NCBI RefSeq assembly: GCF_009796745.1
Contig: NZ_CP047024.1
Coordinates: 930,001-994,000, forward strand
DNA from: Paraglaciecola sp. L1A13
Lineage (GTDB): Bacteria; Pseudomonadota; Gammaproteobacteria; Enterobacterales; Alteromonadaceae
Direction of reading: 5' to 3'
DNA: 64,000 nt
Made by a program: the position numbers and the translations under genes. Below, in pieces: positions 1-64,000 of this stretch. The stretch's first letter is position 1. Each line of letters begins with the position of its first letter. The notes under the pieces were generated by a model that was given only the letters and a program-made list of their open reading frames with translations, was not told where the DNA came from and ran no database searches.

Positions 1-76
1 TTTTAAACGTTGCATGATATATATGGCACCGACCAGCCCTATATGCTGAAGTGTCGAGATCGTCTGTGGATCACTA

Positions 77-286
77 TTAACTAAGTTTGACGTTCCATGG
101 CAACAGGTGAACAATGTCGTCCCCCGGTCGCAATGCGGGGGGGCGCTTAACAATGTGTTGAGTTAATTGAATGGCACTAAGCCATTGGCTCAGGCTATAA
201 GCCATCGCTTTCCCGAATGCCGTTTTGGGCGGCAGCTGATTAACGGATTTATCCAGCCAGTCTTTAAATTGCATGATTAGGGGCAA
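77..286 (-). pseudogene. IS66-family transposase (TnpC) C-terminal remnant
   Basis: A 69-codon remnant. Its first half reads like the conserved tail of IS66 TnpC transposases: a segment with LPPKTAFGKAMAYSLSQW resembles the family pattern of Pro-Lys then Gly-Lys-Ala, Tyr-Ser-Leu and Gln-Trp. The last residues (HLLPWNVK) resemble the usual C-terminal Leu-Leu-Pro-Trp-Asn motif. The roughly 60 residues that normally lie between these motifs, with the IDNN motif, are missing, so the piece carries an internal deletion as well as a 5' truncation. It cannot be active. It shows that the left edge of the window is a graveyard of insertion sequences. Confidence 0.65.
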
Positions 287-545
287 GACTGTTGTTTACC
301 GCGCCACTTATATATCTTGTACCAGCTCATGTTTATCCGGTTTCTATCCTGTAGAGCTTCTGAATATGATTCAACTCCCTATAGTGCGTCAACTATCCTG
401 ACATAAGAGGGAAATGGCTGATCGATTTCGACCGGTACATGCATTAGTTACTAAGCCATCTGTCTGAACATAATACCGAATTATAGATTGGGAAAGTAAG
501 CAATATAGCACCCCACTATTTTCTATAGGGCTTTATTACATAACA

Positions 546-830
546 TCAACATGTCATGCCGTGGTTTAATCTGTTGACAGAGTTCTTAACGCTAGCAAAG
601 CCGGCGTCACTCATAAGTAAAGACAAGGGGGTAACGCTACCTAAGCCGATATTCTCAGTTACGAACCACGATTGTGCGCGTTTTCTCGTTCCAAAATACG
701 CAGTGGCAATTGACATGAGTTTTAGTAATTTATCTTCGGGAGATGATAATTCTGAATTCAAAATCCGCTCGATCGCATCAGATTCAATGCCATATAAATC
801 GCTTAACATTTCAAGTTCTGACGTATTCAT
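546..830 (-). CDS. MbcA/ParS/Xre-type antitoxin (DUF2384), orphan
   Basis: A 94-residue protein. The C-terminal half, from about residue 45, has the features of the MbcA/ParS toxin-binding domain: a YFG-x-R-KRAQSWF segment, then LGSVTPLSLL and a closing helix with VNRLNHG. In this family the domain neutralises a RES-type NAD-degrading toxin. The start is set by AAGGAG eight bases ahead of the ATG at 830; an upstream in-frame ATG has no such site. The toxin gene normally lies directly downstream, but 287-545 has no RES-like frame, so this is probably an orphan left after toxin loss. The N-terminal HTH part is short. Assignment rests on motif resemblance only. Confidence 0.65.
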   Translation of the reverse strand: MNTSELEMLSDLYGIESDAIERILNSELSSPEDKLLKLMSIATAYFGTRKRAQSWFVTENIGLGSVTPLSLLMSDAGFASVKNSVNRLNHGMTC

Positions 831-1050
831 TTTATTACTCCTTTTTAAAATCATGCATTCATTATAGATGTACCACAATAAGCAGTTGATAAATGCCTAA
901 ATTTTTTTACAGAACCACCTAACCTTCAGTATACAAACGGTATAAGGAAATCAACGACACCGTTGTGTAATTCTCAGTTGAACATCCACACTTTGATCAG
1001 CAGAATTTTTGTGTATATGAGTCAGTTTGTGAACTGTTCTAATTTTATTA

Positions 1051-1246
1051 TAATCCTGATTACCCACAAAGCTCAGCCCTTTGGCTCCCGAGCTCTATAA
1101 GCCTCGATTTTACTGCTTTTTACCTCCGTGAATTATTCGACCGCTCGATAGACATGGCGGTTGAATGTCGCTGATAGCCTTTATTGTTTAGACTTTCAGA
1201 GCCATGCACTTACGGCATGGCTGAGGATCATAGGTAATCAGGATTA
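1051..1246. mobile_element. MITE-like element with 14-bp perfect terminal inverted repeats
   Basis: The element begins TAATCCTGATTACC (1051-1064) and ends with its exact reverse complement (1233-1246). It is flanked on both sides by TTA, consistent with a 3-bp target duplication. It is 196 bp long and has no open frame of use. Inside, near the right end, is a second hairpin (GCCATGC...GCATGGC, about 1201-1221). Small size, perfect ends and matching flanks fit a miniature inverted-repeat transposable element mobilised in trans. I cannot name the parent insertion sequence. Confidence 0.7.
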
Positions 1247-1305
1247 TTAGTTTTTTACTTTTATAGTACTCGCGAATTCAACTCCGAAGTGCACCACTCG
1301 CTAAA

Positions 1306-1620
1306 TTAAGCTGCGCTGCGTAGTTCATTAAAAACAACTAAGGGTTGTCTATACCCGAGGCATTTTCTTGGCCTCAGGTTAAGTGCCCGTTGCGCGTCAG
1401 CGACCTGTTCGTTTGTAACGGTCCTTAAATCGGTGCCTTTTTTAATATATTGCCTTAGCAAGCCGTTAAAATTCTCGTTCAATCCTCGATCCCAAGATGA
1501 GTAGGGATTGGCGAAGTAGATATCGGTTTTTAGTTTTTCTGCAACCTGTTCATGACCGCAGAATTCTCCGCCATTATCAGCTGTTATCGTGTGCATATGA
1601 CTACGGTGTAGCGCAACTTA
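1306..1620 (-). pseudogene. IS30-family transposase, C-terminal remnant
   Basis: The translation contains the IS30 DDE-core motif TITADNGGEF, then the FANPYSSWDRGLNEN segment and the closing RPRKCLGYRQP motif, all typical of the last third of IS30 transposases. Reading upstream in the same frame, homologous-looking residues continue to about 1620, where a TAA ends the frame. The N-terminal HTH and the first catalytic Asp are absent, so this is a 5'-truncated copy. The stretch from here to 1830 holds nothing else I can recognise. Confidence 0.8.
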
Positions 1621-1829
1621 ACCACTTTGATTTTATATAATGGAAAAAATTACACTGCTTGGGCGAAAAACAACTCTAAATATGACGATTTAAATTTTTC
1701 AATAGGCTCGGGTGAACGATTAATGTGATTTCTTCTTAGCTGTTTATTGCATTTACAATGGATACTAGATCGAAGTAAGGTAAAACGTGTTACGGGTTAT
1801 AATATTCCGATTAATTAAACGTGAAGGCG

Positions 1830-2383
1830 TTATTGGTGATGGGATATTTGAGAAAACTTTCCTTCATAAACAGAAAGTCGGCCTCTAAGCTCTGAATTTT
1901 CAATCAGGAGCGTGGCATTTTGGTCTGCAAGTAGCAGCAATTCACTTTGTGATTCATCCAACTCAGTTTCTAACCTAGTAATACATTGGTCTGCTGAAGC
2001 TTCGCTTTCCACATAAAACGTGAGCTTTTCGAGCTGGGATTGCTCCAAAGTTTTGAGGCGCTTATCGAACATCTGCTGGCCTTTTAAATAGGCCTCGATT
2101 GTTAACTGCTCGATTGCACAGGAAACCCTTTCCATAAGCAGAGACGCATTACCGGCATAATCGTCCGGCAGGGCTTCAAAGCTGAGCTCTGTGCTTTGCT
2201 CAGGTAAAAACTTTTGCTCTCTTTTTTTACAAATGCCTCCCAAATAGACTTAATGCGCATAAGCCCACCGTGGTATCCAAGTTGTGCTCTAATTGCGCCT
2301 GGGTTCGGTTTCTTTCCCATGTCTTCGAGTTCACGTCCAGCTTGGATGATATCTTTTTCTTGAACGTCAGGATGACGGGCCAT
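1830..2383 (-). pseudogene. KfrA-like DNA-binding protein, split by a frameshift at an A7 run
   Basis: Two overlapping frames make one protein of about 180 residues. The first (start 2383, AAAGGAA ribosome site) has a KfrA_N-like DNA-binding segment: a ...ELEDMGKKPNPGAIRAQLG pattern, then a helix ending in IWEAFVKK. The second supplies a long coiled coil, typical of KfrA proteins, ending at 1830. The join is a run of seven A (coding strand, 2222-2228). A -1 shift there gives VKK followed by REQK and restores the full protein. This is either a one-base deletion, a sequencing error, or programmed -1 slippage on A_AAA_AAA. KfrA proteins are plasmid or mobile-element DNA-binding proteins. It lies downstream of the integrase genes on the same strand. 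Confidence 0.65.
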
Positions 2384-2441
2384 AATAGAATTCCTTTAAT
2401 TTCTTTAGTTAAATTAATTTGTTTACTTTGCCAGGTTGTCG

Positions 2442-3341
2442 CTATAACTGTATAGGAGCAACTGCATGTAAATGATGATGGAGTAATTTAGGCGAATGAT
2501 GCCCTACACATTCTGTGAGGTGTTGCAGGCACGAATGAAATTTATTTTCACAGAATCTGCCGTTTTTGTTGGTAAATCCGACCGTCAGCAAGTAGCGCAT
2601 TTGATAGCTCAAAGCCTTTGATTTTTTAGACAGTTGTAATAGCGGTAAAGAGCAAATTTCTACAGTAAGGTCGTCCAGATCAGCTCTATAGGCAATTGCC
2701 GACAAGGTACCATCGGAAGTGACTTTTTTAACTTTTCCAATCTCATGAACGAAGGCAAATGCAATAGCGATATCCTGATATTCAATGTTCACGCTTTTGT
2801 CTTTCAAAAGGCTATCTGCAACTTGCAAGGTTTTCGACAGCAGGCAATTTTCCACGCTTTGTTTACTTCCGATCTTTGATGGGCAATTAATAAAGCGATC
2901 TGCAATATCGGCTTGTAAAAGCGTTTGTGATACAAACTTCTTTAGGTGCCCGTTATCGATCGAATTAAACAAGTTAACGGTATCCTTTAATAAATCTGGA
3001 TAGGGACACAGCGCAGAAGGAATAGCTCTGATGTCCAAGTTATTAATCAGCGGTTCCTGAGTAACAGCCTCGATATAAACACACCGTAAATAGGGTTTGC
3101 CGAGATGCGTTTTGACACACACCTCAACATAAACAAGGGAATTAGCCTTAAATGCCGAAAAGAAGTGACCTTTATCGAAGCAATAAATTTTGACCGCTGT
3201 TGCGCTATCAGATAAACGCATTTCCCAGTAAGGTTTACCATGTTGAGTTTGTTTTAATAAACAACCGACAAGAAAATATCTGCCCTTAAAGCGTTTGAAC
3301 CGATTTGAATTCAGCAACGATGGTTGGATAGAATTACGCAT
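2442..3341 (-). CDS. OB-fold plus HD-like protein (YhaM-like), mobile-element associated
   Basis: About 299 residues from the ATG at 3341, chosen because GGAG lies seven bases upstream; a longer frame has no ribosome site. Residues about 10-95 look like an OB-fold nucleic-acid-binding domain (G-R-Y-F-L-V-G, then HGKPYWEMRLSD, then KPYLRC). Around residues 185-200 a FVHEIGKVKK segment resembles the HD-domain motif HDIGK of YhaM 3'-5' exoribonucleases, with His-Glu in place of His-Asp. The start overlaps the integrase stop by eight bases (ATGCGTAA), so the two are probably translationally coupled. A role in element maintenance or DNA/RNA processing is inferred; exact activity is unknown and the metal site may be degenerate. 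Confidence 0.5.
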   Translation of the reverse strand: MRNSIQPSLLNSNRFKRFKGRYFLVGCLLKQTQHGKPYWEMRLSDSATAVKIYCFDKGHFFSAFKANSLVYVEVCVKTHLGKPYLRCVYIEAVTQEPLINNLDIRAIPSALCPYPDLLKDTVNLFNSIDNGHLKKFVSQTLLQADIADRFINCPSKIGSKQSVENCLLSKTLQVADSLLKDKSVNIEYQDIAIAFAFVHEIGKVKKVTSDGTLSAIAYRADLDDLTVEICSLPLLQLSKKSKALSYQMRYLLTVGFTNKNGRFCENKFHSCLQHLTECVGHHSPKLLHHHLHAVAPIQL

Positions 3342-4527
3342 TATCTTTCTCCTCGCTATTCGGTTCAGCCATGACATTTGTCAGCATGCGTTCAATTGCA
3401 CTGCCATCTGTTCGAGTTAGGTTCGGAACAAAGCGCGAGTAAATACGAAACAGCATCTCTGTATTGACGTGACCCATTTGTCGAGCGATCCATTCTGGGT
3501 TTTCGCCGCTTGCTAACCAAAGTGTCGCCGCTGAATGTCGAGTTTCATAGGGGCGACGTTTTCTCAAGCCTAGGTGCTTTAATAGAGGATGCCAAACTCG
3601 TTTCGTCACAAGATCATGGCGCAAAGGGCTTCCCGTTTTTGAACAAAAGACGTACTCGTTGTTGAAAGTAATTTTTCGCATGTTGTGGAGAGCATCAAAT
3701 ACTTGTTGATTCATTTGAATATCCCGTTGACTACCGTCTGTTTTGGTATATTCAACATGACCATCCACTATGGTTTCCCTGATTAAAATCAGTCGATTTT
3801 CGAAATAAATATAACGCCACTTTAAGCCATCGATTTCCCCGGTTCGCATTCCTGTAAAAAATCGGACCGTAAAATAATCTTTAAAATCAGGTCTAACAGT
3901 ATTCAGAATGAGCCTAATTTCGTGAGGCGTAAAAGGCTCAATATCGGATTTAGGGACCTTTAGCGGTTTAATGCCCATATAAGGTGTTGTAAACTCGTAT
4001 CGGTCGGCTGCTTCATTCAAAATCATTCGCATAATTTTCATATGTCGATTGATATAAGTTGCAGATAAATGCTTTCCATTTTTGCGCACGACTTTGGCGA
4101 GATGGGCGCGAAATTGGAGTAGATCAGCTTTAGTGATGCGGTCGACCGCTTTTTTACCAAATTCAGGAATGAGGCGATGATCAAGGATCATCCGAATAAT
4201 TTTCTCATAACTTCTTCGCCAACTAGCCTGCATTTCAAAAAACCAGATTTCAGTAAATTCCTCAAATTCAGGTGGCAAACCCGCCGCGGAGTTTAAAGCC
4301 TTATCCTGAGCATTTAGTTTCGTTAACATTTTACTGCTTGGAAAAGTCTTGGCGTAATCAAACTGGCCCAGCAAGATTTCAGCCTTGACACGATCCATCA
4401 TCAATTCCAACCTTTTACGATTGCCAGGTGTATCGTTCAGTTCGGTTTGCTCTCGGCAACGCTGGTTTCTGAAACGAAAATCTAGATAGAGCTTTTGGCT
4501 CCCTTTACGCACATTTACATTACCCAT
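3334..4527 (-). CDS. Tyrosine recombinase (site-specific integrase)
   Basis: 397 residues from the ATG at 4527. Domain order: an N-terminal arm-DNA-binding region (residues about 1-65, DUF3596-like, with VNVRKGSQKLYLDFRFR), a SAM-like core-binding domain (about 95-190), and a catalytic domain with GMRTGEIDGLKW (first Arg), RHSAATLWLASG (second box), MGHVNTEML and the Tyr nucleophile in FRIYSRF. In the second box the usual HxLRH has Tyr in place of the first His (YETRH), a tolerated variant. It catalyses integration and excision of the host element. Its first eight bases overlap the excisionase-like gene, and its end overlaps the OB/HD gene. Confidence 0.9.
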   Translation of the reverse strand: MGNVNVRKGSQKLYLDFRFRNQRCREQTELNDTPGNRKRLELMMDRVKAEILLGQFDYAKTFPSSKMLTKLNAQDKALNSAAGLPPEFEEFTEIWFFEMQASWRRSYEKIIRMILDHRLIPEFGKKAVDRITKADLLQFRAHLAKVVRKNGKHLSATYINRHMKIMRMILNEAADRYEFTTPYMGIKPLKVPKSDIEPFTPHEIRLILNTVRPDFKDYFTVRFFTGMRTGEIDGLKWRYIYFENRLILIRETIVDGHVEYTKTDGSQRDIQMNQQVFDALHNMRKITFNNEYVFCSKTGSPLRHDLVTKRVWHPLLKHLGLRKRRPYETRHSAATLWLASGENPEWIARQMGHVNTEMLFRIYSRFVPNLTRTDGSAIERMLTNVMAEPNSEEKDNA

Positions 4528-4759
4528 GCGACACCCCACCATTTGCCATGGGAATTCCCATGGCGTTCGCCGAAAACTTGCACATGTCTCGTTTTATTGC
4601 TTCCCAGTCGTATAAAATCTTGCGTCCACCGAATGGCTTAATGTAATGGACCCCTTCAAATAAGACCGAGTCTTTCAAGCGTTCACGAATGGTGCGACAG
4701 TCATATTTGATCAAATTCGATAGCTCTTCTGTTGTTACGTAGACTTGTGAATTTTTCAT
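4520..4759 (-). CDS. Excisionase-like small DNA-binding protein
   Basis: A 79-residue protein with a predicted winged-helix pattern: YVTTEELSNLIKYDCRTIRERL (helix-turn-helix) then GVHYIKPFGGRKILYDWEAI (wing), as in phage and ICE excisionases and AlpA/MerR-like regulators. ATG at 4759 is preferred over 4774 because GGAG lies nine bases upstream of it. It overlaps the integrase start by eight bases (ATGGGTAA), which supports a joint int/xis operon. Its likely job is recombination directionality and autoregulation at the divergent promoter region to its right. Confidence 0.6.
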   Translation of the reverse strand: MKNSQVYVTTEELSNLIKYDCRTIRERLKDSVLFEGVHYIKPFGGRKILYDWEAIKRDMCKFSANAMGIPMANGGVSHG

Positions 4760-4823
4760 CGATTTGCTCTCCATTAAGTGCTAACTTATATGGCAAATAT
4801 GTATGTAGAAATCCATATTGCCA

Positions 4824-4895
4824 CTCTGGATGACATTATGCATCGCCAAATGTAATTGTCAATGGCTTTTTGCTATTCAGGGTGACATTAATGCA
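4824..4895. promoter_or_regulatory. Divergent control region with a direct repeat
   Basis: Between the excisionase-like gene and the divergent Xre gene, TGACATTATGCA (4831-4842) recurs as TGACATTAATGCA (4883-4895), each preceded by a purine-rich GGATG/GGGTG edge. The repeats start 52 bp apart, about five helical turns, so both would face the same side of the DNA. They are candidate operators for the Xre or the excisionase-like protein. Confidence 0.5.
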
Positions 4896-4913
4896 CTTTA
4901 AAGGTCTTTAAGC

Positions 4914-5111
4914 ATGATTAAATGTCACCTCGCGCGCTTGATGGGCGAGAAGAAAATGAAAATAATGGATGTCGCAAGAGAAACTGGACTCAACAGAAAT
5001 ACGGTAACTTTGTTATATAAAGAAACTGCACAACGCATAGACTTGGATGCTATTGATAAGCTTTGTGATTTGTTTGAATGTGAAGTGGGTGAGTTGTTAG
5101 AAAAGCAGTAA
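4914..5111 (+). CDS. Small Xre/Cro-family HTH regulator
   Basis: A 65-residue single-domain protein, HTH_26/YozG type: MKIMDVARETGLNRNTVTLLYKE is the helix-turn-helix, followed by DLDAIDKLCDLFECEVGELLE, the usual closing helices of the family. It is transcribed away from the int/xis operon, an arrangement found in temperate phages and integrative elements where this protein sets the lysogenic state. It probably binds the paired TGACATTA repeats between the two start codons. 5112-5281 downstream, up to the end of brxL, holds no gene. Confidence 0.8.
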   Translation: MIKCHLARLMGEKKMKIMDVARETGLNRNTVTLLYKETAQRIDLDAIDKLCDLFECEVGELLEKQ

Positions 5112-5281
5112 AATGAAAAATTAAATATAAATAGTGTTTAATCAAAATTAGAAGGGTAACTTTAGCGAGTTAATCGCTACTGCTACTGCCTTCTAATACC
5201 ATGAATAAATAACCTTGCTAGTTAATGATAGCTAAAGATTTTTTAGTTAAAAATAAGACTTCTATTTGCCCTCCTTTGGCA

Positions 5282-7465
5282 TCATTGGACACCAAGTGCC
5301 TTGTAAACTGCATCTACGGGATCACTGTAAAAGTTAACTTGGAATTTAGTAAATGTTTCTGCAGGAACCGTCGGGATGTCTGATGCTGAAGCCATAGGAA
5401 TTAATACTTTTGTTGCACCAGCTTCGAGTGCGACCTGCATGCATGACGCAAGATCTTGTACCGGGTTAACCACACCCCCTAAAGTCATACTACCCAGTAC
5501 TACCATTTTCTCTTGGATGGACTTCGCAAGCAATATAGAACAACAAGCTACCAGTGATGACAAACTAGCTGAATGGCTGTTACCTGAACTCTGCAAATCA
5601 ACAAAATGCAGGTGAAATTCATGATCAGAGAATCTAGATGTCGCGGCAATTCGGTTTAAGTTACCTTTGAAATACTCAAAACCGACTCTAACTTGCTCTT
5701 TTGCTGAGGTATCTGAACCAAATCCTGACGTTGAATGTTTACCATTTCCAGCCGTCATTTGGGACTCTAAACGATATACTCCCAGTTTACCGGTTGCGCC
5801 AACGCTAACAAAGTGCACCACACCTGGCTTTGAAATACCCGCTGGTATTAGGTTAGAACCGCCTTGCTCTGGCACATTGATAAAGAATTCTTCTAAGGTT
5901 TGGTTGTCAATGTAACTAAAATTCACGTCAAAAAATTCCATACCACCAATTTTTTTCAGCTGTTCTTTAATTCGACGACGAACTTCTAATGCATAAGTTA
6001 AACATACCCTTACATCCTCTTTTTTATAAAGCCCATCAGGAAATAATAATTTGAGTAACCCAGAAGTCGTGCGACGAACCCCAATAACATCCCTTTGATT
6101 TAGGTTGTTGCCCAGTTTAAAAAATTTGTCTATCGCGTCAGCAAAAGTCGTTTTGCGCATTTCACGCATATATTCAGCGAGATAATCAGTAATTAAGCCA
6201 AAACGATCAGTGAAAAACTCAGGGCGCATTTTAGGTATTTCCCAACCAGGAATATAACCATGAAAACGATCAAAAAATGCAGCATCAATCATTTCATCGG
6301 GGAAGGGGGCGAGTAGATGGCTGGTTTTAACTAAGGTCTCAACACTGTGATCAATATTACCGATAAACACCATAGATGCTTTAGCTTCAATCGAATCACG
6401 ACCACGAGAGAATGAACCAGATGCCATATAATCTTTCATGATTTGAATGCCGTCTTTATCTTTAAACCGTATCCCAGCAACTTCGTCAAAAGCAACTACA
6501 TCCCACATGCCCACCAAACCAATTTGGCGAGAAGACATGTTGTAAAACAAATTCGCAACGGTCGTTTGACCACCAGACACAAGTAGGGAGTTAGGTGAAC
6601 ATTCTTTGTATACGTGTGACTTACCCGTGCCCCGTGGTCCAAGTTCACACACGTTATAGTTATTTTCTACGAACGGGATCATACGTGCAATCAGGTGCCA
6701 TTTAGCGCGTTGCTCTAAGTTTGAAGGTTCCATTCCAATTGAACGAAGTAATAAATCCATCCACTGATCCATAGTGAATTTTTTACGTGCTTCATACACT
6801 TCATCCATATTCATCGAAGGCATTTGAATGGGTTTTAAGTTCGATACACCAAAGGGCGATATTTTTTGTCCCTCTTCATAAAAGTAACTTACGGTAATGA
6901 TGCACCAAATACCGCCCGTCAGAAGCTTTTCATTTTCTTTAACAATTTTATTGGGAACAACAGCATCAACAATACCGATGTTTGACAAACTCGCTTCATA
7001 GATATCTTTCTTCTGATTGAGTTTAACAGTGACCTTATCAATAACCTTATGGCTGCCTTTCTCCCGAATCATTGATTTTGCTTTTTCGGCTTCATCTGGA
7101 CGAACGTAGTTTTCACTGAGTATTTTCTTTACGTTCTTCATACCCTCTTCAATAAGGTCGTCCTCTGATGAAGAACAATACATACCCAACAAATACTCAA
7201 GCACATAGACAGGAACATTCGCACCTTCTTTTAACTGTTTGGTTAAATCTTTTCTGACTACTCGGCCTTTAAATTCTGTGGTCATCAATTCATCAAGATC
7301 CACACTTTTTAATTCAGCTTTTTCTTCGGCAACAGTGGGCGGCAGAACTTCATGCTCTTGAGCTACGTCTTCAGCCTGATTTTCTTCATCATGGAGGTGT
7401 ACATGGACATCAACATTGATATTTTTGTTGTTTTCGTCGTCGTTAATGTCATTGTTATTATTCAT
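5282..7465 (-). CDS. brxL: BrxL, BREX AAA+/Lon-like protein
   Basis: 727 residues, the last gene of the type 1 BREX locus. An Asn/Asp/His-rich low-complexity stretch of about 30 residues opens the protein, then a DUF4357-like N-terminal region. Walker A (GPRGTGKSH) is at about residue 277, followed by a Walker-B-like VVAFDEVAG and an AAA+ core. The C-terminal 150 residues have the Lon protease fold (SVGATGKLGVYRLE..., SMTLGGVVNPVQDL..., ATKVLIPMAS). The Ser of the Lon dyad has a counterpart in GNSHSAS. The Lys expected in the GGLKEK position is replaced (QDLASC), so peptidase activity is doubtful. BrxL family members form ring ATPases needed for phage exclusion but not for methylation. The gene starts 12 bases after pglZ with an AGGGAAG site. 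Confidence 0.95.
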   Translation of the reverse strand: MNNNNDINDDENNKNINVDVHVHLHDEENQAEDVAQEHEVLPPTVAEEKAELKSVDLDELMTTEFKGRVVRKDLTKQLKEGANVPVYVLEYLLGMYCSSSEDDLIEEGMKNVKKILSENYVRPDEAEKAKSMIREKGSHKVIDKVTVKLNQKKDIYEASLSNIGIVDAVVPNKIVKENEKLLTGGIWCIITVSYFYEEGQKISPFGVSNLKPIQMPSMNMDEVYEARKKFTMDQWMDLLLRSIGMEPSNLEQRAKWHLIARMIPFVENNYNVCELGPRGTGKSHVYKECSPNSLLVSGGQTTVANLFYNMSSRQIGLVGMWDVVAFDEVAGIRFKDKDGIQIMKDYMASGSFSRGRDSIEAKASMVFIGNIDHSVETLVKTSHLLAPFPDEMIDAAFFDRFHGYIPGWEIPKMRPEFFTDRFGLITDYLAEYMREMRKTTFADAIDKFFKLGNNLNQRDVIGVRRTTSGLLKLLFPDGLYKKEDVRVCLTYALEVRRRIKEQLKKIGGMEFFDVNFSYIDNQTLEEFFINVPEQGGSNLIPAGISKPGVVHFVSVGATGKLGVYRLESQMTAGNGKHSTSGFGSDTSAKEQVRVGFEYFKGNLNRIAATSRFSDHEFHLHFVDLQSSGNSHSASLSSLVACCSILLAKSIQEKMVVLGSMTLGGVVNPVQDLASCMQVALEAGATKVLIPMASASDIPTVPAETFTKFQVNFYSDPVDAVYKALGVQ

Positions 7466-7476
7466 TTTTACTTCCC

Positions 7477-10194
7477 TTAAAAGAAATCATCTTCAAATGC
7501 TAAATCTATCGTTACCGAGTGCACATTAAGATTTTGACTAGCGTCAGTGTCTTTCATTATTAACTTGTAACTCATTGTTCTGTCAAAACCACTACCTTCC
7601 AATTTGATTTGAACATTACGTTTACGTTCTTCCATTACGGCAGATGAAGAATCAAACAGCACTTTTTCTGTTGCGCTAAGTTTTTTACCTTCAGGATCTT
7701 CAACCCAAATTTCTAACTCACGAGCTTTAAATTTGTCGCCTACAGCATCGGTCTGTAAAAATTGAATACGGTCAATATTAGACACAACTCGAAGCGGGCT
7801 TTTTAACGGCACCACACTCACTTTTTGTTTGGCATGTTTGACTTGTGTTTTCTCGTCATGCAACTCTTTTATGCTGATAAGTGGTACGCAAATTTCTTGG
7901 GGCATAATGCCACCATGAATGAATTTTGCGCCTCCAACAAAATGAAACCTATTGCTACCCCTTGGGATCATAAACTCGGCATCACCTTCAACATCAATAT
8001 TTATACCAGCGGTATTAGACAACTTTCCTGTCCAATAATAATCATCCGAGGGTAATCCCGAGCCTATCACGTAGCGTTTTTTCGCTTCAACCGCTCCACT
8101 TGGTTTGGTTTTTAATGTGGTTTTATCACTGTCAGTCACGTCGGTCATTTTAAACAAAAAACCATGATCCGCGGTTACTATCACTCGGCTGCCATTTAAA
8201 CGATTAATAATACGACTGACTAGCTGTTTAATCTCGTCGATGGCATTACGTACCGCTTCAAAGGTTTGATTTTCGGTTTTACTGTCGTCGCCAATAGCAT
8301 CTATTTCATCATGATAAATATAGACAACCTGAGCGTCTTTAACTTTGTCGCGACCTTCTTGATTAGTCCAATTTAACACTTCGTCAGCTTTAAATGCGAT
8401 ACCTCCATGTTTGGCTAATACCTTTTGGCGATTCTCTAAACCATGTACCGATATCCCATCAGCCTTATACTCCACTTTATTATTTAAGTGGGCGGTCAAG
8501 GATTGATGAGGTAATAAACTGCCCATACCTAGTTGCGTATACGAAGGTACCACCCCAAGTTGCGAGCCTATTTCAGCCTTGAAGCGTTTTTCATCATTAA
8601 TTTGTTGATGAATTTCATGAGCGACTTCATACCTAAGTGCATCCGATATAATCACAAACACCCGTTTTATTTGAGTTTTATTTAATACACTTTTGACTTG
8701 GTCATTAAAGAAATGCTGCTGGTTTGGTATGCCCGGTATATTCCAATTAGCTAGCAATGATTGATTGTCTACCAAGTTACCCCATGCAATAGCAAAATCA
8801 TGTAAATACCAATCGACATACATTGATTCCATATCAGTTACCAGACCTGTTGCCTTTAATATGTCTGATCCATGTTTGTGTACGTCAATTGCATGTTCAG
8901 CAAATAATCGATAGTAATAATCGAATTGATAAATTTCTTTCTCGTAAGCTTGATACATAGCGCCTGCACTAGAAAATACAAAACCATCCACATACTTTTC
9001 TTTTAAATCAAAAAATTGTTTGGCTGCTTTTAATGCCTTATATATAGATGCATATTTACTTTCAGCATGGCACCAATGCCCCCTCAGTCTTTGTGATATC
9101 CAATCAGCAATATCATTGCTATCAAAGGCAGGTAGGTCCTTAGCTATAGATTTAATTAATTGTTGTTCAGCTTCTTCAAACGTCTCTAATTTCAGTAAGT
9201 GATTGGGCTGTTTAAATTCATCAAGTTTACTTCTTATTTCAAGTTCAAGTGCGACCTCTGTAGCAACTTGATTGTAAGACTCAGACAAAGTCCTACTTTC
9301 CCGCCAACTGGTTACAAAATTGACTACAGCGGCGCGTTTCGCAGAGTGATTGCCAATTAATTTTTGCACCTCGTTGGGTAACAGATCTTTTTGGTCACTG
9401 TTAAGTGACACGGGCAACAAATGTGCTGACAAAGATTGCATAAATTTAGATTTAACTACATCAGCACCAGATGACACTAAGCCGTGCTGACAATCAGTAA
9501 CTAACAACTTAAAGATCAAATCTTTTAAGTTAGGAGTAGCTGCCGATTCAGCCCATAGTCCTATTGATAAATAGCCAAACTCTTTCAGTGCGAATAACCA
9601 AAATGCATCCGCTAGGCCAAACTTTTCGAGTTCATCAATAAACTCATCACAGCCAATACTGTCGGTATTATATTGAGTAATAAGCTGATGTATTATGGTA
9701 TGAAAACTAACAGTATCGACCTTAGCTAAGGTCGCAATCATTGCTAATTCCAATATTTCTTTATCAGCATTACTAGTAATTAGCTTACGTAGTTTTGCAT
9801 AACGTTGTTTGTTGCCAAAAAACTTTTTATAGCCGCTAATTAGCTGACGAAACTCCATTCTCATACCTAACTCATTCAATACCATTGAGCTAGAATCCGC
9901 GTAAAATTGTTGTGCATACAAACGAATATCAAACAACCAGTCTCTTGTTGGTTCACTAATCGATTTACCGCCATATAAAAGAAAACTAGTTTTAGGCTCT
10001 AACAATTCAACGCGATATTTAACTTCTAAATGTGACTCATCATCTAAAGCGATAACACTAATCCCTGCGCTTTCTAATTCAGCCTTAAGTTGGGAAACTT
10101 GCTCTTCAAATTCAGCATCCTCATCTTGCCAGAAGACTATTCGACACTTTTCAAATTTGGCGAGAATACCTTTTTTAATTTGTTCTAAATTCAT
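7477..10194 (-). CDS. pglZ: PglZ, BREX-1 alkaline-phosphatase-fold protein (type A)
   Basis: 905 residues, the usual size for BREX-1 PglZ. The opening (EQIKKGILAKFEKCRIVFWQDED) is characteristic of the family. The PglZ domain shows alkaline-phosphatase-superfamily metal motifs: VIISDALRYEVAHEI at about residue 515 and IVTADHGFLFK at about 676. The C-terminal region after PRGSNRFHFVGGAKFIHGG is a beta-rich tail. PglZ is a core BREX protein that works with PglX in host methylation and phage exclusion. The start overlaps the stop of the preceding PP2C-like frame by four bases (ATGA), so in this locus pglZ is read in one unit with the accessory genes of module C, not directly after pglX as in a minimal locus. 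Confidence 0.96.
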   Translation of the reverse strand: MNLEQIKKGILAKFEKCRIVFWQDEDAEFEEQVSQLKAELESAGISVIALDDESHLEVKYRVELLEPKTSFLLYGGKSISEPTRDWLFDIRLYAQQFYADSSSMVLNELGMRMEFRQLISGYKKFFGNKQRYAKLRKLITSNADKEILELAMIATLAKVDTVSFHTIIHQLITQYNTDSIGCDEFIDELEKFGLADAFWLFALKEFGYLSIGLWAESAATPNLKDLIFKLLVTDCQHGLVSSGADVVKSKFMQSLSAHLLPVSLNSDQKDLLPNEVQKLIGNHSAKRAAVVNFVTSWRESRTLSESYNQVATEVALELEIRSKLDEFKQPNHLLKLETFEEAEQQLIKSIAKDLPAFDSNDIADWISQRLRGHWCHAESKYASIYKALKAAKQFFDLKEKYVDGFVFSSAGAMYQAYEKEIYQFDYYYRLFAEHAIDVHKHGSDILKATGLVTDMESMYVDWYLHDFAIAWGNLVDNQSLLANWNIPGIPNQQHFFNDQVKSVLNKTQIKRVFVIISDALRYEVAHEIHQQINDEKRFKAEIGSQLGVVPSYTQLGMGSLLPHQSLTAHLNNKVEYKADGISVHGLENRQKVLAKHGGIAFKADEVLNWTNQEGRDKVKDAQVVYIYHDEIDAIGDDSKTENQTFEAVRNAIDEIKQLVSRIINRLNGSRVIVTADHGFLFKMTDVTDSDKTTLKTKPSGAVEAKKRYVIGSGLPSDDYYWTGKLSNTAGINIDVEGDAEFMIPRGSNRFHFVGGAKFIHGGIMPQEICVPLISIKELHDEKTQVKHAKQKVSVVPLKSPLRVVSNIDRIQFLQTDAVGDKFKARELEIWVEDPEGKKLSATEKVLFDSSSAVMEERKRNVQIKLEGSGFDRTMSYKLIMKDTDASQNLNVHSVTIDLAFEDDFF

Positions 10195-10940
10195 TTAGTC
10201 TCATCTCTAACAGTTACATCGAAGTAACTACAGTTGTCAGAATTTAATTCACACAACAGTTTTGTGGCATGCTGTATCTCGGAAATTATGATTGCGGAAC
10301 AATCGTCATCTGTTGTTTGTCCACCATCACGAAAAAATGTCGATTGAGTGACAGCAGTTAATTCAGCCCAAAAACCGTCAGATGCAATGATCAATTGTGT
10401 ATCTTCTGAAATATCAATTTCAAACAAGTCAGGGTTAAAAGCCCTGCGCATATTCAAACTTTTTGTAAGCAGATTTCGTTCCGGCAAAGATTTCATTTGT
10501 TCCGTAAATATTTCGCCTAACGGATTGGCGCCTGTGTGAACTGGAGTAACTCACTCTACATACTGTTTTGTCAATTGACCCAATCTGGCGTCACCAACAG
10601 TCAATCCCCAGACTTGTTCACCATGATAGGGGATATAAAGAATGATGAAGCTCGCACATCCTTTCCTATAAACCTTTTTCAGCTGTTCAACTATTTGTAT
10701 TAACTGAGATAAAAATACATTTTTATCATTGAGTGATTCTTGCGAAATAGACTGCGTTATTTCTTTATTTAAGTTCGAGACAAACTCGCAGTCATCAAAG
10801 GGTACCGCTGTTGCAATATCAGCCAGACTAACTAGTACGCCATCTGGATATTCATAGATAGACGTAAAGTCTTGATTGGTAGACCGCGCTCGGCCCTGCA
10901 ACGAATAGCACTCAATTTTTAACTCTAAATTATCGTTCAT
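10191..10940 (-). pseudogene. PP2C-like protein phosphatase interrupted by one in-frame TGA
   Basis: Two frames (10551-10940 and the piece ending 10191) are in the same phase and joined by a readable segment; only a TGA at 10551-10553 separates them. Read through, it is a 249-codon PP2C-like protein: RARSTNQDF near the start, LADIATAV where PP2C has ADGMGG, GDARLGQL (GDSR motif), and ASDGFWAEL (ASDG motif). The context VE-stop-VTPVHTGANP matches the PP2C position where Trp is common, so TGA most likely arose from TGG. The second metal motif lacks its glycines, so activity may be altered anyway. The gene overlaps its neighbours on both sides (11 and 4 bases). It may be a nonsense pseudogene, an error in the sequence, or a readthrough gene. 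Confidence 0.7.
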
Positions 10941-11622
10941 TTATAACTTGTTCGATTCGCTCATAAATCAAAGCTTCCCTGCTGCTATCGTTATTGGCTG
11001 TACTTTGGATCGCATATTCAAAGTTATCGTCTGCAAGTAACACTTTTAGCTCTGTTTGAATGTATTCGTATAGTTCTTTAGGCGCTGCGTTTAATTCGTT
11101 AACTATTGCCTCTCTACCATCAAATATATTTAATAAGTCTTCAATATCGTGACTGGCGAGTGCATCTCCATTTCCTCGTCCTTTGTAGGCTTCAAGTTTC
11201 GTTCCAATAAAATATTCAGGCCTAACCAAAGATATAGTGAGTTGTTCATTTAATGCATAAGGTTCTGCAGTATCTAACGCTGGTTTATACCAGCGATTGC
11301 TAAATCCCAATATACTTTCATCTATGGGCATAAAATCCACTTCGAGCTCGCCTAGCGACATACGACAAATTACAGGTTCATCCATGCTTTCTTTGAATCC
11401 TTTCTGCCTCAATTGAACTTGAAGCTGTGCCCAAGCTGCGTAAGAGGCAATATTAACAATGAGGTCCACATCATCAGTGTACCTAATTTGCTCTTTAGTA
11501 AATTCATCAGTTACCAGCAACCCAGTGGTACAACCCCCAACAAAAACCACGTCATTTAACATGCCACCTAATGCTTCTGCGACTTGTACTAACATTGCCT
11601 TTTGTAAATTAATAATACTCAT
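10930..11622 (-). CDS. AbiEii-like nucleotidyltransferase (putative toxin)
   Basis: 230 residues. Residues about 23-60 carry the nucleotidyltransferase signature: FVGGCTTGLLV, then YTDDVDLIV (the paired Asp metal ligands), then a third acidic strand at ELEVDFMPID. Near residue 145, YFIGTKLEAYKGRG and SHDIEDLLNIFDGR match the helical part of AbiEii/DUF1814 transferases. Toxins of this group modify tRNA with nucleotides and are paired with an upstream winged-helix regulator. Here the upstream gene overlaps by ATGA and contains an HTH, so the two form a likely toxin/antitoxin-type pair. The pair is followed directly by the PP2C-like frame and pglZ. Confidence 0.75.
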   Translation of the reverse strand: MSIINLQKAMLVQVAEALGGMLNDVVFVGGCTTGLLVTDEFTKEQIRYTDDVDLIVNIASYAAWAQLQVQLRQKGFKESMDEPVICRMSLGELEVDFMPIDESILGFSNRWYKPALDTAEPYALNEQLTISLVRPEYFIGTKLEAYKGRGNGDALASHDIEDLLNIFDGREAIVNELNAAPKELYEYIQTELKVLLADDNFEYAIQSTANNDSSREALIYERIEQVINER

Positions 11623-12266
11623 ATGTTTTGATTGAATAACTTTGCCAATGTATCAATGGCAAAATTTCTTTCTCGTGGTTTGCCCAACCTTACAGCGTCT
11701 GTTAGGGCTAAAAAGGCGTACATTCGTCCATCTTGTCTGACGGCTTGAAAAATATTTGAATGTAATGGCTCAACGGTTAAACCTTTAGTTTTACCTTTGG
11801 CATATGGCCAAACTGGGGCCAATTCACCTGACGTCATTAATTTCCCCTGTAACACAGGCGCAGCTATAGAAGTGGCAATACCTCTAGTTAACTCGCCTTC
11901 CTTTGCAGGGAATACGTATCTGATCCCATAGGCTATAAATTCCAGTAAGGCTTTTGAATTTGTTTTTGGAATGCCTAGGCGCCTATCGTTTTTTGCTAGC
12001 CCTACATCGTACATTCTTTTCAAGCTCAAACTGATTTGAGATTTACTAATGCCCGTATCCGCGGCCAAGGAACGCACTGAAAAACGACTTTCGAAATATT
12101 CTCTACTTATTCCTAAACGCCCAATTTCTGAGTTACCCAAGTCATCAGTCCAATCTTCAAACGAATCATTGGTTAATATCAAATCACTCACACTTAAGCT
12201 TTTTTCAAAAAACTCTGCGTGAAGCGAAATCAGTTTAAGTAGTACTACAACATCTTGACTTTTCAT
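11619..12266 (-). CDS. Winged-helix regulator, probable antitoxin for the AbiEii-like gene
   Basis: 215 residues. Residues about 60-95 (FSVRSLAADTGISKSQISLSLKRMYDVGLAKNDRR) form a clear MarR/wHTH DNA-binding domain. The rest (AYGIRYVFPAKEGELTRGIATSIAAPVL...) resembles the C-terminal half of AbiEi-like or DUF-type antitoxin regulators. It overlaps the downstream transferase by four bases. A 26-bp palindrome lies 18-43 bases upstream of the start and is the natural candidate for its autoregulatory operator. The function as an antitoxin is inferred from the operon pattern. Confidence 0.65.
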   Translation of the reverse strand: MKSQDVVVLLKLISLHAEFFEKSLSVSDLILTNDSFEDWTDDLGNSEIGRLGISREYFESRFSVRSLAADTGISKSQISLSLKRMYDVGLAKNDRRLGIPKTNSKALLEFIAYGIRYVFPAKEGELTRGIATSIAAPVLQGKLMTSGELAPVWPYAKGKTKGLTVEPLHSNIFQAVRQDGRMYAFLALTDAVRLGKPRERNFAIDTLAKLFNQNI

Positions 12267-12283
12267 GTTTACACAAACCTCAA

Positions 12284-12309
12284 TGTCCTACGTCCTAGGA
12301 CAAGGGACA
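12284..12309. promoter_or_regulatory. Palindromic operator upstream of the winged-helix regulator
   Basis: A symmetric site: TGTCC (12284-12288) and GGACA (12305-12309) flank an exact palindrome GTCCTAGGAC (12292-12301), all about the same centre (12296.5). Twenty of 26 bases are symmetric. It lies in the 168-bp gap between the helicase gene and the regulator, so module C has an internal promoter that also feeds pglZ and brxL. Binding by the adjacent regulator is inferred. Confidence 0.6.
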
Positions 12310-12434
12310 AGTATTTGTTTTATTAGCAAGATTGTCAAGCTCATCAACAGACTCACTATTGTCACCTTGCCAAGATATCGGTCGGTTCTCTGCTTATTTC
12401 GCGAGAATATTTGAAACTATTTGTTCTAATTTCA

Positions 12435-13769
12435 TTATTGATAAAAATCCGTATTATCTTCTAATGCTTCTCCGCACACTTCACAGTACTTGGCGTACCT
12501 ATCGTTAGGTGAATTACATTCATAACATACACTTACATCATCTTCATGTTTTAGCGTTTCTGTACAGGCGTCACACTCCAACTGATACACCGATGCGATG
12601 GTTTCGCAGGTAGGGCATACAATTATCAGAGATTTCTCATCATGGTAAAATCTGGACTCCATGATTGGCCCAATACGCTCTATCACACCGAAACGTTGTA
12701 TGTTTTCTCCATAGTCTAATAGCAATGTTTCGGACTTTGATTTATGCAGTCGCAAGCCCCGTCCCAGAATTTGCAAAAACAGACCAGGGCTAAGAGTGGG
12801 TCTTGCCATCACTATACAAGATAACCTTGGAGCATCCCAACCAGTGGTCAAGGTCGCGACGTTAATTAACCCGTTTTGCTCACCAACTTCAAAGTCATTC
12901 AACCACTGTTTACGCAATGTTTTTTCTGTTTTAGCGGTGATAAGTGGGAAATGAAACCCGAATGTATTTAACACGTCGGCAAATATTTCTGCTTGCTGCA
13001 CCGAGCTGGCATAAAATACTGTGGGTAGAGATGCATTGGTTTTATTAAGCCAGTCTTGCACTATGTCTGTCACCACTGATTCTATAGCGGTGACTGCTTG
13101 CAACTCAGTTTGCACAAAGTCCTGCTTTGTTCGTCTAACTTTGCTGGTATCCACTACGGCTTTGAAGTCAGTTTCCACTGCCCGCAACGGACATAAATAT
13201 CCAGTACTTTGCAATTCATCAATACGCTTTTGATAGATCAGTTTTTTAAATAGTTGATTGTCATCATCGCCGTAAATATTGCCTGTTTTTGTTCTAAATG
13301 GCGTAGCAGTAAAACCAAGTAAAAATGGATTTTTACCGTGGAGCTGAATTGTACTTATGATGAACTGATAACGGGTTGTGAGTTCGGGGGATATTAGATG
13401 CGCCTCATCAACGATAACGATATCCCAATCGGGGAATTCGCCAATCTCTGCAATGATGGAATCTCGACTGGCAGAAGTGACTTGCTTAATTTCTTTTCGC
13501 TTCAGTCCAGCGCAATATATGCCTACTTTGGCTTCTGGCCATACCGTTATTAACTTTACTGCGTTTTGCTCAACTATTTCCTGAGTATGCCCCAAAATCA
13601 ATACTTTCGTTTCAGGTTTAATTAACAATGCTTCTCGGATAAATTCAGCAAAAACAACCGTTTTACCACTTGCAGTTGGCAACACGCAAAGCCCAGCGTT
13701 TAGATTATTTAGCAACCAAAAGTTGATTAACTCAGAAACAGTTTCTTGCTGATAGGGGCGTAATTCCAT
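12435..13769 (-). CDS. Superfamily 2 DEAH-box helicase with C-terminal zinc ribbons
   Basis: 444 residues. Motif I (PTASGKT) is at about residues 30-36, motif II (VDEAH) about 118-122, the SAT-like TATPFRTK about 155, and motif VI (QILGRGLR) about 340. This is the RecD-less SF2 layout of UvrB/type III restriction-like helicases (RAD25/SSL2 group). The tail has several Cys pairs: CPTCETIAS, CDACTET, CYECNS and CEVCGE, forming two zinc-ribbon-like folds that may bind nucleic acid. Its ATG overlaps the stop of the preceding gene (TAATG), so the two are coupled. Helicases of this type are frequent in defence islands, but this pairing with an RX4H protein I do not recognise as a named system. Confidence 0.85.
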   Translation of the reverse strand: MELRPYQQETVSELINFWLLNNLNAGLCVLPTASGKTVVFAEFIREALLIKPETKVLILGHTQEIVEQNAVKLITVWPEAKVGIYCAGLKRKEIKQVTSASRDSIIAEIGEFPDWDIVIVDEAHLISPELTTRYQFIISTIQLHGKNPFLLGFTATPFRTKTGNIYGDDDNQLFKKLIYQKRIDELQSTGYLCPLRAVETDFKAVVDTSKVRRTKQDFVQTELQAVTAIESVVTDIVQDWLNKTNASLPTVFYASSVQQAEIFADVLNTFGFHFPLITAKTEKTLRKQWLNDFEVGEQNGLINVATLTTGWDAPRLSCIVMARPTLSPGLFLQILGRGLRLHKSKSETLLLDYGENIQRFGVIERIGPIMESRFYHDEKSLIIVCPTCETIASVYQLECDACTETLKHEDDVSVCYECNSPNDRYAKYCEVCGEALEDNTDFYQ

Positions 13770-14230
13770 TACTTTATCTTTCTCAAATTCACCAACTCAC
13801 CATGTACTTTCCAAAAATCGGCGGTTTTAAACATGCCAAAGAGTTTTATTTGATTTGAATACATGTGTTCAAATACGTACCAATTAACATTTTTGAACTT
13901 TATCTTTTGAATATCAGCATGGCCTGCAACATTTCTAATGTGATAAAAATAACTTTTTAAAATGTTGTTTTTGGCATTGTGCAAGTGGATGGTATTTTTA
14001 CTTTCAACAGAGACAGTCAAATCGATATTATCGAAAGCGACTTTAGCTTCACCCAAAGTAGCGTGAGCATGAAGTTCGAATGAATATTGATCTTTTAGTC
14101 GACGAAAGGATTTACCTATACGGATATTAAAACTCTGATTTAGAAGATCGCCGTTTTCCCACAGCAATATAAGCTTCTCATAAAAATCTGCCAATTCTTT
14201 ACGCGAAAATTGTTGTGGGTTTGCGTTCAA
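13769..14230 (-). CDS. Unknown protein with an RX4H motif (possible HEPN), coupled to the helicase
   Basis: 153 residues starting at TTG (14230). TTGA overlaps the stop of the small PglX-tail ORF upstream by four bases, so translation is probably coupled. I recognise no family with confidence. Residues about 98-107 read YFYHIRNVAGHAD, which contains Arg-x4-His in a helical context, the active-site motif of HEPN ribonucleases. The rest is rich in aromatic and Lys/Asn residues with a predicted alpha/beta mix. As the partner of a helicase it could be an effector nuclease or an adaptor. That role is inference from one motif and from gene order. Confidence 0.55.
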   Translation of the reverse strand: MNANPQQFSRKELADFYEKLILLWENGDLLNQSFNIRIGKSFRRLKDQYSFELHAHATLGEAKVAFDNIDLTVSVESKNTIHLHNAKNNILKSYFYHIRNVAGHADIQKIKFKNVNWYVFEHMYSNQIKLFGMFKTADFWKVHGELVNLRKIK

Positions 14231-14361
14231 ACTACCACCGCCTTGCCATGGCTATTTTTTACATCGTCGAGTTCTAGGTTAATGCGTATTTCTGAATGGT
14301 GATTGATTTGCGCAGGGCAGTATTCTGAGATTTCACGCTCTAGCTTCCTGTGTAATTTCAA
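14227..14361 (-). CDS. Short PglX C-terminus-like ORF (pglX 3'-end repeat, copy 3)
   Basis: A 44-residue frame starting at TTG (14361). Its upstream region (14348-14372 on the plus strand) is identical at 24 of 25 positions to that of copy 2 and includes AAGGAA just before the start. It opens LKLHRK and ends with INLELDD, VKNSHGKAV, which mirrors the PglX tail (ITLDLDD ... VKNIHGVAV) with about 30 residues deleted between the two parts. The stop overlaps the TTG of the next gene. It may be a decayed duplication scar or a functional mini-protein; the retained start signals argue for translation. Confidence 0.65.
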   Translation of the reverse strand: MKLHRKLEREISEYCPAQINHHSEIRINLELDDVKNSHGKAVVV

Positions 14362-14442
14362 TTTATTTCCTTGCCTAACTTATTAATGCAAATATCATTC
14401 TGTTATCTAGCTTTGTATATTTCCATTAGTAACTCAAAATAC

Positions 14443-16221
14443 CTATTCAACCAACGACAGGGAACAGCATCCTTTTTTCCAGCGCTGGTTACAAGAACTG
14501 CACGTCTGATAAAGCACTTGCTCAAACTCTTGTTCTTCCGTCAGTGGTTTTCTAAAGTAAGGGAATTTAGCATTAAATAGCTTCATCAGTTCCCCTGGAA
14601 CTAAATGCCAGCTATCGTTATTTTCTGAAACATTTGAACGAATAATCACACCCAAGCCACTTTTAATTTTCACTGGGCCTGAGCGTCTCGACTTTTTTAT
14701 TGAATCATCCCCAATTGCTTGAATTGAGAATTCCAAATCATAAATTTCTAGCTCAGAGTCAACTTCTTCATCCATTGATTTAGCTTTAACAGTCACTATC
14801 AAGTTTTCATCAATTAAGTAAGTAACATCAATCCGTTCTTTTAGAGGGGGGAAGTCCTTATTCACCATGACGACCATGTTGCCGTAACTAGTCCTATGGT
14901 CCGCAGAGGCAGATTTAGCAATCATTTGTGGACGTTTAAAGCTGAGTACAGCCTTGCCGTCTCTGGGGTCAGCACAATACATTGCTTGTTCTGTCACCAA
15001 AAAATCCCCGCGTTTTGGTAAAGATGTACCTTCTGGCACTATGGTAATCATAGAATTCCTAGCTTCTACAATTTCAAAAGGCTTAGCCAGCGTTATTGGT
15101 GGATTATCATGAGCGATCCAAGCTGCACCGTGAGATATTATTCTGTCACCAATTTCAGATATGTGTAGCCGTTCAAAGCCAAATAGTTCTTGTAAGCGCT
15201 GTCTAATAATTGGCATATTTACCATTCCCCCTGTCGCTAAACAAAAGGAAAGGGTTTGAATATCTACGTCAGCAAATTCAATAGACAGTAATGTTTCAAT
15301 TTCTCTCAGGCCAGCATTTACAATTTTTTCAGCAATTTGATTAAGTGTTTTTCGGTCAAGAGAAAACTCAATATCAGCTTCATCATCGTTGGCCTTAAAA
15401 TATTCAGGAACATAAATCAGTGCTGAATCCTTTTTAGAAAGTACTATTTTTGCTCTTTCACACTCTTGTAATAGTCGTGCTTTCATACCGGGTAATCGAG
15501 GCTTGAAAGTTGATTCTGTCCAATTAAATTTTTTAGCGTGCTCATCTTCTACACATTTCAATATGATTTCATCAAGATAGTCACCACCCACCTTGTTGTT
15601 ACCTCGATTGATAATCTGTGAGATCGCTCCATTCTTAATTTGGCATAAGGTAAGGTCGAGAGTCCCGCCACCCCAGTCAAAAACCAAAGTCATTTTTCCT
15701 TCATTTCTGCGCAGTTCAAGTTCCATATCAGGCAAACTACGATAATAGCCGTATAATGCTGCTAACGGCTCATGCACAAACGCTTCGATATGAATGTCGG
15801 CATTAAGAAATGCTTCTCGTAAGGCGCGCCTACCTCTGCCGTCCATAGCCACCGGGATCGTGACTACCGCATATTGTAAATTAGCAATATTATCGTCATC
15901 TTCACTATCGGCATGCTCTTTCAAGTAGTGTATTAAATCGGTTACAACGTCTTTAGGATTTTTATTAACACCTCCAACATTTATAACATCACTACTTAAA
16001 TACTTCTTTGGCCCCTTTACAGTGCTACCTTGTACGCCACTTTCAGTTTGATCTACTTTTAACTTGGCTTTAGTACCACATATAACATTACCGCCAGCGT
16101 AATGAACTACGGATGGATGAGGTCTATCTCGTTCAGTAAATGATTTAACCAACCCTTTGGCCGTTACAACTGATATCAGGCTATTGGTAGTACCTAAATC
16201 GATCCCTATTTTTTCAGCCAT
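14443..16221 (-). CDS. Hsp70/DnaK-like ATPase of the accessory module
   Basis: 592 residues. The actin-fold ATPase domain is intact by motif: phosphate-1 loop IGIDLGTTNSL at the N-terminus, phosphate-2 loop VFDWGGGTLDLT at about residues 179-190, and the adenosine motif FCLATGGMVNMP near 335. After about residue 390 a beta-rich segment takes the place of the substrate domain (SMITIVPEGTSLPKRGDF resembles DnaK). No long lid with the DnaK tail is seen. The end instead has a Cys cluster (CSSCNQRWKKGCC), a possible metal site. It is clearly not the housekeeping DnaK: no dnaJ or grpE lies beside it. It overlaps the preceding coiled-coil gene by 16 bases, so these two and the C2H2 protein form one operon. 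Substrate and role are unknown. Confidence 0.9.
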   Translation of the reverse strand: MAEKIGIDLGTTNSLISVVTAKGLVKSFTERDRPHPSVVHYAGGNVICGTKAKLKVDQTESGVQGSTVKGPKKYLSSDVINVGGVNKNPKDVVTDLIHYLKEHADSEDDDNIANLQYAVVTIPVAMDGRGRRALREAFLNADIHIEAFVHEPLAALYGYYRSLPDMELELRRNEGKMTLVFDWGGGTLDLTLCQIKNGAISQIINRGNNKVGGDYLDEIILKCVEDEHAKKFNWTESTFKPRLPGMKARLLQECERAKIVLSKKDSALIYVPEYFKANDDEADIEFSLDRKTLNQIAEKIVNAGLREIETLLSIEFADVDIQTLSFCLATGGMVNMPIIRQRLQELFGFERLHISEIGDRIISHGAAWIAHDNPPITLAKPFEIVEARNSMITIVPEGTSLPKRGDFLVTEQAMYCADPRDGKAVLSFKRPQMIAKSASADHRTSYGNMVVMVNKDFPPLKERIDVTYLIDENLIVTVKAKSMDEEVDSELEIYDLEFSIQAIGDDSIKKSRRSGPVKIKSGLGVIIRSNVSENNDSWHLVPGELMKLFNAKFPYFRKPLTEEQEFEQVLYQTCSSCNQRWKKGCCSLSLVE

Positions 16222-17351
16222 TTAATTGTTCCTTCAATATTTTCTAACACTAAATCAATGTGATGGATGGCGACATGTGTTTTTGGTGTATCTTTGTTTA
16301 ACGCATGAAGCGACGTTTGGAGTAGAGGCATAACATCTTCTTCCAGTAAATTTAGGGTTTTTGACTTAACTTTGTTGTGATCATCTTTTAAGTGCACAAC
16401 ATCGGCAGTACCCAATTTTTGCTGACTATCTAAGCTATTTTCTAACTGGGCAATCTTCTCTTTTAACTGCTTAAGCTCAATCTCATAGTTTTCAGTTTGA
16501 GTCTCATTATCATTTAACTCCTGCATCAATGAATTAATTGTCTTTTTTTGCTTAACTAATTCTTTCTGCTCATTAATCCTAATACGCTCACTTCCACTCA
16601 CTTTATCGGTAAAATATTTGATGAGCTGAAATAGCTTTTTCGACTCAGGTTTTGAGAGAATTTGATTCAAAAACAAGGCTATATCTGTTTTTGTTTCTTC
16701 TTCAATGACTATATCTTTTGAATATTGGTGGCAAAGGAATTCTATGACGTCAGTAGGCGCTACTCTTCCTTTACTAAGGCACCACAATATTCCAAGTGTT
16801 GAAATGTTCTGCTGCTGTTTTTTAACTGTCGCTGGACTAATCGGTTCACCGGTATTAGTGAGGTTAGATTCATCAACATCTTCATTTTGAAGCCTAATTA
16901 CGCTCTTATATTGAGCGTCAAGATTGGCTGCGAACCTTTCTAAATCCACTTTCCCTTGGCTTCCTGACGTCAAAGAAAAATAAATACTGGTTTGAGTGTC
17001 AGCACTCATATTGAATATCAATATACTGATTAATCTTGCACAATCTTCGACAATAACAGTGCCTACACCATGCTTTTTATGCTCAATGGCAATTAGCACA
17101 ATTTGTACAATTAATGAAAAACTAGGATCCACATTTAATAATATTGGCTTCAATTCAGCTAATTGTTTTGCACTTAAAGGTTTTAAATCTATCGAATTTT
17201 TAAGCAAGGATTGCTGGCTAATTGACAGTTTTGTAATAGTTGTCGATTTTTTTTCTTTTAACTCTTTTGACGTTTTCGAGGCAAATGAATGCAACAGTTC
17301 AAAAATAGAGCCCGTTAACGGTGCTCGCTGTGGCTTTTTAATATCATTCAT
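16206..17351 (-). CDS. Unknown protein with long coiled coil, partner of the Hsp70-like protein
   Basis: About 381 residues from ATG 17351; an in-frame ATG at 17384 overlaps the previous gene and is the alternative. I recognise no family. Residues 1-220 look globular and helical. About 255-325 form a strong coiled coil (EQKELVKQKKTINSLMQEL..., NYEIELKQLKEKIAQLENSL). The last 45 residues form a compact helical end (LLEEDVMPLLQTSLHAL ... DLVLENIEGTIKWLKK). The coiled coil followed by a helical end is reminiscent of a GrpE-type exchange factor, but the sequence does not show GrpE motifs, so this is only an idea. The stop lies 16 bases inside the Hsp70-like gene. Confidence 0.6.
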   Translation of the reverse strand: MNDIKKPQRAPLTGSIFELLHSFASKTSKELKEKKSTTITKLSISQQSLLKNSIDLKPLSAKQLAELKPILLNVDPSFSLIVQIVLIAIEHKKHGVGTVIVEDCARLISILIFNMSADTQTSIYFSLTSGSQGKVDLERFAANLDAQYKSVIRLQNEDVDESNLTNTGEPISPATVKKQQQNISTLGILWCLSKGRVAPTDVIEFLCHQYSKDIVIEEETKTDIALFLNQILSKPESKKLFQLIKYFTDKVSGSERIRINEQKELVKQKKTINSLMQELNDNETQTENYEIELKQLKEKIAQLENSLDSQQKLGTADVVHLKDDHNKVKSKTLNLLEEDVMPLLQTSLHALNKDTPKTHVAIHHIDLVLENIEGTIKWLKK

Positions 17352-17371
17352 ACTTATTCTTTTTCCACATT

Positions 17372-18442
17372 TCAGATAGCCCATTCACTGCGCTTTATTT
17401 TTTTAGCAAAAGCCGATTGAAGATCAACATCGCCACATTGCATGGCTTTTTGATATACGACTAGATTCAGCTTTTCTTTTTCTTCTCTGGTTAAATCCCC
17501 CGAGCGTAATAGCGCATCTACTTCTTTAAGAAACGATTGGGCACTCTCATGCTCTGGGTACTTCTCTGTTATCAATCTAACGGTATGTTCAGTTATTCTA
17601 TCAATCGGTAGATCAAAATTACCTTGACCAACTCCTCGCAAAATATCGACCTTTTCATGTCTTAATAAAAACACTGTAACACTTTCAATAGATGGCATTA
17701 GTCCACTAAAAGTAATGGAATTTAAATCATTTTTGATAAAATAAATGATATTACATATGACTTCTGCAAGTTGAGAATTAAATGAACTTAACTTTTCCAA
17801 AGAAACATTTAATTTCGCTTCATGGTCTTCGTAGTTGATATAACTAGTCCGCCCGTCTTTAGCCAAAATACCCTGTAAATAACAAACGATTCCCTCAACG
17901 TACTCTACTGCACTCTTATATTCTTTAACCGATTGAATAAAGTTATCTAAGGTTTCACTCGTAAACCCTCGGCCATTAAAAAACGACATAAAGCACTTAT
18001 CGATAGCATTAATTTCGTCAGATGCAGCAAGTTTGACATCCAGCTCAAATTTTCTTGTTACTTTTGAGTTGATGAGTTCGATGACATAAAATTGATTGTC
18101 AGAAAATTTCATTGTCGAATTAAAAGCTTCAATCTCTGTTTCTTCACCATTCACTCTGATTGTTTGGTAGTTAGCACCAATAAGGGTGCCTAAAAGAGTT
18201 TTGTCACGACAAATAAAGCGAGTTGAACGGAGTTCGCGATTATTGATATACAACTGAGGTTGTTTAGTTGGGTGTTGCTGCCACACGTGTAATATAAGAT
18301 CTTGCCTAGTTGCAAAACTCGCCTCACACACTTGGCAATAATATCTTGCAGGCTCTGAGCTGATCCCCTCCATAAATTCAGGAATAACTACTGAACCACC
18401 AGAATTACCAGGGTCAATAAATGCGGATAAATAGTACGCCAT
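17372..18442 (-). CDS. Unknown protein with an N-terminal C2H2-type zinc finger
   Basis: 356 residues, start ATG 18442 with AAGGA about 11 bases upstream. Residues about 33-56 read YYCQVCEASFATRQDLILHVWQQH: Cys-x2-Cys, then a Phe and Leu at the usual finger positions, then His-x4-His, a C2H2-type finger that is rare in bacteria. The remaining 300 residues are mostly helical with no motif I know. The gene ends 13 bases past the alternative start of the coiled-coil gene and is thus the first cistron of the three-gene Hsp70 unit. The finger suggests nucleic-acid or protein recognition, perhaps the sensor of the unit (inference). Confidence 0.6.
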   Translation of the reverse strand: MAYYLSAFIDPGNSGGSVVIPEFMEGISSEPARYYCQVCEASFATRQDLILHVWQQHPTKQPQLYINNRELRSTRFICRDKTLLGTLIGANYQTIRVNGEETEIEAFNSTMKFSDNQFYVIELINSKVTRKFELDVKLAASDEINAIDKCFMSFFNGRGFTSETLDNFIQSVKEYKSAVEYVEGIVCYLQGILAKDGRTSYINYEDHEAKLNVSLEKLSSFNSQLAEVICNIIYFIKNDLNSITFSGLMPSIESVTVFLLRHEKVDILRGVGQGNFDLPIDRITEHTVRLITEKYPEHESAQSFLKEVDALLRSGDLTREEKEKLNLVVYQKAMQCGDVDLQSAFAKKIKRSEWAI

Positions 18443-18535
18443 ATATTCAATCGTCCTTGTTAAAATGCATAAGCGCGGGTGATGTGTTTTTATGTAATCG
18501 CAGGGAATTGGGCATTTATCATGTAAAAAATGACA

Positions 18536-19054
18536 CTATTCAGGAGTTTGCTTTGCGTCCACTTCACTCTTACGTTTTTTAATCTTAATTTGGCGAGTTG
18601 GTAATGGTACTTTCGGGAGATTTAATCTACTGCACATATTGGCCAAATATTCTCGCCAATATGGCCAAACATGGTAACTTACGTTTTCAAGGGCAAAAAC
18701 CTTCAAACCATCTGGGTTAACATCCCCTTTAGTCATCAGATACTCAGCACAAAAAGTGGCTTCAATTTGCGCTTTTATTTCGTCTTCTTTATTGTCATCA
18801 GCTGTAACAAACCGACAACCAACCAGTAAATTGACTCTAAAATATTGTCTCGAATCTCCATTTTCTTCTACAGTGATAACTTCCGAGGTTTTAATTTGGT
18901 GCATGAACTTAAAGCGCACTCCATCTATATCTGTGCGCTTCGGGTCCCAATCATCAGCACATGAGGCATTAGTGCTCTTAATATAAATATCATTAAACAC
19001 CAAGCTATCTTTGACTGTTTGAAAATCTGGATCATCAACCATATGCAAGTTCAT
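18536..19054 (-). CDS. SecB-like chaperone of a HicAB-SecB (TAC) module
   Basis: About 172 residues. The central strands (GVRFKFMHQIKTSEVITVEE, YFRVNLLVGCRFV, IEATFCAEYLM) and especially the C-terminal helix (NVSYHVWPYWREYLANMCSRLNLPKVPLPT) match the SecB fold pattern of LFPYARE...V.R.G.P...L. It follows hicB with an overlap. This gene order, toxin-antitoxin-SecB, defines toxin-antitoxin-chaperone modules, where the SecB paralogue protects an aggregation-prone antitoxin. The start is uncertain (19078 TTG, 19054 or 19042 ATG). 19054 is chosen for GAGGGG just upstream; 19042 would give the ATGGTTGA overlap seen elsewhere in this window. Confidence 0.75.
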   Translation of the reverse strand: MNLHMVDDPDFQTVKDSLVFNDIYIKSTNASCADDWDPKRTDIDGVRFKFMHQIKTSEVITVEENGDSRQYFRVNLLVGCRFVTADDNKEDEIKAQIEATFCAEYLMTKGDVNPDGLKVFALENVSYHVWPYWREYLANMCSRLNLPKVPLPTRQIKIKKRKSEVDAKQTPE

Positions 19055-19544
19055 TCCCCTCATCTTCAGATATATCAATACGTCTAAGGTCTACTACGTT
19101 CGATTTCGATTTACTGACTATTCGCAACGAATCACTCGAATATTGGGTTCCGAGAGCATAATCGTTTTTCTCTAGCTTAGTTGTCTTAGCCGCAAAATGG
19201 TCACCCAAACACATAGACAAACAGTTAACCAACAAATGATTCAAACTTACTTCTTCAAAGTCAGCCCAACCAGCAAATGAAGCATGCATTGACTTCGGCA
19301 TTCGTAATGTCACTCTGCCACTGAAATTTTGTTCTTCGATCATAGGTGAAGGCATGACTTTGCCTTGCTCTTGCATTAGCTCAGCAGTAGTTTCAATTGA
19401 ATCTAATGCTAATTGATAAGCCTCTTCAAATGTTTCAGCATATTCAGCAACGTCTGGCAATTCTCTAATTTTTGCTTCAAAAAAGGTTTCTCCATCAAAA
19501 TCACCTTTTCTTACTGTAATATTGTATAAACTTGCATCTACCAT
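19035..19544 (-). CDS. hicB: HicB-type antitoxin with C-terminal extension
   Basis: 169 residues. Residues 1-70 are the partial RNase-H-like HicB fold (FFEAKIRELPDVAEYAETFEEAYQLALDSIETTAELMQ, then MPSP). Residues about 75-115 are a ribbon-helix-helix DNA-binding domain (GRVTLRMPKSMHASFAGWADFEEVSLNHLLVNCLS). An extra polar tail of about 45 residues follows, longer than in ordinary HicB. In toxin-antitoxin-chaperone systems such a tail (chaperone-addiction segment) is what the SecB-like protein binds. AAGGGA lies seven bases before the start. It should bind HicA and repress the operon. Confidence 0.85.
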   Translation of the reverse strand: MVDASLYNITVRKGDFDGETFFEAKIRELPDVAEYAETFEEAYQLALDSIETTAELMQEQGKVMPSPMIEEQNFSGRVTLRMPKSMHASFAGWADFEEVSLNHLLVNCLSMCLGDHFAAKTTKLEKNDYALGTQYSSDSLRIVSKSKSNVVDLRRIDISEDEGNELAYG

Positions 19545-19562
19545 TTTTTATCCCTTTTGAAA

Positions 19563-19847
19563 TCACTCAAGATATTCAATCAATTCTTTTTCATACTTTT
19601 CAAGTATTTTTATTATTTTCTTTATATAGGGGCGCTTGATCTCAGGATTTTTTCCATGATCACAATTAAACGCACCTGAAGTAAAATCTTCAATATGACA
19701 ATGAGTGAATACTTTATGTCCACCTCTTTTACCGTCTTTAACGGTAAAGCCTAATGACTCAAGGTGCTTTTTAACCTCAATACAACGCATTGAGGCTCCA
19801 GCTCCTTTAAGAGCCTGTATTACATCATCATACAAAACATTACTCAT
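19563..19847 (-). CDS. hicA: HicA-type mRNA interferase toxin
   Basis: 94 residues with the HicA double-stranded-RNA-binding-like fold: VKKHLESLGFTVKDGKRGGHKVFTH carries the catalytic His in the G-G/S-H position, and CDHGKNPEIKRPYIKKIIKIL matches the family end. It is somewhat longer than most HicA proteins because of added basic N- and C-terminal segments. HicA toxins cleave mRNA and stop growth. The gene is first in the operon, with hicB 18 bases downstream, the usual HicAB order. A palindrome over the predicted -10 box lies directly ahead of the ATG. Confidence 0.85.
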   Translation of the reverse strand: MSNVLYDDVIQALKGAGASMRCIEVKKHLESLGFTVKDGKRGGHKVFTHCHIEDFTSGAFNCDHGKNPEIKRPYIKKIIKILEKYEKELIEYLE

Positions 19848-19849
19848 GC

Positions 19850-19897
19850 GACACCATATATAGTGTCAAAGTTCCAAGAATGCAAATTGTACTGACA
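19850..19897 (-). promoter_or_regulatory. hicA promoter with overlapping palindrome
   Basis: On the minus strand a -35-like TTGCAT and a -10-like TATATA are separated by 17 bases. The -10 lies inside the inverted repeat GACAC-TATATATG-GTGTC (19850-19867 on the plus strand), which ends two bases before the hicA ATG. A ribbon-helix-helix protein such as HicB bound here would block RNA polymerase. The predicted transcript start is almost at the ATG, so the message may have a very short or no leader. Confidence 0.6.
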
Positions 19898-19917
19898 TAA
19901 AGCATATTTGCAATCAT

Positions 19918-20160
19918 TTACTTCACCGCCTTACCGTGAATGTTTTTCACATCCGCTAGCAAATTGCCGGATTTGCCGTAGTTTACTTTTACGCCGTCGT
20001 CGAGAGTGATGCGTTTTTCGGTCTGGTGTTTGAGTTGCTGGTCGAAGGTACGCAGTTCGGCTTGTTTTTGTTCCAAATTTTTTAAGGCTTTATCGGCAAA
20101 GTCTTTTTGTTTTGTATTACATTCGAGGATCTGTTGTTGCACGCTGCTGTGTAATTTCAA
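19918..20160 (-). CDS. PglX C-terminus-like ORF (pglX 3'-end repeat, copy 2)
   Basis: An 80-residue frame from TTG (20160) with AAGGAAG four bases upstream. From HSS near its start to the final HGKAVK it parallels the last 80 residues of PglX (for example QAELRTFDQQLKH, EKRITL, DDGVKVNYGKSGNLLADVKN), with roughly three quarters of residues the same by eye, including the identical stop position. It lacks all of the methyltransferase part. The 25 bases around its start match those of copy 3 with one mismatch. Either it is a left-over pglX end displaced by insertion of module A, or it is a true small gene making a free PglX tail that could compete with or assemble with PglX. Confidence 0.8.
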   Translation of the reverse strand: MKLHSSVQQQILECNTKQKDFADKALKNLEQKQAELRTFDQQLKHQTEKRITLDDGVKVNYGKSGNLLADVKNIHGKAVK

Positions 20161-20196
20161 TTTACTTCCTTGTGGTTACATGGGTAAAAGACGGGG

Positions 20197-20487
20197 TCAT
20201 TTTGCTGCTAACAACGCTTTTTCGAGTTTTTTAAACACAAGTTCACATTCTTCCGAATTCAATTCATATTCTGCTGTAAAGCGTTCGCCAGACCTTTCAT
20301 TGATCAACGAGAGCTTCTCCGACAACTCTAATACCAGAGGGATTATCATATCGAGTCCCTTGGTGTTTTCTCTCCAAACGTCTATTGCCAATCTGGTAAG
20401 CCCCGCAAGTTCGTTGCTATTAGAGTTACTGTTAATCAGCTTTAAAGCCTTGCGTTCGAGGTATATTCTATTCAAAAATTTATTCAT
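20197..20487 (-). CDS. Small helical protein, unknown, coupled to MNT-HEPN
   Basis: 96 residues, start ATG 20487 overlapping the MNT-HEPN stop by eight bases (ATGAATAA). No family is recognised. The sequence is predicted helical throughout, with a Ser/Asn-rich turn (NSNSNSNELAG) and basic N-terminus (NKFLNRIYLERKALK). Tight coupling suggests a small partner of the nucleotidyltransferase protein, perhaps its regulator or the missing half of a toxin-antitoxin pair. The pglX-tail repeat starts about 36 bases downstream. Confidence 0.5.
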   Translation of the reverse strand: MNKFLNRIYLERKALKLINSNSNSNELAGLTRLAIDVWRENTKGLDMIIPLVLELSEKLSLINERSGERFTAEYELNSEECELVFKKLEKALLAAK

Positions 20488-21130
20488 TTTGATATCCGTA
20501 AACTTTGTCTTTGATGTTGTTTGCCCACGCTAGCAACTTCTTTTCTACTTGAAATAACTCGGTCAATAATTCATCTGTAAATTTAGTTTTGTGCCCTCTA
20601 ATTGTTGCCCTACGACATTCAATGAGAGACTTATAGTATGTTTCACTAATTGGCGCAGAGAATTCACCCAACATCAGAGGAGCAAACTTAGAAAAGTTAA
20701 AGTTACCAGTTAACGCTTTAGATGCTGACATTCCGATATCTCTTAAAGTAAGCGCTACAATGCCTAGCTCATATATCTTAGATGGTGAATTATTTATGAT
20801 TTCTGCGATTGATGATTTCAGCAGTTTGGACAGGGCGCTTATTTCCGAATATGCATTAACATAATCACTTGGCTGACCTATTTTTCGAAGACAATCATTT
20901 GATACTGCGCTTGCTGATACGGGTATTGCGTCTAAGTATAAATGCCACGCAAATAGCGTTCCCTTCCGATATAATTCTTCAATTCGTTCTTTTGTATAAA
21001 CAGACCAATCAGGTGGAAACGAACTCAAGCCATCATTGCTTCTTATTATGAGTACATCAACGTCTGAGCCTGAGTCAAAATCCCCACTAACCAAAGAGCC
21101 GAACACATATCTCTCGCAACTATCATTCAT
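20480..21130 (-). CDS. MNT-type nucleotidyltransferase fused to HEPN-like helical domain
   Basis: 216 residues. Residues about 8-30 have the minimal nucleotidyltransferase motif: YVFGSLVSGDFDSGSDVDVLII, i.e. Gly-Ser then a loop and Asp-x-Asp. The C-terminal half (from about 90) is helical, and CRRATIRGHKTKF contains an Arg-x4-6-His arrangement as in HEPN proteins. Separate MNT and HEPN proteins form toxin-antitoxin systems in which MNT adds AMP to the HEPN ribonuclease. Here both look fused. The start overlaps the stop of the pentapeptide gene by four bases (ATGA), making one three-gene module. Confidence 0.7.
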   Translation of the reverse strand: MNDSCERYVFGSLVSGDFDSGSDVDVLIIRSNDGLSSFPPDWSVYTKERIEELYRKGTLFAWHLYLDAIPVSASAVSNDCLRKIGQPSDYVNAYSEISALSKLLKSSIAEIINNSPSKIYELGIVALTLRDIGMSASKALTGNFNFSKFAPLMLGEFSAPISETYYKSLIECRRATIRGHKTKFTDELLTELFQVEKKLLAWANNIKDKVYGYQNE

Positions 21131-21945
21131 CGCCTCGACAACCTTTTGACTAAGACTGATACAAACATGCCCATTAGAATAAACCTGCCAGTAACAGCTA
21201 AGTAAACTATAGACTTGTCAATCACTACTTTGGTCTCAATACCCAGAAATATTGAAAAAGCTGATGAAATAGATACGGATAATTCATTTCCTTGCATATA
21301 AATGTGAGAAGCCAAAAGCGCCACTACAATAACTATTGTCCGTAATAATTTTGGTAGAGACTCACCGTTGCCCCATAAAAAATCGAACAAAGAGAAAATA
21401 AAGTAATCCTTTATAGCCACAACTCGGTCAAAGAATCCTACATACTTCTTTTTATACCAACCATCTTTACCCCAGGCCGCTTTACTTAGATGGACTTTAG
21501 TCGCACTTAGCTCAGCCTTTATAGCCTTATTTACGCCTACATAGTCTCCCATTTGGGCAAAATTAACTCTCAATGCTTGTGCAAATTCAAGCGCTACGTT
21601 TTCGTACCCAGGAATATTGGTTTCAATTAATTTATTTGTGATTTTTGTATTGTTAAAGCGAGCATAGTCAAAAGTACTACCAGTAAACTCGCTACCTCTA
21701 AAACTTGAGTTTTTAAATTGAGCTCCAATGAATTTACAGTCGATAAATTTACAATTTCGGAAATAACAATCATCAAAAACAGTGTACATAAATTCTATGT
21801 TTTCAAAGATTATTGAAACAGCACTTACTCTTGTAAAAATATGCTTGTTAAACGTTTGCTTAGGATCTAAATTTTTACAAAACTCAATATCAGTCAAGTA
21901 ACTCGGCGAGTTAGTTTTGGTTTCTTCTGGCAATAAGCTACTCAT
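21127..21945 (-). CDS. Pentapeptide-repeat protein with C-terminal membrane segments
   Basis: 272 residues. Residues about 45-105 contain pentapeptide repeats (A/C/S at i-2, F at i): YFRNCKFIDCKFIGAQFKNSSFRGSEFTGSTFDYARF. After a helical linker, residues about 195-272 hold two hydrophobic helices (KLLRTIVIVVALLASHIYM and IVYLAVTGRFILMGMFVSVLV) ending in Lys-Arg-Leu-Ser-Arg-Arg. Similar pentapeptide proteins end in a two-helix potassium-channel domain. Here the selectivity-filter sequence is not present, so it may be a degenerate pore or a membrane anchor. It begins one base after the pglX stop. A membrane-acting defence effector is a reasonable guess. Confidence 0.75.
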   Translation of the reverse strand: MSSLLPEETKTNSPSYLTDIEFCKNLDPKQTFNKHIFTRVSAVSIIFENIEFMYTVFDDCYFRNCKFIDCKFIGAQFKNSSFRGSEFTGSTFDYARFNNTKITNKLIETNIPGYENVALEFAQALRVNFAQMGDYVGVNKAIKAELSATKVHLSKAAWGKDGWYKKKYVGFFDRVVAIKDYFIFSLFDFLWGNGESLPKLLRTIVIVVALLASHIYMQGNELSVSISSAFSIFLGIETKVVIDKSIVYLAVTGRFILMGMFVSVLVKRLSRR

Positions 21946-21946
21946 G

Positions 21947-24900
21947 TTACTTCACCGCAACGCCATGGATGTTTTTTACATCCGCGAGCAGATTGCCAAA
22001 TTTGCCGTAATTGACTTTTACGCCGTCGTCGAGGTCGAGGGTGATGCGTTTTTCGGCGTGGTGTTTGAGTTGTTCGTCGAAGGTGCGGAGTTCGGCTTGT
22101 TTTTTCTCCAGGTCTTTTAAGGCTTTTTCGGCAAGGCGTTTTTGCTCGGTGCTGCCTTCTAGAATATCTTGCTCTAGGCTGCTGTGTTGATGTTCGTACT
22201 TGCCCATTAATGGGGTGACGTACTCGGTACGCATACGGGAGAGTGTGCCTTCGTTATAGCGATGTAGGTATACCAAACATTCAAAGGCTTTTTCTTTGCC
22301 TGAGCTAAACAACCAATAGATAGGGCGTTTTTTGTAGGTTTTGCAATGGTCTTTAAAGAACTGGCTTGAAAAGTAACGACGGATGGTGTCCATCGCCCCT
22401 TCGCCCTTCTTGGGTTTCAAGGCATGTAAACACAGGCTTTCTGCGACAAATTCCAGATTTTCGTTTAGGTGTTCAGCACCCCATACAATTTTTACAAATT
22501 CACGGAAGCGCGTGGTGGCATCGTCATCAAATAACCAGTCTTCTGATGCTAAGGGGATAATCCCGTCATCATCGGCTGGGAATGTTTGGTAAGTATCCTC
22601 AGCAGCCAACTCTTTAAAGCCTTCATTGCCTGAGTGGGCGTAAACCAACCCTTTTCGGTCTAAAGAGTAGCGGCCCATCATGCAGCCAATAGAATATGAG
22701 ACTAAGTCAAAAGCTTTATCTGATATATGTCTTATGAAATTTTTATCACTGCCCTGTTTAGATGAATATTTATAATCTGGGTTTGAGTAAAGTGTCACAT
22801 ATTTGTTATCTACAGCACTAGAGATACTGTCAACTAAGCCATAGGCTTTAATAAATAAGCTATTTATTGACTCTTCAATATATTGTAAGCCACTAACATC
22901 CTGCGCTTCTGTTTGTAGCTCAAAATTGAAGTTATCCTTAATTCTGTTCGAGTTGTAATTAAATATGGGCAATTTTTGAAAACCATATGAAATTTCTAAA
23001 TTGTCATAGTCGACTTTAGATATCTCGATTGCACTTTTTACTAAATTTTCAAGTTCTGTTCTATCAGGCTCTATATCTTTTTTTAGTATTGGAAGGTTTG
23101 CTACATTACCAACCTGCATGTTCGCAGAAGGATTGAGAGCTTGCATAAACTCGCTGCTTAATTTCGAGCACATAAAACCTGCAACTAAATATCTATCTTT
23201 TTCGTCTGGGAACGCTGACGAACCTCCAACATCAAATAAATAACCTTGTTCACAAACTCGAACACCAAATTCGTAGGAGCTAATAAGGGACCAAGTTAAC
23301 GATGGCTTGAAAAAATACTCTATATTCTGTGGGCGTGATTTTAATTTTCCATTTACAAAAAAATTCCGAATTTCATGTCCATCATTTTCCCAATTGACAA
23401 CATTCTCATTATTGCCATACCACTTTTTAAAACCACCACCCTTGTTGTATGGGAACCACTTCTTATCTAATTCTTTTGCTTGTTCGATAGATTCTAAATT
23501 CAACCCTAATTTAGAGTGATCAATCTCAAACCAGAATCTAACAAATCTATCATTATCGGCTGTTGCCATACCTTGTCTCGGCTTTGCAAACGTACCTAGT
23601 AAATCGCCAGTTAAAAAAGCTTCTCTCATCTTATCATTTAACCAAAAAGCAATTATCGAACTAGGAAGCTTGATAAAATCCGCTGAAAAACATTGCGAAC
23701 CTAAGTTATTTTCTAATTTATTTTTGAGTCTATTGGGCTGATCACCAGCTGAGCCAAGATAGCCTAAATCGAAAAAACTCCCTTTGTAATTAGTTACACC
23801 TTTTTTGATAGTAAAAGCCACAAATTGAACACTAGCCATTTCAAAAAAAGCGGTATAAGAAGGTTTCACTGATGACGATATAGAATGATTTAATAAAATG
23901 TTTTTTCGCACTTTTTCATAACTTGAGATAAACATCCAAGTTAGAGGGGTCACCAAGCAATATTCACCACCAATGTCCGTCAATTCACTAGTTCTTTGTA
24001 TAAACATCGAATAAAGATTTTGGGAATAATTTTTATAATTTTGCTTAGAACACTCTTTCAAATCATAAACGAAGTATTTATCGTCTAGAAAAGGCGGATT
24101 TGCCACTACCGCATTATATTTCTGAGCAAGGGCAATGGCCTGATACACGATGGGTAATAACTCTATAGCGGCTTGTTTAGCCGCTGGGTCGGTGCTTTTT
24201 TGTTTGACTTGTAACAAATCTTTTAGGGCAAGCAGATTGGCTAAGTATTGGTTGTCTATTTGAATCAATGAGCCAAGGGTTTTAGCCTGTAAAAATGATG
24301 TCTTTAGATAATTTAATAATTGCAGGTAGTCGTTATAGATTCCCGCCTGCGCGGGAATGACGCCGGTTGGCTCCTCAAACAAGCCCCCTGTTGTGCCTTT
24401 TTGGTGTTTGTCCTCTAAATCCAATGCTGACCAGAGTCTTGGGATATCCAGCCCTTCGGTAGATTGCATTGAATAAACATTAAGATGCACGTCACCGTCT
24501 TGTACTCGCTGGAAGATGCGCCTGTCATCTTCACGGGCTTTCATCATTAGGGCAAAACCTGCAAGCTGGGCTGCTCTGTCGTCGATGTCTAAGCCGTAGA
24601 TATTTTTGGTTAATATCAGTTCAGGTATTTCACGTAAGCGATAACCGCGCTCCAAGTAAATTTCACGCAAAACCTCGTAAACTTCAACCAAGATATGACC
24701 TGAGCCTGCGGCGGGGTCGAGCACTTTGATTTGCTCTGGGTCAATACTGGTTGGAGTGATGGCTTTAAGCTGCTCGACAACCTCAGGGGTTTGCTCGGCA
24801 GGCTCAATGTAGTATTCCATTTTGCCTTTAAGCTCGGACTCCGGATAGGTTGCCAGCCATTGTCTGCCCACTGAGTTTTGCACCAGATATTTAACTATCC

Positions 24901-25633
24901 AATTGGGTGTAAAGAGCTGGGTCGCCGCCGGAATATCTTCCGATTTGACTACTTTACCGATAACAGCATCTTTATGCTCAGAGATATAAAACTGATATAG
25001 CCAACCAATAACTTCTATTTGGCTCCAGTCTTCCTCTGGGATGTCGTTTACCAAGTCTTTTAAGATAGAGTCGGTTTTGGTGAGGTTGTCAGGCAGTAGT
25101 AACTCAGTGGCATCATCTAATTGTTCAAACATGAAGGGCATGATTTTATGCAAGTGATGACATTGACCGAGTAGTAGCTCGCGATACAACTCTTCTTCTT
25201 TGTCACCGGCCAGTTGTAACTCGATAATGTGGCTTTTATCTAACTCTAGTGAGTCTGCTACATCAGAGGCATGGCTTAAAATTTCAGGCAGGCTATCTGG
25301 ATTTGTTGGGTGAGATAACACTCTGAATCCATGGTCTAGGTATTCATGTATCTCCATATAACGAAGTGCTGCAAAACGGTTAAACCAGGTATAGGCCATT
25401 TCACGTAAGAACAACTCGTAGCCTTTTGAAGCAACACGCTTTTCAAGTTGCTGGCGCTGTTCACCCTGTTTGCGGCTAAACACCCGACCTTCAATTAGTG
25501 CGGCCCCACCTTCGAACTGCACCGGCTCAACATTATGCTGGTAAATGCCCAAATGCGCTGCGCGCTTTTTAACGGCCCCGATAAACTGGCGACGGGCCTT
25601 AGGCGCGTAGGCTTTTAAGTTTTTGGTGTTCAT
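21947..25633 (-). CDS. pglX: PglX, BREX-1 adenine-specific DNA methyltransferase
   Basis: 1228 residues, full length for the family. Motif I for S-adenosylmethionine (VLDPAAGSGHIL) is at about residue 305 and motif IV (AVVANPPFLD) at about 510, so it is an N6-adenine methyltransferase. The region from about 570 to 880 is the target-recognition part. The last 90 residues are a coiled coil plus a conserved tail, and it is this tail that recurs twice downstream. PglX marks host DNA and takes part in sensing unmarked phage DNA. An in-frame repeat encodes GVIPAQAGIYN at about residue 427. AGGAAG lies seven bases before the start; brxC ends about 20 bases upstream. Confidence 0.97.
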   Translation of the reverse strand: MNTKNLKAYAPKARRQFIGAVKKRAAHLGIYQHNVEPVQFEGGAALIEGRVFSRKQGEQRQQLEKRVASKGYELFLREMAYTWFNRFAALRYMEIHEYLDHGFRVLSHPTNPDSLPEILSHASDVADSLELDKSHIIELQLAGDKEEELYRELLLGQCHHLHKIMPFMFEQLDDATELLLPDNLTKTDSILKDLVNDIPEEDWSQIEVIGWLYQFYISEHKDAVIGKVVKSEDIPAATQLFTPNWIVKYLVQNSVGRQWLATYPESELKGKMEYYIEPAEQTPEVVEQLKAITPTSIDPEQIKVLDPAAGSGHILVEVYEVLREIYLERGYRLREIPELILTKNIYGLDIDDRAAQLAGFALMMKAREDDRRIFQRVQDGDVHLNVYSMQSTEGLDIPRLWSALDLEDKHQKGTTGGLFEEPTGVIPAQAGIYNDYLQLLNYLKTSFLQAKTLGSLIQIDNQYLANLLALKDLLQVKQKSTDPAAKQAAIELLPIVYQAIALAQKYNAVVANPPFLDDKYFVYDLKECSKQNYKNYSQNLYSMFIQRTSELTDIGGEYCLVTPLTWMFISSYEKVRKNILLNHSISSSVKPSYTAFFEMASVQFVAFTIKKGVTNYKGSFFDLGYLGSAGDQPNRLKNKLENNLGSQCFSADFIKLPSSIIAFWLNDKMREAFLTGDLLGTFAKPRQGMATADNDRFVRFWFEIDHSKLGLNLESIEQAKELDKKWFPYNKGGGFKKWYGNNENVVNWENDGHEIRNFFVNGKLKSRPQNIEYFFKPSLTWSLISSYEFGVRVCEQGYLFDVGGSSAFPDEKDRYLVAGFMCSKLSSEFMQALNPSANMQVGNVANLPILKKDIEPDRTELENLVKSAIEISKVDYDNLEISYGFQKLPIFNYNSNRIKDNFNFELQTEAQDVSGLQYIEESINSLFIKAYGLVDSISSAVDNKYVTLYSNPDYKYSSKQGSDKNFIRHISDKAFDLVSYSIGCMMGRYSLDRKGLVYAHSGNEGFKELAAEDTYQTFPADDDGIIPLASEDWLFDDDATTRFREFVKIVWGAEHLNENLEFVAESLCLHALKPKKGEGAMDTIRRYFSSQFFKDHCKTYKKRPIYWLFSSGKEKAFECLVYLHRYNEGTLSRMRTEYVTPLMGKYEHQHSSLEQDILEGSTEQKRLAEKALKDLEKKQAELRTFDEQLKHHAEKRITLDLDDGVKVNYGKFGNLLADVKNIHGVAVK
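24339..24358. repeat. REP/dRS3-like palindrome inside pglX
   Basis: ATTCCCGC-CTGC-GCGGGAAT is a perfect 8-bp stem with a 4-base loop. It is of the kind seen in dispersed repeats of many proteobacteria (ATTCCCGC...GCGGGAAT). Read in the pglX frame it gives the familiar VIPAQAGI peptide. It keeps the reading frame and sits between the conserved methyltransferase blocks, in a position likely to be a surface loop. Confidence 0.7.
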
Positions 25634-25653
25634 TAGTAACTTCCTATCCCTGT

Positions 25654-28600
25654 TTATTTAATGCGAACTTTATTATTTTCGGCTACTAAGTTTGTTAGTT
25701 GCTGACGTAAGGCACTGAGATAATCCTCGATGTCTTGTTCTGTTTCGATCATGGCGCTTGGGTTAATGCTGCGCAACACGCTGCTGGTTTCGAAGGTGAC
25801 TATTTTTTTCGGGGCAGGTTCTGCTGCATCACGTTTTTCAGTAGCAGTATGATCAGGATATGTTTGCTCACCCTCTTTAGCACTGGTGTTTTGCGCCCCT
25901 CCCCCTTTTGCTGCTTCTTTAGCTTTGGCCTGCGCTGCCTTTTGTTGTGCTTGTTGTTGCTCAATGTTGTTATTGATCACCTCGTAGCCGTCTTCTTCGA
26001 GATTGGCGGCTTCGGTGATTTCTTGATGGATTTCGGCAATACCTTGTAAATCATCCAGCCTTTGCATAGCTAATTGCAAGGGGCGCAGTGCATGATTGCT
26101 GACATCAGATGGCACAGCGGCAGATTGGATTTGTTGCGTTAAGTGATCGATGCGGATTTGAATACGAGATTTAGCATGTTCACGTTTTTCATTTAATAGT
26201 TTGTTATTAACCGCAACCACTTGCTCAATAAGTGGTTCGATTTCACGGATGTTTTTATAAGGTCGCTCTTGGTTGTATATGGTTTCAAGCTTGCTTAAAG
26301 CCGTTGATGCGGTAGTGTCTTTTATCAGCGCGGTACGGTTACGTTCAAACTTAACTGACAATGCCTGAGTTAGTTTTTGCCAGGTTGAAAACTGGGACTC
26401 GTAAAAATTTTCTAAGTCTTGATAGTCTTCTTCAAAATCGAGTAAGTCGTTTGAATTAATTAAAAACTGCTCAATAAACTGAAAGCTGGAATGTATGTCG
26501 GTCAGGCCTGCCAACAATATTACGCCATTGTCGATTTCTTTCACTCCAGGATACTTACCTGTAGAGGCTTTATTGGCAAAACCTTCGAGCTTACTTTTCA
26601 TGGTACGCAAGCTGCTTTGGGCGTCATTTGCCAATTCCGTCTCGGTTTCGCGCGCATTACTGCCAAAGATATCGCGGAATAATTTAGCCGCACGTTTTAG
26701 ATTGGCTTCTGACTGCTGTTTAATGCGTCGTACACGCATTTCGCTGCGTTTTCTGACCTGGGTTAAATTATCGTAGACGTTTTTCAACAAAACATCTTGT
26801 TGACGCATTTGAAAACATATTTTGTTGGCTAGGGCCAAGCGAGAGATGAGTAAGATGATCTCTTCATCATTCCAGCCAAAGGGGCGCTTTGAGAATTTTT
26901 TGACTATGTCTTCTGCTGTGATTAAACGGCCAGCGTCATCTGCTAAGGCTATGTGTTTTTCGACTTCTAGACTGGCTAATGGATTCACTTCTTCAGCATT
27001 GAGATCTAGCCCAATTTGCCCTACGTCGTCGGCAATTAAAACGTTTTGGGTTTCACGGCGAATATCGCCGGCAAAGGGTTTGATTAACTTGAGCTTACTG
27101 AAGGTATTTTCAATTACATATTGGTAGATTTCATCCAAGATATTACCAATTGAACTACCTCTGGGGTTTTGTTCTTGCCCCAAGGCGAAATAACTCGCGT
27201 CTCTTAAGAGTTGTTCAATTTCTATAACCAGCCTTTTGTGGCGTTTGTGGTTGTCGTTGGCTTTGTCGCGCAGTAGTACTTCTTGTTCGGGGCGGTTACC
27301 GCCGGTCATGCGTAAAAATTTGCGAGTTTTGATAAAGGTGCGTAACTCGTCAAATAATTTAGGTTTATCGCTGAGTTTGATTAGGATACAACCATTACCA
27401 TCTGCAGAGCTGTTAGCGCATACAGCATGTTCGTATTCTGTATAGTTAGCATCTATAGGTGAGATGATCTTAACTACTAAGTCGTGCTCTTGTGAGCCAT
27501 CACGAGGTATGCCATTACAAAAACGACTGATGGGGAAATCTTGTTTGTTTTCGGCGTAACGAAAATTATTGTTGCGGCGCAGGATCTCCTCAAAAACAAT
27601 ATTACTTAGCTCTACGGTTTCGTCTGAGGCTTCAACATCGGTATGTTGGATTTCTTTTTCAATTTCTTTTTCTTCATTGGTTAAGAAGATATATTCATCG
27701 CCTTGGCGGGCGATAAGTACGTTTTGCTCCAACGCATTGATTGCTTGTTCGATATTGTGGCGTAAGGCTAGGCGATCTTCATCCACTTTGCTCACACACA
27801 AAGTCACCAAATTATCTAAAGTCGATTTAAGCACATCCACATAACGAATTAAGAATAAGGTTTTAAGCAGGCATAGGGCAAAAGGTGAAATGGATTGTTT
27901 TTGTGAGGCTTGGTCGATGTCTTTTTTCACCGAGGTATCCAGAAAACTCTCAATAGCCGGATAAAAGTAATACAAGGGAATAAGCACACCTACTTCTTCG
28001 TTGCGCACTTGTTTTGCCGCACTTTGGAAGGCGTCGAGCAACGAGCGCTCACCCCGGCTTAAATGTAAGCCTGTGGCACCGGCTTTACGGATAGCCTCAA
28101 AGATTTTTTGTACTAGTGTGTAGTGGTAAGGCACAAAAGGGTAACTATGAATAAAACTTGTGGCATCTCTGAAGTTGGCCAGCTCGGCAGTTGTGGTCTG
28201 ATCAAAAGCCAATTGATTGCGTAGAATGTCGCCTTTTTCATCGTACAACTGCGACAGTAATTCACGGGCTGGTTGCTCTTTTTCAAGCAAACGTTTTTCA
28301 ATGACCTCGCTGGTGTTTGAACTCGAAAGCGACAAACGTTCGAAGCGGCCTTGGATTTTTGAAAAATCTTGACCTTTAGAGCCGGTCATTTGACCTATGA
28401 CTGAATCGATGTCTTCCTGAGACGTTACCACTACCCAAGCCCTGCCTTCGCAGATGGTGCCTAAGTTTTCGGTGATGGTTTGTAGTTTCAACATCATTTG
28501 AATGTTGTTACCTATAAACTGCCCGACTTCATCGACAAAAAATAACACGCGTCTGTCTTGGTTTACGTCTAGGTATTCTTTTACCCATTTACAAAAATTT

Positions 28601-29322
28601 GCTACATCGAGTGCAAAGTTATTTTCAAGTTGTTCAACCCACTGCTTGGCAGATTCAGGGGATTGTTTGGTGACTGTTGCTAAGGCTGAGGCCATTTCGT
28701 CTCGATAGAAATCGTAGGCGTCGCGCTCTTCTGTCCAACTTACTTCGGTGAGCTTAGTAAATTCTTGTTTAAAGTCTTCAAATATATGTCTGTTGGTTAA
28801 CTCTCGTTCTAGGTGGGCAATATGTGGGTGATCGCTGCTGAAACCCATTTGCTCGTTAAACACCTTAAGAAACACCTTTAATATTGCGTCGTCACCGTCA
28901 TCGGTATTGGCACGGCTATCGATATTAAACAGGATTACAGTGTTGTCTTTTGCGACTGCGGCTTTTATCTCGCCAAGTAATAATGCATCAAGCTTTTTGT
29001 CGGCAAAAAAATCAATTGCGGGTTTGTCGCCTGCTCGGCGGTTTTCTAATAAATACGACAATATTTTAATGAAATGAGATTTACCCGAACCAAAGAAACC
29101 ACTGACCCAAACCCCCAATTTACCCGATGCCGCTTTTGCTTTTGGATCACGCACCGATGGCATGTATGAATCAAAAAAGCCTTCAAAATGTTTTGCCAAC
29201 TCATTGGTTATGACGTACTCATCTAACTCGGTATAGACGGTTTCGTCATTGCGTTGATCCGCTTTAACTACGCCATTGATGGGGCGGTTAATATCTTTAG
29301 TAAATAAATCTTTAATTAGCAT
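25654..29322 (-). CDS. brxC: BrxC, BREX P-loop ATPase
   Basis: 1222 residues. Walker A (GFFGSGKSHFIK) is at about residues 74-85 and the Walker B region (RVLFFVDEVGQFIG) at about 255, as in the DUF499/PglY group of large AAA-like ATPases. A long helical region fills the C-terminal half, with an Ala/Lys/Gln-rich low-complexity stretch near residue 1135 (QQAQQKAAQAKAKEAAKGGG). BrxC is an essential core component of type 1 BREX. It is 20 bases upstream of pglX in the same operon. Confidence 0.96.
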   Translation of the reverse strand: MLIKDLFTKDINRPINGVVKADQRNDETVYTELDEYVITNELAKHFEGFFDSYMPSVRDPKAKAASGKLGVWVSGFFGSGKSHFIKILSYLLENRRAGDKPAIDFFADKKLDALLLGEIKAAVAKDNTVILFNIDSRANTDDGDDAILKVFLKVFNEQMGFSSDHPHIAHLERELTNRHIFEDFKQEFTKLTEVSWTEERDAYDFYRDEMASALATVTKQSPESAKQWVEQLENNFALDVANFCKWVKEYLDVNQDRRVLFFVDEVGQFIGNNIQMMLKLQTITENLGTICEGRAWVVVTSQEDIDSVIGQMTGSKGQDFSKIQGRFERLSLSSSNTSEVIEKRLLEKEQPARELLSQLYDEKGDILRNQLAFDQTTTAELANFRDATSFIHSYPFVPYHYTLVQKIFEAIRKAGATGLHLSRGERSLLDAFQSAAKQVRNEEVGVLIPLYYFYPAIESFLDTSVKKDIDQASQKQSISPFALCLLKTLFLIRYVDVLKSTLDNLVTLCVSKVDEDRLALRHNIEQAINALEQNVLIARQGDEYIFLTNEEKEIEKEIQHTDVEASDETVELSNIVFEEILRRNNNFRYAENKQDFPISRFCNGIPRDGSQEHDLVVKIISPIDANYTEYEHAVCANSSADGNGCILIKLSDKPKLFDELRTFIKTRKFLRMTGGNRPEQEVLLRDKANDNHKRHKRLVIEIEQLLRDASYFALGQEQNPRGSSIGNILDEIYQYVIENTFSKLKLIKPFAGDIRRETQNVLIADDVGQIGLDLNAEEVNPLASLEVEKHIALADDAGRLITAEDIVKKFSKRPFGWNDEEIILLISRLALANKICFQMRQQDVLLKNVYDNLTQVRKRSEMRVRRIKQQSEANLKRAAKLFRDIFGSNARETETELANDAQSSLRTMKSKLEGFANKASTGKYPGVKEIDNGVILLAGLTDIHSSFQFIEQFLINSNDLLDFEEDYQDLENFYESQFSTWQKLTQALSVKFERNRTALIKDTTASTALSKLETIYNQERPYKNIREIEPLIEQVVAVNNKLLNEKREHAKSRIQIRIDHLTQQIQSAAVPSDVSNHALRPLQLAMQRLDDLQGIAEIHQEITEAANLEEDGYEVINNNIEQQQAQQKAAQAKAKEAAKGGGAQNTSAKEGEQTYPDHTATEKRDAAEPAPKKIVTFETSSVLRSINPSAMIETEQDIEDYLSALRQQLTNLVAENNKVRIK

Positions 29323-29341
29323 TAAGTTTTTCCAAATCCGT

Positions 29342-29929
29342 TTACGGCACTAATTTGAATGCGCGGTAGTAGTTGTTCGATTCCATGCGATTGAAGGCTT
29401 TTAACGCTAAGCCATCCCATTCACCGGGGTAAAATAATAAGGTTGGTACAGCTCCGACTTTGGCATGTAACGCATTGAGTAACTCATGCCCTCGGATAAT
29501 AGGCCAGGCACTGCCCAAACCATGCATTAAAATGAAGTCACAGTTGTCTAAGTCTATTTTGTTGACGATGAATTCAGCAAAACGATTTTGTTCAAGAGGA
29601 CCTTTTAATGCATTAAACAAAGCGGCATCGCCCTGTGATTTTTGCTTTTGAAAGGAGCGAGTTAATAAATTTCTGGACTCAAGTAATGAGGCGACCTCTG
29701 CAAATAAGTTAATATTGGCGAATGTTTTGCCACGACTTTGCAATTTATTGGTCATAAACTCTAGATGATCCCGCACTGTTAATTCGGCTTCAGCAGGATA
29801 ATCAAAAACGTAAAAACCAATTTCGTTACCTAGACCTAGATTGTTAAGAAATTCAGCACTTTCTATCTTTGATAACACTTGGTTTAAGCGCTGATTTAAG
29901 TCTGATAATTGTACTTTTTCTAATACCAT
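29342..29929 (-). CDS. brxB: BrxB (DUF1788)
   Basis: 195 residues, the usual BrxB size. Conserved-looking stretches are RLNQVLSKIESAEFLNNLGLGNEIGFYVFDYP near the N-terminus and VGAVPTLLFYPGEWDGLALKAF near the C-terminus, with the family ending NNYYRAFKLVP. It is a core BREX protein of unclear biochemistry, required for the system. A GGAGGTG ribosome site at the end of brxA lies nine bases upstream of its ATG. It ends about 20 bases before brxC. Confidence 0.95.
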   Translation of the reverse strand: MVLEKVQLSDLNQRLNQVLSKIESAEFLNNLGLGNEIGFYVFDYPAEAELTVRDHLEFMTNKLQSRGKTFANINLFAEVASLLESRNLLTRSFQKQKSQGDAALFNALKGPLEQNRFAEFIVNKIDLDNCDFILMHGLGSAWPIIRGHELLNALHAKVGAVPTLLFYPGEWDGLALKAFNRMESNNYYRAFKLVP

Positions 29930-29935
29930 ACTGAA

Positions 29936-30550
29936 CTACACCTCCATTGCCGCGACTATGTCTTCGCGCTGCATATCAGCGAGTAAACTTTTTACTTCAG
30001 GAAGCAAATATACATTTTGAAGTTTTTTGTTTCGGGTTGATTCAATGTAACCCGCATCGGCCAGTATTTTAAATACAACCTGGCTAATCTTATAGGTAGA
30101 AGATTCTGTCATTTGTGCGAACTCAGGAAACAATCTTGAGCGATCTTCCCAGAATGCGACCCAATCATTTGAGTCGATAAGATCACGAAACATGCGTTTT
30201 GCATCGAGCACTACATCACGCATAAAATCTGCCAGCATAGTGGATTGAATCAACGTTGCAGCAAACATGAGTTGGCTTGATAACTCGGCACTGCCAAAAG
30301 CGAGCTGCGTTAAAAACTCATCGCTTAAGCCTTCTAAACGCTTTTTAATGGTAGATGCATTACGTTTTGCCGATGCGTCGGATCGTTTCTGTAAGATATT
30401 TTGATTAACAATGGCATCAAGCCACTCGTCTTGACTGGGCTTTTTAAGCAACAGTTCGGCAACGATTTGCCCTTCACGGATCATCAAACTGCCACCAATA
30501 AGGTCACCAAGATAGGCTTTATGATTTTTTAAACTGGCTTGTGGTATCAA
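29936..30550 (-). CDS. brxA: BrxA (DUF1819)
   Basis: 204 residues, first gene of the BREX operon. The start is TTG at 30550 with GAGG nine bases upstream; an internal ATG 21 codons later would lose conserved N-terminal sequence. The fold is all helical with a winged-helix-like C-terminal part (ESSTYKISQVVFKILADAGYIES). BrxA proteins bind DNA in other systems. No brxR regulator gene lies upstream, unlike many BREX loci, so control must come from the promoter region or from the accessory regulators. Confidence 0.93.
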   Translation of the reverse strand: MIPQASLKNHKAYLGDLIGGSLMIREGQIVAELLLKKPSQDEWLDAIVNQNILQKRSDASAKRNASTIKKRLEGLSDEFLTQLAFGSAELSSQLMFAATLIQSTMLADFMRDVVLDAKRMFRDLIDSNDWVAFWEDRSRLFPEFAQMTESSTYKISQVVFKILADAGYIESTRNKKLQNVYLLPEVKSLLADMQREDIVAAMEV

Positions 30551-30841
30551 ACTACCCGACCTCTACTTCTAATTTTTCAAATTATGAGACGTTAATAATA
30601 ACATCAAGCTTAACTATGAGGTTCGTGAATTCTATCTCGAGGATAGAAAGTGAATAAACACAAAATGATAAACATTACTGAAACTGTAACTTGCTTGGAA
30701 TTAGGTTCAATATAACGAATCTGTTTACGTTTTAGGATACTTTACCTCAACATTATCCATTCATACATAGCTATATCCAGTAAGCTATTTCAGTTAAGCA
30801 AGTTGAAATATTTATTCTCTATTGCAAAATATCTTGTTTTT
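30551..30841 (-). promoter_or_regulatory. BREX operon promoter region with a palindrome
   Basis: The 291 bases ahead of brxA contain no gene. On the minus strand, TTGATG and TAATTT with a 17-base spacer lie about 40-65 bases before the TTG and form a plausible sigma-70 promoter. Further upstream, TTCTATC-TCGAG-GATAGAA (30630-30648, plus strand) is a perfect 7-bp inverted repeat and a candidate operator. There is no gene in the immediate neighbourhood for a dedicated regulator. Confidence 0.45.
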
Positions 30842-31467
30842 TTAGGTTGCAACGATTGACCTAGATTTGTCTTCGTAATCATGGGTCTTCGCTCTTATTA
30901 TCATTAACAGCCTTTGCTTGTTTGAGACCCATACCACTCCTTGCTCAACGATATGAAGGTATTTCTCTTCATTAACATTTCTATAGGTTTGTAGTGCCTT
31001 GTCAAACTGGCCTTGTAGGCGATAGATGTCGGCACAGAGCAAGTCGTACTCTGGCATGTGGTACTTGGGTGGCGATGCCAAAATATGTTCTGTAGCTTTA
31101 AGATATTGGCGAAGCGTAATTTCACTTGGTTGAGTATTTTTATTTTCTAGGTGATGAATTTGATTAAACAAGCGATAGGCACTTAGGGCGTAACTCATTT
31201 TATCGTCTGCATTGGTGCTATGTTCAAACAGTTCTAAGTACACATCTGATGTTGGGTGAGGTAAATAATATATATCTTTTCGTTTGTGTAATCTGCGTTT
31301 CCAAAACGGTACTTTTGTGGCAGTTTTCAATAAAGGGATATCTTGCACTCCAAGTATAATTTCACAGCAATTTGAGCAGCGGGTAACGTCAAATATAAAG
31401 TGACGTAGTCCGTAAGAAGAGCCTCCATCAGAATAGGTGACTTCCCAATTGTTATTGAACGAACGTA
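30842..31467 (-). pseudogene. TPR-like gene of unknown function, 5' part cut off by an IS3 element
   Basis: About 208 codons. The frame runs out of the IS end without a start of its own. It has a Cys pair (FDVTRCSNCCEIILG), then helices that resemble tetratricopeptide repeats (ALSAYRLFNQIHHLE, YDLLCADIYRLQGQFDKALQTYRNV). On the other side of the IS (32694 to about 32760) the same frame continues as KIIVANKTKAGGKYKQYI, and joining the two sides gives a continuous reading, which shows the gene was split by the insertion. I do not recognise the family. It lies just upstream of brxA on the same strand. Confidence 0.6.
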
Positions 31468-31493
31468 TGATCTTCCCCCAGTTTCGTAGACAC

Positions 31494-32387
31494 TTAACTT
31501 GCCTGTGAATATGTATTTTCATATTCATCTGGGGGCACATGTCCAAGGTGGCTATGCAGTCGAGTTCGATTGTAAAACACCTCAATGTAATCGAACAAAT
31601 CCGCTTTGGCTTCACTTCGGTTCACGTACACTTTTCGTTTCACTCGCTCCGTTTTAAGTGAGTGAAAAAAACTTTCTGCAACCGCATTATCTAAACAATG
31701 GCCTCGGCGGCTCATGCTGGGTATCAGATTATGAACACTTAAAAAGTCTAAATAGTCACCGCTGGCATATTGACTGCACTGATCACTGTGTACTATCACC
31801 TCAGATACCGCAGGTCGTCTCCATATCGCCATCAGTAACGCTTTAATCACGATATCTGATGTCATGGTAGGTTGCATCGACCAACCAATAACCTTTCGTG
31901 AGAACAAGTCCAACACCACGGCCAAATACAGCCAGCCTTCATAGGTTTTGATGTACGTTATATCTGATACCCAAGCGGTATCAGGCTCGCTCACAACAAA
32001 TTGCTGTTGTAGATGGTTATCTGCTGCAATATGAGGCGTAGAAGACTTGAAGTAACGTCGCTTATAGCCAATATTAGCTTTGAGCTTGGCCTGCTTCATC
32101 AACTTAGCAACACGATTCACACCACACCTTTCACCTTGTCGCCTAAGATCATGCGTGATCCTAGGGCTGCCATAAACAGCCCCACTTTGCACATAACTTT
32201 CTTTGATGCGTTCAAGCAAGCGCTCATTGTCCTGTGCACTTTTTGATAATGATTGCTTCGACCAGGCGTAAAATCCACTACGATGAACGTTTAACACACG
32301 GCACACGGCACACGGCACATGGTACTGACACGATAAACATGGAGTCGGGATTTTATGAACGTGTACCTTTCTTTGACTCGCTTGCAA
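31494..32387 (-). CDS. IS3-family transposase OrfB (DDE integrase core)
   Basis: 297 residues. The HTH_21 region (GSPRITHDLRRQGERCGVNRVAKLMKQ) is followed by the rve core with the three acidic residues: WVSDITYI, VIVHSDQCSQYAS and NAVAESFFHSLKTE. In the middle motif Cys replaces the usual Gly (HSDxGSQY), which may weaken activity. In IS3 elements OrfB is made as a fusion with OrfA by -1 frameshifting; the orfA frame overlaps this one by about 35 bases. Confidence 0.9.
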   Translation of the reverse strand: MQASQRKVHVHKIPTPCLSCQYHVPCAVCRVLNVHRSGFYAWSKQSLSKSAQDNERLLERIKESYVQSGAVYGSPRITHDLRRQGERCGVNRVAKLMKQAKLKANIGYKRRYFKSSTPHIAADNHLQQQFVVSEPDTAWVSDITYIKTYEGWLYLAVVLDLFSRKVIGWSMQPTMTSDIVIKALLMAIWRRPAVSEVIVHSDQCSQYASGDYLDFLSVHNLIPSMSRRGHCLDNAVAESFFHSLKTERVKRKVYVNRSEAKADLFDYIEVFYNRTRLHSHLGHVPPDEYENTYSQAS

Positions 32388-32631
32388 AGTACACGGCGGC
32401 CTCCTTTAAGATGTTACGCTCTTCTGTCAGGTGCTTAACTTCAGCTTTAAGTTTGCGAATTTCATCTTGCTCTGCCGATTGGCTAGCGGGTACTTTTACT
32501 TTACTCACCCAGTAATAGAGTGACTTATCTGATATACCTAAGCGTTTAGAAACGTCAGGTACAGAATAGCCTTTTTAAACCACTTGGCGAACGGCTTCTT
32601 GTTTAAATTCATCGGGATATTTTTTATTCAT
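32353..32631 (-). pseudogene. IS3-family OrfA with in-frame TAA
   Basis: Starts MNKKYPDEFKQEAVRQVV, then TAA at 32575-32577, then continues in frame KGYSVPDVSKRLGISDKSLYYW (HTH_Tnp_1), a leucine-zipper-like SEQDEIRKLKAE and an end at SESKKGTRS. Length and order are those of a normal 92-codon OrfA except for the stop at codon 19. The nonsense codon would block both OrfA and the OrfAB transposase. Confidence 0.8.
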
Positions 32632-32693
32632 AACACTTTTTACCTTACTTCAGTTTCTAAGTAAAAAGTGTCTACAAAGTTAGGGGAAGATCA

Positions 32694-33541
32694 ATGTATT
32701 GCTTGTATTTTCCTCCTGCTTTTGTCTTATTTGCTACAATTATTTTGAGCTGATCGGCCGAAGATAGCTTTTAATAAATGCTCTGTTCCATTGATAAATG
32801 TTGCTATATGAACGCCAGTTTCACGATTAAATTAATGATATTAAATGTCATAATCAGCTGAAATTTCTCCATTATATAAGCTTAATAAACGTTAAAAGCG
32901 AGTATTGTCAGGGGATGGAATAGCAAGACTGTATTGAAAAATAACGGACTAAATCTCCAAGCTAGGATTGAAATAATAATGCTTTTCTTCAAAGCTTTTG
33001 CTGTTTGGTGACGTCCGTTCTTAGTCTGCCCGTAAGTGAAAACGCATGTTCGCGATCCGTCAAACTTCGTTACAGTTACGCTTTTTTTTGTGTTTTTGAC
33101 AAAAAATGATATTTTCATTCCGAGTTGCGTTTTAGCCCAATGAATAGGGTGTTCTCCAGATATCGATTAATTTTGTTTTGAGACTCCTCCCTACGTTACA
33201 TCAGATTGTTTTTATCTAGGTAACGCCAGTTTCCAAATCTCAGTAACGCATCTGGGTAACACATCTTTTCTAATCTCGGTAACGCCATATAATGTGGTAT
33301 TTGGTTTCGCGGTAAATCAGATCAGGATCTTTTCAGACTGGTTTCCAAAACTTTCTTTTTGGGACAAAAACACAGCTCAGTTGTTTCGTTTTTTTAGTTG
33401 CAGAATTAACGTTGCGATGATGAAAAAAATTATCGTTGGGTAAGCGTTTTATTACCGATAATTTTTGGTGCATATTCCAGCCCAACGTGAATACTGAATC
33501 CGGCCCCAACGTGAACACTTTTTGGGTATCACCGTAATGAG
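32694..33541. other. Gene-poor stretch between two IS elements, with a 36-bp tandem duplication
   Basis: Apart from the 5' scrap of the split TPR gene at its left end, I see no credible gene; the one longer minus-strand frame at 32882-33118 has no ribosome site and no recognisable motif. Two imperfect 36-bp units lie head to tail at 33219-33254 and 33255-33290, each with GGTAAC at the start and TAACGC about 23 bases in. At about 33485-33510 the motif CCAACGTGAA(T/C)ACT occurs twice, resembling the right end of the IS21 copy that follows. Confidence 0.5.
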
Positions 33542-33622
33542 TGTTCATTTTCAGACGGAATGACTTTCCCTGCTTTGATTTTGTAACTGCTAACTTATTT
33601 CCGTTTGCTTAAGGAGCAGGTT

Positions 33623-35015
33623 ATGCCAGCACACAGATTATCAATGCGTAAATTAAGAGATATATTGAGGCTGAAGCTGTAATCTGACCTCAGCATTCGT
33701 CAAATCAACCGAAGTCTGCGAATAAGCGTAGGCTTGATGTCTATAACAGTGAAAAACGCGCAAGTGCTAGGACTTGATTGGCCTGCTGTAGAAGCACTGG
33801 ATGAGCGCGGTTTAGCCGACTTTTTTTTACCCTAAAGGGCTGATCAGCGTGAAATACCTGACTGGGTAGAAGCGCGTTGGGAGCTAACGAAGCCAGGTAT
33901 GACCAAATACCTAGCTTGGGAGGATTATGCCGAGCAATATCCTACACGAAGCTTTGGTTACTATCAGTATTGCTACCATTATTCAGTCTGGAGTAATAAG
34001 CAAAGGCGCTCTATGCATCACATATTGCGGGAGAAAAGCTGTTTGTGGATTATGCAGGGCAAACAGTGCCCATTGTCAGCAGCACTGCAGGGGTGGTGCG
34101 AACCGCGCAGATATTCGTCGCGGTGATGGGCGCATCTAATTACACCTACGCAGAAGCCACTAACACAAAAGCCTTACCCGATTAGGTGCAAAGCCATGCG
34201 AGTTGCATCTCGCTTTTAAGCGGGGTCCCGCAAATAGTCGTGCCTGACAACTTAAAAAGTGGTGACATACGTGCATGTAAATACGACCCCGATGTCAATC
34301 AAACCTATCAGAAAATGGCGGCGCATTATGGCGTGGCGATTATTCCAGCGATACCCTACAAACCCAAGGCCGAAGTTAGCGTGCAAATCATTGAGCGCTG
34401 GATATTAGCGCGCATATGAAACATCACCTTCTTCTCGTTAGCAGAGCTTAACCAAACGATTAAAGCCCTGCTTGAAGACGTGAGTAATCGCCAGTCAAAA
34501 TATCTAAAAGGGAGTCGAAAACACTGGTACGAGATCATTGATAAACCCAACCTAAGCCCGTTACCCAGGCATGCGTATGAATACACTGATATCAAGCCTG
34601 TAAAAGTGAATATTGATTACCACGTGCAATACGATGGCCACTTCTACTCAGTCCCTCATCACTTGGTCGGAGAGCGCATTGATCTGCACGCTAAATTCAA
34701 CATGATTGAACTCTACTTCCGTGGCATTTTAGTGGCAAACCACGCAGACAATATCGCTACGGCATGACCACCACACCTGCACACATGACCAAACAACATG
34801 AGGTTTACCATAAATGGGATAAAGCTAAACTGGTGATCTGGGCTAAAAACGTTGGCCCTGCCAGTCTTGATTGGGTTGAAGCCCAGTCCCAACGTAAGTC
34901 CTGCAAGGAGCAGGCGCTTAGAGTCTGTTTAGGTATGTTGAATCTAGGCAAGAAGTATCCGCACAGTCGCTATGATAAAGCCTGCGTTATTGCCAATCAG
35001 CACAAGCTATACTGA
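33623..35015 (+). pseudogene. IstA transposase (IS21), multiply disrupted
   Basis: A good ribosome site (AAGGAG, 33611) and ATG at 33623 start MPAHRLSMRKLRDILRLKL, but a TAA follows at 33680. Downstream frames still show IstA pieces: SIRQINRSLRIS..., the DDE-core VVPDNLKSGDIRACKYDPDVNQTYQKMAAHYG, PYKPKAEVSVQIIERW, and the C-terminal HYDGHF-like segment with YDGHFYSVPHHLVGERIDLHA. Several frame changes and stops separate them, so it is inactive. Confidence 0.85.
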
Positions 35016-35148
35016 CTTAAAAAAATCAAAGACATCTTAAAAGCAATAAAGATAAATTGCATCAAGATGCGTCTGAAATCACCTCTACCTTGCACAAGTT
35101 CACGAAAACATCCATGGCCCATAAAGCTTCCTCTAACAGGACGATTAC

Positions 35149-35823
35149 ATGATAAATCAAACCTTAAGCCAACTGCGTCAACTGAAACTCAACGGCATGG
35201 CAAGCGCACTCTAACTGCAAAGCGAACAACACGAGCGTGAAATACGTAAACAAAAAAGGCTATTGAAAGCCGCCAAACTGAAAATACATGCCAATGCCCA
35301 ATATATTGATTACAGCCAGCCACGAGGCGCTCAGCAAACTCAAATGGCATCATTACTAACTGTGAATGGGTAAGCAAACATCAAAACCTATTACTCACTG
35401 GCCTTTGTGGTAGCGGTAAAACATACTTAGCGTGCGATGCCGCACACCCCCGCCTGCACCAAAGGCTACAGTGCCAGATATTATCGTAGCTCTCGCCCGA
35501 TGATAACGTTGACACAAGCCAAGGCCGATGGCACTTACACTAAAGCGCTAAATCTACTCGTTAAAATCGACATGTTAATACTGGATGACTGGGGACTAGA
35601 GCCGCTTAAATCTGCACAACGCAACGACCTAATTGAAATAATGAATGATAGAGATGGCAGCACTTCCACGGTGATCATCAGTCAATTGACGACTGGCCAA
35701 AGGTATCAATCCATCGGCGATAATACGCTTGCTGATGCCATATTATAAAGGCTGATGCAAAACGCGCATCGCATTAATTTAAACGGAGAATCTATGCGAA
35801 AAATACGCTCTGAATTGACTTAA
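35149..35823 (+). pseudogene. IstB ATPase (IS21), disrupted
   Basis: Begins MINQTLSQLRQLKLNGMASAL then TAA. Later pieces keep IstB features: the Walker A remnant LLLTGLCGSGKTYLACD, and the Walker B stretch DMLILDDWGLEPLKSAQRNDLIEIMNDR. The C-terminal RLMQNAHRINLNGESMRK follows after another in-frame TAA (about 35746). Several disruptions make it non-functional. Confidence 0.85.
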
Positions 35824-35922
35824 CGTGAACACTTAGGGTACAAAACAGACTAGCCCAATGCGGGGACGATCAGATTGGAATGGGTGTTCACAATCACCGG
35901 AATATGCACAAACTGTCGAGTT

Positions 35923-35977
35923 GATAATGTGACAGAGTTTTTAGCTTTACTCTGCCACAAAACTCTGTCACATTATC
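35923..35977. repeat. Long perfect hairpin (19-bp arms)
   Basis: GATAATGTGACAGAGTTTT (35923-35941) pairs exactly with 35959-35977, leaving a 17-base loop. No U-tract follows. The core TGTGACAG...CTGTCACA occurs again at 58801-58825, also upstream of a strong terminator, so the two intergenic regions appear related. It may be a transcript-end structure or a repeat-element end. Confidence 0.65.
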
Positions 35978-36029
35978 GTCATATAAACTCAAGACCATGG
36001 GTTCTGTGCCTTGTAGAGATATGGAGGGG

Positions 36030-36048
36030 AATCCCTCTCTCTCCGCCA
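36030..36048 (+). other. tRNA-Ser 3'-end fragment, probable att scar of the island
   Basis: AATCCCTCTCTCTCCGCCA has the sequence expected for the T-arm 3' strand, acceptor 3' strand and encoded CCA of a gammaproteobacterial tRNA-Ser. The rest of the tRNA is not present upstream. A terminator starts six bases later, as it would behind a real tRNA gene. Integrative elements that use the tRNA 3' end leave exactly such a fragment at the distal end. If so, the intact tRNA-Ser lies left of base 1, and 1-36 kb is one island served by the integrase at 3.3-4.5 kb. Based on recalled tRNA sequences, not on a search. Confidence 0.55.
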
Positions 36049-36054
36049 AATACT

Positions 36055-36089
36055 AAAAAGGGCTCTACGGAAACGTAGGGCCCTTTTTG
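36055..36089 (+). terminator. Rho-independent terminator behind the tRNA-Ser-like fragment
   Basis: AAAAAGGGCTCTACG, loop GAAA, then CGTAGGGCCCTTTTT: a 15-bp stem with one mismatch that ends in T5. The stem works in both directions. A very similar ATACTAAAAAGGG... terminator is found at 58904-58935. Confidence 0.85.
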
Positions 36090-36093
36090 GTAA

Positions 36094-36318
36094 TTGATAG
36101 AGGATCAAGACGAGGTTCGGTCTTTACAACGCATTTCTCTAATTCACAGCCATGAAATGGGACAGCTTTATTCTCCTAAGCTGGCAAGTGTGATCACGCC
36201 GAGATTTAAGATTGGTCAAGTCGCTGCCCAGCAACTGCTGTCTCGCATAAATGGCCTGCAAGTTATCGATGCGTATATCGATCTGGGCTTTGAAATTAAC
36301 GATGGAGAGAGTATTTAG
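36094..36318 (+). pseudogene. LacI-family regulator, C-terminal fragment
   Basis: About 74 codons matching the end of the periplasmic-binding-like domain of LacI/GalR regulators: SLIHSHEMGQLYSPKLASVITPRFKIGQVAAQQLLSRINGL, where the family has LTTVRQP...MG..A...LL.RI. The HTH and most of the ligand domain are missing. It lies right at the presumed island border, so it may be a chromosomal gene cut by an earlier event. 36319-36545 holds nothing further. Confidence 0.6.
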
Positions 36319-36545
36319 ATAAAAATACGGACGCTAGCATTAAATATTATCTGGAGTAATGTAATTACCAAGGGGTAGTGTCGGTATGATTTCTGATTCG
36401 TGCGAAAACATCTTATAGTCAAATCGCAGGTTAACGGTCAAATTCAATTCGCAAGCAATATTTATATTTTCTCGCCTACATTCAGCTTAGTATTCAGTGG
36501 TCAAATAATGGTCACAGTCTCAAATACCTTGAGTTTTCTTGAGCC

Positions 36546-37046
36546 TTACTTCAACCACTCCAACTTTTGTAGCGGATAGCCCAGGTACCACTTGGCGCGT
36601 TCTAATATAATGCGTGTCTTAACTTTTTGTATGCCCAAATCAGGATTGCCATTCACTGCATCGCAAAGTTCATTGAGGGCTTGGGTGTCAGAGCAACAGG
36701 TAAAGCAAATATAATCCACATCGCCGGTAATCCTCAGGCAGTCCATAAATTCTGGGATGACATTTATGGCATCCTCAAAGACTTTTCTAGCCTTTGGATT
36801 ATTTGCTTCAAGGGTGAATTCTACATAAGCCAAGACATTTTTAGCGATACGATTTAAATCAAGGTCGGTGTGAAAACCGATAAAATAGCCAGCTTCTTTA
36901 AGCGCTTTAGTTCTCTGAAAACAGGCACTGTTTGATAAACCCACACGTTCGCTTAGTTCTTGATTGGAAATATCAGATTGGGTATGAACTATGGTTATTA
37001 TCTTTTTATTAATCCGATCAAGTTTGATGCTTTTTTTAATGCTCAT
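36546..37046 (-). CDS. Lrp/AsnC-family transcriptional regulator
   Basis: 166 residues. The N-terminal HTH (LDRINKKIITIVHTQSDISNQELSERVGLSNSACFQRTKALKEAGYFIGF) and the RAM ligand domain (VLAYVEFTLEANN..., FMDCLRITGDVDYICFTCC) are in the normal order and length. It is divergent from the TonB receptor/permease/hydantoinase-like operon, with 145-170 bases between the starts. An amino-acid-like effector and control of that operon are likely. AACAGCT/AGCTGTT half-sites about 30 bases apart in the gap could be its binding site. Confidence 0.9.
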   Translation of the reverse strand: MSIKKSIKLDRINKKIITIVHTQSDISNQELSERVGLSNSACFQRTKALKEAGYFIGFHTDLDLNRIAKNVLAYVEFTLEANNPKARKVFEDAINVIPEFMDCLRITGDVDYICFTCCSDTQALNELCDAVNGNPDLGIQKVKTRIILERAKWYLGYPLQKLEWLK

Positions 37047-37218
37047 TTAATGGCCATTGAAGTTAAAAAACGATTATTTTGTGAGAACAGCTAAGAAATA
37101 AAGATTATCCGTGTGTCAGCTGTTTCTTCAACAGAATGTTTTTGTTGGCTGGTAATATACTACAGCATCAAACTAAAACAAAAATTGCTAATTGAACATC
37201 TATACGGGAATCAACACA

Positions 37219-39345
37219 ATGTCTAAGCGTCTAAATAAAATCACGACTGCCTTGATTGTGCCAAGCACTTTACTGTTTGTTGCTAATTCACAGCTTGTCG
37301 CCGCCGAAGAATCACTCGATAAAACCTTCGAAAAAATAGTTGTCACTGCTCGCGGACGAGCTGAGAGCCTCCAAGAGATCCCAGAGTCCATCACCTCATT
37401 TAATGCCGAACAAATTGAACGTGCTGGTATTAAGAGTTTTCGTGATGTTGCTGATCTGACCCCCAATTTAAGCCAATTAGACAATTTTCGTCCGGGTTTA
37501 GCTCGAATCCAAATCCGCGGTTTAATCACTCCTCAGGTAGGTGATGCGCCTTTAGCCTTTGTGGTGGATGGCATTACTGCCTCTGATTTGGAATTTATGA
37601 ATCAACAGTTATTCGATATTGAAAGAATCGAAATACTGCGTGGCGCTCAAGGTGCACTTTATGGACGCGGTGCTATAGGTGGTGCGGTTAATATTACCAC
37701 TCGCAGACCTACTAACGATTTTGAAGCGCGGGTCAGTACGTCTTTTGCCAGTGGTAACGATATGCGCTTATCTGGTGTCGCGTCTGGTGCTGTGGTTGAA
37801 GATAAAGCCTACTTTAGAGTCGGAGCGTACCGACGTGATTACGATGGGCAACTTGATAATACATTTTTAAATCAAAGCGTCGATTTTCATGAAGAAAACT
37901 CGGTGTTTGGCAAACTGAGCATCGATATTTCAGATGATTCTATCCTTGATTTAAATGCACGTTTGACTGATACAGAATCAGGCATTGGATATTACCAAGC
38001 GGTCGACGCCAATACTGTTGAAGATTTTTCAATTCAAGTTGAACACAACGTACCAGGTTTAGATACTCGCGACCTTAGCGAATTTAGCGCACGATTCTCC
38101 CACGAATTTGAAGCATCTACTCTTGAATTAATAGCAGGTCACAGTGAATCAGATCAAAACGGTTTTTCTGATGCCGATTATTCCAATAAAGAAAGTGACT
38201 TTGACGGTTTTTACTATGCAAGCGCGCAGGAAAACATTTTAAAAGTGAAGTCGACCACCTTTGAAGCGCGCCTAAAGTCGAACGACGATACACGATTGCG
38301 CTGGGCAGTCGCAGCCTTTAAGCAGGAACGCTCACGAGACAGTGAATATCATAACTATGACGATTTGGTCGGCAATCAGCCGATGACCCGCTCTGATTTT
38401 GATGACAGCCTAATTGCATTTAGCATATTGGATGATAACAGCAGCAGCGCTTGGGCTTTATCAACACAGCTAAACTATGATGTAACTGAGCAGATCGAAG
38501 TGACGGCGGCAGTTCGTTATGACACCGACGATAGAGAATCTTTTGACTCGCGCTTTGTTGAAGAGACCTTTGAGCAAAAAACCTTTTCAGAGCTACAGCC
38601 CAAATTTTCAGTGGCCTATCAAATGAATAATAACACACTTATCTATAGTGGTTATTCACGTGGTTTTCGTAGCGGCGGGTTTAACGAACCCCACCCAGAC
38701 ATTAATCGCACTTTTGATAAAGAAATTTCTGATAGCTTTGAAGTAGGCTTGAAAACTAGCATATTAAATGGCAACGGCACCTTTAATTTCGCTTTGTTTA
38801 GAATCGATCAGGAAAATGCGCAGGTTACCCGCTTTAATGGGACAACCTTTACTTTAGAAAACATCTCAGTTGATGATGTCAGAACCCAAGGTATTGAGTT
38901 TGAGCTTTCTGTACAGGCGAGTGATAATTTAACCTTGATGGCGAATGGCGGGATAATTGACTCTGACATTCAAGCATTTTCTGAACGCCCTGATTTAATT
39001 GGCTATTCGTTACCCCATGTGGCTGATTACAACCTCAATTTGGTTGCCGAGTATGAATATGCGCTGTCATCTGAGTTGGATTTAATCCTACGCGCCGATG
39101 TGAACCACACAGGTCCTAGAATATTCAGCTTTGATTTTGCCGATATTCAATCTTCCAAACGAACCATGATTAATCTCAGAGCTACCATTGAAGCCGAGGC
39201 TTGGTCGGTAACGGCCTTTGCAGACAACTTAACTGATGAACGCCAAGTAGAAGATTTAGTGCTGTTAGGTAATAGCGTGGTGTCACTTGGACGTTTCCCG
39301 AATATTGGCTCTAGCTTTGGTGTTCAGGTTAATTATGACTTTTAA
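37219..39345 (+). CDS. TonB-dependent outer-membrane receptor
   Basis: 708 residues from the ATG at 37219; a longer frame from 37192 would disturb the signal peptide. The signal peptide (about residues 1-31, ending LVAAEE) is followed by a TonB-box-like KIVVTARGR, the plug domain (EIPESITSFNAEQIERAGIKSFRDVADLTPNLS, ..., IEILRGAQGALYGRGAIGGAVNITTRRP) and a beta-barrel ending in Phe (QVNYDF). It imports a ligand too large or rare for porins. From the downstream permease and hydantoinase-like genes the ligand is probably a nitrogen-rich small molecule, but this is inference. Confidence 0.9.
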   Translation: MSKRLNKITTALIVPSTLLFVANSQLVAAEESLDKTFEKIVVTARGRAESLQEIPESITSFNAEQIERAGIKSFRDVADLTPNLSQLDNFRPGLARIQIRGLITPQVGDAPLAFVVDGITASDLEFMNQQLFDIERIEILRGAQGALYGRGAIGGAVNITTRRPTNDFEARVSTSFASGNDMRLSGVASGAVVEDKAYFRVGAYRRDYDGQLDNTFLNQSVDFHEENSVFGKLSIDISDDSILDLNARLTDTESGIGYYQAVDANTVEDFSIQVEHNVPGLDTRDLSEFSARFSHEFEASTLELIAGHSESDQNGFSDADYSNKESDFDGFYYASAQENILKVKSTTFEARLKSNDDTRLRWAVAAFKQERSRDSEYHNYDDLVGNQPMTRSDFDDSLIAFSILDDNSSSAWALSTQLNYDVTEQIEVTAAVRYDTDDRESFDSRFVEETFEQKTFSELQPKFSVAYQMNNNTLIYSGYSRGFRSGGFNEPHPDINRTFDKEISDSFEVGLKTSILNGNGTFNFALFRIDQENAQVTRFNGTTFTLENISVDDVRTQGIEFELSVQASDNLTLMANGGIIDSDIQAFSERPDLIGYSLPHVADYNLNLVAEYEYALSSELDLILRADVNHTGPRIFSFDFADIQSSKRTMINLRATIEAEAWSVTAFADNLTDERQVEDLVLLGNSVVSLGRFPNIGSSFGVQVNYDF

Positions 39346-39420
39346 TTGGCTGTGCTCGTATCGGTACTCATTGCTCAGTAGCTTGTTATTAAACCCACGA
39401 CTGTTAGTGGAGTTAGGTCT

Positions 39421-40707
39421 ATGAAACAGGAACTAAATGAGTTTTCTGCAGTAAAAATCACCAATGCCCAGTTAGTACCTTGGCCCAGAGTGGCAGCCGT
39501 TGGAGCAATGGTGGCCTTTTCATTACCCACATTTATTACGGGTCTTGAAATCCATCAGGCGCTCGAACCCATACAGGCACTTTTGGCCTTGGTCATTGGT
39601 TCACTGATTATATTTGCTATCGGTGGTGTGATGGGTGTGATTGGCGCAAAAACCCGCATGAGTTCCTATTTGCTGGTGCGAATAGCCTTTGGCGACAAAG
39701 GCGCAAGCATAGTTAATATTGCTTTTGCTATTTCGTTGCTTGGCTGGTTTGGGGTCAATATAAACTTGTTCGGTGATGCAGTTTCCCGTCTAGCCTTGGA
39801 TGTCTTTGAAATCAAGGTCGCACCTTTAACCTTGGCCATTATTGCCAGTTTTTGTATGACACTCACCACAGTTATCGGTTTTAAAGCGATTAATTGGTTG
39901 GCAACAATAATGGTACCCATACTCGCGGGGGTAACGTTTTTATTGGCTTATTCTGCGCTGAGCGAACATTCATTTTCACAAATAATGGCGACTGAAAAAG
40001 TCGCAACTTTTTCCCTTGGTCAGGGTATTTCAGCGGTAGTGGGTGCGATTATTATTGGCGCTATCATTTTGCCAGACATCACCCGTTTTGTTAAACACTG
40101 GTCCAGTGCCATTTACATCGCTTTTATTGCTTATGTTGTAGTGCAACTTTTGGTTATGGGCGCTGCGGGCTTAGCTGGTGCCGCTTCAGGCAAAACAGAC
40201 ATATTGGATATCATGATTGATCTTGGCCTCGGTCTAGGTGCCTCTATCATTGTTATTGCCGGCTCTTGGGTACTGAACTCCCTAAATCTATACAGCGCTG
40301 TGCTGAGCACCACTGCTACTTTTCCCAAATTAAATGCAACCTTAGTGACCATTTGTTTAGGTTTAGTGGGTATTTTTGTGGCCTTATTAAATCTGCTCGA
40401 CAACTTTATTACCTTTATCTTTTATCTGTCGATTATTTTTGTGCCGGTTGCAGGGATCATCATCAGCGACTATCTGTTTATCCGTCCTCACGCCTATAAC
40501 ATCGAGTCCCTTAGCGATAATCGCACTTTTGCACCTAAAGGATTTATTGCTTGGTTGTTGAGCGCCGTTTTCGCCATTTTAAGTACTGAAAGTCTGATTT
40601 CCTCACCATCCGGAATAGCAGCTATCGATGCCATTATTCTTGCTGGCATTATCTACACAACCCTTTCTTGGAATGAACGTCGTTCCAGTCATCGCATAAA
40701 GAGCTAG
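39421..40707 (+). CDS. NCS1-family (cytosine/purine/hydantoin-type) permease
   Basis: 428 residues, about 12 membrane helices. The opening region (NAQLVPWPRVAAVGAMVAFSLPTFITGLEIHQAL) and IGGVMGVIGAKTRMSSYLLVRIAFGDKG match CodB-like NCS1 transporters (G-x-x-x-G-x-R-T in the loop after helix 2). GAIILPDITRFVKHW is the conserved helix-6 loop. These transporters carry nucleobases, hydantoins or related compounds with H+ or Na+. It lies 75 bases after the TonB receptor and 12 before the hydantoinase-like gene, so the substrate passes from outer to inner membrane within one operon. Confidence 0.88.
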   Translation: MKQELNEFSAVKITNAQLVPWPRVAAVGAMVAFSLPTFITGLEIHQALEPIQALLALVIGSLIIFAIGGVMGVIGAKTRMSSYLLVRIAFGDKGASIVNIAFAISLLGWFGVNINLFGDAVSRLALDVFEIKVAPLTLAIIASFCMTLTTVIGFKAINWLATIMVPILAGVTFLLAYSALSEHSFSQIMATEKVATFSLGQGISAVVGAIIIGAIILPDITRFVKHWSSAIYIAFIAYVVVQLLVMGAAGLAGAASGKTDILDIMIDLGLGLGASIIVIAGSWVLNSLNLYSAVLSTTATFPKLNATLVTICLGLVGIFVALLNLLDNFITFIFYLSIIFVPVAGIIISDYLFIRPHAYNIESLSDNRTFAPKGFIAWLLSAVFAILSTESLISSPSGIAAIDAIILAGIIYTTLSWNERRSSHRIKS

Positions 40708-40719
40708 AGGTAAAACACA

Positions 40720-42300
40720 ATGAGAATTGGAATAGATGTAGGCGGCACGCATACAGATGCAGTGATTATGCAAGGTGATAACGTATTGGTATCGACCAAA
40801 GCGCTTACCTCCGCAGATGTTATTTCGGGGATCACCAATGCGCTGGACGTTATTTTAGGCGAAAGTGGCATTTCACAAGATAAGATTGAAACCGTGATGA
40901 TCGGCACCACTCAGTTTACCAATGCCATTATTGAACGTCGTGAACTGGCCCAAGTGGCAGCGGTGCGCATTGGTTTACCATCAGGTAACGGCATGCCTCC
41001 TATGCTGGATTGGCCACAAGATCTCAAAGATGCACTTGATAGTGAATGCTTCATGCTGCATGGCGGCTACTTATATGACGGTTGGTCGTTAGCTGACATA
41101 GATGAAGTTGAAATCACTAATATGATTAACAGCATGCTTAAAAGCGGGGTTAAAAATATTGCCATTGCCTCAGCATTTTCACCAATTAATTCAGCACCAG
41201 AAGAACAAGTTGCGGCTAAAATACGCCAAGCCATTCCAGATGCCAAAATCACCCTATCTCATAGTTTTGGTCGTTTAGGTTTAATGGAACGGGAAAATGC
41301 GGCCATTCTTAATACCACTTTGCTGCCTTTTGCCGACAAAGTCGTTAGCTCGTTTTTAGGTGCATTAAAAAAACGCGACTTACACTGCCCTGTCTATATC
41401 AGCCAAAATGATGGCACCTTGATGAGTGCTGACTTTGTGCGTTCCTTTCCGGCTCTGACCTTTGCTTCTGGCCCCACCAATTCATTACGTGGAGCCTATA
41501 AATTAACTGGCTTGAAAGACGCCATAGTGGTGGATATTGGTGGCACCACATCTGATATAGGCGTGTTGCAAAATGGCTTCCCGCGGGAATCCAATGTGAT
41601 CATTAAAGTTGGTGGCGTACGCACTAACTTTAGAATGCCCGATATATTGGCGATTGGCTTGGGTGGTGGCAGTATTGTTTCAGCCGACGGTTCCTCAATT
41701 GGGCCGCGTTCAGTAGGTCATCGATTAGTAACAGAAGGTTTGGTGTTTGGTGGCAAAACCCTAACCACTACCGACATTTTGGTGGCCAGTGGCGGTGCAG
41801 ACGTTGGCGACAAATCAAAAGTCGCACATATATCGGCTGAAACCATCCGCAAGGCAAAAGCAACCTTACATGCCATGCTTGATAAAAATATTGACATGAT
41901 GAAGCCTGGTGGAAAATCAATGCCCGTTATACTGGTAGGCGGCGGTGCAATACTGGTTACCGATGGATTAAACGCGGCTTCAGAAATCCATCGACCCGAA
42001 CATGCTGGTGTCGCAAATGCGATAGGGGCTGCCATTGCACAAATCGGCGGAGAAGCCGAGCAAATGGTGTCTTACCGCACCTTAGCTCGCGAAGAAGCAA
42101 TTAAACAAGTCACCAAAGATGCTATGCAACGCGCTATTGATGCAGGGGCAGCAGCAGAAACCTTGCGCACGGTTGATATCGAAGAAACCCCCGTTCCCTA
42201 TATGGATGAATCTAGCACCTGTATTCGTGTAAAAGTGATTGGTGAATTGGCCAGTTCGTCTGCTAACTCATCTGACAATACACAGGAGTCCACAATATGA
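40720..42300 (+). CDS. Hydantoinase/oxoprolinase-family protein (HyuA-like)
   Basis: 526 residues. The actin-like ATP fold is visible: MRIGIDVGGTHTDAVIM at the N-terminus, MIGTTQFTNAIIER about residue 66, and VVDIGGTTSDIGVLQNG about 270, with LAIGLGGGSIV and VGGGAILV later. This is the short single-protein form that pairs with DUF917 proteins, not the 700-residue oxoprolinase subunit. ATP-driven opening of a hydantoin- or oxoproline-like ring is the family reaction; the true substrate here is unknown. Its stop overlaps the DUF917 start (ATGA). Confidence 0.85.
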   Translation: MRIGIDVGGTHTDAVIMQGDNVLVSTKALTSADVISGITNALDVILGESGISQDKIETVMIGTTQFTNAIIERRELAQVAAVRIGLPSGNGMPPMLDWPQDLKDALDSECFMLHGGYLYDGWSLADIDEVEITNMINSMLKSGVKNIAIASAFSPINSAPEEQVAAKIRQAIPDAKITLSHSFGRLGLMERENAAILNTTLLPFADKVVSSFLGALKKRDLHCPVYISQNDGTLMSADFVRSFPALTFASGPTNSLRGAYKLTGLKDAIVVDIGGTTSDIGVLQNGFPRESNVIIKVGGVRTNFRMPDILAIGLGGGSIVSADGSSIGPRSVGHRLVTEGLVFGGKTLTTTDILVASGGADVGDKSKVAHISAETIRKAKATLHAMLDKNIDMMKPGGKSMPVILVGGGAILVTDGLNAASEIHRPEHAGVANAIGAAIAQIGGEAEQMVSYRTLAREEAIKQVTKDAMQRAIDAGAAAETLRTVDIEETPVPYMDESSTCIRVKVIGELASSSANSSDNTQESTI

Positions 42301-43382
42301 AAATTGAACTTAAACATTTAGACGATTTAGCATTGGGTTCGGTTTTTTTGGCAACCGGTGGCGGCGGCGACCCTTATGTACCACGCTTAATAGCGGAACA
42401 AGCTATCAAACAATTTGGGCCAGTTGAGGTCATCGACCCTTCTGAACTAAACGATGATGCTTATGTGGTTGCCATTGGTTCAGTAGGAGCACCAACGGTG
42501 AGCCTAGAATTGTTGCCTTCAGTAGAGGACGCTGCCAATACATTAGCCGCATTTGAAAAACACGTTGGAAAAACAGTCGATGCAGTGGCTTCTTTTGAAA
42601 TTGGCGGAGGAAATTCATTAATTCCTTTAGTGGCAGCAGTAGGAAGAGGCCTTCCTGTTATTGATGGTGATGGTATGGGCAGAGCGTTGCCTGAAGCCCA
42701 GATGATGAGTTATGCCATTGCTGGTGTTAAACCCACCCCTGCGCTTGCCTATGATTATGCGGGTAATATTGCAACCTTCTCCACTAACAGCACAGAAGTT
42801 TATGAACGACACATTCGCAGCCTAGCGATGGCGGCGGGTGGCATGATTACCACTGCTGAGCATCCGATGACCGGACGTGAACTTAAAGATTCCATCATTC
42901 CGGGCACTTTGTTGTTCTCCATTAAACTTGGACAGACCTTGCGTGAAAATCGTGGCTTAGCGACAGAAATGCTTGCGCCATTGCAGGCCCTTTTCAAAGA
43001 CTCAATTTATGGTGAATGTCGCTTAATCTATACCGGAAAGGTCATTGACAAAGCTACCCGAATTGTTGGCGGTTATGACATTGGTGAAGCCACAATTGAA
43101 TCTTTTGACAGCAGTGATTCACCCTTGAGTGTTAGCATTAAAAATGAATATTTGCTTGCTCGCAAAGGAGAAAAGGTTGTCACCAGTGTGCCAGATTTAA
43201 TTGTTATAGTTGACTATGAAACCTCAACGCCAATTAATGCTGAACGACTGCGCTATGGCCAAAGAGTGGCAGTATTTGCGGTTGGCTGTCCTCAGTTTTA
43301 TCGCTCAGAAGAAGCCCTTAAAGTTGTTTCTCCCCGCTGTTTTGGATTTGACTTTGATTATGTTGCCCTTGAGGATATTTAA
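42297..43382 (+). CDS. DUF917 family protein
   Basis: 361 residues. It opens LDDLALGSVFLATGGGGDPYVPRL, the hallmark of DUF917, and has GGGNSLIPL...GRGLPVIDGDGMGRALPEAQM in the middle. DUF917 proteins are regularly found next to, or fused with, the HyuA-like protein and probably form the second half of the ring-opening enzyme. Start ATG overlaps the previous stop by four bases. It is the last gene of the Lrp-flanked operon. 43383-43692 downstream has no gene or clear terminator that I can see. Confidence 0.85.
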   Translation: MKIELKHLDDLALGSVFLATGGGGDPYVPRLIAEQAIKQFGPVEVIDPSELNDDAYVVAIGSVGAPTVSLELLPSVEDAANTLAAFEKHVGKTVDAVASFEIGGGNSLIPLVAAVGRGLPVIDGDGMGRALPEAQMMSYAIAGVKPTPALAYDYAGNIATFSTNSTEVYERHIRSLAMAAGGMITTAEHPMTGRELKDSIIPGTLLFSIKLGQTLRENRGLATEMLAPLQALFKDSIYGECRLIYTGKVIDKATRIVGGYDIGEATIESFDSSDSPLSVSIKNEYLLARKGEKVVTSVPDLIVIVDYETSTPINAERLRYGQRVAVFAVGCPQFYRSEEALKVVSPRCFGFDFDYVALEDI

Positions 43383-43692
43383 CCGTCGACATTGCTTTGC
43401 AATTGGGTTCGACTGATTAAGTAAAATCATTGAATTTGCGGTTGAAGGCGTTGGAACTGATTGACTCCAGACCGCTCAAAGTGGTCTATGGATATAGTGA
43501 ATGCTCCAATAACTAAGCTAAATAACACATACACCTATGGTTATTTATAATTTCAGAGTTCTTTTTTCTGTGTGCTTAGTGGTTCAAACGCTTTTGACTA
43601 TTAGCTAGCAGCTAGTTACTTGTGCCTGCCTCTCGCTCGTAGACGATCGTCAGACTAAGTAGGATTTATTCAATTAAGGGGGGTTAACACCA

Positions 43693-43989
43693 CTACAGCT
43701 GATCAAAGCGATATTTTTCGATAATACCGAGTAGATTTTGCTTACCTTTCTGGCGGTGTAAGCTATGAATTTCTCCTGCTCTTTTCGCATCGCCAGCTCT
43801 AATAGCTTCAACTACAGCAATATGATCAGCTGTTGAATCTGTGGGCTTATTACGCAGTTCAAGTGTAAAATAGCGAACTCTATGAGCTTGCCCCCAGAAT
43901 TGAAGAACCACCTGCTTCAAGCGAACATTTCCGCATAATTCTAATAGACACAGGTGAAACTCTTCATCAGCTTGAATGAGGGTTCGCAT
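43693..43989 (-). pseudogene. GntR-family regulator (FCD domain) remnant
   Basis: 98 codons matching the second half of the FCD ligand domain: IQADEEFHLCLLELCGNVRLKQVVLQFW, then DHIAVVEAIRAGDAKRAGEIHSLHRQKGKQNLL, with the His residues of the metal site. The winged-helix DNA-binding domain is missing and no frame upstream (43990-44100) supplies it. FCD regulators often control uronate or alginate genes, and a lyase gene with FadR-like operators follows; the remnant may be a lost local regulator. Confidence 0.7.
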
Positions 43990-44393
43990 ATTTGTTGCTT
44001 TTACGCTGATACATTTACGTTATACGAACTCAACCACTCGAGTTCTGTGGGCTGTAGTGTTATGACTGAGAGAGAGGGGAACAGGACTTGGTTCGGTCTT
44101 TACCGCTGAGTTGAATCAATCCACAGCCATAATTTGCACCTTTCTTACTTATCTGATTATTTCAAGCGAATTTACCTAGGCACCCATTTTAAAAAAACCA
44201 AACCAATTTAAAGGTTTATGAGCGTACAAAGATAAATATCTCAAATTACTAAAACAGCATTGGGTACGGCACAAACAACATTGCCCCCCTCATAAGTGAG
44301 CCTAAAGCTCATCTATGATTTCGTGGGGATCTACAGATTCTAACCCTAGATACTCTTACATATCCATAATCGCTGACTACCCAATCACGCATC

Positions 44394-44421
44394 AGTTACC
44401 AATCAGTATAAATTGGTAACT
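44394..44421. promoter_or_regulatory. Inverted repeat with 10-bp arms, TTACCAAT type
   Basis: AGTTACCAAT (44394-44403) and its exact complement ATTGGTAACT (44412-44421) with an 8-base gap. The half-site TTACCAAT/ATTGGTAA recurs near the lyase start. It lies within the 813-base gene-free stretch 43990-44802, which is otherwise AT-rich and without a recognisable gene. Confidence 0.5.
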
Positions 44422-44695
44422 CTTAAAATATTAAAAACACGCACGAATAAAAGCACTCTCTAAAGAAACGACCTAACCAGCACGGCAAACCAATGTAAAT
44501 AAATTGGATATGAAATGTTAACATTTCACCCCCACCAGGGTTAAATTAAGATATTGATTTTAAACGATTAATTTAGCCAGAAATTACATGAAACGAAAAT
44601 ATAGTGTATAAATAGGTAACTATATACATAAAGTGTTAAAATAATTGGTTGATTTTATTACCCTTATGGTTAATTATTTCCTTCCACTTCTGGTA

Positions 44696-44710
44696 ATTGG
44701 TAATACCAAT
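44696..44710. promoter_or_regulatory. FadR/GntR-type operator upstream of the alginate lyase gene
   Basis: ATTGGTA-A-TACCAAT is a perfect 7-bp palindrome with one central base, 93 bases before the lyase ATG. TTGGTAnTACCAA is the general look of FCD-GntR (FadR-like) sites. Additional GGTAAT and TTACC half-sites lie on both sides (44688-44725). Confidence 0.55.
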
Positions 44711-44802
44711 TTAATTTACCAATAAATAATGGAGATAGTTTTTTCGAACGGAGATGGTGAATTTAATTTGTATACCAAAATAATAATTGGGAAAAATAAC
44801 GC

Positions 44803-46509
44803 ATGAATTTTAACATTCGTAAGACCTCTTTATATTTAGCTTTAACTACGGCACTTTCAATGGCCTGCGCTCTTAGCGCCCATGCAGAATCGGTTAGTAT
44901 AGATAACTCAGGTTTCGAAGATGGCTTTGATGGGTGGAATGATGATGATCCATCAGCTATTTCAAGCAATTCATACAGCGGATCTAAGTCAGCTAAAATA
45001 ACAGGCTCAGGCGGGCGTGTTGAGCAAACTGTCTCGTTAACTGCAAACACTGATTACATACTCACAGCTTACGTCGAAGGCAGTGGAGAAATTGGAATTA
45101 ACCTAGGAACATCAACAGAATCAACTAAATCCACGTCTGATGATTGGAATAAAGTTACTGTTAGCTTTAATTCTGGCACCACAACATCTGGTGCAATGTT
45201 TGGTAAATATTACAATGATGAAGGTCGTTTTGATGATTTCACTTTAATATCCACAGGTGAGACAGAACCAGGTACTGGTTCAGGCTCAGAAACTAGTATT
45301 CCAGGCCTAATTCAGGCAGAAGACTACGACAATTACTACGATACAACCTCTGCAAATAAAGGCGGCCAATACACGACTGACAGCGTGGATGTGCAAACAA
45401 CTGCTGATACAGGCGGCGGCTACAATGTTGGCTGGATTGTTGCTGACGAATGGCTAGAATATAATATCGATATTCCCAGCACTGCTTCCTATACCTTGGA
45501 TGCTCGGGTCGCATCACCAAGAACTACTGGTAGTTTTATTGTACAAGTTGATGGTTCACAAGTTGGTGATGAAATCGATGTTGGTAATACCGGTGGATGG
45601 CAGTCTTGGGCAACTAAATCAATCGATTTAGGTCAATTAAGCGCTGGCTCTAGCACATTAAAAATCCTAGTGACGGGTTCTAATTTCAATATTAATTGGT
45701 TGGAAATTTATGAAACAGAAGATGGAACTATCGATACAGCCTACGGTAATGAGTGTGAGGAAACCGGGCGAATTTTATACAATGCCTCGTGCGAAGAGTA
45801 CTCTGAAGTCTATGAAGCAGAATCTGGTGAACTTGGTGAAGAAGACCATATTATTTCATTGTCACCTATCGAAATGACCTTTGATGCACTTGCTGCACAG
45901 CATGTTACAGAGAATGGTAACGGCTGGAGACATGAGCTTAAAATTAAGTCCAATGGTGAATATCGCGTAGGTATGACAGAAGTATACGAAGAATTTAAAG
46001 CAACCATAACAGCTACGCTAGATGACGGCGCGAAAACAATTGTAGCGCAACATCATGCTGCAGATACGGCAACTATTACTAAATTATATATTGCTGATTT
46101 AGATGAAGGTGGCTTTGAAAACGCGCCAGATGGAACAGAGTCTGACAGTGTTGCCATGAATGGTGTATTTGATGTGTATATTCGTTTAGCAGACCCTGAT
46201 AGCGATGGAGAAACAAAACATTTACTCACAACGATACGTTCAGGTGAGAGCTTTGAATTTGAAGAAATAAACGATCACGGTGTAGTGACTGTAACAATAA
46301 ACGGTATGTCACTCGACCCTATTTCAGTCGATGATTCTTCAGAGTCATACTTCAAATTTGGTAACTACCAACAAGCTCAAAACCCAGAAACAGGTGAAAA
46401 GTTAGTCAGCGGAGATGCAGATGATGATTACGCTGATTTTTATGCTGAGTACTTCGATACGAGCGAAATCACATTTACTAAAATGAGCTACACTCGCACA
46501 CTAGATTAG
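44803..46509 (+). CDS. Secreted multidomain alginate-lyase-like protein (CBM, CBM6, PL7)
   Basis: 568 residues. Signal peptide about 1-28 (ends SAHAES). Residues 30-150 form a jelly-roll carbohydrate-binding module (SGFEDGFDGWN..., AKITGSGGRVEQTV). A Gly/Ser/Thr/Glu linker follows. Residues about 165-310 are CBM6 (IQAEDYDNYYD, VGWIVADEWLEYNI, TGGWQSWATKSIDL, GSNFNINWLEIYE). Residues about 340-568 resemble polysaccharide lyase family 7: WRHELKI (RxEL motif), IVAQHHA (QIH motif) and SYFKFGNYQQ (YFKAGxYNQ motif), which hold the catalytic His and Tyr. It should cleave alginate or a related uronate polymer outside the cell. No other alginate gene is next to it. Confidence 0.82.
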   Translation: MNFNIRKTSLYLALTTALSMACALSAHAESVSIDNSGFEDGFDGWNDDDPSAISSNSYSGSKSAKITGSGGRVEQTVSLTANTDYILTAYVEGSGEIGINLGTSTESTKSTSDDWNKVTVSFNSGTTTSGAMFGKYYNDEGRFDDFTLISTGETEPGTGSGSETSIPGLIQAEDYDNYYDTTSANKGGQYTTDSVDVQTTADTGGGYNVGWIVADEWLEYNIDIPSTASYTLDARVASPRTTGSFIVQVDGSQVGDEIDVGNTGGWQSWATKSIDLGQLSAGSSTLKILVTGSNFNINWLEIYETEDGTIDTAYGNECEETGRILYNASCEEYSEVYEAESGELGEEDHIISLSPIEMTFDALAAQHVTENGNGWRHELKIKSNGEYRVGMTEVYEEFKATITATLDDGAKTIVAQHHAADTATITKLYIADLDEGGFENAPDGTESDSVAMNGVFDVYIRLADPDSDGETKHLLTTIRSGESFEFEEINDHGVVTVTINGMSLDPISVDDSSESYFKFGNYQQAQNPETGEKLVSGDADDDYADFYAEYFDTSEITFTKMSYTRTLD

Positions 46510-46562
46510 TCACATATGAAGTCAAATTAAAAGTGACAATGTTTATTTAGAAACTCAATAAA

Positions 46563-46586
46563 AAAGCCCACATCCAAGTGGGCTTT
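46563..46586 (+). terminator. Terminator behind the alginate-lyase-like gene
   Basis: AAAGCCCAC, loop ATCCAA, GTGGGCTTT: a perfect 9-bp stem, preceded by A-rich and ended by T-rich sequence, 53 bases after the stop. Confidence 0.85.
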
Positions 46587-46824
46587 CATCAACTAAGTAC
46601 CTTATTTTCAATAATTAACTTAACATGAGAGTCCTGTTAATCCCTTTAAAGCGATATTAAATTAGAAGAGCTGAACATGTTTAGAAAACATAAGATGTAA
46701 AGCCTAAAGAGATAACATACGAGCGAGTGAAAGGTTATTTCTTGTGACTAACTTAGACGTTTCAATGCCATTTATAGCTATTTATTTTTATGCGTACAAA
46801 AGAAACCAGATATGACAGGCACAA

Positions 46825-46905
46825 ACCTAACAAGCCAAGTCATCGGAAAACTACTCACTGGCTGCGCCGAAGCGTTCCCTTATTCCGCTGCTTGGGACGT
46901 TAGAA
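46825..46905. other. attC-like integron recombination site, upstream of a cassette
   Basis: The site begins ACCTAAC (R'' box, RYYYAAC) and ends GTTAGAA (R' box, GTTRRRY except for the last base). Inside, CCAAG (46834-46838) pairs with CTTGG (46891-46895) as L''/L' boxes, with 3-base unpaired spacers (AAG / GAC) between R and L boxes on each side. Length (81 bp) is normal for attC. The cassette boundary would be after G46899. No integron integrase gene is present in the window. Confidence 0.65.
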
Positions 46906-46935
46906 AGACAATTTAAATCATAGTATGGAGTAAAA

Positions 46936-47517
46936 ATGAGAGGTAAGATAAAATTTTTCTCTAAAGAAAAAGGATTCGGTTTTGTTGTAGCAGATGATGG
47001 AACTGAGCATTTCTTAGGAGTAAGAGAGGTTATTGGTGCAGACTTGCCTAATAACGGAGATATAGTAGAGTTTGAGTCACGGAAAGGAAAAAAAGGACCT
47101 TATGCTGCGCAGCTAAAGATACTTACGTCATCAGAAAATTCCGAACAGAGAAAAGATGATCGAGTTGTCTGTCCTTCGTGTAACAAAAAAATATACCCTA
47201 AGCTTATCCATGATCGGGGAGCATTTGGAGACCCCAAACCTCGCAAGTCGCTTTGTCCATTTTGTGGGGCTACAGTCAAAGATTTCTCTGGTTGCTTTAT
47301 AGCCACATCGGTCTATGGAGACTTTGATGCACCTGAAGTTCTTTTTTATCGACACTACAGAGATACAGTTCTTAAGACTAAATTCCTAGGTAGAGTGTTT
47401 ATTAAGGTCTATTACTTTATATCCCCATCAATTGTAACTCTCTTAGAAAAATCGCCTTATTTGACTCGTTTCATAAAAAACAAACTTGATGCATCTGTGC
47501 GTAAAGCGTCTTTCTAA
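46936..47517 (+). CDS. Cold-shock-domain protein with zinc ribbon and CFI domain, cassette-borne
   Basis: 193 residues. Residues 1-65 are a cold-shock OB fold with both RNP-like motifs (GKIKFFSKEKGFGFV and FL...). Residues about 78-110 hold two Cys pairs (CPSCNKKIYP ... CPFCGATV), a zinc ribbon. Residues about 118-170 match the CFI-box domain (GCFIATSVYGDFDAPEVLFYRHYRD, GRVFIKVYYFISPS). Nucleic-acid binding is likely; the precise role is unknown. The stop TAA lies inside the R'' box of the following attC remnant, typical of gene cassettes. ATG follows TATGGAG by five bases. Confidence 0.8.
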   Translation: MRGKIKFFSKEKGFGFVVADDGTEHFLGVREVIGADLPNNGDIVEFESRKGKKGPYAAQLKILTSSENSEQRKDDRVVCPSCNKKIYPKLIHDRGAFGDPKPRKSLCPFCGATVKDFSGCFIATSVYGDFDAPEVLFYRHYRDTVLKTKFLGRVFIKVYYFISPSIVTLLEKSPYLTRFIKNKLDASVRKASF

Positions 47518-47539
47518 CAAGAGACTATGGCGTCAATAG
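47508..47539. other. Truncated attC of the cassette, cut by IS110-family sequence
   Basis: GTCTTTCTAAC (47508-47518) is the exact complement of the cassette's first bases, GTTAGAAAGAC (46899-46909). This complementarity between the start of a cassette and the R'' box of its own attC is diagnostic. About 20 further bases follow before the IS110-like remnant; the L boxes and R' are missing. Confidence 0.6.
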
Positions 47540-47856
<317 letters not shown>

Positions 47857-48195
47857 GTTTCTACCTCAGAAGGTTTATCATTTCGCTGTTGATTATAAAA
47901 TTTAGTTAGCTGTAGTGGAGTTGGAATTTAGGGGCATGCTGTATATTTTCGCAGTTACTTCGACCATTTAATAGATTGTTCAATTTTGATATCAAACCGA
48001 CTTCATGCACTTATCAAACGGTAATTTTCCTCGCCAAACTCCTTTATTGTGCATTTTCTTAACAATTGATTCTACTTCATCAAGGACAATTTTCATCGCT
48101 CTGGTCGTGGGGCGTTCAACGTGGGTGTTAGCTACAACATGGTGCAACCAACAAGTGCAAGATAGAAGCCTGCACGTTACAGGGTTAAGATCACC

Positions 48196-49092
48196 TTAAG
48201 GCGCAATTACGGAATCTGTCATTTCCTGTTTAACATACTGTAAAAATGTTGAACAAATTCGCGAAAGAGGACGGCTTTCAAGATACAGAGCTTTGATATC
48301 AAATTCTATAGGAGGCGATAACGAGGCGATGCTAAAATTCTCAGTTTGGTTGCCATAGGCGGTATAATAATCCACCGTACAACATCCCAGATTTTTGTCG
48401 ACAAATTTAGTGGCGATATAATACGTATCTACCTGATAGGTGCTGTTAATTTGGATATCATTGGCGATGAGTCTTTCCCACACTAGCGCACCTAAGGGGC
48501 CACTGTCCCATATGCCAATCAATTCTTGATTGGCCAAAGCCTCTAGCGTCAGAGTCTTAGGTTGCTCACTAAAAACAGCATTGGGGTAACAGACGACCAT
48601 CTCACTTTTGCCTAGTCTGACTTCTTTCACACTGGGTAAACTAGGAGAAGCGTAAAGGATTGCCGCATCACATTTATGTTCCAAAAGTGATTGCAGAGCT
48701 TCGTCATTGTGCATGGTTTTGAATTTAATGGACACATTGGCATGCTTGGCTTTGAATTTGGCTAACGTATTGGGAATAATCTGAAAACCCAAAGCGGGCG
48801 TGACCGCAATTTCAATCAAACCATGTTCGCTTTGCTTAATGTTTGCAGACATTTTTTTAATTGAATTGAGCTGCTTATATATAATGTCTACTTCTTTAAA
48901 CAATAAATTGGCTTCAGTTGTGGGGATTAATTTACCTTTGGTGCGGTTAAATAACATAAAGCCTAACTGCAGCTCAGCATGGGCTAATACTTTACTGACC
49001 GAAGGCTGAGACACATACAATAAATTAGCCGCATTGGTAATAGAGCCGGTCGTATAAATAGCGTGGAATACTTCGATTTGTCTGAGTCGCAT
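48196..49092 (-). CDS. LysR-family transcriptional regulator
   Basis: 298 residues. The winged HTH (MRLRQIEVFHAIYTTGSITNAANLLYVSQPSVSKVLAHAELQLGFMLFNR) and a type 2 periplasmic-binding effector domain (about 90-298) are complete. It follows the NhaC gene by 13 bases on the same strand, so it is probably co-transcribed with it. Two palindromes of the form CATAACC-N3-GGTTATG lie ahead of nhaC and ahead of the divergent TonB receptor operon; this protein is the natural candidate to bind both, which would make it autoregulated. Confidence 0.92.
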   Translation of the reverse strand: MRLRQIEVFHAIYTTGSITNAANLLYVSQPSVSKVLAHAELQLGFMLFNRTKGKLIPTTEANLLFKEVDIIYKQLNSIKKMSANIKQSEHGLIEIAVTPALGFQIIPNTLAKFKAKHANVSIKFKTMHNDEALQSLLEHKCDAAILYASPSLPSVKEVRLGKSEMVVCYPNAVFSEQPKTLTLEALANQELIGIWDSGPLGALVWERLIANDIQINSTYQVDTYYIATKFVDKNLGCCTVDYYTAYGNQTENFSIASLSPPIEFDIKALYLESRPLSRICSTFLQYVKQEMTDSVIAP

Positions 49093-49105
49093 AACAATAA
49101 AATCT

Positions 49106-50821
49106 CTAGGCGAGGAAAAAGGCTGACAGGGTCCATAATATCCCTGCGCAGAGGGCGGCTATCGATGCAGGAACCAACTGAGATTTAACATGATCCATAA
49201 GATCGCAGCCTGTGGTCATCGCGCTTAGTATCGTCGTATCAGAGATAGGTGAACACTGGTCTCCGTACACACTACCATTAAGTACCGCCGCGAAACATAT
49301 CGCCATATAAATTTCGGGATGGGCAACACCCTGAGCTGAGCCAATTGCCCAAGCCAGTGGCATTGCCAAAGGAAACGCAATGGCATACGTGCCCCAACTT
49401 GTGCCCGTGGAAAATGCAATAATCATGGTTAACAATTGTAAAATAACCGGCAGCGTCCAAAAAGGTAATTGTTGCCCTATTAATTCAATTAAATATAAGG
49501 CACCCCCGATTTCTTTGTTAATGCCCCCGACGGTAATAGCCAGAATAAGTAACACAGACGCCACTACGACAGATTTAAATCCATTGCCTATACCAGAAAT
49601 TAACTCGTCTAAACTCATGCCTTTGACTAATGCTATGCCACATGAAAGGCAAAGTGCTGTGGCAAAAGCCCAGTTTACTTTTGGTGAACCGGTGATGATA
49701 AACGTAGTAATCGCAATGCCAATAAGCGTGACTAATGGCAGCACAAATTCATAAACCTTAGGAGTGTAATGTGCTGGTACATCTGGTTTATGCAATTCTT
49801 TACCATCTAGGGGCTTAGAGCCATCAGCGTCTAATTTTCCTGTGTGCATAGCGCGTAGTCTGGCTTGTTGAATTCGACGTCCACAATGCCAGGTAATGTT
49901 AAAACACAGCAATAGAGTGCCCAGTACTGCAATGATCCCATAAAAACTAAAAGGAATACTGCTAAAGAAAAAGCGGATCCTATCTGGCTCTGTGGCTAAA
50001 AATGCCACGCCAGGGACAAATATAAGAGATTGGATGTAGGCAGGCCAAGCATTAAACGCCAATACCGATGCGATCGGTGAAGCGGTTGAATCGACGATAT
50101 AACTCATCTCTTCATGACTGACCTTCGCCTTGTCGGCCATAGGTTTAACGGTCGTGCCAACCAATACGGTACTAATGGTGCCGCCTTGGAAAAAGATCAC
50201 GCCAAGCAACCAGGTCACCAACTTTGCCGAGCGTGGGCCGCGCACAAAATGCGTTGTCATATAATCGGCGAATGCTTGCGCTGCGCCAGTTTTAGACCAA
50301 ACGCCCATCAGCCCACCGAGTAGCCACAGATACAGTAGTACGATGGTAGCTGCGCCATCTGAGCTGATACTAGGCAATAATACTTTGTCAGTAATATCGT
50401 ATCGCCCTAATACAATCGCACCTACAATCGTGCCGCCCAATAAGGCAGTAATTGGCTCTTTGGTAAGCAAACATAATGAGATGGCTATAAAAGCAGGTAA
50501 CAAGGACCAGATTCCATAATGAAAGCTAGGTTTAAGTATCACTAAACGTTCATCGGGCATCTTAACCCATTGTTGATCTAAAGCGGGTTTACCCTTACTG
50601 ACCAAAGCAGTTTGCCGCAGCGGAGAATCGCGATAATCAACGACAGGTCCAACTGAAATCTCTTTTTGATTGAGTTTGTAAACCAACTCATCGTTTTGGT
50701 TTTCATAGGTTTGGTAGATGTACTGTTGTTCTTGCCAGCGAGGATCGATTTCGACATTAATATAGAATGCAGCGAGCAAGGATAAAAAAAACAAATAAAG
50801 CGCGAGTTTATTGTAATGCAT
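49106..50821 (-). CDS. NhaC-family Na+/H+ antiporter-like transporter with extra N-terminal region
   Basis: 571 residues, about 11-12 membrane helices. Core motifs: [66 protein letters not shown] and [20 protein letters not shown], then [30 protein letters not shown]. Before the core is an unusual segment: one helix (residues about 5-23) and about 80 polar residues that should lie in the periplasm. NhaC relatives include amino-acid and organic-ion exchangers, so in this D-amino-acid context it may export or import a product. It diverges from the TonB receptor gene. Confidence 0.85.
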
Positions 50822-50900
50822 AATCAGATTAAGCTAATTTCGACTATAAGCAGGCTAGCACGGCACTAAAGTCGAGTAACTTAATAAAGCGCTAAACACC

Positions 50901-50917
50901 CATAACCTTAGGTTATG
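50901..50917. promoter_or_regulatory. LysR-type palindrome ahead of nhaC-lysR
   Basis: CATAACC-TTA-GGTTATG, perfect 7-bp arms, centre 88 bases upstream of the nhaC ATG. It contains the T-N11-A core of LysR sites. The same arms and spacing recur at 51372-51388. Confidence 0.65.
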
Positions 50918-51371
50918 TATTGATAGTAAAATATGTGCAATAAGCCTCAGGTAAGACTGTTTTACACTCGGTTGTTGCTATGAACTTAATTGATCAAATC
51001 GTTATTAACAGCAAATCTACTAGCCTCCCTCGCTTTTACTGTTACGACCTCGTTAGGTGATAACGTTCCTTTGAGCAGCCAGTTCCTGCGATTTTTTTTG
51101 CGTGTTCAGCTGCAGCTTAGGCAGCGCTATGAGGTATTTGCGACGTGAAATGGGATTGGCGAAGTTTCTGGTTTTGCCACATTCCGTGGCTTGTGCAGAA
51201 TACTGACGGGAAACAGGGCCAAGGTAAAAAACTTTCAATCAATTTACCAACCCTTGATTTTAAAGCATATCGGTTTATGACCGTTTATTCCTAAAAATGA
51301 CTAATTTATTTATATTTATTAGCGGCTTACACTTCTCTTGAAGCTTATTGATGGCGACGATTCCTTTGTTC

Positions 51372-51388
51372 CATAACCCAAGGTTATG
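51372..51388. promoter_or_regulatory. LysR-type palindrome ahead of the TonB receptor operon
   Basis: CATAACC-CAA-GGTTATG, identical arms and spacing to the site ahead of nhaC; one more base pair extends it on each side (C...G). It lies about 126 bases before the receptor start. The 692-base divergent region 50822-51513 holds no gene; short frames in it have no support. Confidence 0.65.
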
Positions 51389-51513
51389 GTTTATGACTGT
51401 TTTATCAATTGTGCTATGGGGTATTTTTTTGCGAGTGTAATACTGGATATAACAATAATTATCGGTGCACATAAGCGTACTGAAATCAGGAAGTCAGGAA
51501 ACACAGGAGCGGC

Positions 51514-54500
51514 ATGCCAATGTTACACACAAAACATCATCGTCTAAATAAGCTCAGCATGGCTATATTAGTTTCGTTTGGAGTCATATCTTTGTCAGCG
51601 CAAGCTGCTCAAGATATGCGAAGTTCAGTTGAAGAAGCGGATAGTAAAGCAGAACTTGAGCGCGCAATTGAACGTAAAAAAATAGCCGCCGAAAAAGATC
51701 TCGAACAAATTGTCGTCGTTGGTTCTAGCATTAAAGGTTCTGATGTAACTGGGTCGTTACCTGTTACTTTAATCGATGCTAGCGATATTGATGCTATTGG
51801 TGCTACCTCTGGTATTGAGTTATTTGCCTCTATTCCCAGTAATGGTAGTGTAAATTTTAACGGTAACGATGTTGTTAGCGGTGTTTACCAATCGCGGGGA
51901 GATGTGGCCTCTATTAACTTACGCAGCATAGGCACAGGTAACACGCTGACCTTATTAAATGGCCGCCGTCTAGTTCAGCATCCGGGTTCACAGACTGAAA
52001 ACTCAGTACCAGTGACCACCGTTAACATCAACTCAATTCCAGTACTTGGCATAGGCCGCGTTGAAATATTGCATGATGGCGCAGCGGCTATTTACGGTTC
52101 AGATGCTGTTGCAGGTGTTGTAAATACAGAAATGCGCCAAGACTTTTCAGGATTTCGCTTTGACGCGCAATACGGACAGGCAGAAAATACCAGCCGTGAA
52201 AAAGTTAATCTTAATGCTTTGGCAGGTTGGGATTTAAACGAAGGTATGACTAACGTCACCGTATCGGTAAATTACTACCATGGGTCAGAAGTGATGGCCT
52301 CAGAATTTGACCGTTCTTCGAACTCAGACCTAACACGGTTTTTAGAGGGTACTCGATGGGAAGGGGACACTAATTTCCAAAATACATCTACTACTACCCA
52401 ATGGGGACGTTTTGACGCCAGTCAGGCTGTTGATGGCTTAACCTCTTCAGCAGGGCGTTTTCACGTCGAACAACTAGATGGCACAGACGCTAATCAACAG
52501 TGTGTACTTGAAAATGGTTTATGTATCGACAGTGGCAGTATTACCAAAGCTACTCAGGGATACAATACCAACTCTGCGCGCACATTCTTACCTGAAACAG
52601 AGCGTCTTAATTCGTTTATTTTCCTCAATCACGACTTGGGCAATGATACTGAGCTTTATGGCGAGTTAGGTTATTACCGTGCTGAATCTAATTCACAACG
52701 GGCAGAGACCGCCACTTTGACCTCTGCCCCCGTTACCATTGCAAATTCGGCCTATTGGAACCCTCTAGGAAGTGGTGTTAACCGCCTCGCGGGTTACGAT
52801 ATACCAGTTGAAGGATTGGATATTACTATCGATGCCTACCGCTCTTTAGACGCGGGGCCTCGTGCCATCAACGTAAAAAATACCTCTTACCGTCTGTTGG
52901 GCGGTGCGCGCGGGATCAAGGGAGACTGGGATTGGGATAGCGCGGCATTGTATTCTGCAGCGAAAACCGTTGATAGCACAGCTAATCGTATTAGCTTGAG
53001 CTTGTTTCAAGACGCAGTGAATCGCCAAGACGCCAGCGCCTACAACACTTTTTGTGGTGCTAGCTGTAATTCTCAAGACACCATTGATAGTTTTAAAATT
53101 GATGTTGAACGCACCGGTGAAACAGCCTTAGGGTTAGTTGATTTTAAAATGTCTAACGCAAAACTATTCGCTTTACCGGCAGGTAACGTAGGTTTAGCAG
53201 TAGGGACAGAATGGCGTTATGAAAACTTTGAAAATGATTATGATGACCGCTTAAATGGTACGGTGATGTATACCAATAGCGTGACTGGTATTACTTATGA
53301 TTCGGATGTAATGGGTTCAAGCGCACAACCTAATTCAGATGGCTCACGCAATATTTTATCTGCATTTGTCGAGATGGCTGGGCCTTTAGTTAGTCCGGAT
53401 ATGGATATTCCTTTTGTTAACCAATTGAACTTCCAAATTGCTGGCCGTTATGAACGGTATAATGACGTAGGAGATGTGTTTAAACCTAAGGCGGTATTAA
53501 GCTGGTATCCCGTTGAAAGTCTGCAAATTCGTGGGTCTTATGCGGAAGGATTTAGAGCGCCAAACCTTGAACAGTTGCATACAGCTGTAACGTCACGTGT
53601 GAACTATCCAACCGACTTTTATCGTTGTCAGGCTGACATCAATAAGGGTAATGTCGATAGTTTTAGTGAATGCAGCAGCAGTGACAGTGTTTCAAATATA
53701 CGTCTAGGCAACCCAAATTTAAAACCAGAAAAAGATTATAACTATGGTTTGGGTTTGGTATATACCCCTACGTTTGTTGAAAATCTGACCTTTACTGCTG
53801 ATTACTGGCATATTAAGCAAGAAGATCTAGTGGGTATCCGCTCTTATCAGAACATCGCCGACTTAGATTACTATCAGCGTTTAAATGGCGGCAGCAATCC
53901 GAATGTCATTCGTGCTGAAGCAACGAGTGATGATATCGCCTTTTTTGAAGGCTCAGGTCTAGCCCCTGTAGGTGATATGGTTGAAGTGATAGGGCTGTTT
54001 GAAAACCTAGACTCACGTGAAACATCCGGACTAGATTTAGGTGCATATTATAAGTTGAGAGATACCGCCTTAGGTAACTTCAAGTTTAAAGTTAACGCCG
54101 CTAAAATCATTAAAGCCTTTCAAGCTGTTGATAGTGAATCTGCACAATTAGCTGCACTAGGTTTAACCCTAGATGATGTAGGTGATTTGGTTCAAATGGA
54201 TGGCAGACCAGAATGGCAAGCCAGTGGAACCCTGACATGGGATTACCAAAACTGGGGAGCGGGACTGTACGGTAAATATGTTGGTGAATTTTATGATACC
54301 GGCGCAGTACAAAATGACACCGGCGATTTCTGGTTAGTCGACAGTTGGACGACCTTTAGTATTTACGGTCAATATACGTTTGACCAAGGTACCTTCGAAA
54401 ATACTCGGGTACGTTTAGGTGTGCGCAATATGTTCGATAAAACCCCGCCATTAGCCGATGAAACCTATGGTTACGAAGCAAGCTTGCATAATGCAGAAGG

Positions 54501-54540
54501 TCGTTATGTGTACCTGAGCTTAAGCATGAACTTTGATTAA
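51514..54540 (+). CDS. TonB-dependent outer-membrane receptor (large, Alteromonadales type)
   Basis: 1008 residues with a signal peptide (ends LSAQAAQ). A short charged extension (residues about 31-62, rich in Glu/Lys/Ala) precedes the TonB box and plug (LEQIVVVGSSIKGSDVTGSLPVTLIDASDIDAIG, ..., IGRVEILHDGAAAIYGSDAVAGVVN). The barrel ends in YVYLSLSMNFD, with Phe before a final Asp. AGGAG lies four bases before the first ATG. The following genes encode a D-aminoacylase and a carboxypeptidase, so a peptide or acylated amino acid is a likely ligand. A strong terminator follows, yet the next gene starts only 68 bases on. Confidence 0.92.
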   Translation: MPMLHTKHHRLNKLSMAILVSFGVISLSAQAAQDMRSSVEEADSKAELERAIERKKIAAEKDLEQIVVVGSSIKGSDVTGSLPVTLIDASDIDAIGATSGIELFASIPSNGSVNFNGNDVVSGVYQSRGDVASINLRSIGTGNTLTLLNGRRLVQHPGSQTENSVPVTTVNINSIPVLGIGRVEILHDGAAAIYGSDAVAGVVNTEMRQDFSGFRFDAQYGQAENTSREKVNLNALAGWDLNEGMTNVTVSVNYYHGSEVMASEFDRSSNSDLTRFLEGTRWEGDTNFQNTSTTTQWGRFDASQAVDGLTSSAGRFHVEQLDGTDANQQCVLENGLCIDSGSITKATQGYNTNSARTFLPETERLNSFIFLNHDLGNDTELYGELGYYRAESNSQRAETATLTSAPVTIANSAYWNPLGSGVNRLAGYDIPVEGLDITIDAYRSLDAGPRAINVKNTSYRLLGGARGIKGDWDWDSAALYSAAKTVDSTANRISLSLFQDAVNRQDASAYNTFCGASCNSQDTIDSFKIDVERTGETALGLVDFKMSNAKLFALPAGNVGLAVGTEWRYENFENDYDDRLNGTVMYTNSVTGITYDSDVMGSSAQPNSDGSRNILSAFVEMAGPLVSPDMDIPFVNQLNFQIAGRYERYNDVGDVFKPKAVLSWYPVESLQIRGSYAEGFRAPNLEQLHTAVTSRVNYPTDFYRCQADINKGNVDSFSECSSSDSVSNIRLGNPNLKPEKDYNYGLGLVYTPTFVENLTFTADYWHIKQEDLVGIRSYQNIADLDYYQRLNGGSNPNVIRAEATSDDIAFFEGSGLAPVGDMVEVIGLFENLDSRETSGLDLGAYYKLRDTALGNFKFKVNAAKIIKAFQAVDSESAQLAALGLTLDDVGDLVQMDGRPEWQASGTLTWDYQNWGAGLYGKYVGEFYDTGAVQNDTGDFWLVDSWTTFSIYGQYTFDQGTFENTRVRLGVRNMFDKTPPLADETYGYEASLHNAEGRYVYLSLSMNFD

Positions 54541-54561
54541 TATCGTTAGCTAAAATAAAAC

Positions 54562-54592
54562 AGGGCGACAATGTCGCCCTTCTTCTTTTTTA
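54562..54592 (+). terminator. Terminator behind the TonB receptor gene
   Basis: AGGGCGACA-A-TGTCGCCCT, perfect 9-bp stem with a very tight loop, followed by a T-rich run. It may attenuate rather than end transcription, since the D-aminoacylase gene follows without another visible promoter. Confidence 0.8.
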
Positions 54593-54607
54593 AATGGTAG
54601 CCCTAAA

Positions 54608-56188
54608 ATGCATAAAAATTATTCTAAAGCTGCCTCAGCAGTTTTGTTCGCGTTTGCATCAAGCCTCATTGGTTGCAGTCAGCCTCAGCAAACTATCGAT
54701 ACATTAATTACCGCTAAACACATCTACCAGGGGGGCGATAGCGCACCTATTGAAGGTGTTATAGGTATTGATCAAGGGAACATCGTGTTTGTTGGTCCCA
54801 AATTACCTGAGAATATGACGGCCCAACAGCGTATTGATGCGGGCGATAACATCGTTGCTCCTGGTTTTATTGACACCCATACCCACGCCTGTAACGATTT
54901 TGGTAAAGACCAAAGTAACCTTAACCTTAACTACACCACACAGGGGGTGACCACCGTTTTCTGTAGTGTTGATGGGGGAGGCCCGGTTGATGTGGCTGGT
55001 AAATTTGCTGAATATGAAGCGCAGGGCATCGGCACTAATGTGGCCCTGTATATTGGGCATGGTTCAGTGCGTAAAGCTGTGATGGGTAAGGAAAATCGCC
55101 CCGCCAGCGATAACGAACTTGTGCAAATGAAAACCTTGGTTGAGCAAGCCATGCAGGCCGGAGCACTTGGGCTGTCAACGGGCTTGTACTATGTCCCGGG
55201 CAATTACGCTAATCTCAATGAAGTGGTAGAGCTGGCCAAAGTTGCCGCCAGTTATCATGGTGTTTATGACAGTCATATTCGTGACGAAAGCAGCTACAGT
55301 ATTGGTTTATTGGCCGCCATTCAAGAAGTGATCACTATAGGTGAACAAGCCCATATTCCGGTTCATATAGCCCATATAAAAGCCCTTGGTGTGGATGTGT
55401 GGGGGCAAAGTACCGAGGTTATTGCGATGATTAACGAAGCTCGCCAAAATGGCGTCGATGTTAGTGCCGACCAGTACCCTTGGAAAGCCTCAGGTACGAG
55501 TATTGCCGGTAGTTTGGTACCACGGGAAGTCATGGCGGGGAATGCACAAACCTATCTAGCCAGAATGGAAGATGAAACGACATGGCCAGAACTTAAAGTG
55601 GCGATGCAGGAAAATTTACGCCGTCGTGGCGGTGCTGAATCCTTGTTAATTAGTGACCCTAAACGTCCTGATATCAGAGGCAAAAATTTACAGCAGGTCG
55701 CTGAGTTATGGCAGATTTCTCCCATAGATGCGGCACGTAAAATCATTATCGAGGGTAATGCAAGAGTGGCAAGTTTCAATATGTCTGAGCAAGATATCAA
55801 TGCTTTTATGGTGCAACCTTGGGTTATGACTTCTTCAGACGGTAGCACTGGACATCCGCGTAAATATGCAACCTTTCCGAAAAAATTTGCGACCTATGTT
55901 AAACAAGAATCGTTGTTGAGTATTCAACAATTTATTGCACAAAGCAGCACCGTTCCGGCGACGACTTTTGGTTTGCTTAATCGTGGCACCCTAAAGGTAG
56001 GTAGTATTGCTGACATCGTTATTTTTGATGAAAATCGTTTTAAGCCCAAAGCCGATTATCTGCATCCAGAAGTGCTTAGTGAAGGGGTTGAATGGTTGTT
56101 GCTCAATGGGCAGATAGTGATTGCTCAACACCAGGCATCTAAGACCCTTGCAGGGCAAGTTATTCGCCAGTCTCAAAACATTCAGTAA
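54608..56188 (+). CDS. D-aminoacylase / N-acyl-D-amino-acid deacylase, lipoprotein
   Basis: 526 residues. The signal peptide ends in a lipobox (SSLIGC), so it is anchored in a membrane facing the periplasm. The amidohydrolase metal ligands of this family are in place: HTHACND (His-x-His) about residue 95, Cys in TTVFCSVDGGG about 118, His in DSHIRDES about 222, His in VHIAHIKALG about 254, and Asp in MTSSDGSTGHP about 415. It removes acyl groups from N-acyl-D-amino acids (or related D-peptides). The M14 peptidase starts eight bases downstream. Confidence 0.9.
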   Translation: MHKNYSKAASAVLFAFASSLIGCSQPQQTIDTLITAKHIYQGGDSAPIEGVIGIDQGNIVFVGPKLPENMTAQQRIDAGDNIVAPGFIDTHTHACNDFGKDQSNLNLNYTTQGVTTVFCSVDGGGPVDVAGKFAEYEAQGIGTNVALYIGHGSVRKAVMGKENRPASDNELVQMKTLVEQAMQAGALGLSTGLYYVPGNYANLNEVVELAKVAASYHGVYDSHIRDESSYSIGLLAAIQEVITIGEQAHIPVHIAHIKALGVDVWGQSTEVIAMINEARQNGVDVSADQYPWKASGTSIAGSLVPREVMAGNAQTYLARMEDETTWPELKVAMQENLRRRGGAESLLISDPKRPDIRGKNLQQVAELWQISPIDAARKIIIEGNARVASFNMSEQDINAFMVQPWVMTSSDGSTGHPRKYATFPKKFATYVKQESLLSIQQFIAQSSTVPATTFGLLNRGTLKVGSIADIVIFDENRFKPKADYLHPEVLSEGVEWLLLNGQIVIAQHQASKTLAGQVIRQSQNIQ

Positions 56189-56195
56189 GGTATTT

Positions 56196-58772
56196 ATGTG
56201 TAAATTATTGTCATCTTTGCAAACGCTAGTGCTAAGCATTGTTTGCGTAATCAGTTTCCAAATACAATCTGCGCCGAAAATAGACTCCCTTTATGCGCCA
56301 TCAAGTATTTTCGATGGCGCAGTTACTCCTCCTGAGATATTTTTAGGGCATGATTTAGGTCAGCATATGACCCGTAATGACATGATGATCGCTTATTTTA
56401 GGCAACTCGCGAGCCAGTCAGATAGAGTGAAATATGACGTTATTGGCTACAGCAATGAAAATCGTCCAATTGTCACCTTAACGATTACCTCACCTGCTAA
56501 TCAGCAAAAACTCGATCAGATCCGTCTACAACATCTTGCCCAACAAGATATTAGTGAATCGACTATATCAACGACTGATATGCCGGTGGTTAGCTGGATT
56601 AACTTTGGTGTACATGGTGGTGAAGTTAGCTCTACTGACTCAGCCATGCCGATTGCCTATCACTTGGCTGCCGCTCAGGGCGACGCTATTGATAGTTTGC
56701 TTGATAACAGTATTATTTTGCTAACTGCCAGCTTCAATCCTGACGGTAATACTCGAGAATCTGGCTGGAACTGGCAATATTCATCAGAGGTTGCTGTGAG
56801 TGATCCCAATCATGTGCTGCATCGGTCACCTTGGCCCGCTGGGCGTACTAATCATTATTGGTTTGATTTAAACCGCCAGTGGATGTTGCAACAGCAACCC
56901 GAGCCAGTTGCTTGGGTGAGTAAGTTCCATCAATGGCGACCCAATATTGTGGCTGACTTTCATGAGATGCGCTCTTACAAGTCATTCTACTTTCATCCTG
57001 GTGCGCCAGATAGGGTGCATCCCTTGATCGACAAAAAAGCCATGACCTTGTTAAGTGAAGTTGTACAGGGTCCTCGGGACTTTATGGATAGCGAAGCACG
57101 CTTATATTTTAACGAAGAGTCTTATGACAATTTTTATTTAGGCAAAGGTGCTACTTACCCTTTGATGTACGGCAGTTTGGGGATTCTATTTGAGCAAGCT
57201 AGTTCTGGTGGTTTATTGGAGACCCCAAGAGGTGTGTTGTCATTTCGTGACAATATCCGCACGTTCTATCGTGTAGGTTTAGCTCTGTTAAATAATGCCG
57301 TAGAAAAACGTCAGAGTTTATTAGCGTATCAACGTGATTTTGCTAAAAACAGCAGTAAACATGCAGATAAAGACGATATCAAAGGTTATGTATTTGCTGC
57401 CCCAGAAGATCCAGCCCGACTGTTTCATTTTTTACAGTTACTTGAACGGAATCAAATTAAGGTTAAACCATTAACGAAAGATTTGACCATTAAAGACATG
57501 ATATTTAAAGCTCAGCAAGCCTATGTTGTGGAAACTGATCAGGCAAGTTATGCCATGGTTAAAGGCTTATTCGAAAAAATCACCAAATTTGAAAATAATA
57601 CTTTTTATGACGTATCTGGATGGACAATGCCCTTAGCCTTTGGCATCGAATTTAAATCTTTGACACGCAGCAATTACAAAGTGGGCGACGCAATCAGCCC
57701 TGTGTTTCCGACTTTTTCAGCGCCGCCTAAAGCTAACGTCGCCTATGCGTTTGATTGGTCACATTATTATGCGCCCAAGGTGTTGTATCGCTTACTAGAC
57801 GCTGGGTTCTTACCACGCATTGCTCGTACTCCTTTTAAAGCAAAAACCGAGCAAGGCGAACATACATTTGGCCGGGGCAGCGTGATGGTCTCGGTTGGAT
57901 GGCAAGGGGGTATCGATAGTAAGGCGGATAGCGATAAATTAGCGCAAATTATGCAACAGGCCGCGACCGTTGACGGTGTGCCAGTATTTGCTCTTGATAG
58001 CTCGCACACCAGTAGTGTTGGTATGGACTTGGGCAGCAATTATATTGAAGCGGTTACGTTACCTAAGGTGCTATTGGTCATCGGCCCTGGCATGTCGCAA
58101 TACCAAGCTGGTGAGGTTTGGCATTTACTCGATAAACGTATGCAAATGCCTGTAGTGATGGTCACCAAGAACGACCTAAATAACATGGATTTGCAACCTT
58201 ATAGCCATATAGTGATGGCCGACGGAAAGTATGCTGATATCAGTGCCGATTTGACATTAAATATTGAAAATTGGGTTGAAGGTGGTGGCTCGCTGGTGGG
58301 TATTGGCGATGGTGCCAAATGGGCAGCTAAAGCAATGCTGAACGTGGAAACGGTTAAGATTAAAGCGGGCGAAAAAGCGCTGCAAAAACGTATCGACTAC
58401 GGCGAAAAAGATCACGTGAAGGCCCAAGATATTATTGGTGGTGCCATTATGTCCGGTGATTTAGATAACACGCATCCAATCGGTTATGGCTATGCACGCA
58501 GGGCTATTGCGACCCAGCGCAGCGGGCTTCTCGCATTTGAACCACCAAAAAACCCTTATGCTACCGTGGTGAAAATTCCAGAAAATGCCTTACTCACTGG
58601 TTATGCTTCCAAGCAAAACCAGCAACAGTTAGCGGGTAAGGCAATGTTGGTTGCCCAAAGCAAAGGCAAAGGTAGTGTGATTTTATTTAGCGACGATCCT
58701 AATTTTCGTGGATATTTTTACGGCACCGAGAAACTGTTCCTTAATAGTCTGTTTTTTTCTGGGTTGTTTTGA
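56196..58772 (+). CDS. M14-family zinc carboxypeptidase, secreted
   Basis: 858 residues from the ATG at 56196 (AAGG upstream; a longer frame starting inside the previous gene is rejected). A signal peptide (to about residue 27) precedes the peptidase M14 domain. The zinc ligands are visible in NFGVHGGEVSSTDSA (His-x-x-Glu) and in VADFHEMR (His), with the general base region ILFEQASSGG. A C-terminal half of about 450 residues follows (LVIGPGMSQYQAGEVWHLLD..., HIVMADGKYADI), resembling the glutamine-amidotransferase-like tail seen in such large M14 proteins. It probably trims peptides taken in by the receptor. Confidence 0.88.
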   Translation: MCKLLSSLQTLVLSIVCVISFQIQSAPKIDSLYAPSSIFDGAVTPPEIFLGHDLGQHMTRNDMMIAYFRQLASQSDRVKYDVIGYSNENRPIVTLTITSPANQQKLDQIRLQHLAQQDISESTISTTDMPVVSWINFGVHGGEVSSTDSAMPIAYHLAAAQGDAIDSLLDNSIILLTASFNPDGNTRESGWNWQYSSEVAVSDPNHVLHRSPWPAGRTNHYWFDLNRQWMLQQQPEPVAWVSKFHQWRPNIVADFHEMRSYKSFYFHPGAPDRVHPLIDKKAMTLLSEVVQGPRDFMDSEARLYFNEESYDNFYLGKGATYPLMYGSLGILFEQASSGGLLETPRGVLSFRDNIRTFYRVGLALLNNAVEKRQSLLAYQRDFAKNSSKHADKDDIKGYVFAAPEDPARLFHFLQLLERNQIKVKPLTKDLTIKDMIFKAQQAYVVETDQASYAMVKGLFEKITKFENNTFYDVSGWTMPLAFGIEFKSLTRSNYKVGDAISPVFPTFSAPPKANVAYAFDWSHYYAPKVLYRLLDAGFLPRIARTPFKAKTEQGEHTFGRGSVMVSVGWQGGIDSKADSDKLAQIMQQAATVDGVPVFALDSSHTSSVGMDLGSNYIEAVTLPKVLLVIGPGMSQYQAGEVWHLLDKRMQMPVVMVTKNDLNNMDLQPYSHIVMADGKYADISADLTLNIENWVEGGGSLVGIGDGAKWAAKAMLNVETVKIKAGEKALQKRIDYGEKDHVKAQDIIGGAIMSGDLDNTHPIGYGYARRAIATQRSGLLAFEPPKNPYATVVKIPENALLTGYASKQNQQQLAGKAMLVAQSKGKGSVILFSDDPNFRGYFYGTEKLFLNSLFFSGLF

Positions 58773-58800
58773 TCTCAGTTAGCTCATAAAGCCAGTATTG

Positions 58801-58935
58801 TGTGACAGCGTTTTGCTCTGTCACATTTAATCTATGGGTTCAAGGGTATAGGTATCTAGATTATAAGGGCTTAACAACGCTCTTCGCTGTGCGCAATATA
58901 CTAAAAAGGGTCCTATGAAAACACAGGACCCTTTT
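58801..58935. terminator. Hairpin and strong bidirectional terminator
   Basis: TGTGACAG...CTGTCACA (58801-58825) is followed, after about 80 bases, by AAAAGGGTCCT...AGGACCCTTTT (58904-58914 and 58925-58935). The second is a perfect 11-bp stem usable from both sides. The whole layout repeats that at 35923-36089. The rest of 58773-59124 holds no gene. Confidence 0.75.
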
Positions 58936-59124
58936 GGTATTTAAAGAATAAGTTGATGATAGGCGTGTCTGTTCATCAAGCTGAATATTGCGGATGGTAT
59001 TGACGAACAACGATCGTTGATCAACGATCACGAATACAATAGACAGTTATTATTCAACATACTCTTAGCGTTCAGCTAGGCATTTTTATTTATCCAGTGA
59101 ACTAAACTAATTTAGATGAAACAT

Positions 59125-60084
59125 TTAGTTGTGAAACCTAACGCTAAGTTGAGCTAAACGACCTGTCACCTCACCAAACTCGGTGAGTGTTTCATCGAAT
59201 ATTTGTTTTATCGATTTTGTTTCTTTAATGCGCCCTGCGACTTGACCGGTTAGTGCGATCCCTGCCTCTAGGTTGCCACCAAAGTAGACTGCTTGTGTGT
59301 CTTGAAATTCGCTGAAAATATTCTCGGATCCTTCATTTAAGATACGTGTTGAACGTTCGGTGCGTAGTGCTCTTAATGCTGGGCCGGGTCCTGAGCGGTT
59401 AAGAAACAGCGTGTCCGTAGAATCAGCAGCAATTATTGCGTCTTTCCAGTTTTGATGAACTGGGCTTTCAATGGCGCTTAAAATACGCGTGCCCATTAAT
59501 ACGCCGTCTGCTCCAAGTGCGAACGCTGCAGCCATGCTGCGCCCGTCCATAATACCTCCAGCTGCAACGATAGGCACATTTACTGCTTCGCAAACTTGCG
59601 GAATTAGCACCATGCTCGATACATCGTCAGCGTTTTTAAAACCGCCCCCTTCACCGCCCTCAACGATGAGTCCGTCAACCCCTGCTTCAACTGCTTTTAA
59701 CGCTCCTTTGAGGTTAGGCACCACATGAAATACGGTCAAACCAGCTTCTTTGAGTTTGGTTGTATATTTTGTTGGGTCTCCCGCTGACGTAGTAACGAAC
59801 TTAATGCCTTGATCAATGATGAAGTCGAGAATTTTGGGATCGCGCACAAACGCTTGGGCGATATTTACGCCGAAGGGTTTGTCTGTCAGGTCACGCATTT
59901 TTAAAATTTCTTCACGGATGACATCAAGTTCGCCAGAACTTGTTTCAATAATGCCCATACCGCCTGCATTTGATACTGCTGATGAAAGTTGTGAGCGAGC
60001 AATCCAGCCCATGGCGGCTTGAATTATAGGTTTTTCAATACCGAGCATATCTGTAATGCGAGTTTTAACTATGGTGTCTGACAT
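59125..60084 (-). CDS. Nitronate monooxygenase / FabK-like flavoprotein
   Basis: 319 residues, TIM-barrel FMN protein of the NPD (2-nitropropane dioxygenase) family. Motifs: KPIIQAAMGWIARSQLSSAVSNAGGMGIIE at the N-terminus, KFVTTSAGDPTKYTTKLKEAGLTVFHVV, VDGLIVEGGEGGGFKNADD, and VPIVAAGGIMDGRSMAAAFALGADGVLMGTRIL for phosphate binding. Members oxidise alkyl nitronates or act as enoyl-ACP reductase; the sequence alone does not decide. It stands alone on the minus strand. The 60085-60531 stretch upstream of it has no gene; TAGGGCCCTAGGGCCCTA (60314-60331) there is a short palindromic doublet. Confidence 0.85.
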   Translation of the reverse strand: MSDTIVKTRITDMLGIEKPIIQAAMGWIARSQLSSAVSNAGGMGIIETSSGELDVIREEILKMRDLTDKPFGVNIAQAFVRDPKILDFIIDQGIKFVTTSAGDPTKYTTKLKEAGLTVFHVVPNLKGALKAVEAGVDGLIVEGGEGGGFKNADDVSSMVLIPQVCEAVNVPIVAAGGIMDGRSMAAAFALGADGVLMGTRILSAIESPVHQNWKDAIIAADSTDTLFLNRSGPGPALRALRTERSTRILNEGSENIFSEFQDTQAVYFGGNLEAGIALTGQVAGRIKETKSIKQIFDETLTEFGEVTGRLAQLSVRFHN

Positions 60085-60531
60085 ATTGATCCTTTGCGAT
60101 CTATTACTATTAGGGTACTAGTTTTATAGATTTGCTAATCATATTGGTACTTTTTTTCATGAATATAGTGGCTATTCATTGGTTTATCTTCAGCTGATCG
60201 TGGGCTCATTCTGAACATTACCGTGTTGGGTGTCTTTTTCACGGTAAATTGCCGTGTGATCCGTATAAATAATTTTCGTTATATTTATATGCACATGCAT
60301 CTATAAACTAAGCTTAGGGCCCTAGGGCCCTAGTGCGCTTTTGTTTTCCATTAGGAAATATTATTCAGATAAAGATTTATAAGCTTTACTTAATGTTGCT
60401 GCACATTTTTTAATCTCAGAGGAGGGCGCAAGCATAGTCTCGGCATAACTTGCTGCTGAGCTGAGCTGAGCAGTTACAGTCTTGGTCTTATGCTGTCTTC
60501 TCCTGTGCCATTTTTAAAAGGAGTTCTGCTT

Positions 60532-61800
60532 ATGAGTGCTTACGATCCTAATTTTTTGGATCACTATATTTTGCCTTTGCCGAGTTTTGCGCCCTATCTT
60601 GAGGTGGATATAGTGCGTGATGACGATCGTTCTAGTCATTATATCGCTGATTATGTTCATTACTCTTTAGTGATGAATGGCGCTGATGAAAGGCGTTCAG
60701 CTGCATACGTTGCACTGAATATTGACCAATCAAAATTTAAAACAACCAGCCGCAGCGACCGATGGCGTATAGACACGCGAATAAATAAAGAATGCCAGCT
60801 AGACAACGCGTATTACCAGAATAATGATTGGGATCGTGGTCATCTGGCAAGACGCGCGACGGCTGCGTGGGGCGATAATCCTATTGAAGCTCAGCGAGCC
60901 TCTAACGAAACATTTTATTATACGAACGCTTGTCTACAACACGTTAATTTGAACCGTGATGAATGGCTAGGGTTGGAAGACTGGGTGTACGATTTAAATT
61001 TAGATAAGGATGGAAAAATCACATCCTTTTCGGGTCCTTTTTATGCTGACTACGAACGCAGTGTGCATCCCAGTGGTCATCCCTTAGCACTTGTACCCGC
61101 TGGATTTTTTAAGATTGTTTGCTTTATTAACACGTCAGATGAATTGGAAGTGAGGGCTTTTGTTATGTTTCAAGATGAAAAAGCTTTGGCTGATAAGTCA
61201 GGTCGAAAGAAATATAATAACCAGACATACCAAACTACCGTTGCATTTATCGAAGAGTTGACGGGATTACAGTTTGAACCTGAAATTTATCATGCTAATC
61301 CTATGCTGCATTGTACGACGGCCACTAATATATCGGGCCCTAAAATCGTCGATGGTGAGCAGGTACTGATCCCAGAACTGATAGAAGTGGCCAAGCCCGC
61401 TGATATTCAAAATACGACAGCAAAGCGTCAGACGGTGAAAGATGATGTAGTGGATATTTATATCAGTGCAGCTATGGTCAATCCCAAGGGCCGTGATAAA
61501 GACAATGAGTGGATTGCGCTTATTAATTTAGGCGCTGTGGACGTTGACCTGACTGACTGGACCTTATCAGACAATCAGGATAAGCCTGTTACTATTGGAA
61601 AAGTAGTACTTGCGCCTGGTGAATCTGTTGTGGTTAAGCAACTCGGTTCAATTCAACTGAACAACAAAGGAGACGTGATAAAACTGTTTGATAATCAAGA
61701 AAACCGGATTGATTGGGTGAATTACACCGAGAAGATGGTTATATCTGGGGCGCCTGTGTTGTTTTTATCCCCAAGAGACACACTTGATTTAGAGGTGTAA
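60532..61800 (+). CDS. NUC1-type DNA/RNA non-specific endonuclease with lamin-tail domain
   Basis: 422 residues from ATG 60532, set by AAGGAG eight bases upstream. Residues about 30-265 are the endonuclease NS domain: the active-site motif NDWDRGHLARR (Asp-Arg-Gly-His), then NETFYYTNACLQHVNLNRDEW with the Asn ligand. Residues about 315-415 are a lamin-tail domain (ISAAMVNPKGRDKDNEWIALINLG, LTDWTLSDN, LAPGESVVVKQ, KLFDNQENRIDWVNY). No signal peptide is evident, which is odd for a group that is normally exported. It cuts nucleic acids without sequence preference. Confidence 0.88.
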   Translation: MSAYDPNFLDHYILPLPSFAPYLEVDIVRDDDRSSHYIADYVHYSLVMNGADERRSAAYVALNIDQSKFKTTSRSDRWRIDTRINKECQLDNAYYQNNDWDRGHLARRATAAWGDNPIEAQRASNETFYYTNACLQHVNLNRDEWLGLEDWVYDLNLDKDGKITSFSGPFYADYERSVHPSGHPLALVPAGFFKIVCFINTSDELEVRAFVMFQDEKALADKSGRKKYNNQTYQTTVAFIEELTGLQFEPEIYHANPMLHCTTATNISGPKIVDGEQVLIPELIEVAKPADIQNTTAKRQTVKDDVVDIYISAAMVNPKGRDKDNEWIALINLGAVDVDLTDWTLSDNQDKPVTIGKVVLAPGESVVVKQLGSIQLNNKGDVIKLFDNQENRIDWVNYTEKMVISGAPVLFLSPRDTLDLEV

Positions 61801-62272
61801 GAAGTAAAATGATAGACGTCTAGCGATGGCGCGTACTTGAATAATACCTGCGTTATTCAAGTTAGGTGAGATATGGCTAGTTCCTTGCTTGCAGTCTTTT
61901 GAGGGGCGTGTGATTGCAACACTACACAAAGTTGCAGGCGAAACAGCGATGGCGCGGAATGTCCTATAGATAACTGTGAAAAATAGAATGGCGTATACGA
62001 ATGAGTAAAGCCGAATATGTCGCACAATTCATACGAAATAATACTTTTCACTTCGCCATTTTCGCTTTATAGCCCAGTAAGTCCGGTACTTTTGTACTTA
62101 CGTCATAAATTTGTCAATCTGTTGTTAGTTTCGTTTCCTGAAGTTGAGTCTATTTGCTAAAGTGGCGTCCAGATTTCGTCGCTTTCAGATGATTGTCCTC
62201 AACTGCATGTTAAATTGAGGCAGATGAATTAGTTAGTTAATTAGTTTTTTATTAGTAGGTTAAGGTTGCCCA
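61801..62272. other. Gene-free gap before minC with a hairpin
   Basis: 472 bases with no credible gene. CTTGAATAA (61836-61844) pairs with TTATTCAAG (61853-61861) across an 8-base loop, 36 bases after the nuclease stop; without a T-run it is at best a weak terminator. The minC promoter should lie in the last 100 bases (AT-rich, 62180-62260). Confidence 0.5.
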
Positions 62273-63004
62273 ATGGCAAATGTGTGTTTTCAGATGAAAG
62301 GCACCGCGTTTACTGCGGTGGTTATGGATCTTTACGATTACTCTGCGGAATTATTTCTTGCCCAGTTAAAGCAAAAAATTAATACCGCACCGCAGTTCTT
62401 TAATGCTTCTCCGCTTGTGCTCAACCTCGCTTCTTTTGAAGGTGAGCTTAAAGATGAGCAATTAGAGAAAATTGTTGCCGATTGTCGCGATATGGGTTTA
62501 CAGCCAATTGCTTGTCGTGGCGCTGCGCTTGAATTGAAATATACCGTTATGGGCTTGGGTCTTGCATCCTTGCCTTCTGCCAAAACCCGTAGCACCGACA
62601 TTCAAGCTGAACCGGCTCAGGCCAAATCAGCCCAAGTTGAGCCTGTAAAGCAACTTGTTGAAAAAGAACTAGAGTATCGCCCCAGTAAGGTGATTACCAA
62701 GCCAGTGCGCTCTGGACAACAGGTTTATGCTGAAGGTTGTGACTTGATCGTTATGGCTGCGGTGAGTCAAGGTGCTGAAGTGTTAGCAGATGGCCATGTC
62801 CATATTTATGGACCATTGCGAGGACGAGCTTTAGCAGGTGTGAAAGGCGATACAAATGCGCGAGTTTTTTGTCGGCAGATGGAAGCTGAGCTTGTTTCTA
62901 TTGCTGGTTATTTTATATTAAATGAAAAACTACGTGAGCTCTGCTGGAAAGAAGCAGCACAAGTATTTTTAGACGGTGAATCCATTCAGGTTGAAGCTAT
63001 TTAG
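62273..63004 (+). CDS. minC: MinC, septum site-determining protein
   Basis: 243 residues. The N-terminal domain (MKGTAFTAVVMDLYD..., residues about 1-100) inhibits FtsZ. A variable Ala/Gln/Glu linker (about 105-130) follows. The C-terminal beta-helix (RSGQQVYAEGCDLIVMAAVSQGAEVLADGHVHIYGPLRGRALAG) binds MinD. It is the division inhibitor of the Min system and is first of the three genes, 55 bases before minD. Confidence 0.97.
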   Translation: MANVCFQMKGTAFTAVVMDLYDYSAELFLAQLKQKINTAPQFFNASPLVLNLASFEGELKDEQLEKIVADCRDMGLQPIACRGAALELKYTVMGLGLASLPSAKTRSTDIQAEPAQAKSAQVEPVKQLVEKELEYRPSKVITKPVRSGQQVYAEGCDLIVMAAVSQGAEVLADGHVHIYGPLRGRALAGVKGDTNARVFCRQMEAELVSIAGYFILNEKLRELCWKEAAQVFLDGESIQVEAI

Positions 63005-63059
63005 CGGTGTACGCATAGTTTAACAATGGGTTGATTAAAACAGTTATTGAGGGATTTAA

Positions 63060-63869
63060 GTGGCTAAAATTATTGTAGTAACGTCCGGTAAAGGTGGCGT
63101 AGGTAAAACAACGACAAGTGCGGCAATCGCAACTGGTTTGGCTTTGCGTGGTTTTAAAACAGTCGTGATTGATTTTGATGTAGGTTTACGTAACCTCGAT
63201 TTAATCATGGGCTGTGAACGACGTGTCGTGTATGACTTTGTTAATGTGATTAAAAAAGAAGCCACATTAAACCAGGCGCTGATCAAAGATAAGCGCACCC
63301 CAGGTTTATTTATTCTACCAGCCTCACAAACCCGTGATAAAGATGCGTTGTCTATGGAAGGCGTGCAAACTGTTTTAACCAACTTGGCAAAAGACTTTGA
63401 ATATATCATTTGTGATTCGCCGGCAGGTATTGAACAGGGTGCACAGATGGCGCTGTATTTTGCTGATGAAGCGATTGTTGTGACAAACCCTGAAGTTTCT
63501 TCGGTGCGTGACTCGGATCGTATTATTGGTATATTGCAGAGCAAATCGCTTAAAGCTGAGCAGGGCGGCACAGTCAAAGAGCATTTGCTATTAACCCGTT
63601 ATAACCCTGAGCGTGTTGCAGCCGCTGAGATGTTAAGCGTTGCCGATGTTGAAGATATTTTGGCCGTACCATTATTGGGCGTTATTCCTGAATCAGAAGC
63701 AGTACTTAAGGCATCTAACCAAGGCGCGCCAGTTATTTTAGACCAAGAGTCAGAAGCGGGACAGGCGTATCTTGATGCCGTATCGCGTTTACTAGGCGAA
63801 GAAGTCGAACATCGTTTTCTTGAAGTACAGAAAAAAGGATTTCTGAAGCGGCTACTAGGAGGAAAATAG
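63060..63869 (+). CDS. minD: MinD, membrane ATPase of the Min system
   Basis: 269 residues, start GTG at 63060 with GAGGGA upstream. Deviant Walker A ([16 protein letters not shown]), [26 protein letters not shown], and [15 protein letters not shown] are all present. The C-terminal amphipathic helix ([12 protein letters not shown]) is the membrane-targeting sequence. It recruits MinC to the membrane and is released by MinE. Its stop TAG shares a base with the minE GTG. Confidence 0.98.
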
Positions 63870-64000
63870 TGAGCATTTTTAATTACTTTCTAAAGAAAGA
63901 AAAAAAGAATACGGCGTCTGTTGCTAAAGAACGTTTGCAGATCATTGTTGCACACGAACGCAGTAAGCGACAGCAACCAGATTATCTGCCGCTAATGCAA
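63869..64000 (+). CDS. minE: MinE, topological specificity factor (partial, runs off the window)
   Basis: The first 44 codons from GTG at 63869: [40 protein letters not shown]. This matches the N-terminal membrane and anti-MinCD segment of MinE ([13 protein letters not shown]). The rest lies beyond base 64000. It overlaps minD by one base. Confidence 0.96.

What the first reader, a model, noticed from the sequence alone, without database searches (positions are those of the whole stretch)
14227..25633. pglX 3' end is repeated at the borders of accessory modules inside the BREX locus
The tail of pglX recurs at 19918-20160 (80 codons, most residues the same, identical stop position) and at 14227-14361 (44 codons with an internal loss). 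The three tails separate the accessory genes into modules: pglX-tail / A / tail / B / tail / C / pglZ. This is what would remain if each new defence module entered by recombination at the pglX 3' end, bringing its own pglX end and displacing the old one, much as islands reuse a tRNA 3' end. It suggests a cassette-loading hotspot with a readable order of acquisition: C oldest, then B, then A.
Basis: partly seen in the sequence, partly recalled or inferred. Interest (0 to 1): 0.85.

Follow-up and report, generated by a model that had tools for sequence, protein, structure and literature searches.

The report
BREX core-gene stubs bordering defence modules
Inside this phage-defence locus, short leftover ends of the core genes pglX and pglZ sit between blocks of accessory defence genes, most likely scars left when blocks were spliced in from other BREX loci.

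Summary
T2 (19918-20151) is a real copy of the pglX end; T3 (14227-14361) is a decayed one. A pglZ-head scar after C1 (12337-12436) had been missed.

The stubs are remains of other pglX alleles: dN/dS against the locus's own pglX is 0.08-0.28 in the 6 stubs tested. In Paraglaciecola sp. MB-3u-78 the block after T2 directly follows that genome's own pglX; identity jumps from about 82% to 97-100% at the stop.

Of 58 BREX loci with accessory genes and one pglX, 9 carry a pglX-tail stub and 4 a pglZ-head stub; internal pieces gave one 16-nt match. Sampling is biased: 7 of 46 loci ranked by likeness to T2, but 0 of 9 plasmid and viral-contig loci, and 0 of 8 further genome loci. pglX tails also lie outside BREX in four genomes of three families, next to PDC-M25 or HEC-02 genes in three.

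Best reading: blocks are exchanged between BREX loci, anchored in a core gene on one side and joined illegitimately on the other. The proposed order (C, B, A) is not supported. T6SS effector arrays are the closest known case.

The parts
29936..30550 (-). brxA
   Evidence: Pfam BrxA E 3e-45
29342..29929 (-). brxB
   Evidence: PADLOC BrxB E 2e-62
25654..29322 (-). brxC
   Evidence: PADLOC BrxC E 0
21947..25633 (-). full-length pglX (allele X)
   Evidence: PADLOC PglX, residues 1-1221
20197..21945 (-). module A: pentapeptide-repeat 272 aa, nucleotidyltransferase 216 aa resembling HalB of the Hailong system, 96 aa
   Evidence: Pfam; NCBIfam HalB E 6e-9, below its cut-off
19918..20151 (-). T2: pglX 3' stub, about 80 codons, of another pglX allele
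   Evidence: 190/234 nt to X, 196/234 to the L003 tail
20147..20172 (-). 26-bp head of T2 (AAGGAA plus in-frame TTG), shared with T3
18536..19847 (-). module B: HicA 94 aa, HicB 169 aa, 180 aa matching the SecB-annotated gene of plasmid locus L135 (31% identity)
   Evidence: Pfam
18475..18500 (-). possible vestige of a pglX tail at the B/D border (tentative)
   Evidence: score 32 against the L003 stub, 1 of 300 shuffles as high; weaker against X and the L003 tail; alignment
14443..18442 (-). module D: 356 aa, 392 aa, Hsp70-like 592 aa; not in L003
   Evidence: Pfam HSP70 E 3e-41
14227..14361 (-). T3: decayed pglX 3' stub; the next gene's TTG start overlaps its stop
14348..14373 (-). 26-bp head of T3, shared with T2
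12435..14230 (-). module C1: 153 aa and ResIII/helicase 444 aa
   Evidence: Pfam; 93.7% nt to L003
12337..12436 (-). pglZ 5' scar (start codon and about 30 codons, decayed) directly after C1
   Evidence: in L003 the same C1 end runs into pglZ
10191..12266 (-). module C2: PDC-M21A 215 aa, PDC-M21B 230 aa, and ORFs of 129 and 101 aa that match the two halves of one 249-aa ORF of L089
   Evidence: PADLOC
7477..10194 (-). pglZ
   Evidence: PADLOC
5282..7465 (-). brxL
   Evidence: PADLOC

Best explanation
The pglX-pglZ interval of this type I BREX locus was built by recombination with other BREX loci. Incoming DNA carried a donor interval (the end of pglX, one or more accessory modules, the start of pglZ). 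One side was anchored by homology in a core gene; the other was joined illegitimately, at least in one case at microhomology, close to the facing end of a core gene. Each such event leaves a stub of the displaced or donor core gene (pglX 3' end, pglZ 5' end, or both fused) at the new internal border. Stubs persist because the pglX end often holds the ribosome-binding region, and sometimes the start codon, of the gene behind it. They are short because long repeats would recombine and delete the module. Shown: the stubs, their borders, their allelic origin, and the transfer of B and C1 between divergent loci. Inferred: the anchored-plus-illegitimate step, the reason for retention and the length limit.
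For: Stub statistics: 9 of 58 gapped single-pglX loci have a copy of their own pglX tail in the interval; internal pglX tiles 0; pglZ head 3 of 58 automatically (L040, L053, L066) plus the window by targeted alignment. Profile search: only the last 80 aa of pglX (6 loci, E at most 1e-4) and the first 80 aa of pglZ (L040, and L053 at 3.5e-4) hit; 10 other 80-aa segments gave nothing at 0.01. Allelic origin: dN/dS of stub against own pglX 0.13 (T2), 0.17 (L003), 0.17 (L049), 0.28 (L057), 0.08 (L069), 0.13 (L053). Transfer: window against L003, B and C1 about 93%, but the last 1.1 kb of brxC 70%, pglX 5' part 75%, pglX 3' part 84%, pglZ-brxL 71%; the jump lies at the pglX stop. Illegitimate join: L053 and L066 hold a pglZ head (29 codons) fused to a pglX tail (about 21 codons) at ACGG..AGTT, which both genes share. 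The brxC-pglX interval shows the like: brxC tail 1 of 28, pglX head 2 of 28, internal tiles 0. The next gene starts inside the stub or within 12 nt of its stop in 8 of 13 stubs (T3, L003, L053, L057, L066, L142, L162, L163). Scar loci have longer intervals (10 against 48 loci, p 0.002).
Against: Stubs are rare outside the set ranked by likeness to T2: 0 of 9 gapped viral-contig and plasmid loci and 0 of 8, so 0 of 17; of two relatives found by the pglX end, L089 has one and L090 has none. E. coli shows almost no second copy. Four occupied Acinetobacter plasmid loci are clean, so modules can enter without leaving a stub. The scar loci are not all independent: window, L003 and L089 are relatives and L053 and L066 share one scar. 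Five loci carry two pglX genes, so decay of a tandem copy could give stubs too. No recent before/after pair was found. The shared T2/T3 head is unexplained. Five of 13 stubs do not have the next gene starting at the stub. Low dN/dS could also mean that stubs themselves are under selection.
Confidence: 0.66

Rival explanations
1. Tandem gain of a complete pglX (own or foreign) followed by decay of the downstream copy until only its 3' end, which serves as ribosome-binding region for the next gene, is left.
For: Five loci have two pglX genes, in L005 with a 563-codon ORF between them. The next gene often starts at or in the stub (8 of 13).
Against: All stubs are at most about 80 codons of roughly 1200; tiles further upstream in pglX gave no hit in the 58 single-pglX intervals. 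pglZ-head scars and pglZ::pglX fusions are not explained. Duplication of the own gene with neutral decay does not fit the dN/dS, but a foreign tandem copy is not excluded.
Confidence: 0.2
2. Site-specific loading at the pglX 3' end, as islands reuse tRNA ends, with readable order C, then B, then A.
For: B begins at the pglX stop both behind T2 and behind the L003 pglX. A is absent from L003 while B and C1 are present.
Against: No recombinase identified among the window's interval genes; no tRNA in the window; left ends of stubs vary; D sits inside the shared block; a pglZ-head scar lies after C1; brxC-tail and pglX-head scars exist elsewhere.
Confidence: 0.07
3. The stubs are small functional genes or translated leaders that travel as the native 5' end of the module, so modules are units of the form pglX tail plus genes. 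This can be true together with the best explanation.
For: T2 and T3 each have AAGGAA and an in-frame TTG start. In L053 the pglZ::pglX fusion is an open frame of 46 codons (read from the sequence). pglX tails outside BREX precede PDC-M25 or HEC-02 genes in three genomes.
Against: The stubs in L024 and L066 have frame breaks and T3 has internal losses; 49 of the 58 loci have modules without a detectable tail stub.
Confidence: 0.2

Closest known systems
Sequential displacement of T6SS effector-immunity modules in Vibrio cholerae (PMC5361080; abstract start and passages seen)
   Same: New modules inserted at a cluster displace an older gene, its 3' end is shifted back, and homology-facilitated illegitimate recombination is proposed ('perhaps') as the route.
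   Different: There the displaced gene is a toxic effector and the retained genes are immunity genes; here the displaced gene is the BREX methyltransferase, scars come from both flanking core genes, and defence modules accumulate.
Accessory genes embedded in type I BREX: BrxU between brxC and pglX (PMC8565348; passages seen); ATPase and DUF4435 genes next to pglZ in Salmonella StySA (PMC9009780; passages seen)
   Same: Same kind of insertion intervals.
   Different: The passages seen do not mention core-gene stubs at borders; here several modules are stacked.
Orphan Rhs/CDI toxin tips (recalled, no call)
   Same: Displaced modules keep a short piece of the parent gene.
   Different: There the piece belongs to one polymorphic toxin gene; here it is the end of an unrelated core gene.
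Genomic islands at tRNA 3' ends (recalled, no call)
   Same: A gene 3' end is repeated at borders.
   Different: They use an integrase and a fixed att core; neither was found in this interval.

Membership tests
Type I BREX locus | brxA, brxB, brxC, pglX, pglZ, brxL in order | tested here: met
Sequential-displacement arrays (T6SS type) | remnant 3' end of the displaced core gene at the module border | tested here: met
Sequential-displacement arrays (T6SS type) | remnant is a different allele, not a copy of the locus's own gene | tested here: met
   the 6 stubs tested of 10
Sequential-displacement arrays (T6SS type) | newest module next to the core gene, older ones shifted back | tested here: inconclusive
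   A fits; D and C2 do not
Sequential-displacement arrays (T6SS type) | one homologous and one illegitimate junction | tested here: inconclusive
   microhomology in L053/L066 only; no recent pair found
tRNA-like site-specific integration | recombinase with the module and a fixed crossover core | tested here: not met
In-situ duplication with neutral decay | dN/dS of stub against own gene well above that of functional genes | tested here: not met
   0.08-0.28 in 6 stubs; X against the L003 tail is 0.06
Hailong system (module A) | HalB-type nucleotidyltransferase with its HalA effector | tested here: inconclusive
   HalB E 6e-9 but below the curated cut-off; HalA not tested

The most novel reading that the evidence does not exclude
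The pglX 3' end is a portable 5' tag: defence modules assembled in BREX loci travel, within and out of BREX, as units that carry the end of pglX as their translation start region. Core-gene stubs then form a genome-wide tracer of which defence modules came from BREX. The pglX tails in front of PDC-M25 and HEC-02 genes, with no BREX gene in the 14-17 kb fetched around them, would be such exported units.
Probability: 0.3. Interest if true: 0.78.

Novelty: new variant of a known kind. Interest (0 to 1): 0.6.

Why it matters
How defence genes come to cluster is an open question. These scars show junctions, not just co-occurrence: modules B and C1 are about 93% identical between two loci whose core genes are about 70-84% identical, and stubs of both facing core-gene ends mark the borders. 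They may also give a cheap search key: a pglX tail far from pglX stood next to candidate defence genes in three of the four genomes found; in the fourth the module is missing. One weaker hit (G1022) was not examined for neighbours.

Tried and rejected
Rejected: stub as an unrelated coiled coil (profile). In-situ duplication with neutral decay. The 26-bp T2/T3 head as an element spread in the family: 294 other genomes gave one 3-mismatch hit, with one hit also for the reversed control in that genome; it lies at the start of a lipoprotein-like gene. The head as a piece of a pglZ start: best scores around the 99th percentile of background over 96 contexts, not convincing. A tail vestige before C2 in the window: not above shuffles (195 of 500 as high). 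The first self-search timed out and was rewritten. The weak G1022 hit (E 1.5e-4) has no BREX gene in the 19 kb fetched and was set aside. Short-ORF tail matches in L013 and L020 had no anchored pglX and were not followed. Dropped before the count: 13 loci without an anchored pglX ORF and 13 without pglZ, of 122; 33 of the remaining 96 have gaps under 600 nt; 5 with two pglX genes were set apart. pglX-head hits of L034 and L058 were discounted because those queries begin upstream of the start codon. dN/dS was not computed for T3, L024, L066 and L089 (short or frame-broken).

Literature: no account of core-gene stubs in BREX turned up in searches, which cover open PMC text only; five papers were looked into by passages, none was read whole.

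Full report
1. Setting. A genome of the same genus, G016, has a contig of the same length and match as Paraglaciecola sp. MB-3u-78 (L003), so the two are taken as one. On the minus strand the window holds brxA, brxB, brxC, pglX, then 11.7 kb of accessory genes, then pglZ and brxL.

2. The repeats. T2 is a copy of the pglX end (82.8% over 203 bp by BLAST, E 1e-43; 190 of 234 aligned sites). T3 is a decayed one. In that self-search at E 0.01 the only other hits are the 26-bp head shared by T2 and T3, and a 62-bp inverted match outside the locus. The head is absent from pglX. A further scar is a decayed pglZ start directly after C1.

3. Comparison with L003. There a pglX, itself split over several ORFs, is followed directly by module B, then a pglX tail of about 35 codons, then C1, then pglZ. 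Window T2|B aligns with L003 pglX-end|B. In 60-nt windows identity is 73-85% in the tail, 97-100% just after the stop, and 90-100% through the rest of B. T2 is not the L003 allele: T2 to L003 196/234, X to L003 217/240, X to T2 190/234. B and C1 are 93-94% identical between the genomes, the last 1.1 kb of brxC 70%, pglX 5' part 75%, pglX 3' part 84%, pglZ-brxL 71%. So these modules moved separately from most of the core genes. A, D and C2 are missing from L003; D lies inside the shared block and C2 beyond the pglZ scar, so position does not give a simple order of arrival.

4. Survey. For each locus its own last 240 nt of pglX was searched in its own downstream DNA, with up to ten other pglX tiles as controls. 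First pass: 10 of 69 usable loci hit (one of them, L005, through a second pglX); 13 of 612 control tiles hit, 9 of them in L005 and 4 short or repeat-like ones in L032, L037 and L054. Second pass, limited to the pglX-pglZ interval: 122 loci tried, 96 with both genes, 63 with gaps of 600 nt or more, 58 after setting apart five loci with two pglX genes. pglX tail: 9 of 58 (window, L089, L003, L024, L049, L053, L057, L066, L069). pglZ head: 3 of 58 (L040, L053, L066), plus the window by targeted alignment. Internal pglX tiles: 0; internal pglZ tiles: one 16-nt match (L068). pglX head: L034 and L058, where the query included DNA upstream of the start. A profile search on translated intervals agreed in kind: pglX tail 6 loci at 1e-4, pglZ head L040 (and L053 at 3.5e-4), ten other segments none at 0.01. 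In the brxC-pglX interval, 28 loci with gaps: brxC tail 1 (L037, 75% over 69 bp), pglX head 2 (L057, L058), internal tiles 0; 94 of 122 loci had a shorter gap or lacked an anchor, brxC or a long pglX.

5. Sampling bias. The 58 are the window, L089 and L090 (relatives found by the pglX end), 46 genome-contig loci ranked by likeness to T2 (L069 was found through its stub), 3 viral-contig and 6 plasmid loci. pglX-tail stubs: 7 of 46, 1 of 2, and 0 of 9. A further 8 gapped loci from class and phylum samples have none. E. coli: 398 places in 397 records of 395 of 5426 genomes. The frequency of 9 in 58 is therefore an upper figure, and the nine are not all independent (window, L003 and L089 are relatives; L053 and L066 share one scar).

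6. Origin. Stub against own pglX, dN/dS: T2 0.13, L003 0.17, L049 0.17, L057 0.28, L069 0.08, L053 0.13, with dS 0.41-0.89; for comparison X against the L003 tail 0.06. So most divergence arose under purifying selection, most simply in functional pglX genes before the stub was made; selection on the stub itself is not excluded.

7. Junctions. In L053 and L066 (two Accumulibacter genomes) a pglZ start of 29 codons is fused to a pglX end of about 21 codons at a shared ACGG..AGTT stretch; in L053 the fusion reads in frame. In L040 a pglZ head stands alone. pglX stubs run from 12 to 80 codons. The next gene starts inside the stub or within 12 nt of its stop in 8 of 13 stubs; L024, L049, L069, L089 and T2 do not fit, though T2 has a short ORF starting at its stop.

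8. Tails outside BREX. In 369 and 398 genomes sampled over class and phylum (sets that overlap), four genomes of three families have a pglX tail with no BREX gene in the 14-17 kb fetched: G531 and G395 (same genus, same flanking sequence), G768 and G709. In G531 it precedes PDC-M25A/B genes; relatives of the ATPase sit inside the BREX intervals of eight surveyed loci. In G768 and G709 it precedes HEC-02A/B genes; as both hold the same module type they may share one origin. In G395 no such ATPase ORF follows the tail. These could be exported modules or remains of lost BREX loci; the data do not separate the two.

9. Mechanism. The simplest account is exchange of interval contents between BREX loci, one end homologous, one illegitimate, as proposed for T6SS arrays (PMC5361080, passages seen). 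The conserved end DLDDGVKVNYGKFGDLLAEVKAVTG offers homology between distant loci. Retention through the ribosome-binding region, and the length limit through instability of long repeats, are inferences.

10. Novelty. The kind of process is known in T6SS; its presence in BREX, with scars from both flanking core genes and with tails outside BREX, was not found in the searches made (of PMC12839542, PMC12707154, PMC9009780 and PMC8565348 only passages were seen).

11. Odds. On re-checking, the tails outside BREX proved less independent, and the unbiased samples smaller, than first written; the odds for the best explanation went from 0.68 to 0.66, for the novel case from 0.35 to 0.30, and interest from 0.62 to 0.60.

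Noticed in passing
window 3334-4542: Tyrosine integrase (402 aa) just downstream of brxL; may mobilise the whole island. No tRNA was found in the window.
   Followed up: no
window 31494-32651: IS3-type transposase upstream of brxA (rve domains); a 62-bp inverted match links 32590-32651 to 1772-1831.
   Followed up: no
window 10191-10940: ORFs of 129 and 101 aa match the two halves of one 249-aa ORF in L089; the third gene of C2 looks broken.
   Followed up: partly
window 14443-18442: Module D with an Hsp70-like protein, a 392-aa and a 356-aa protein has no match in PADLOC; possible defence candidate.
   Followed up: no
L142 8058-8117; L141 8529-8588; L162 5986-6066; L163 8172-8335: pglX tails outside any BREX locus, in front of PDC-M25 (L142) or HEC-02 (L162, L163) genes; in L141 no ATPase ORF follows.
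   Followed up: partly
L005, L117, L118, L121, L127: Two tandem pglX genes with conserved ends and divergent middle; L117 and L118 give the same numbers throughout.
   Followed up: partly
L003 1452-10240: pglX of Paraglaciecola sp. MB-3u-78 is split over several ORFs, with minus-strand ORFs (538, 121, 100 aa) between its parts, possibly an insertion element, so its BREX may be inactive.
   Followed up: no
L129 323-3887: pglX of Vibrio parahaemolyticus plasmid pLH80-1 is annotated as two overlapping ORFs, so it is probably broken.
   Followed up: no
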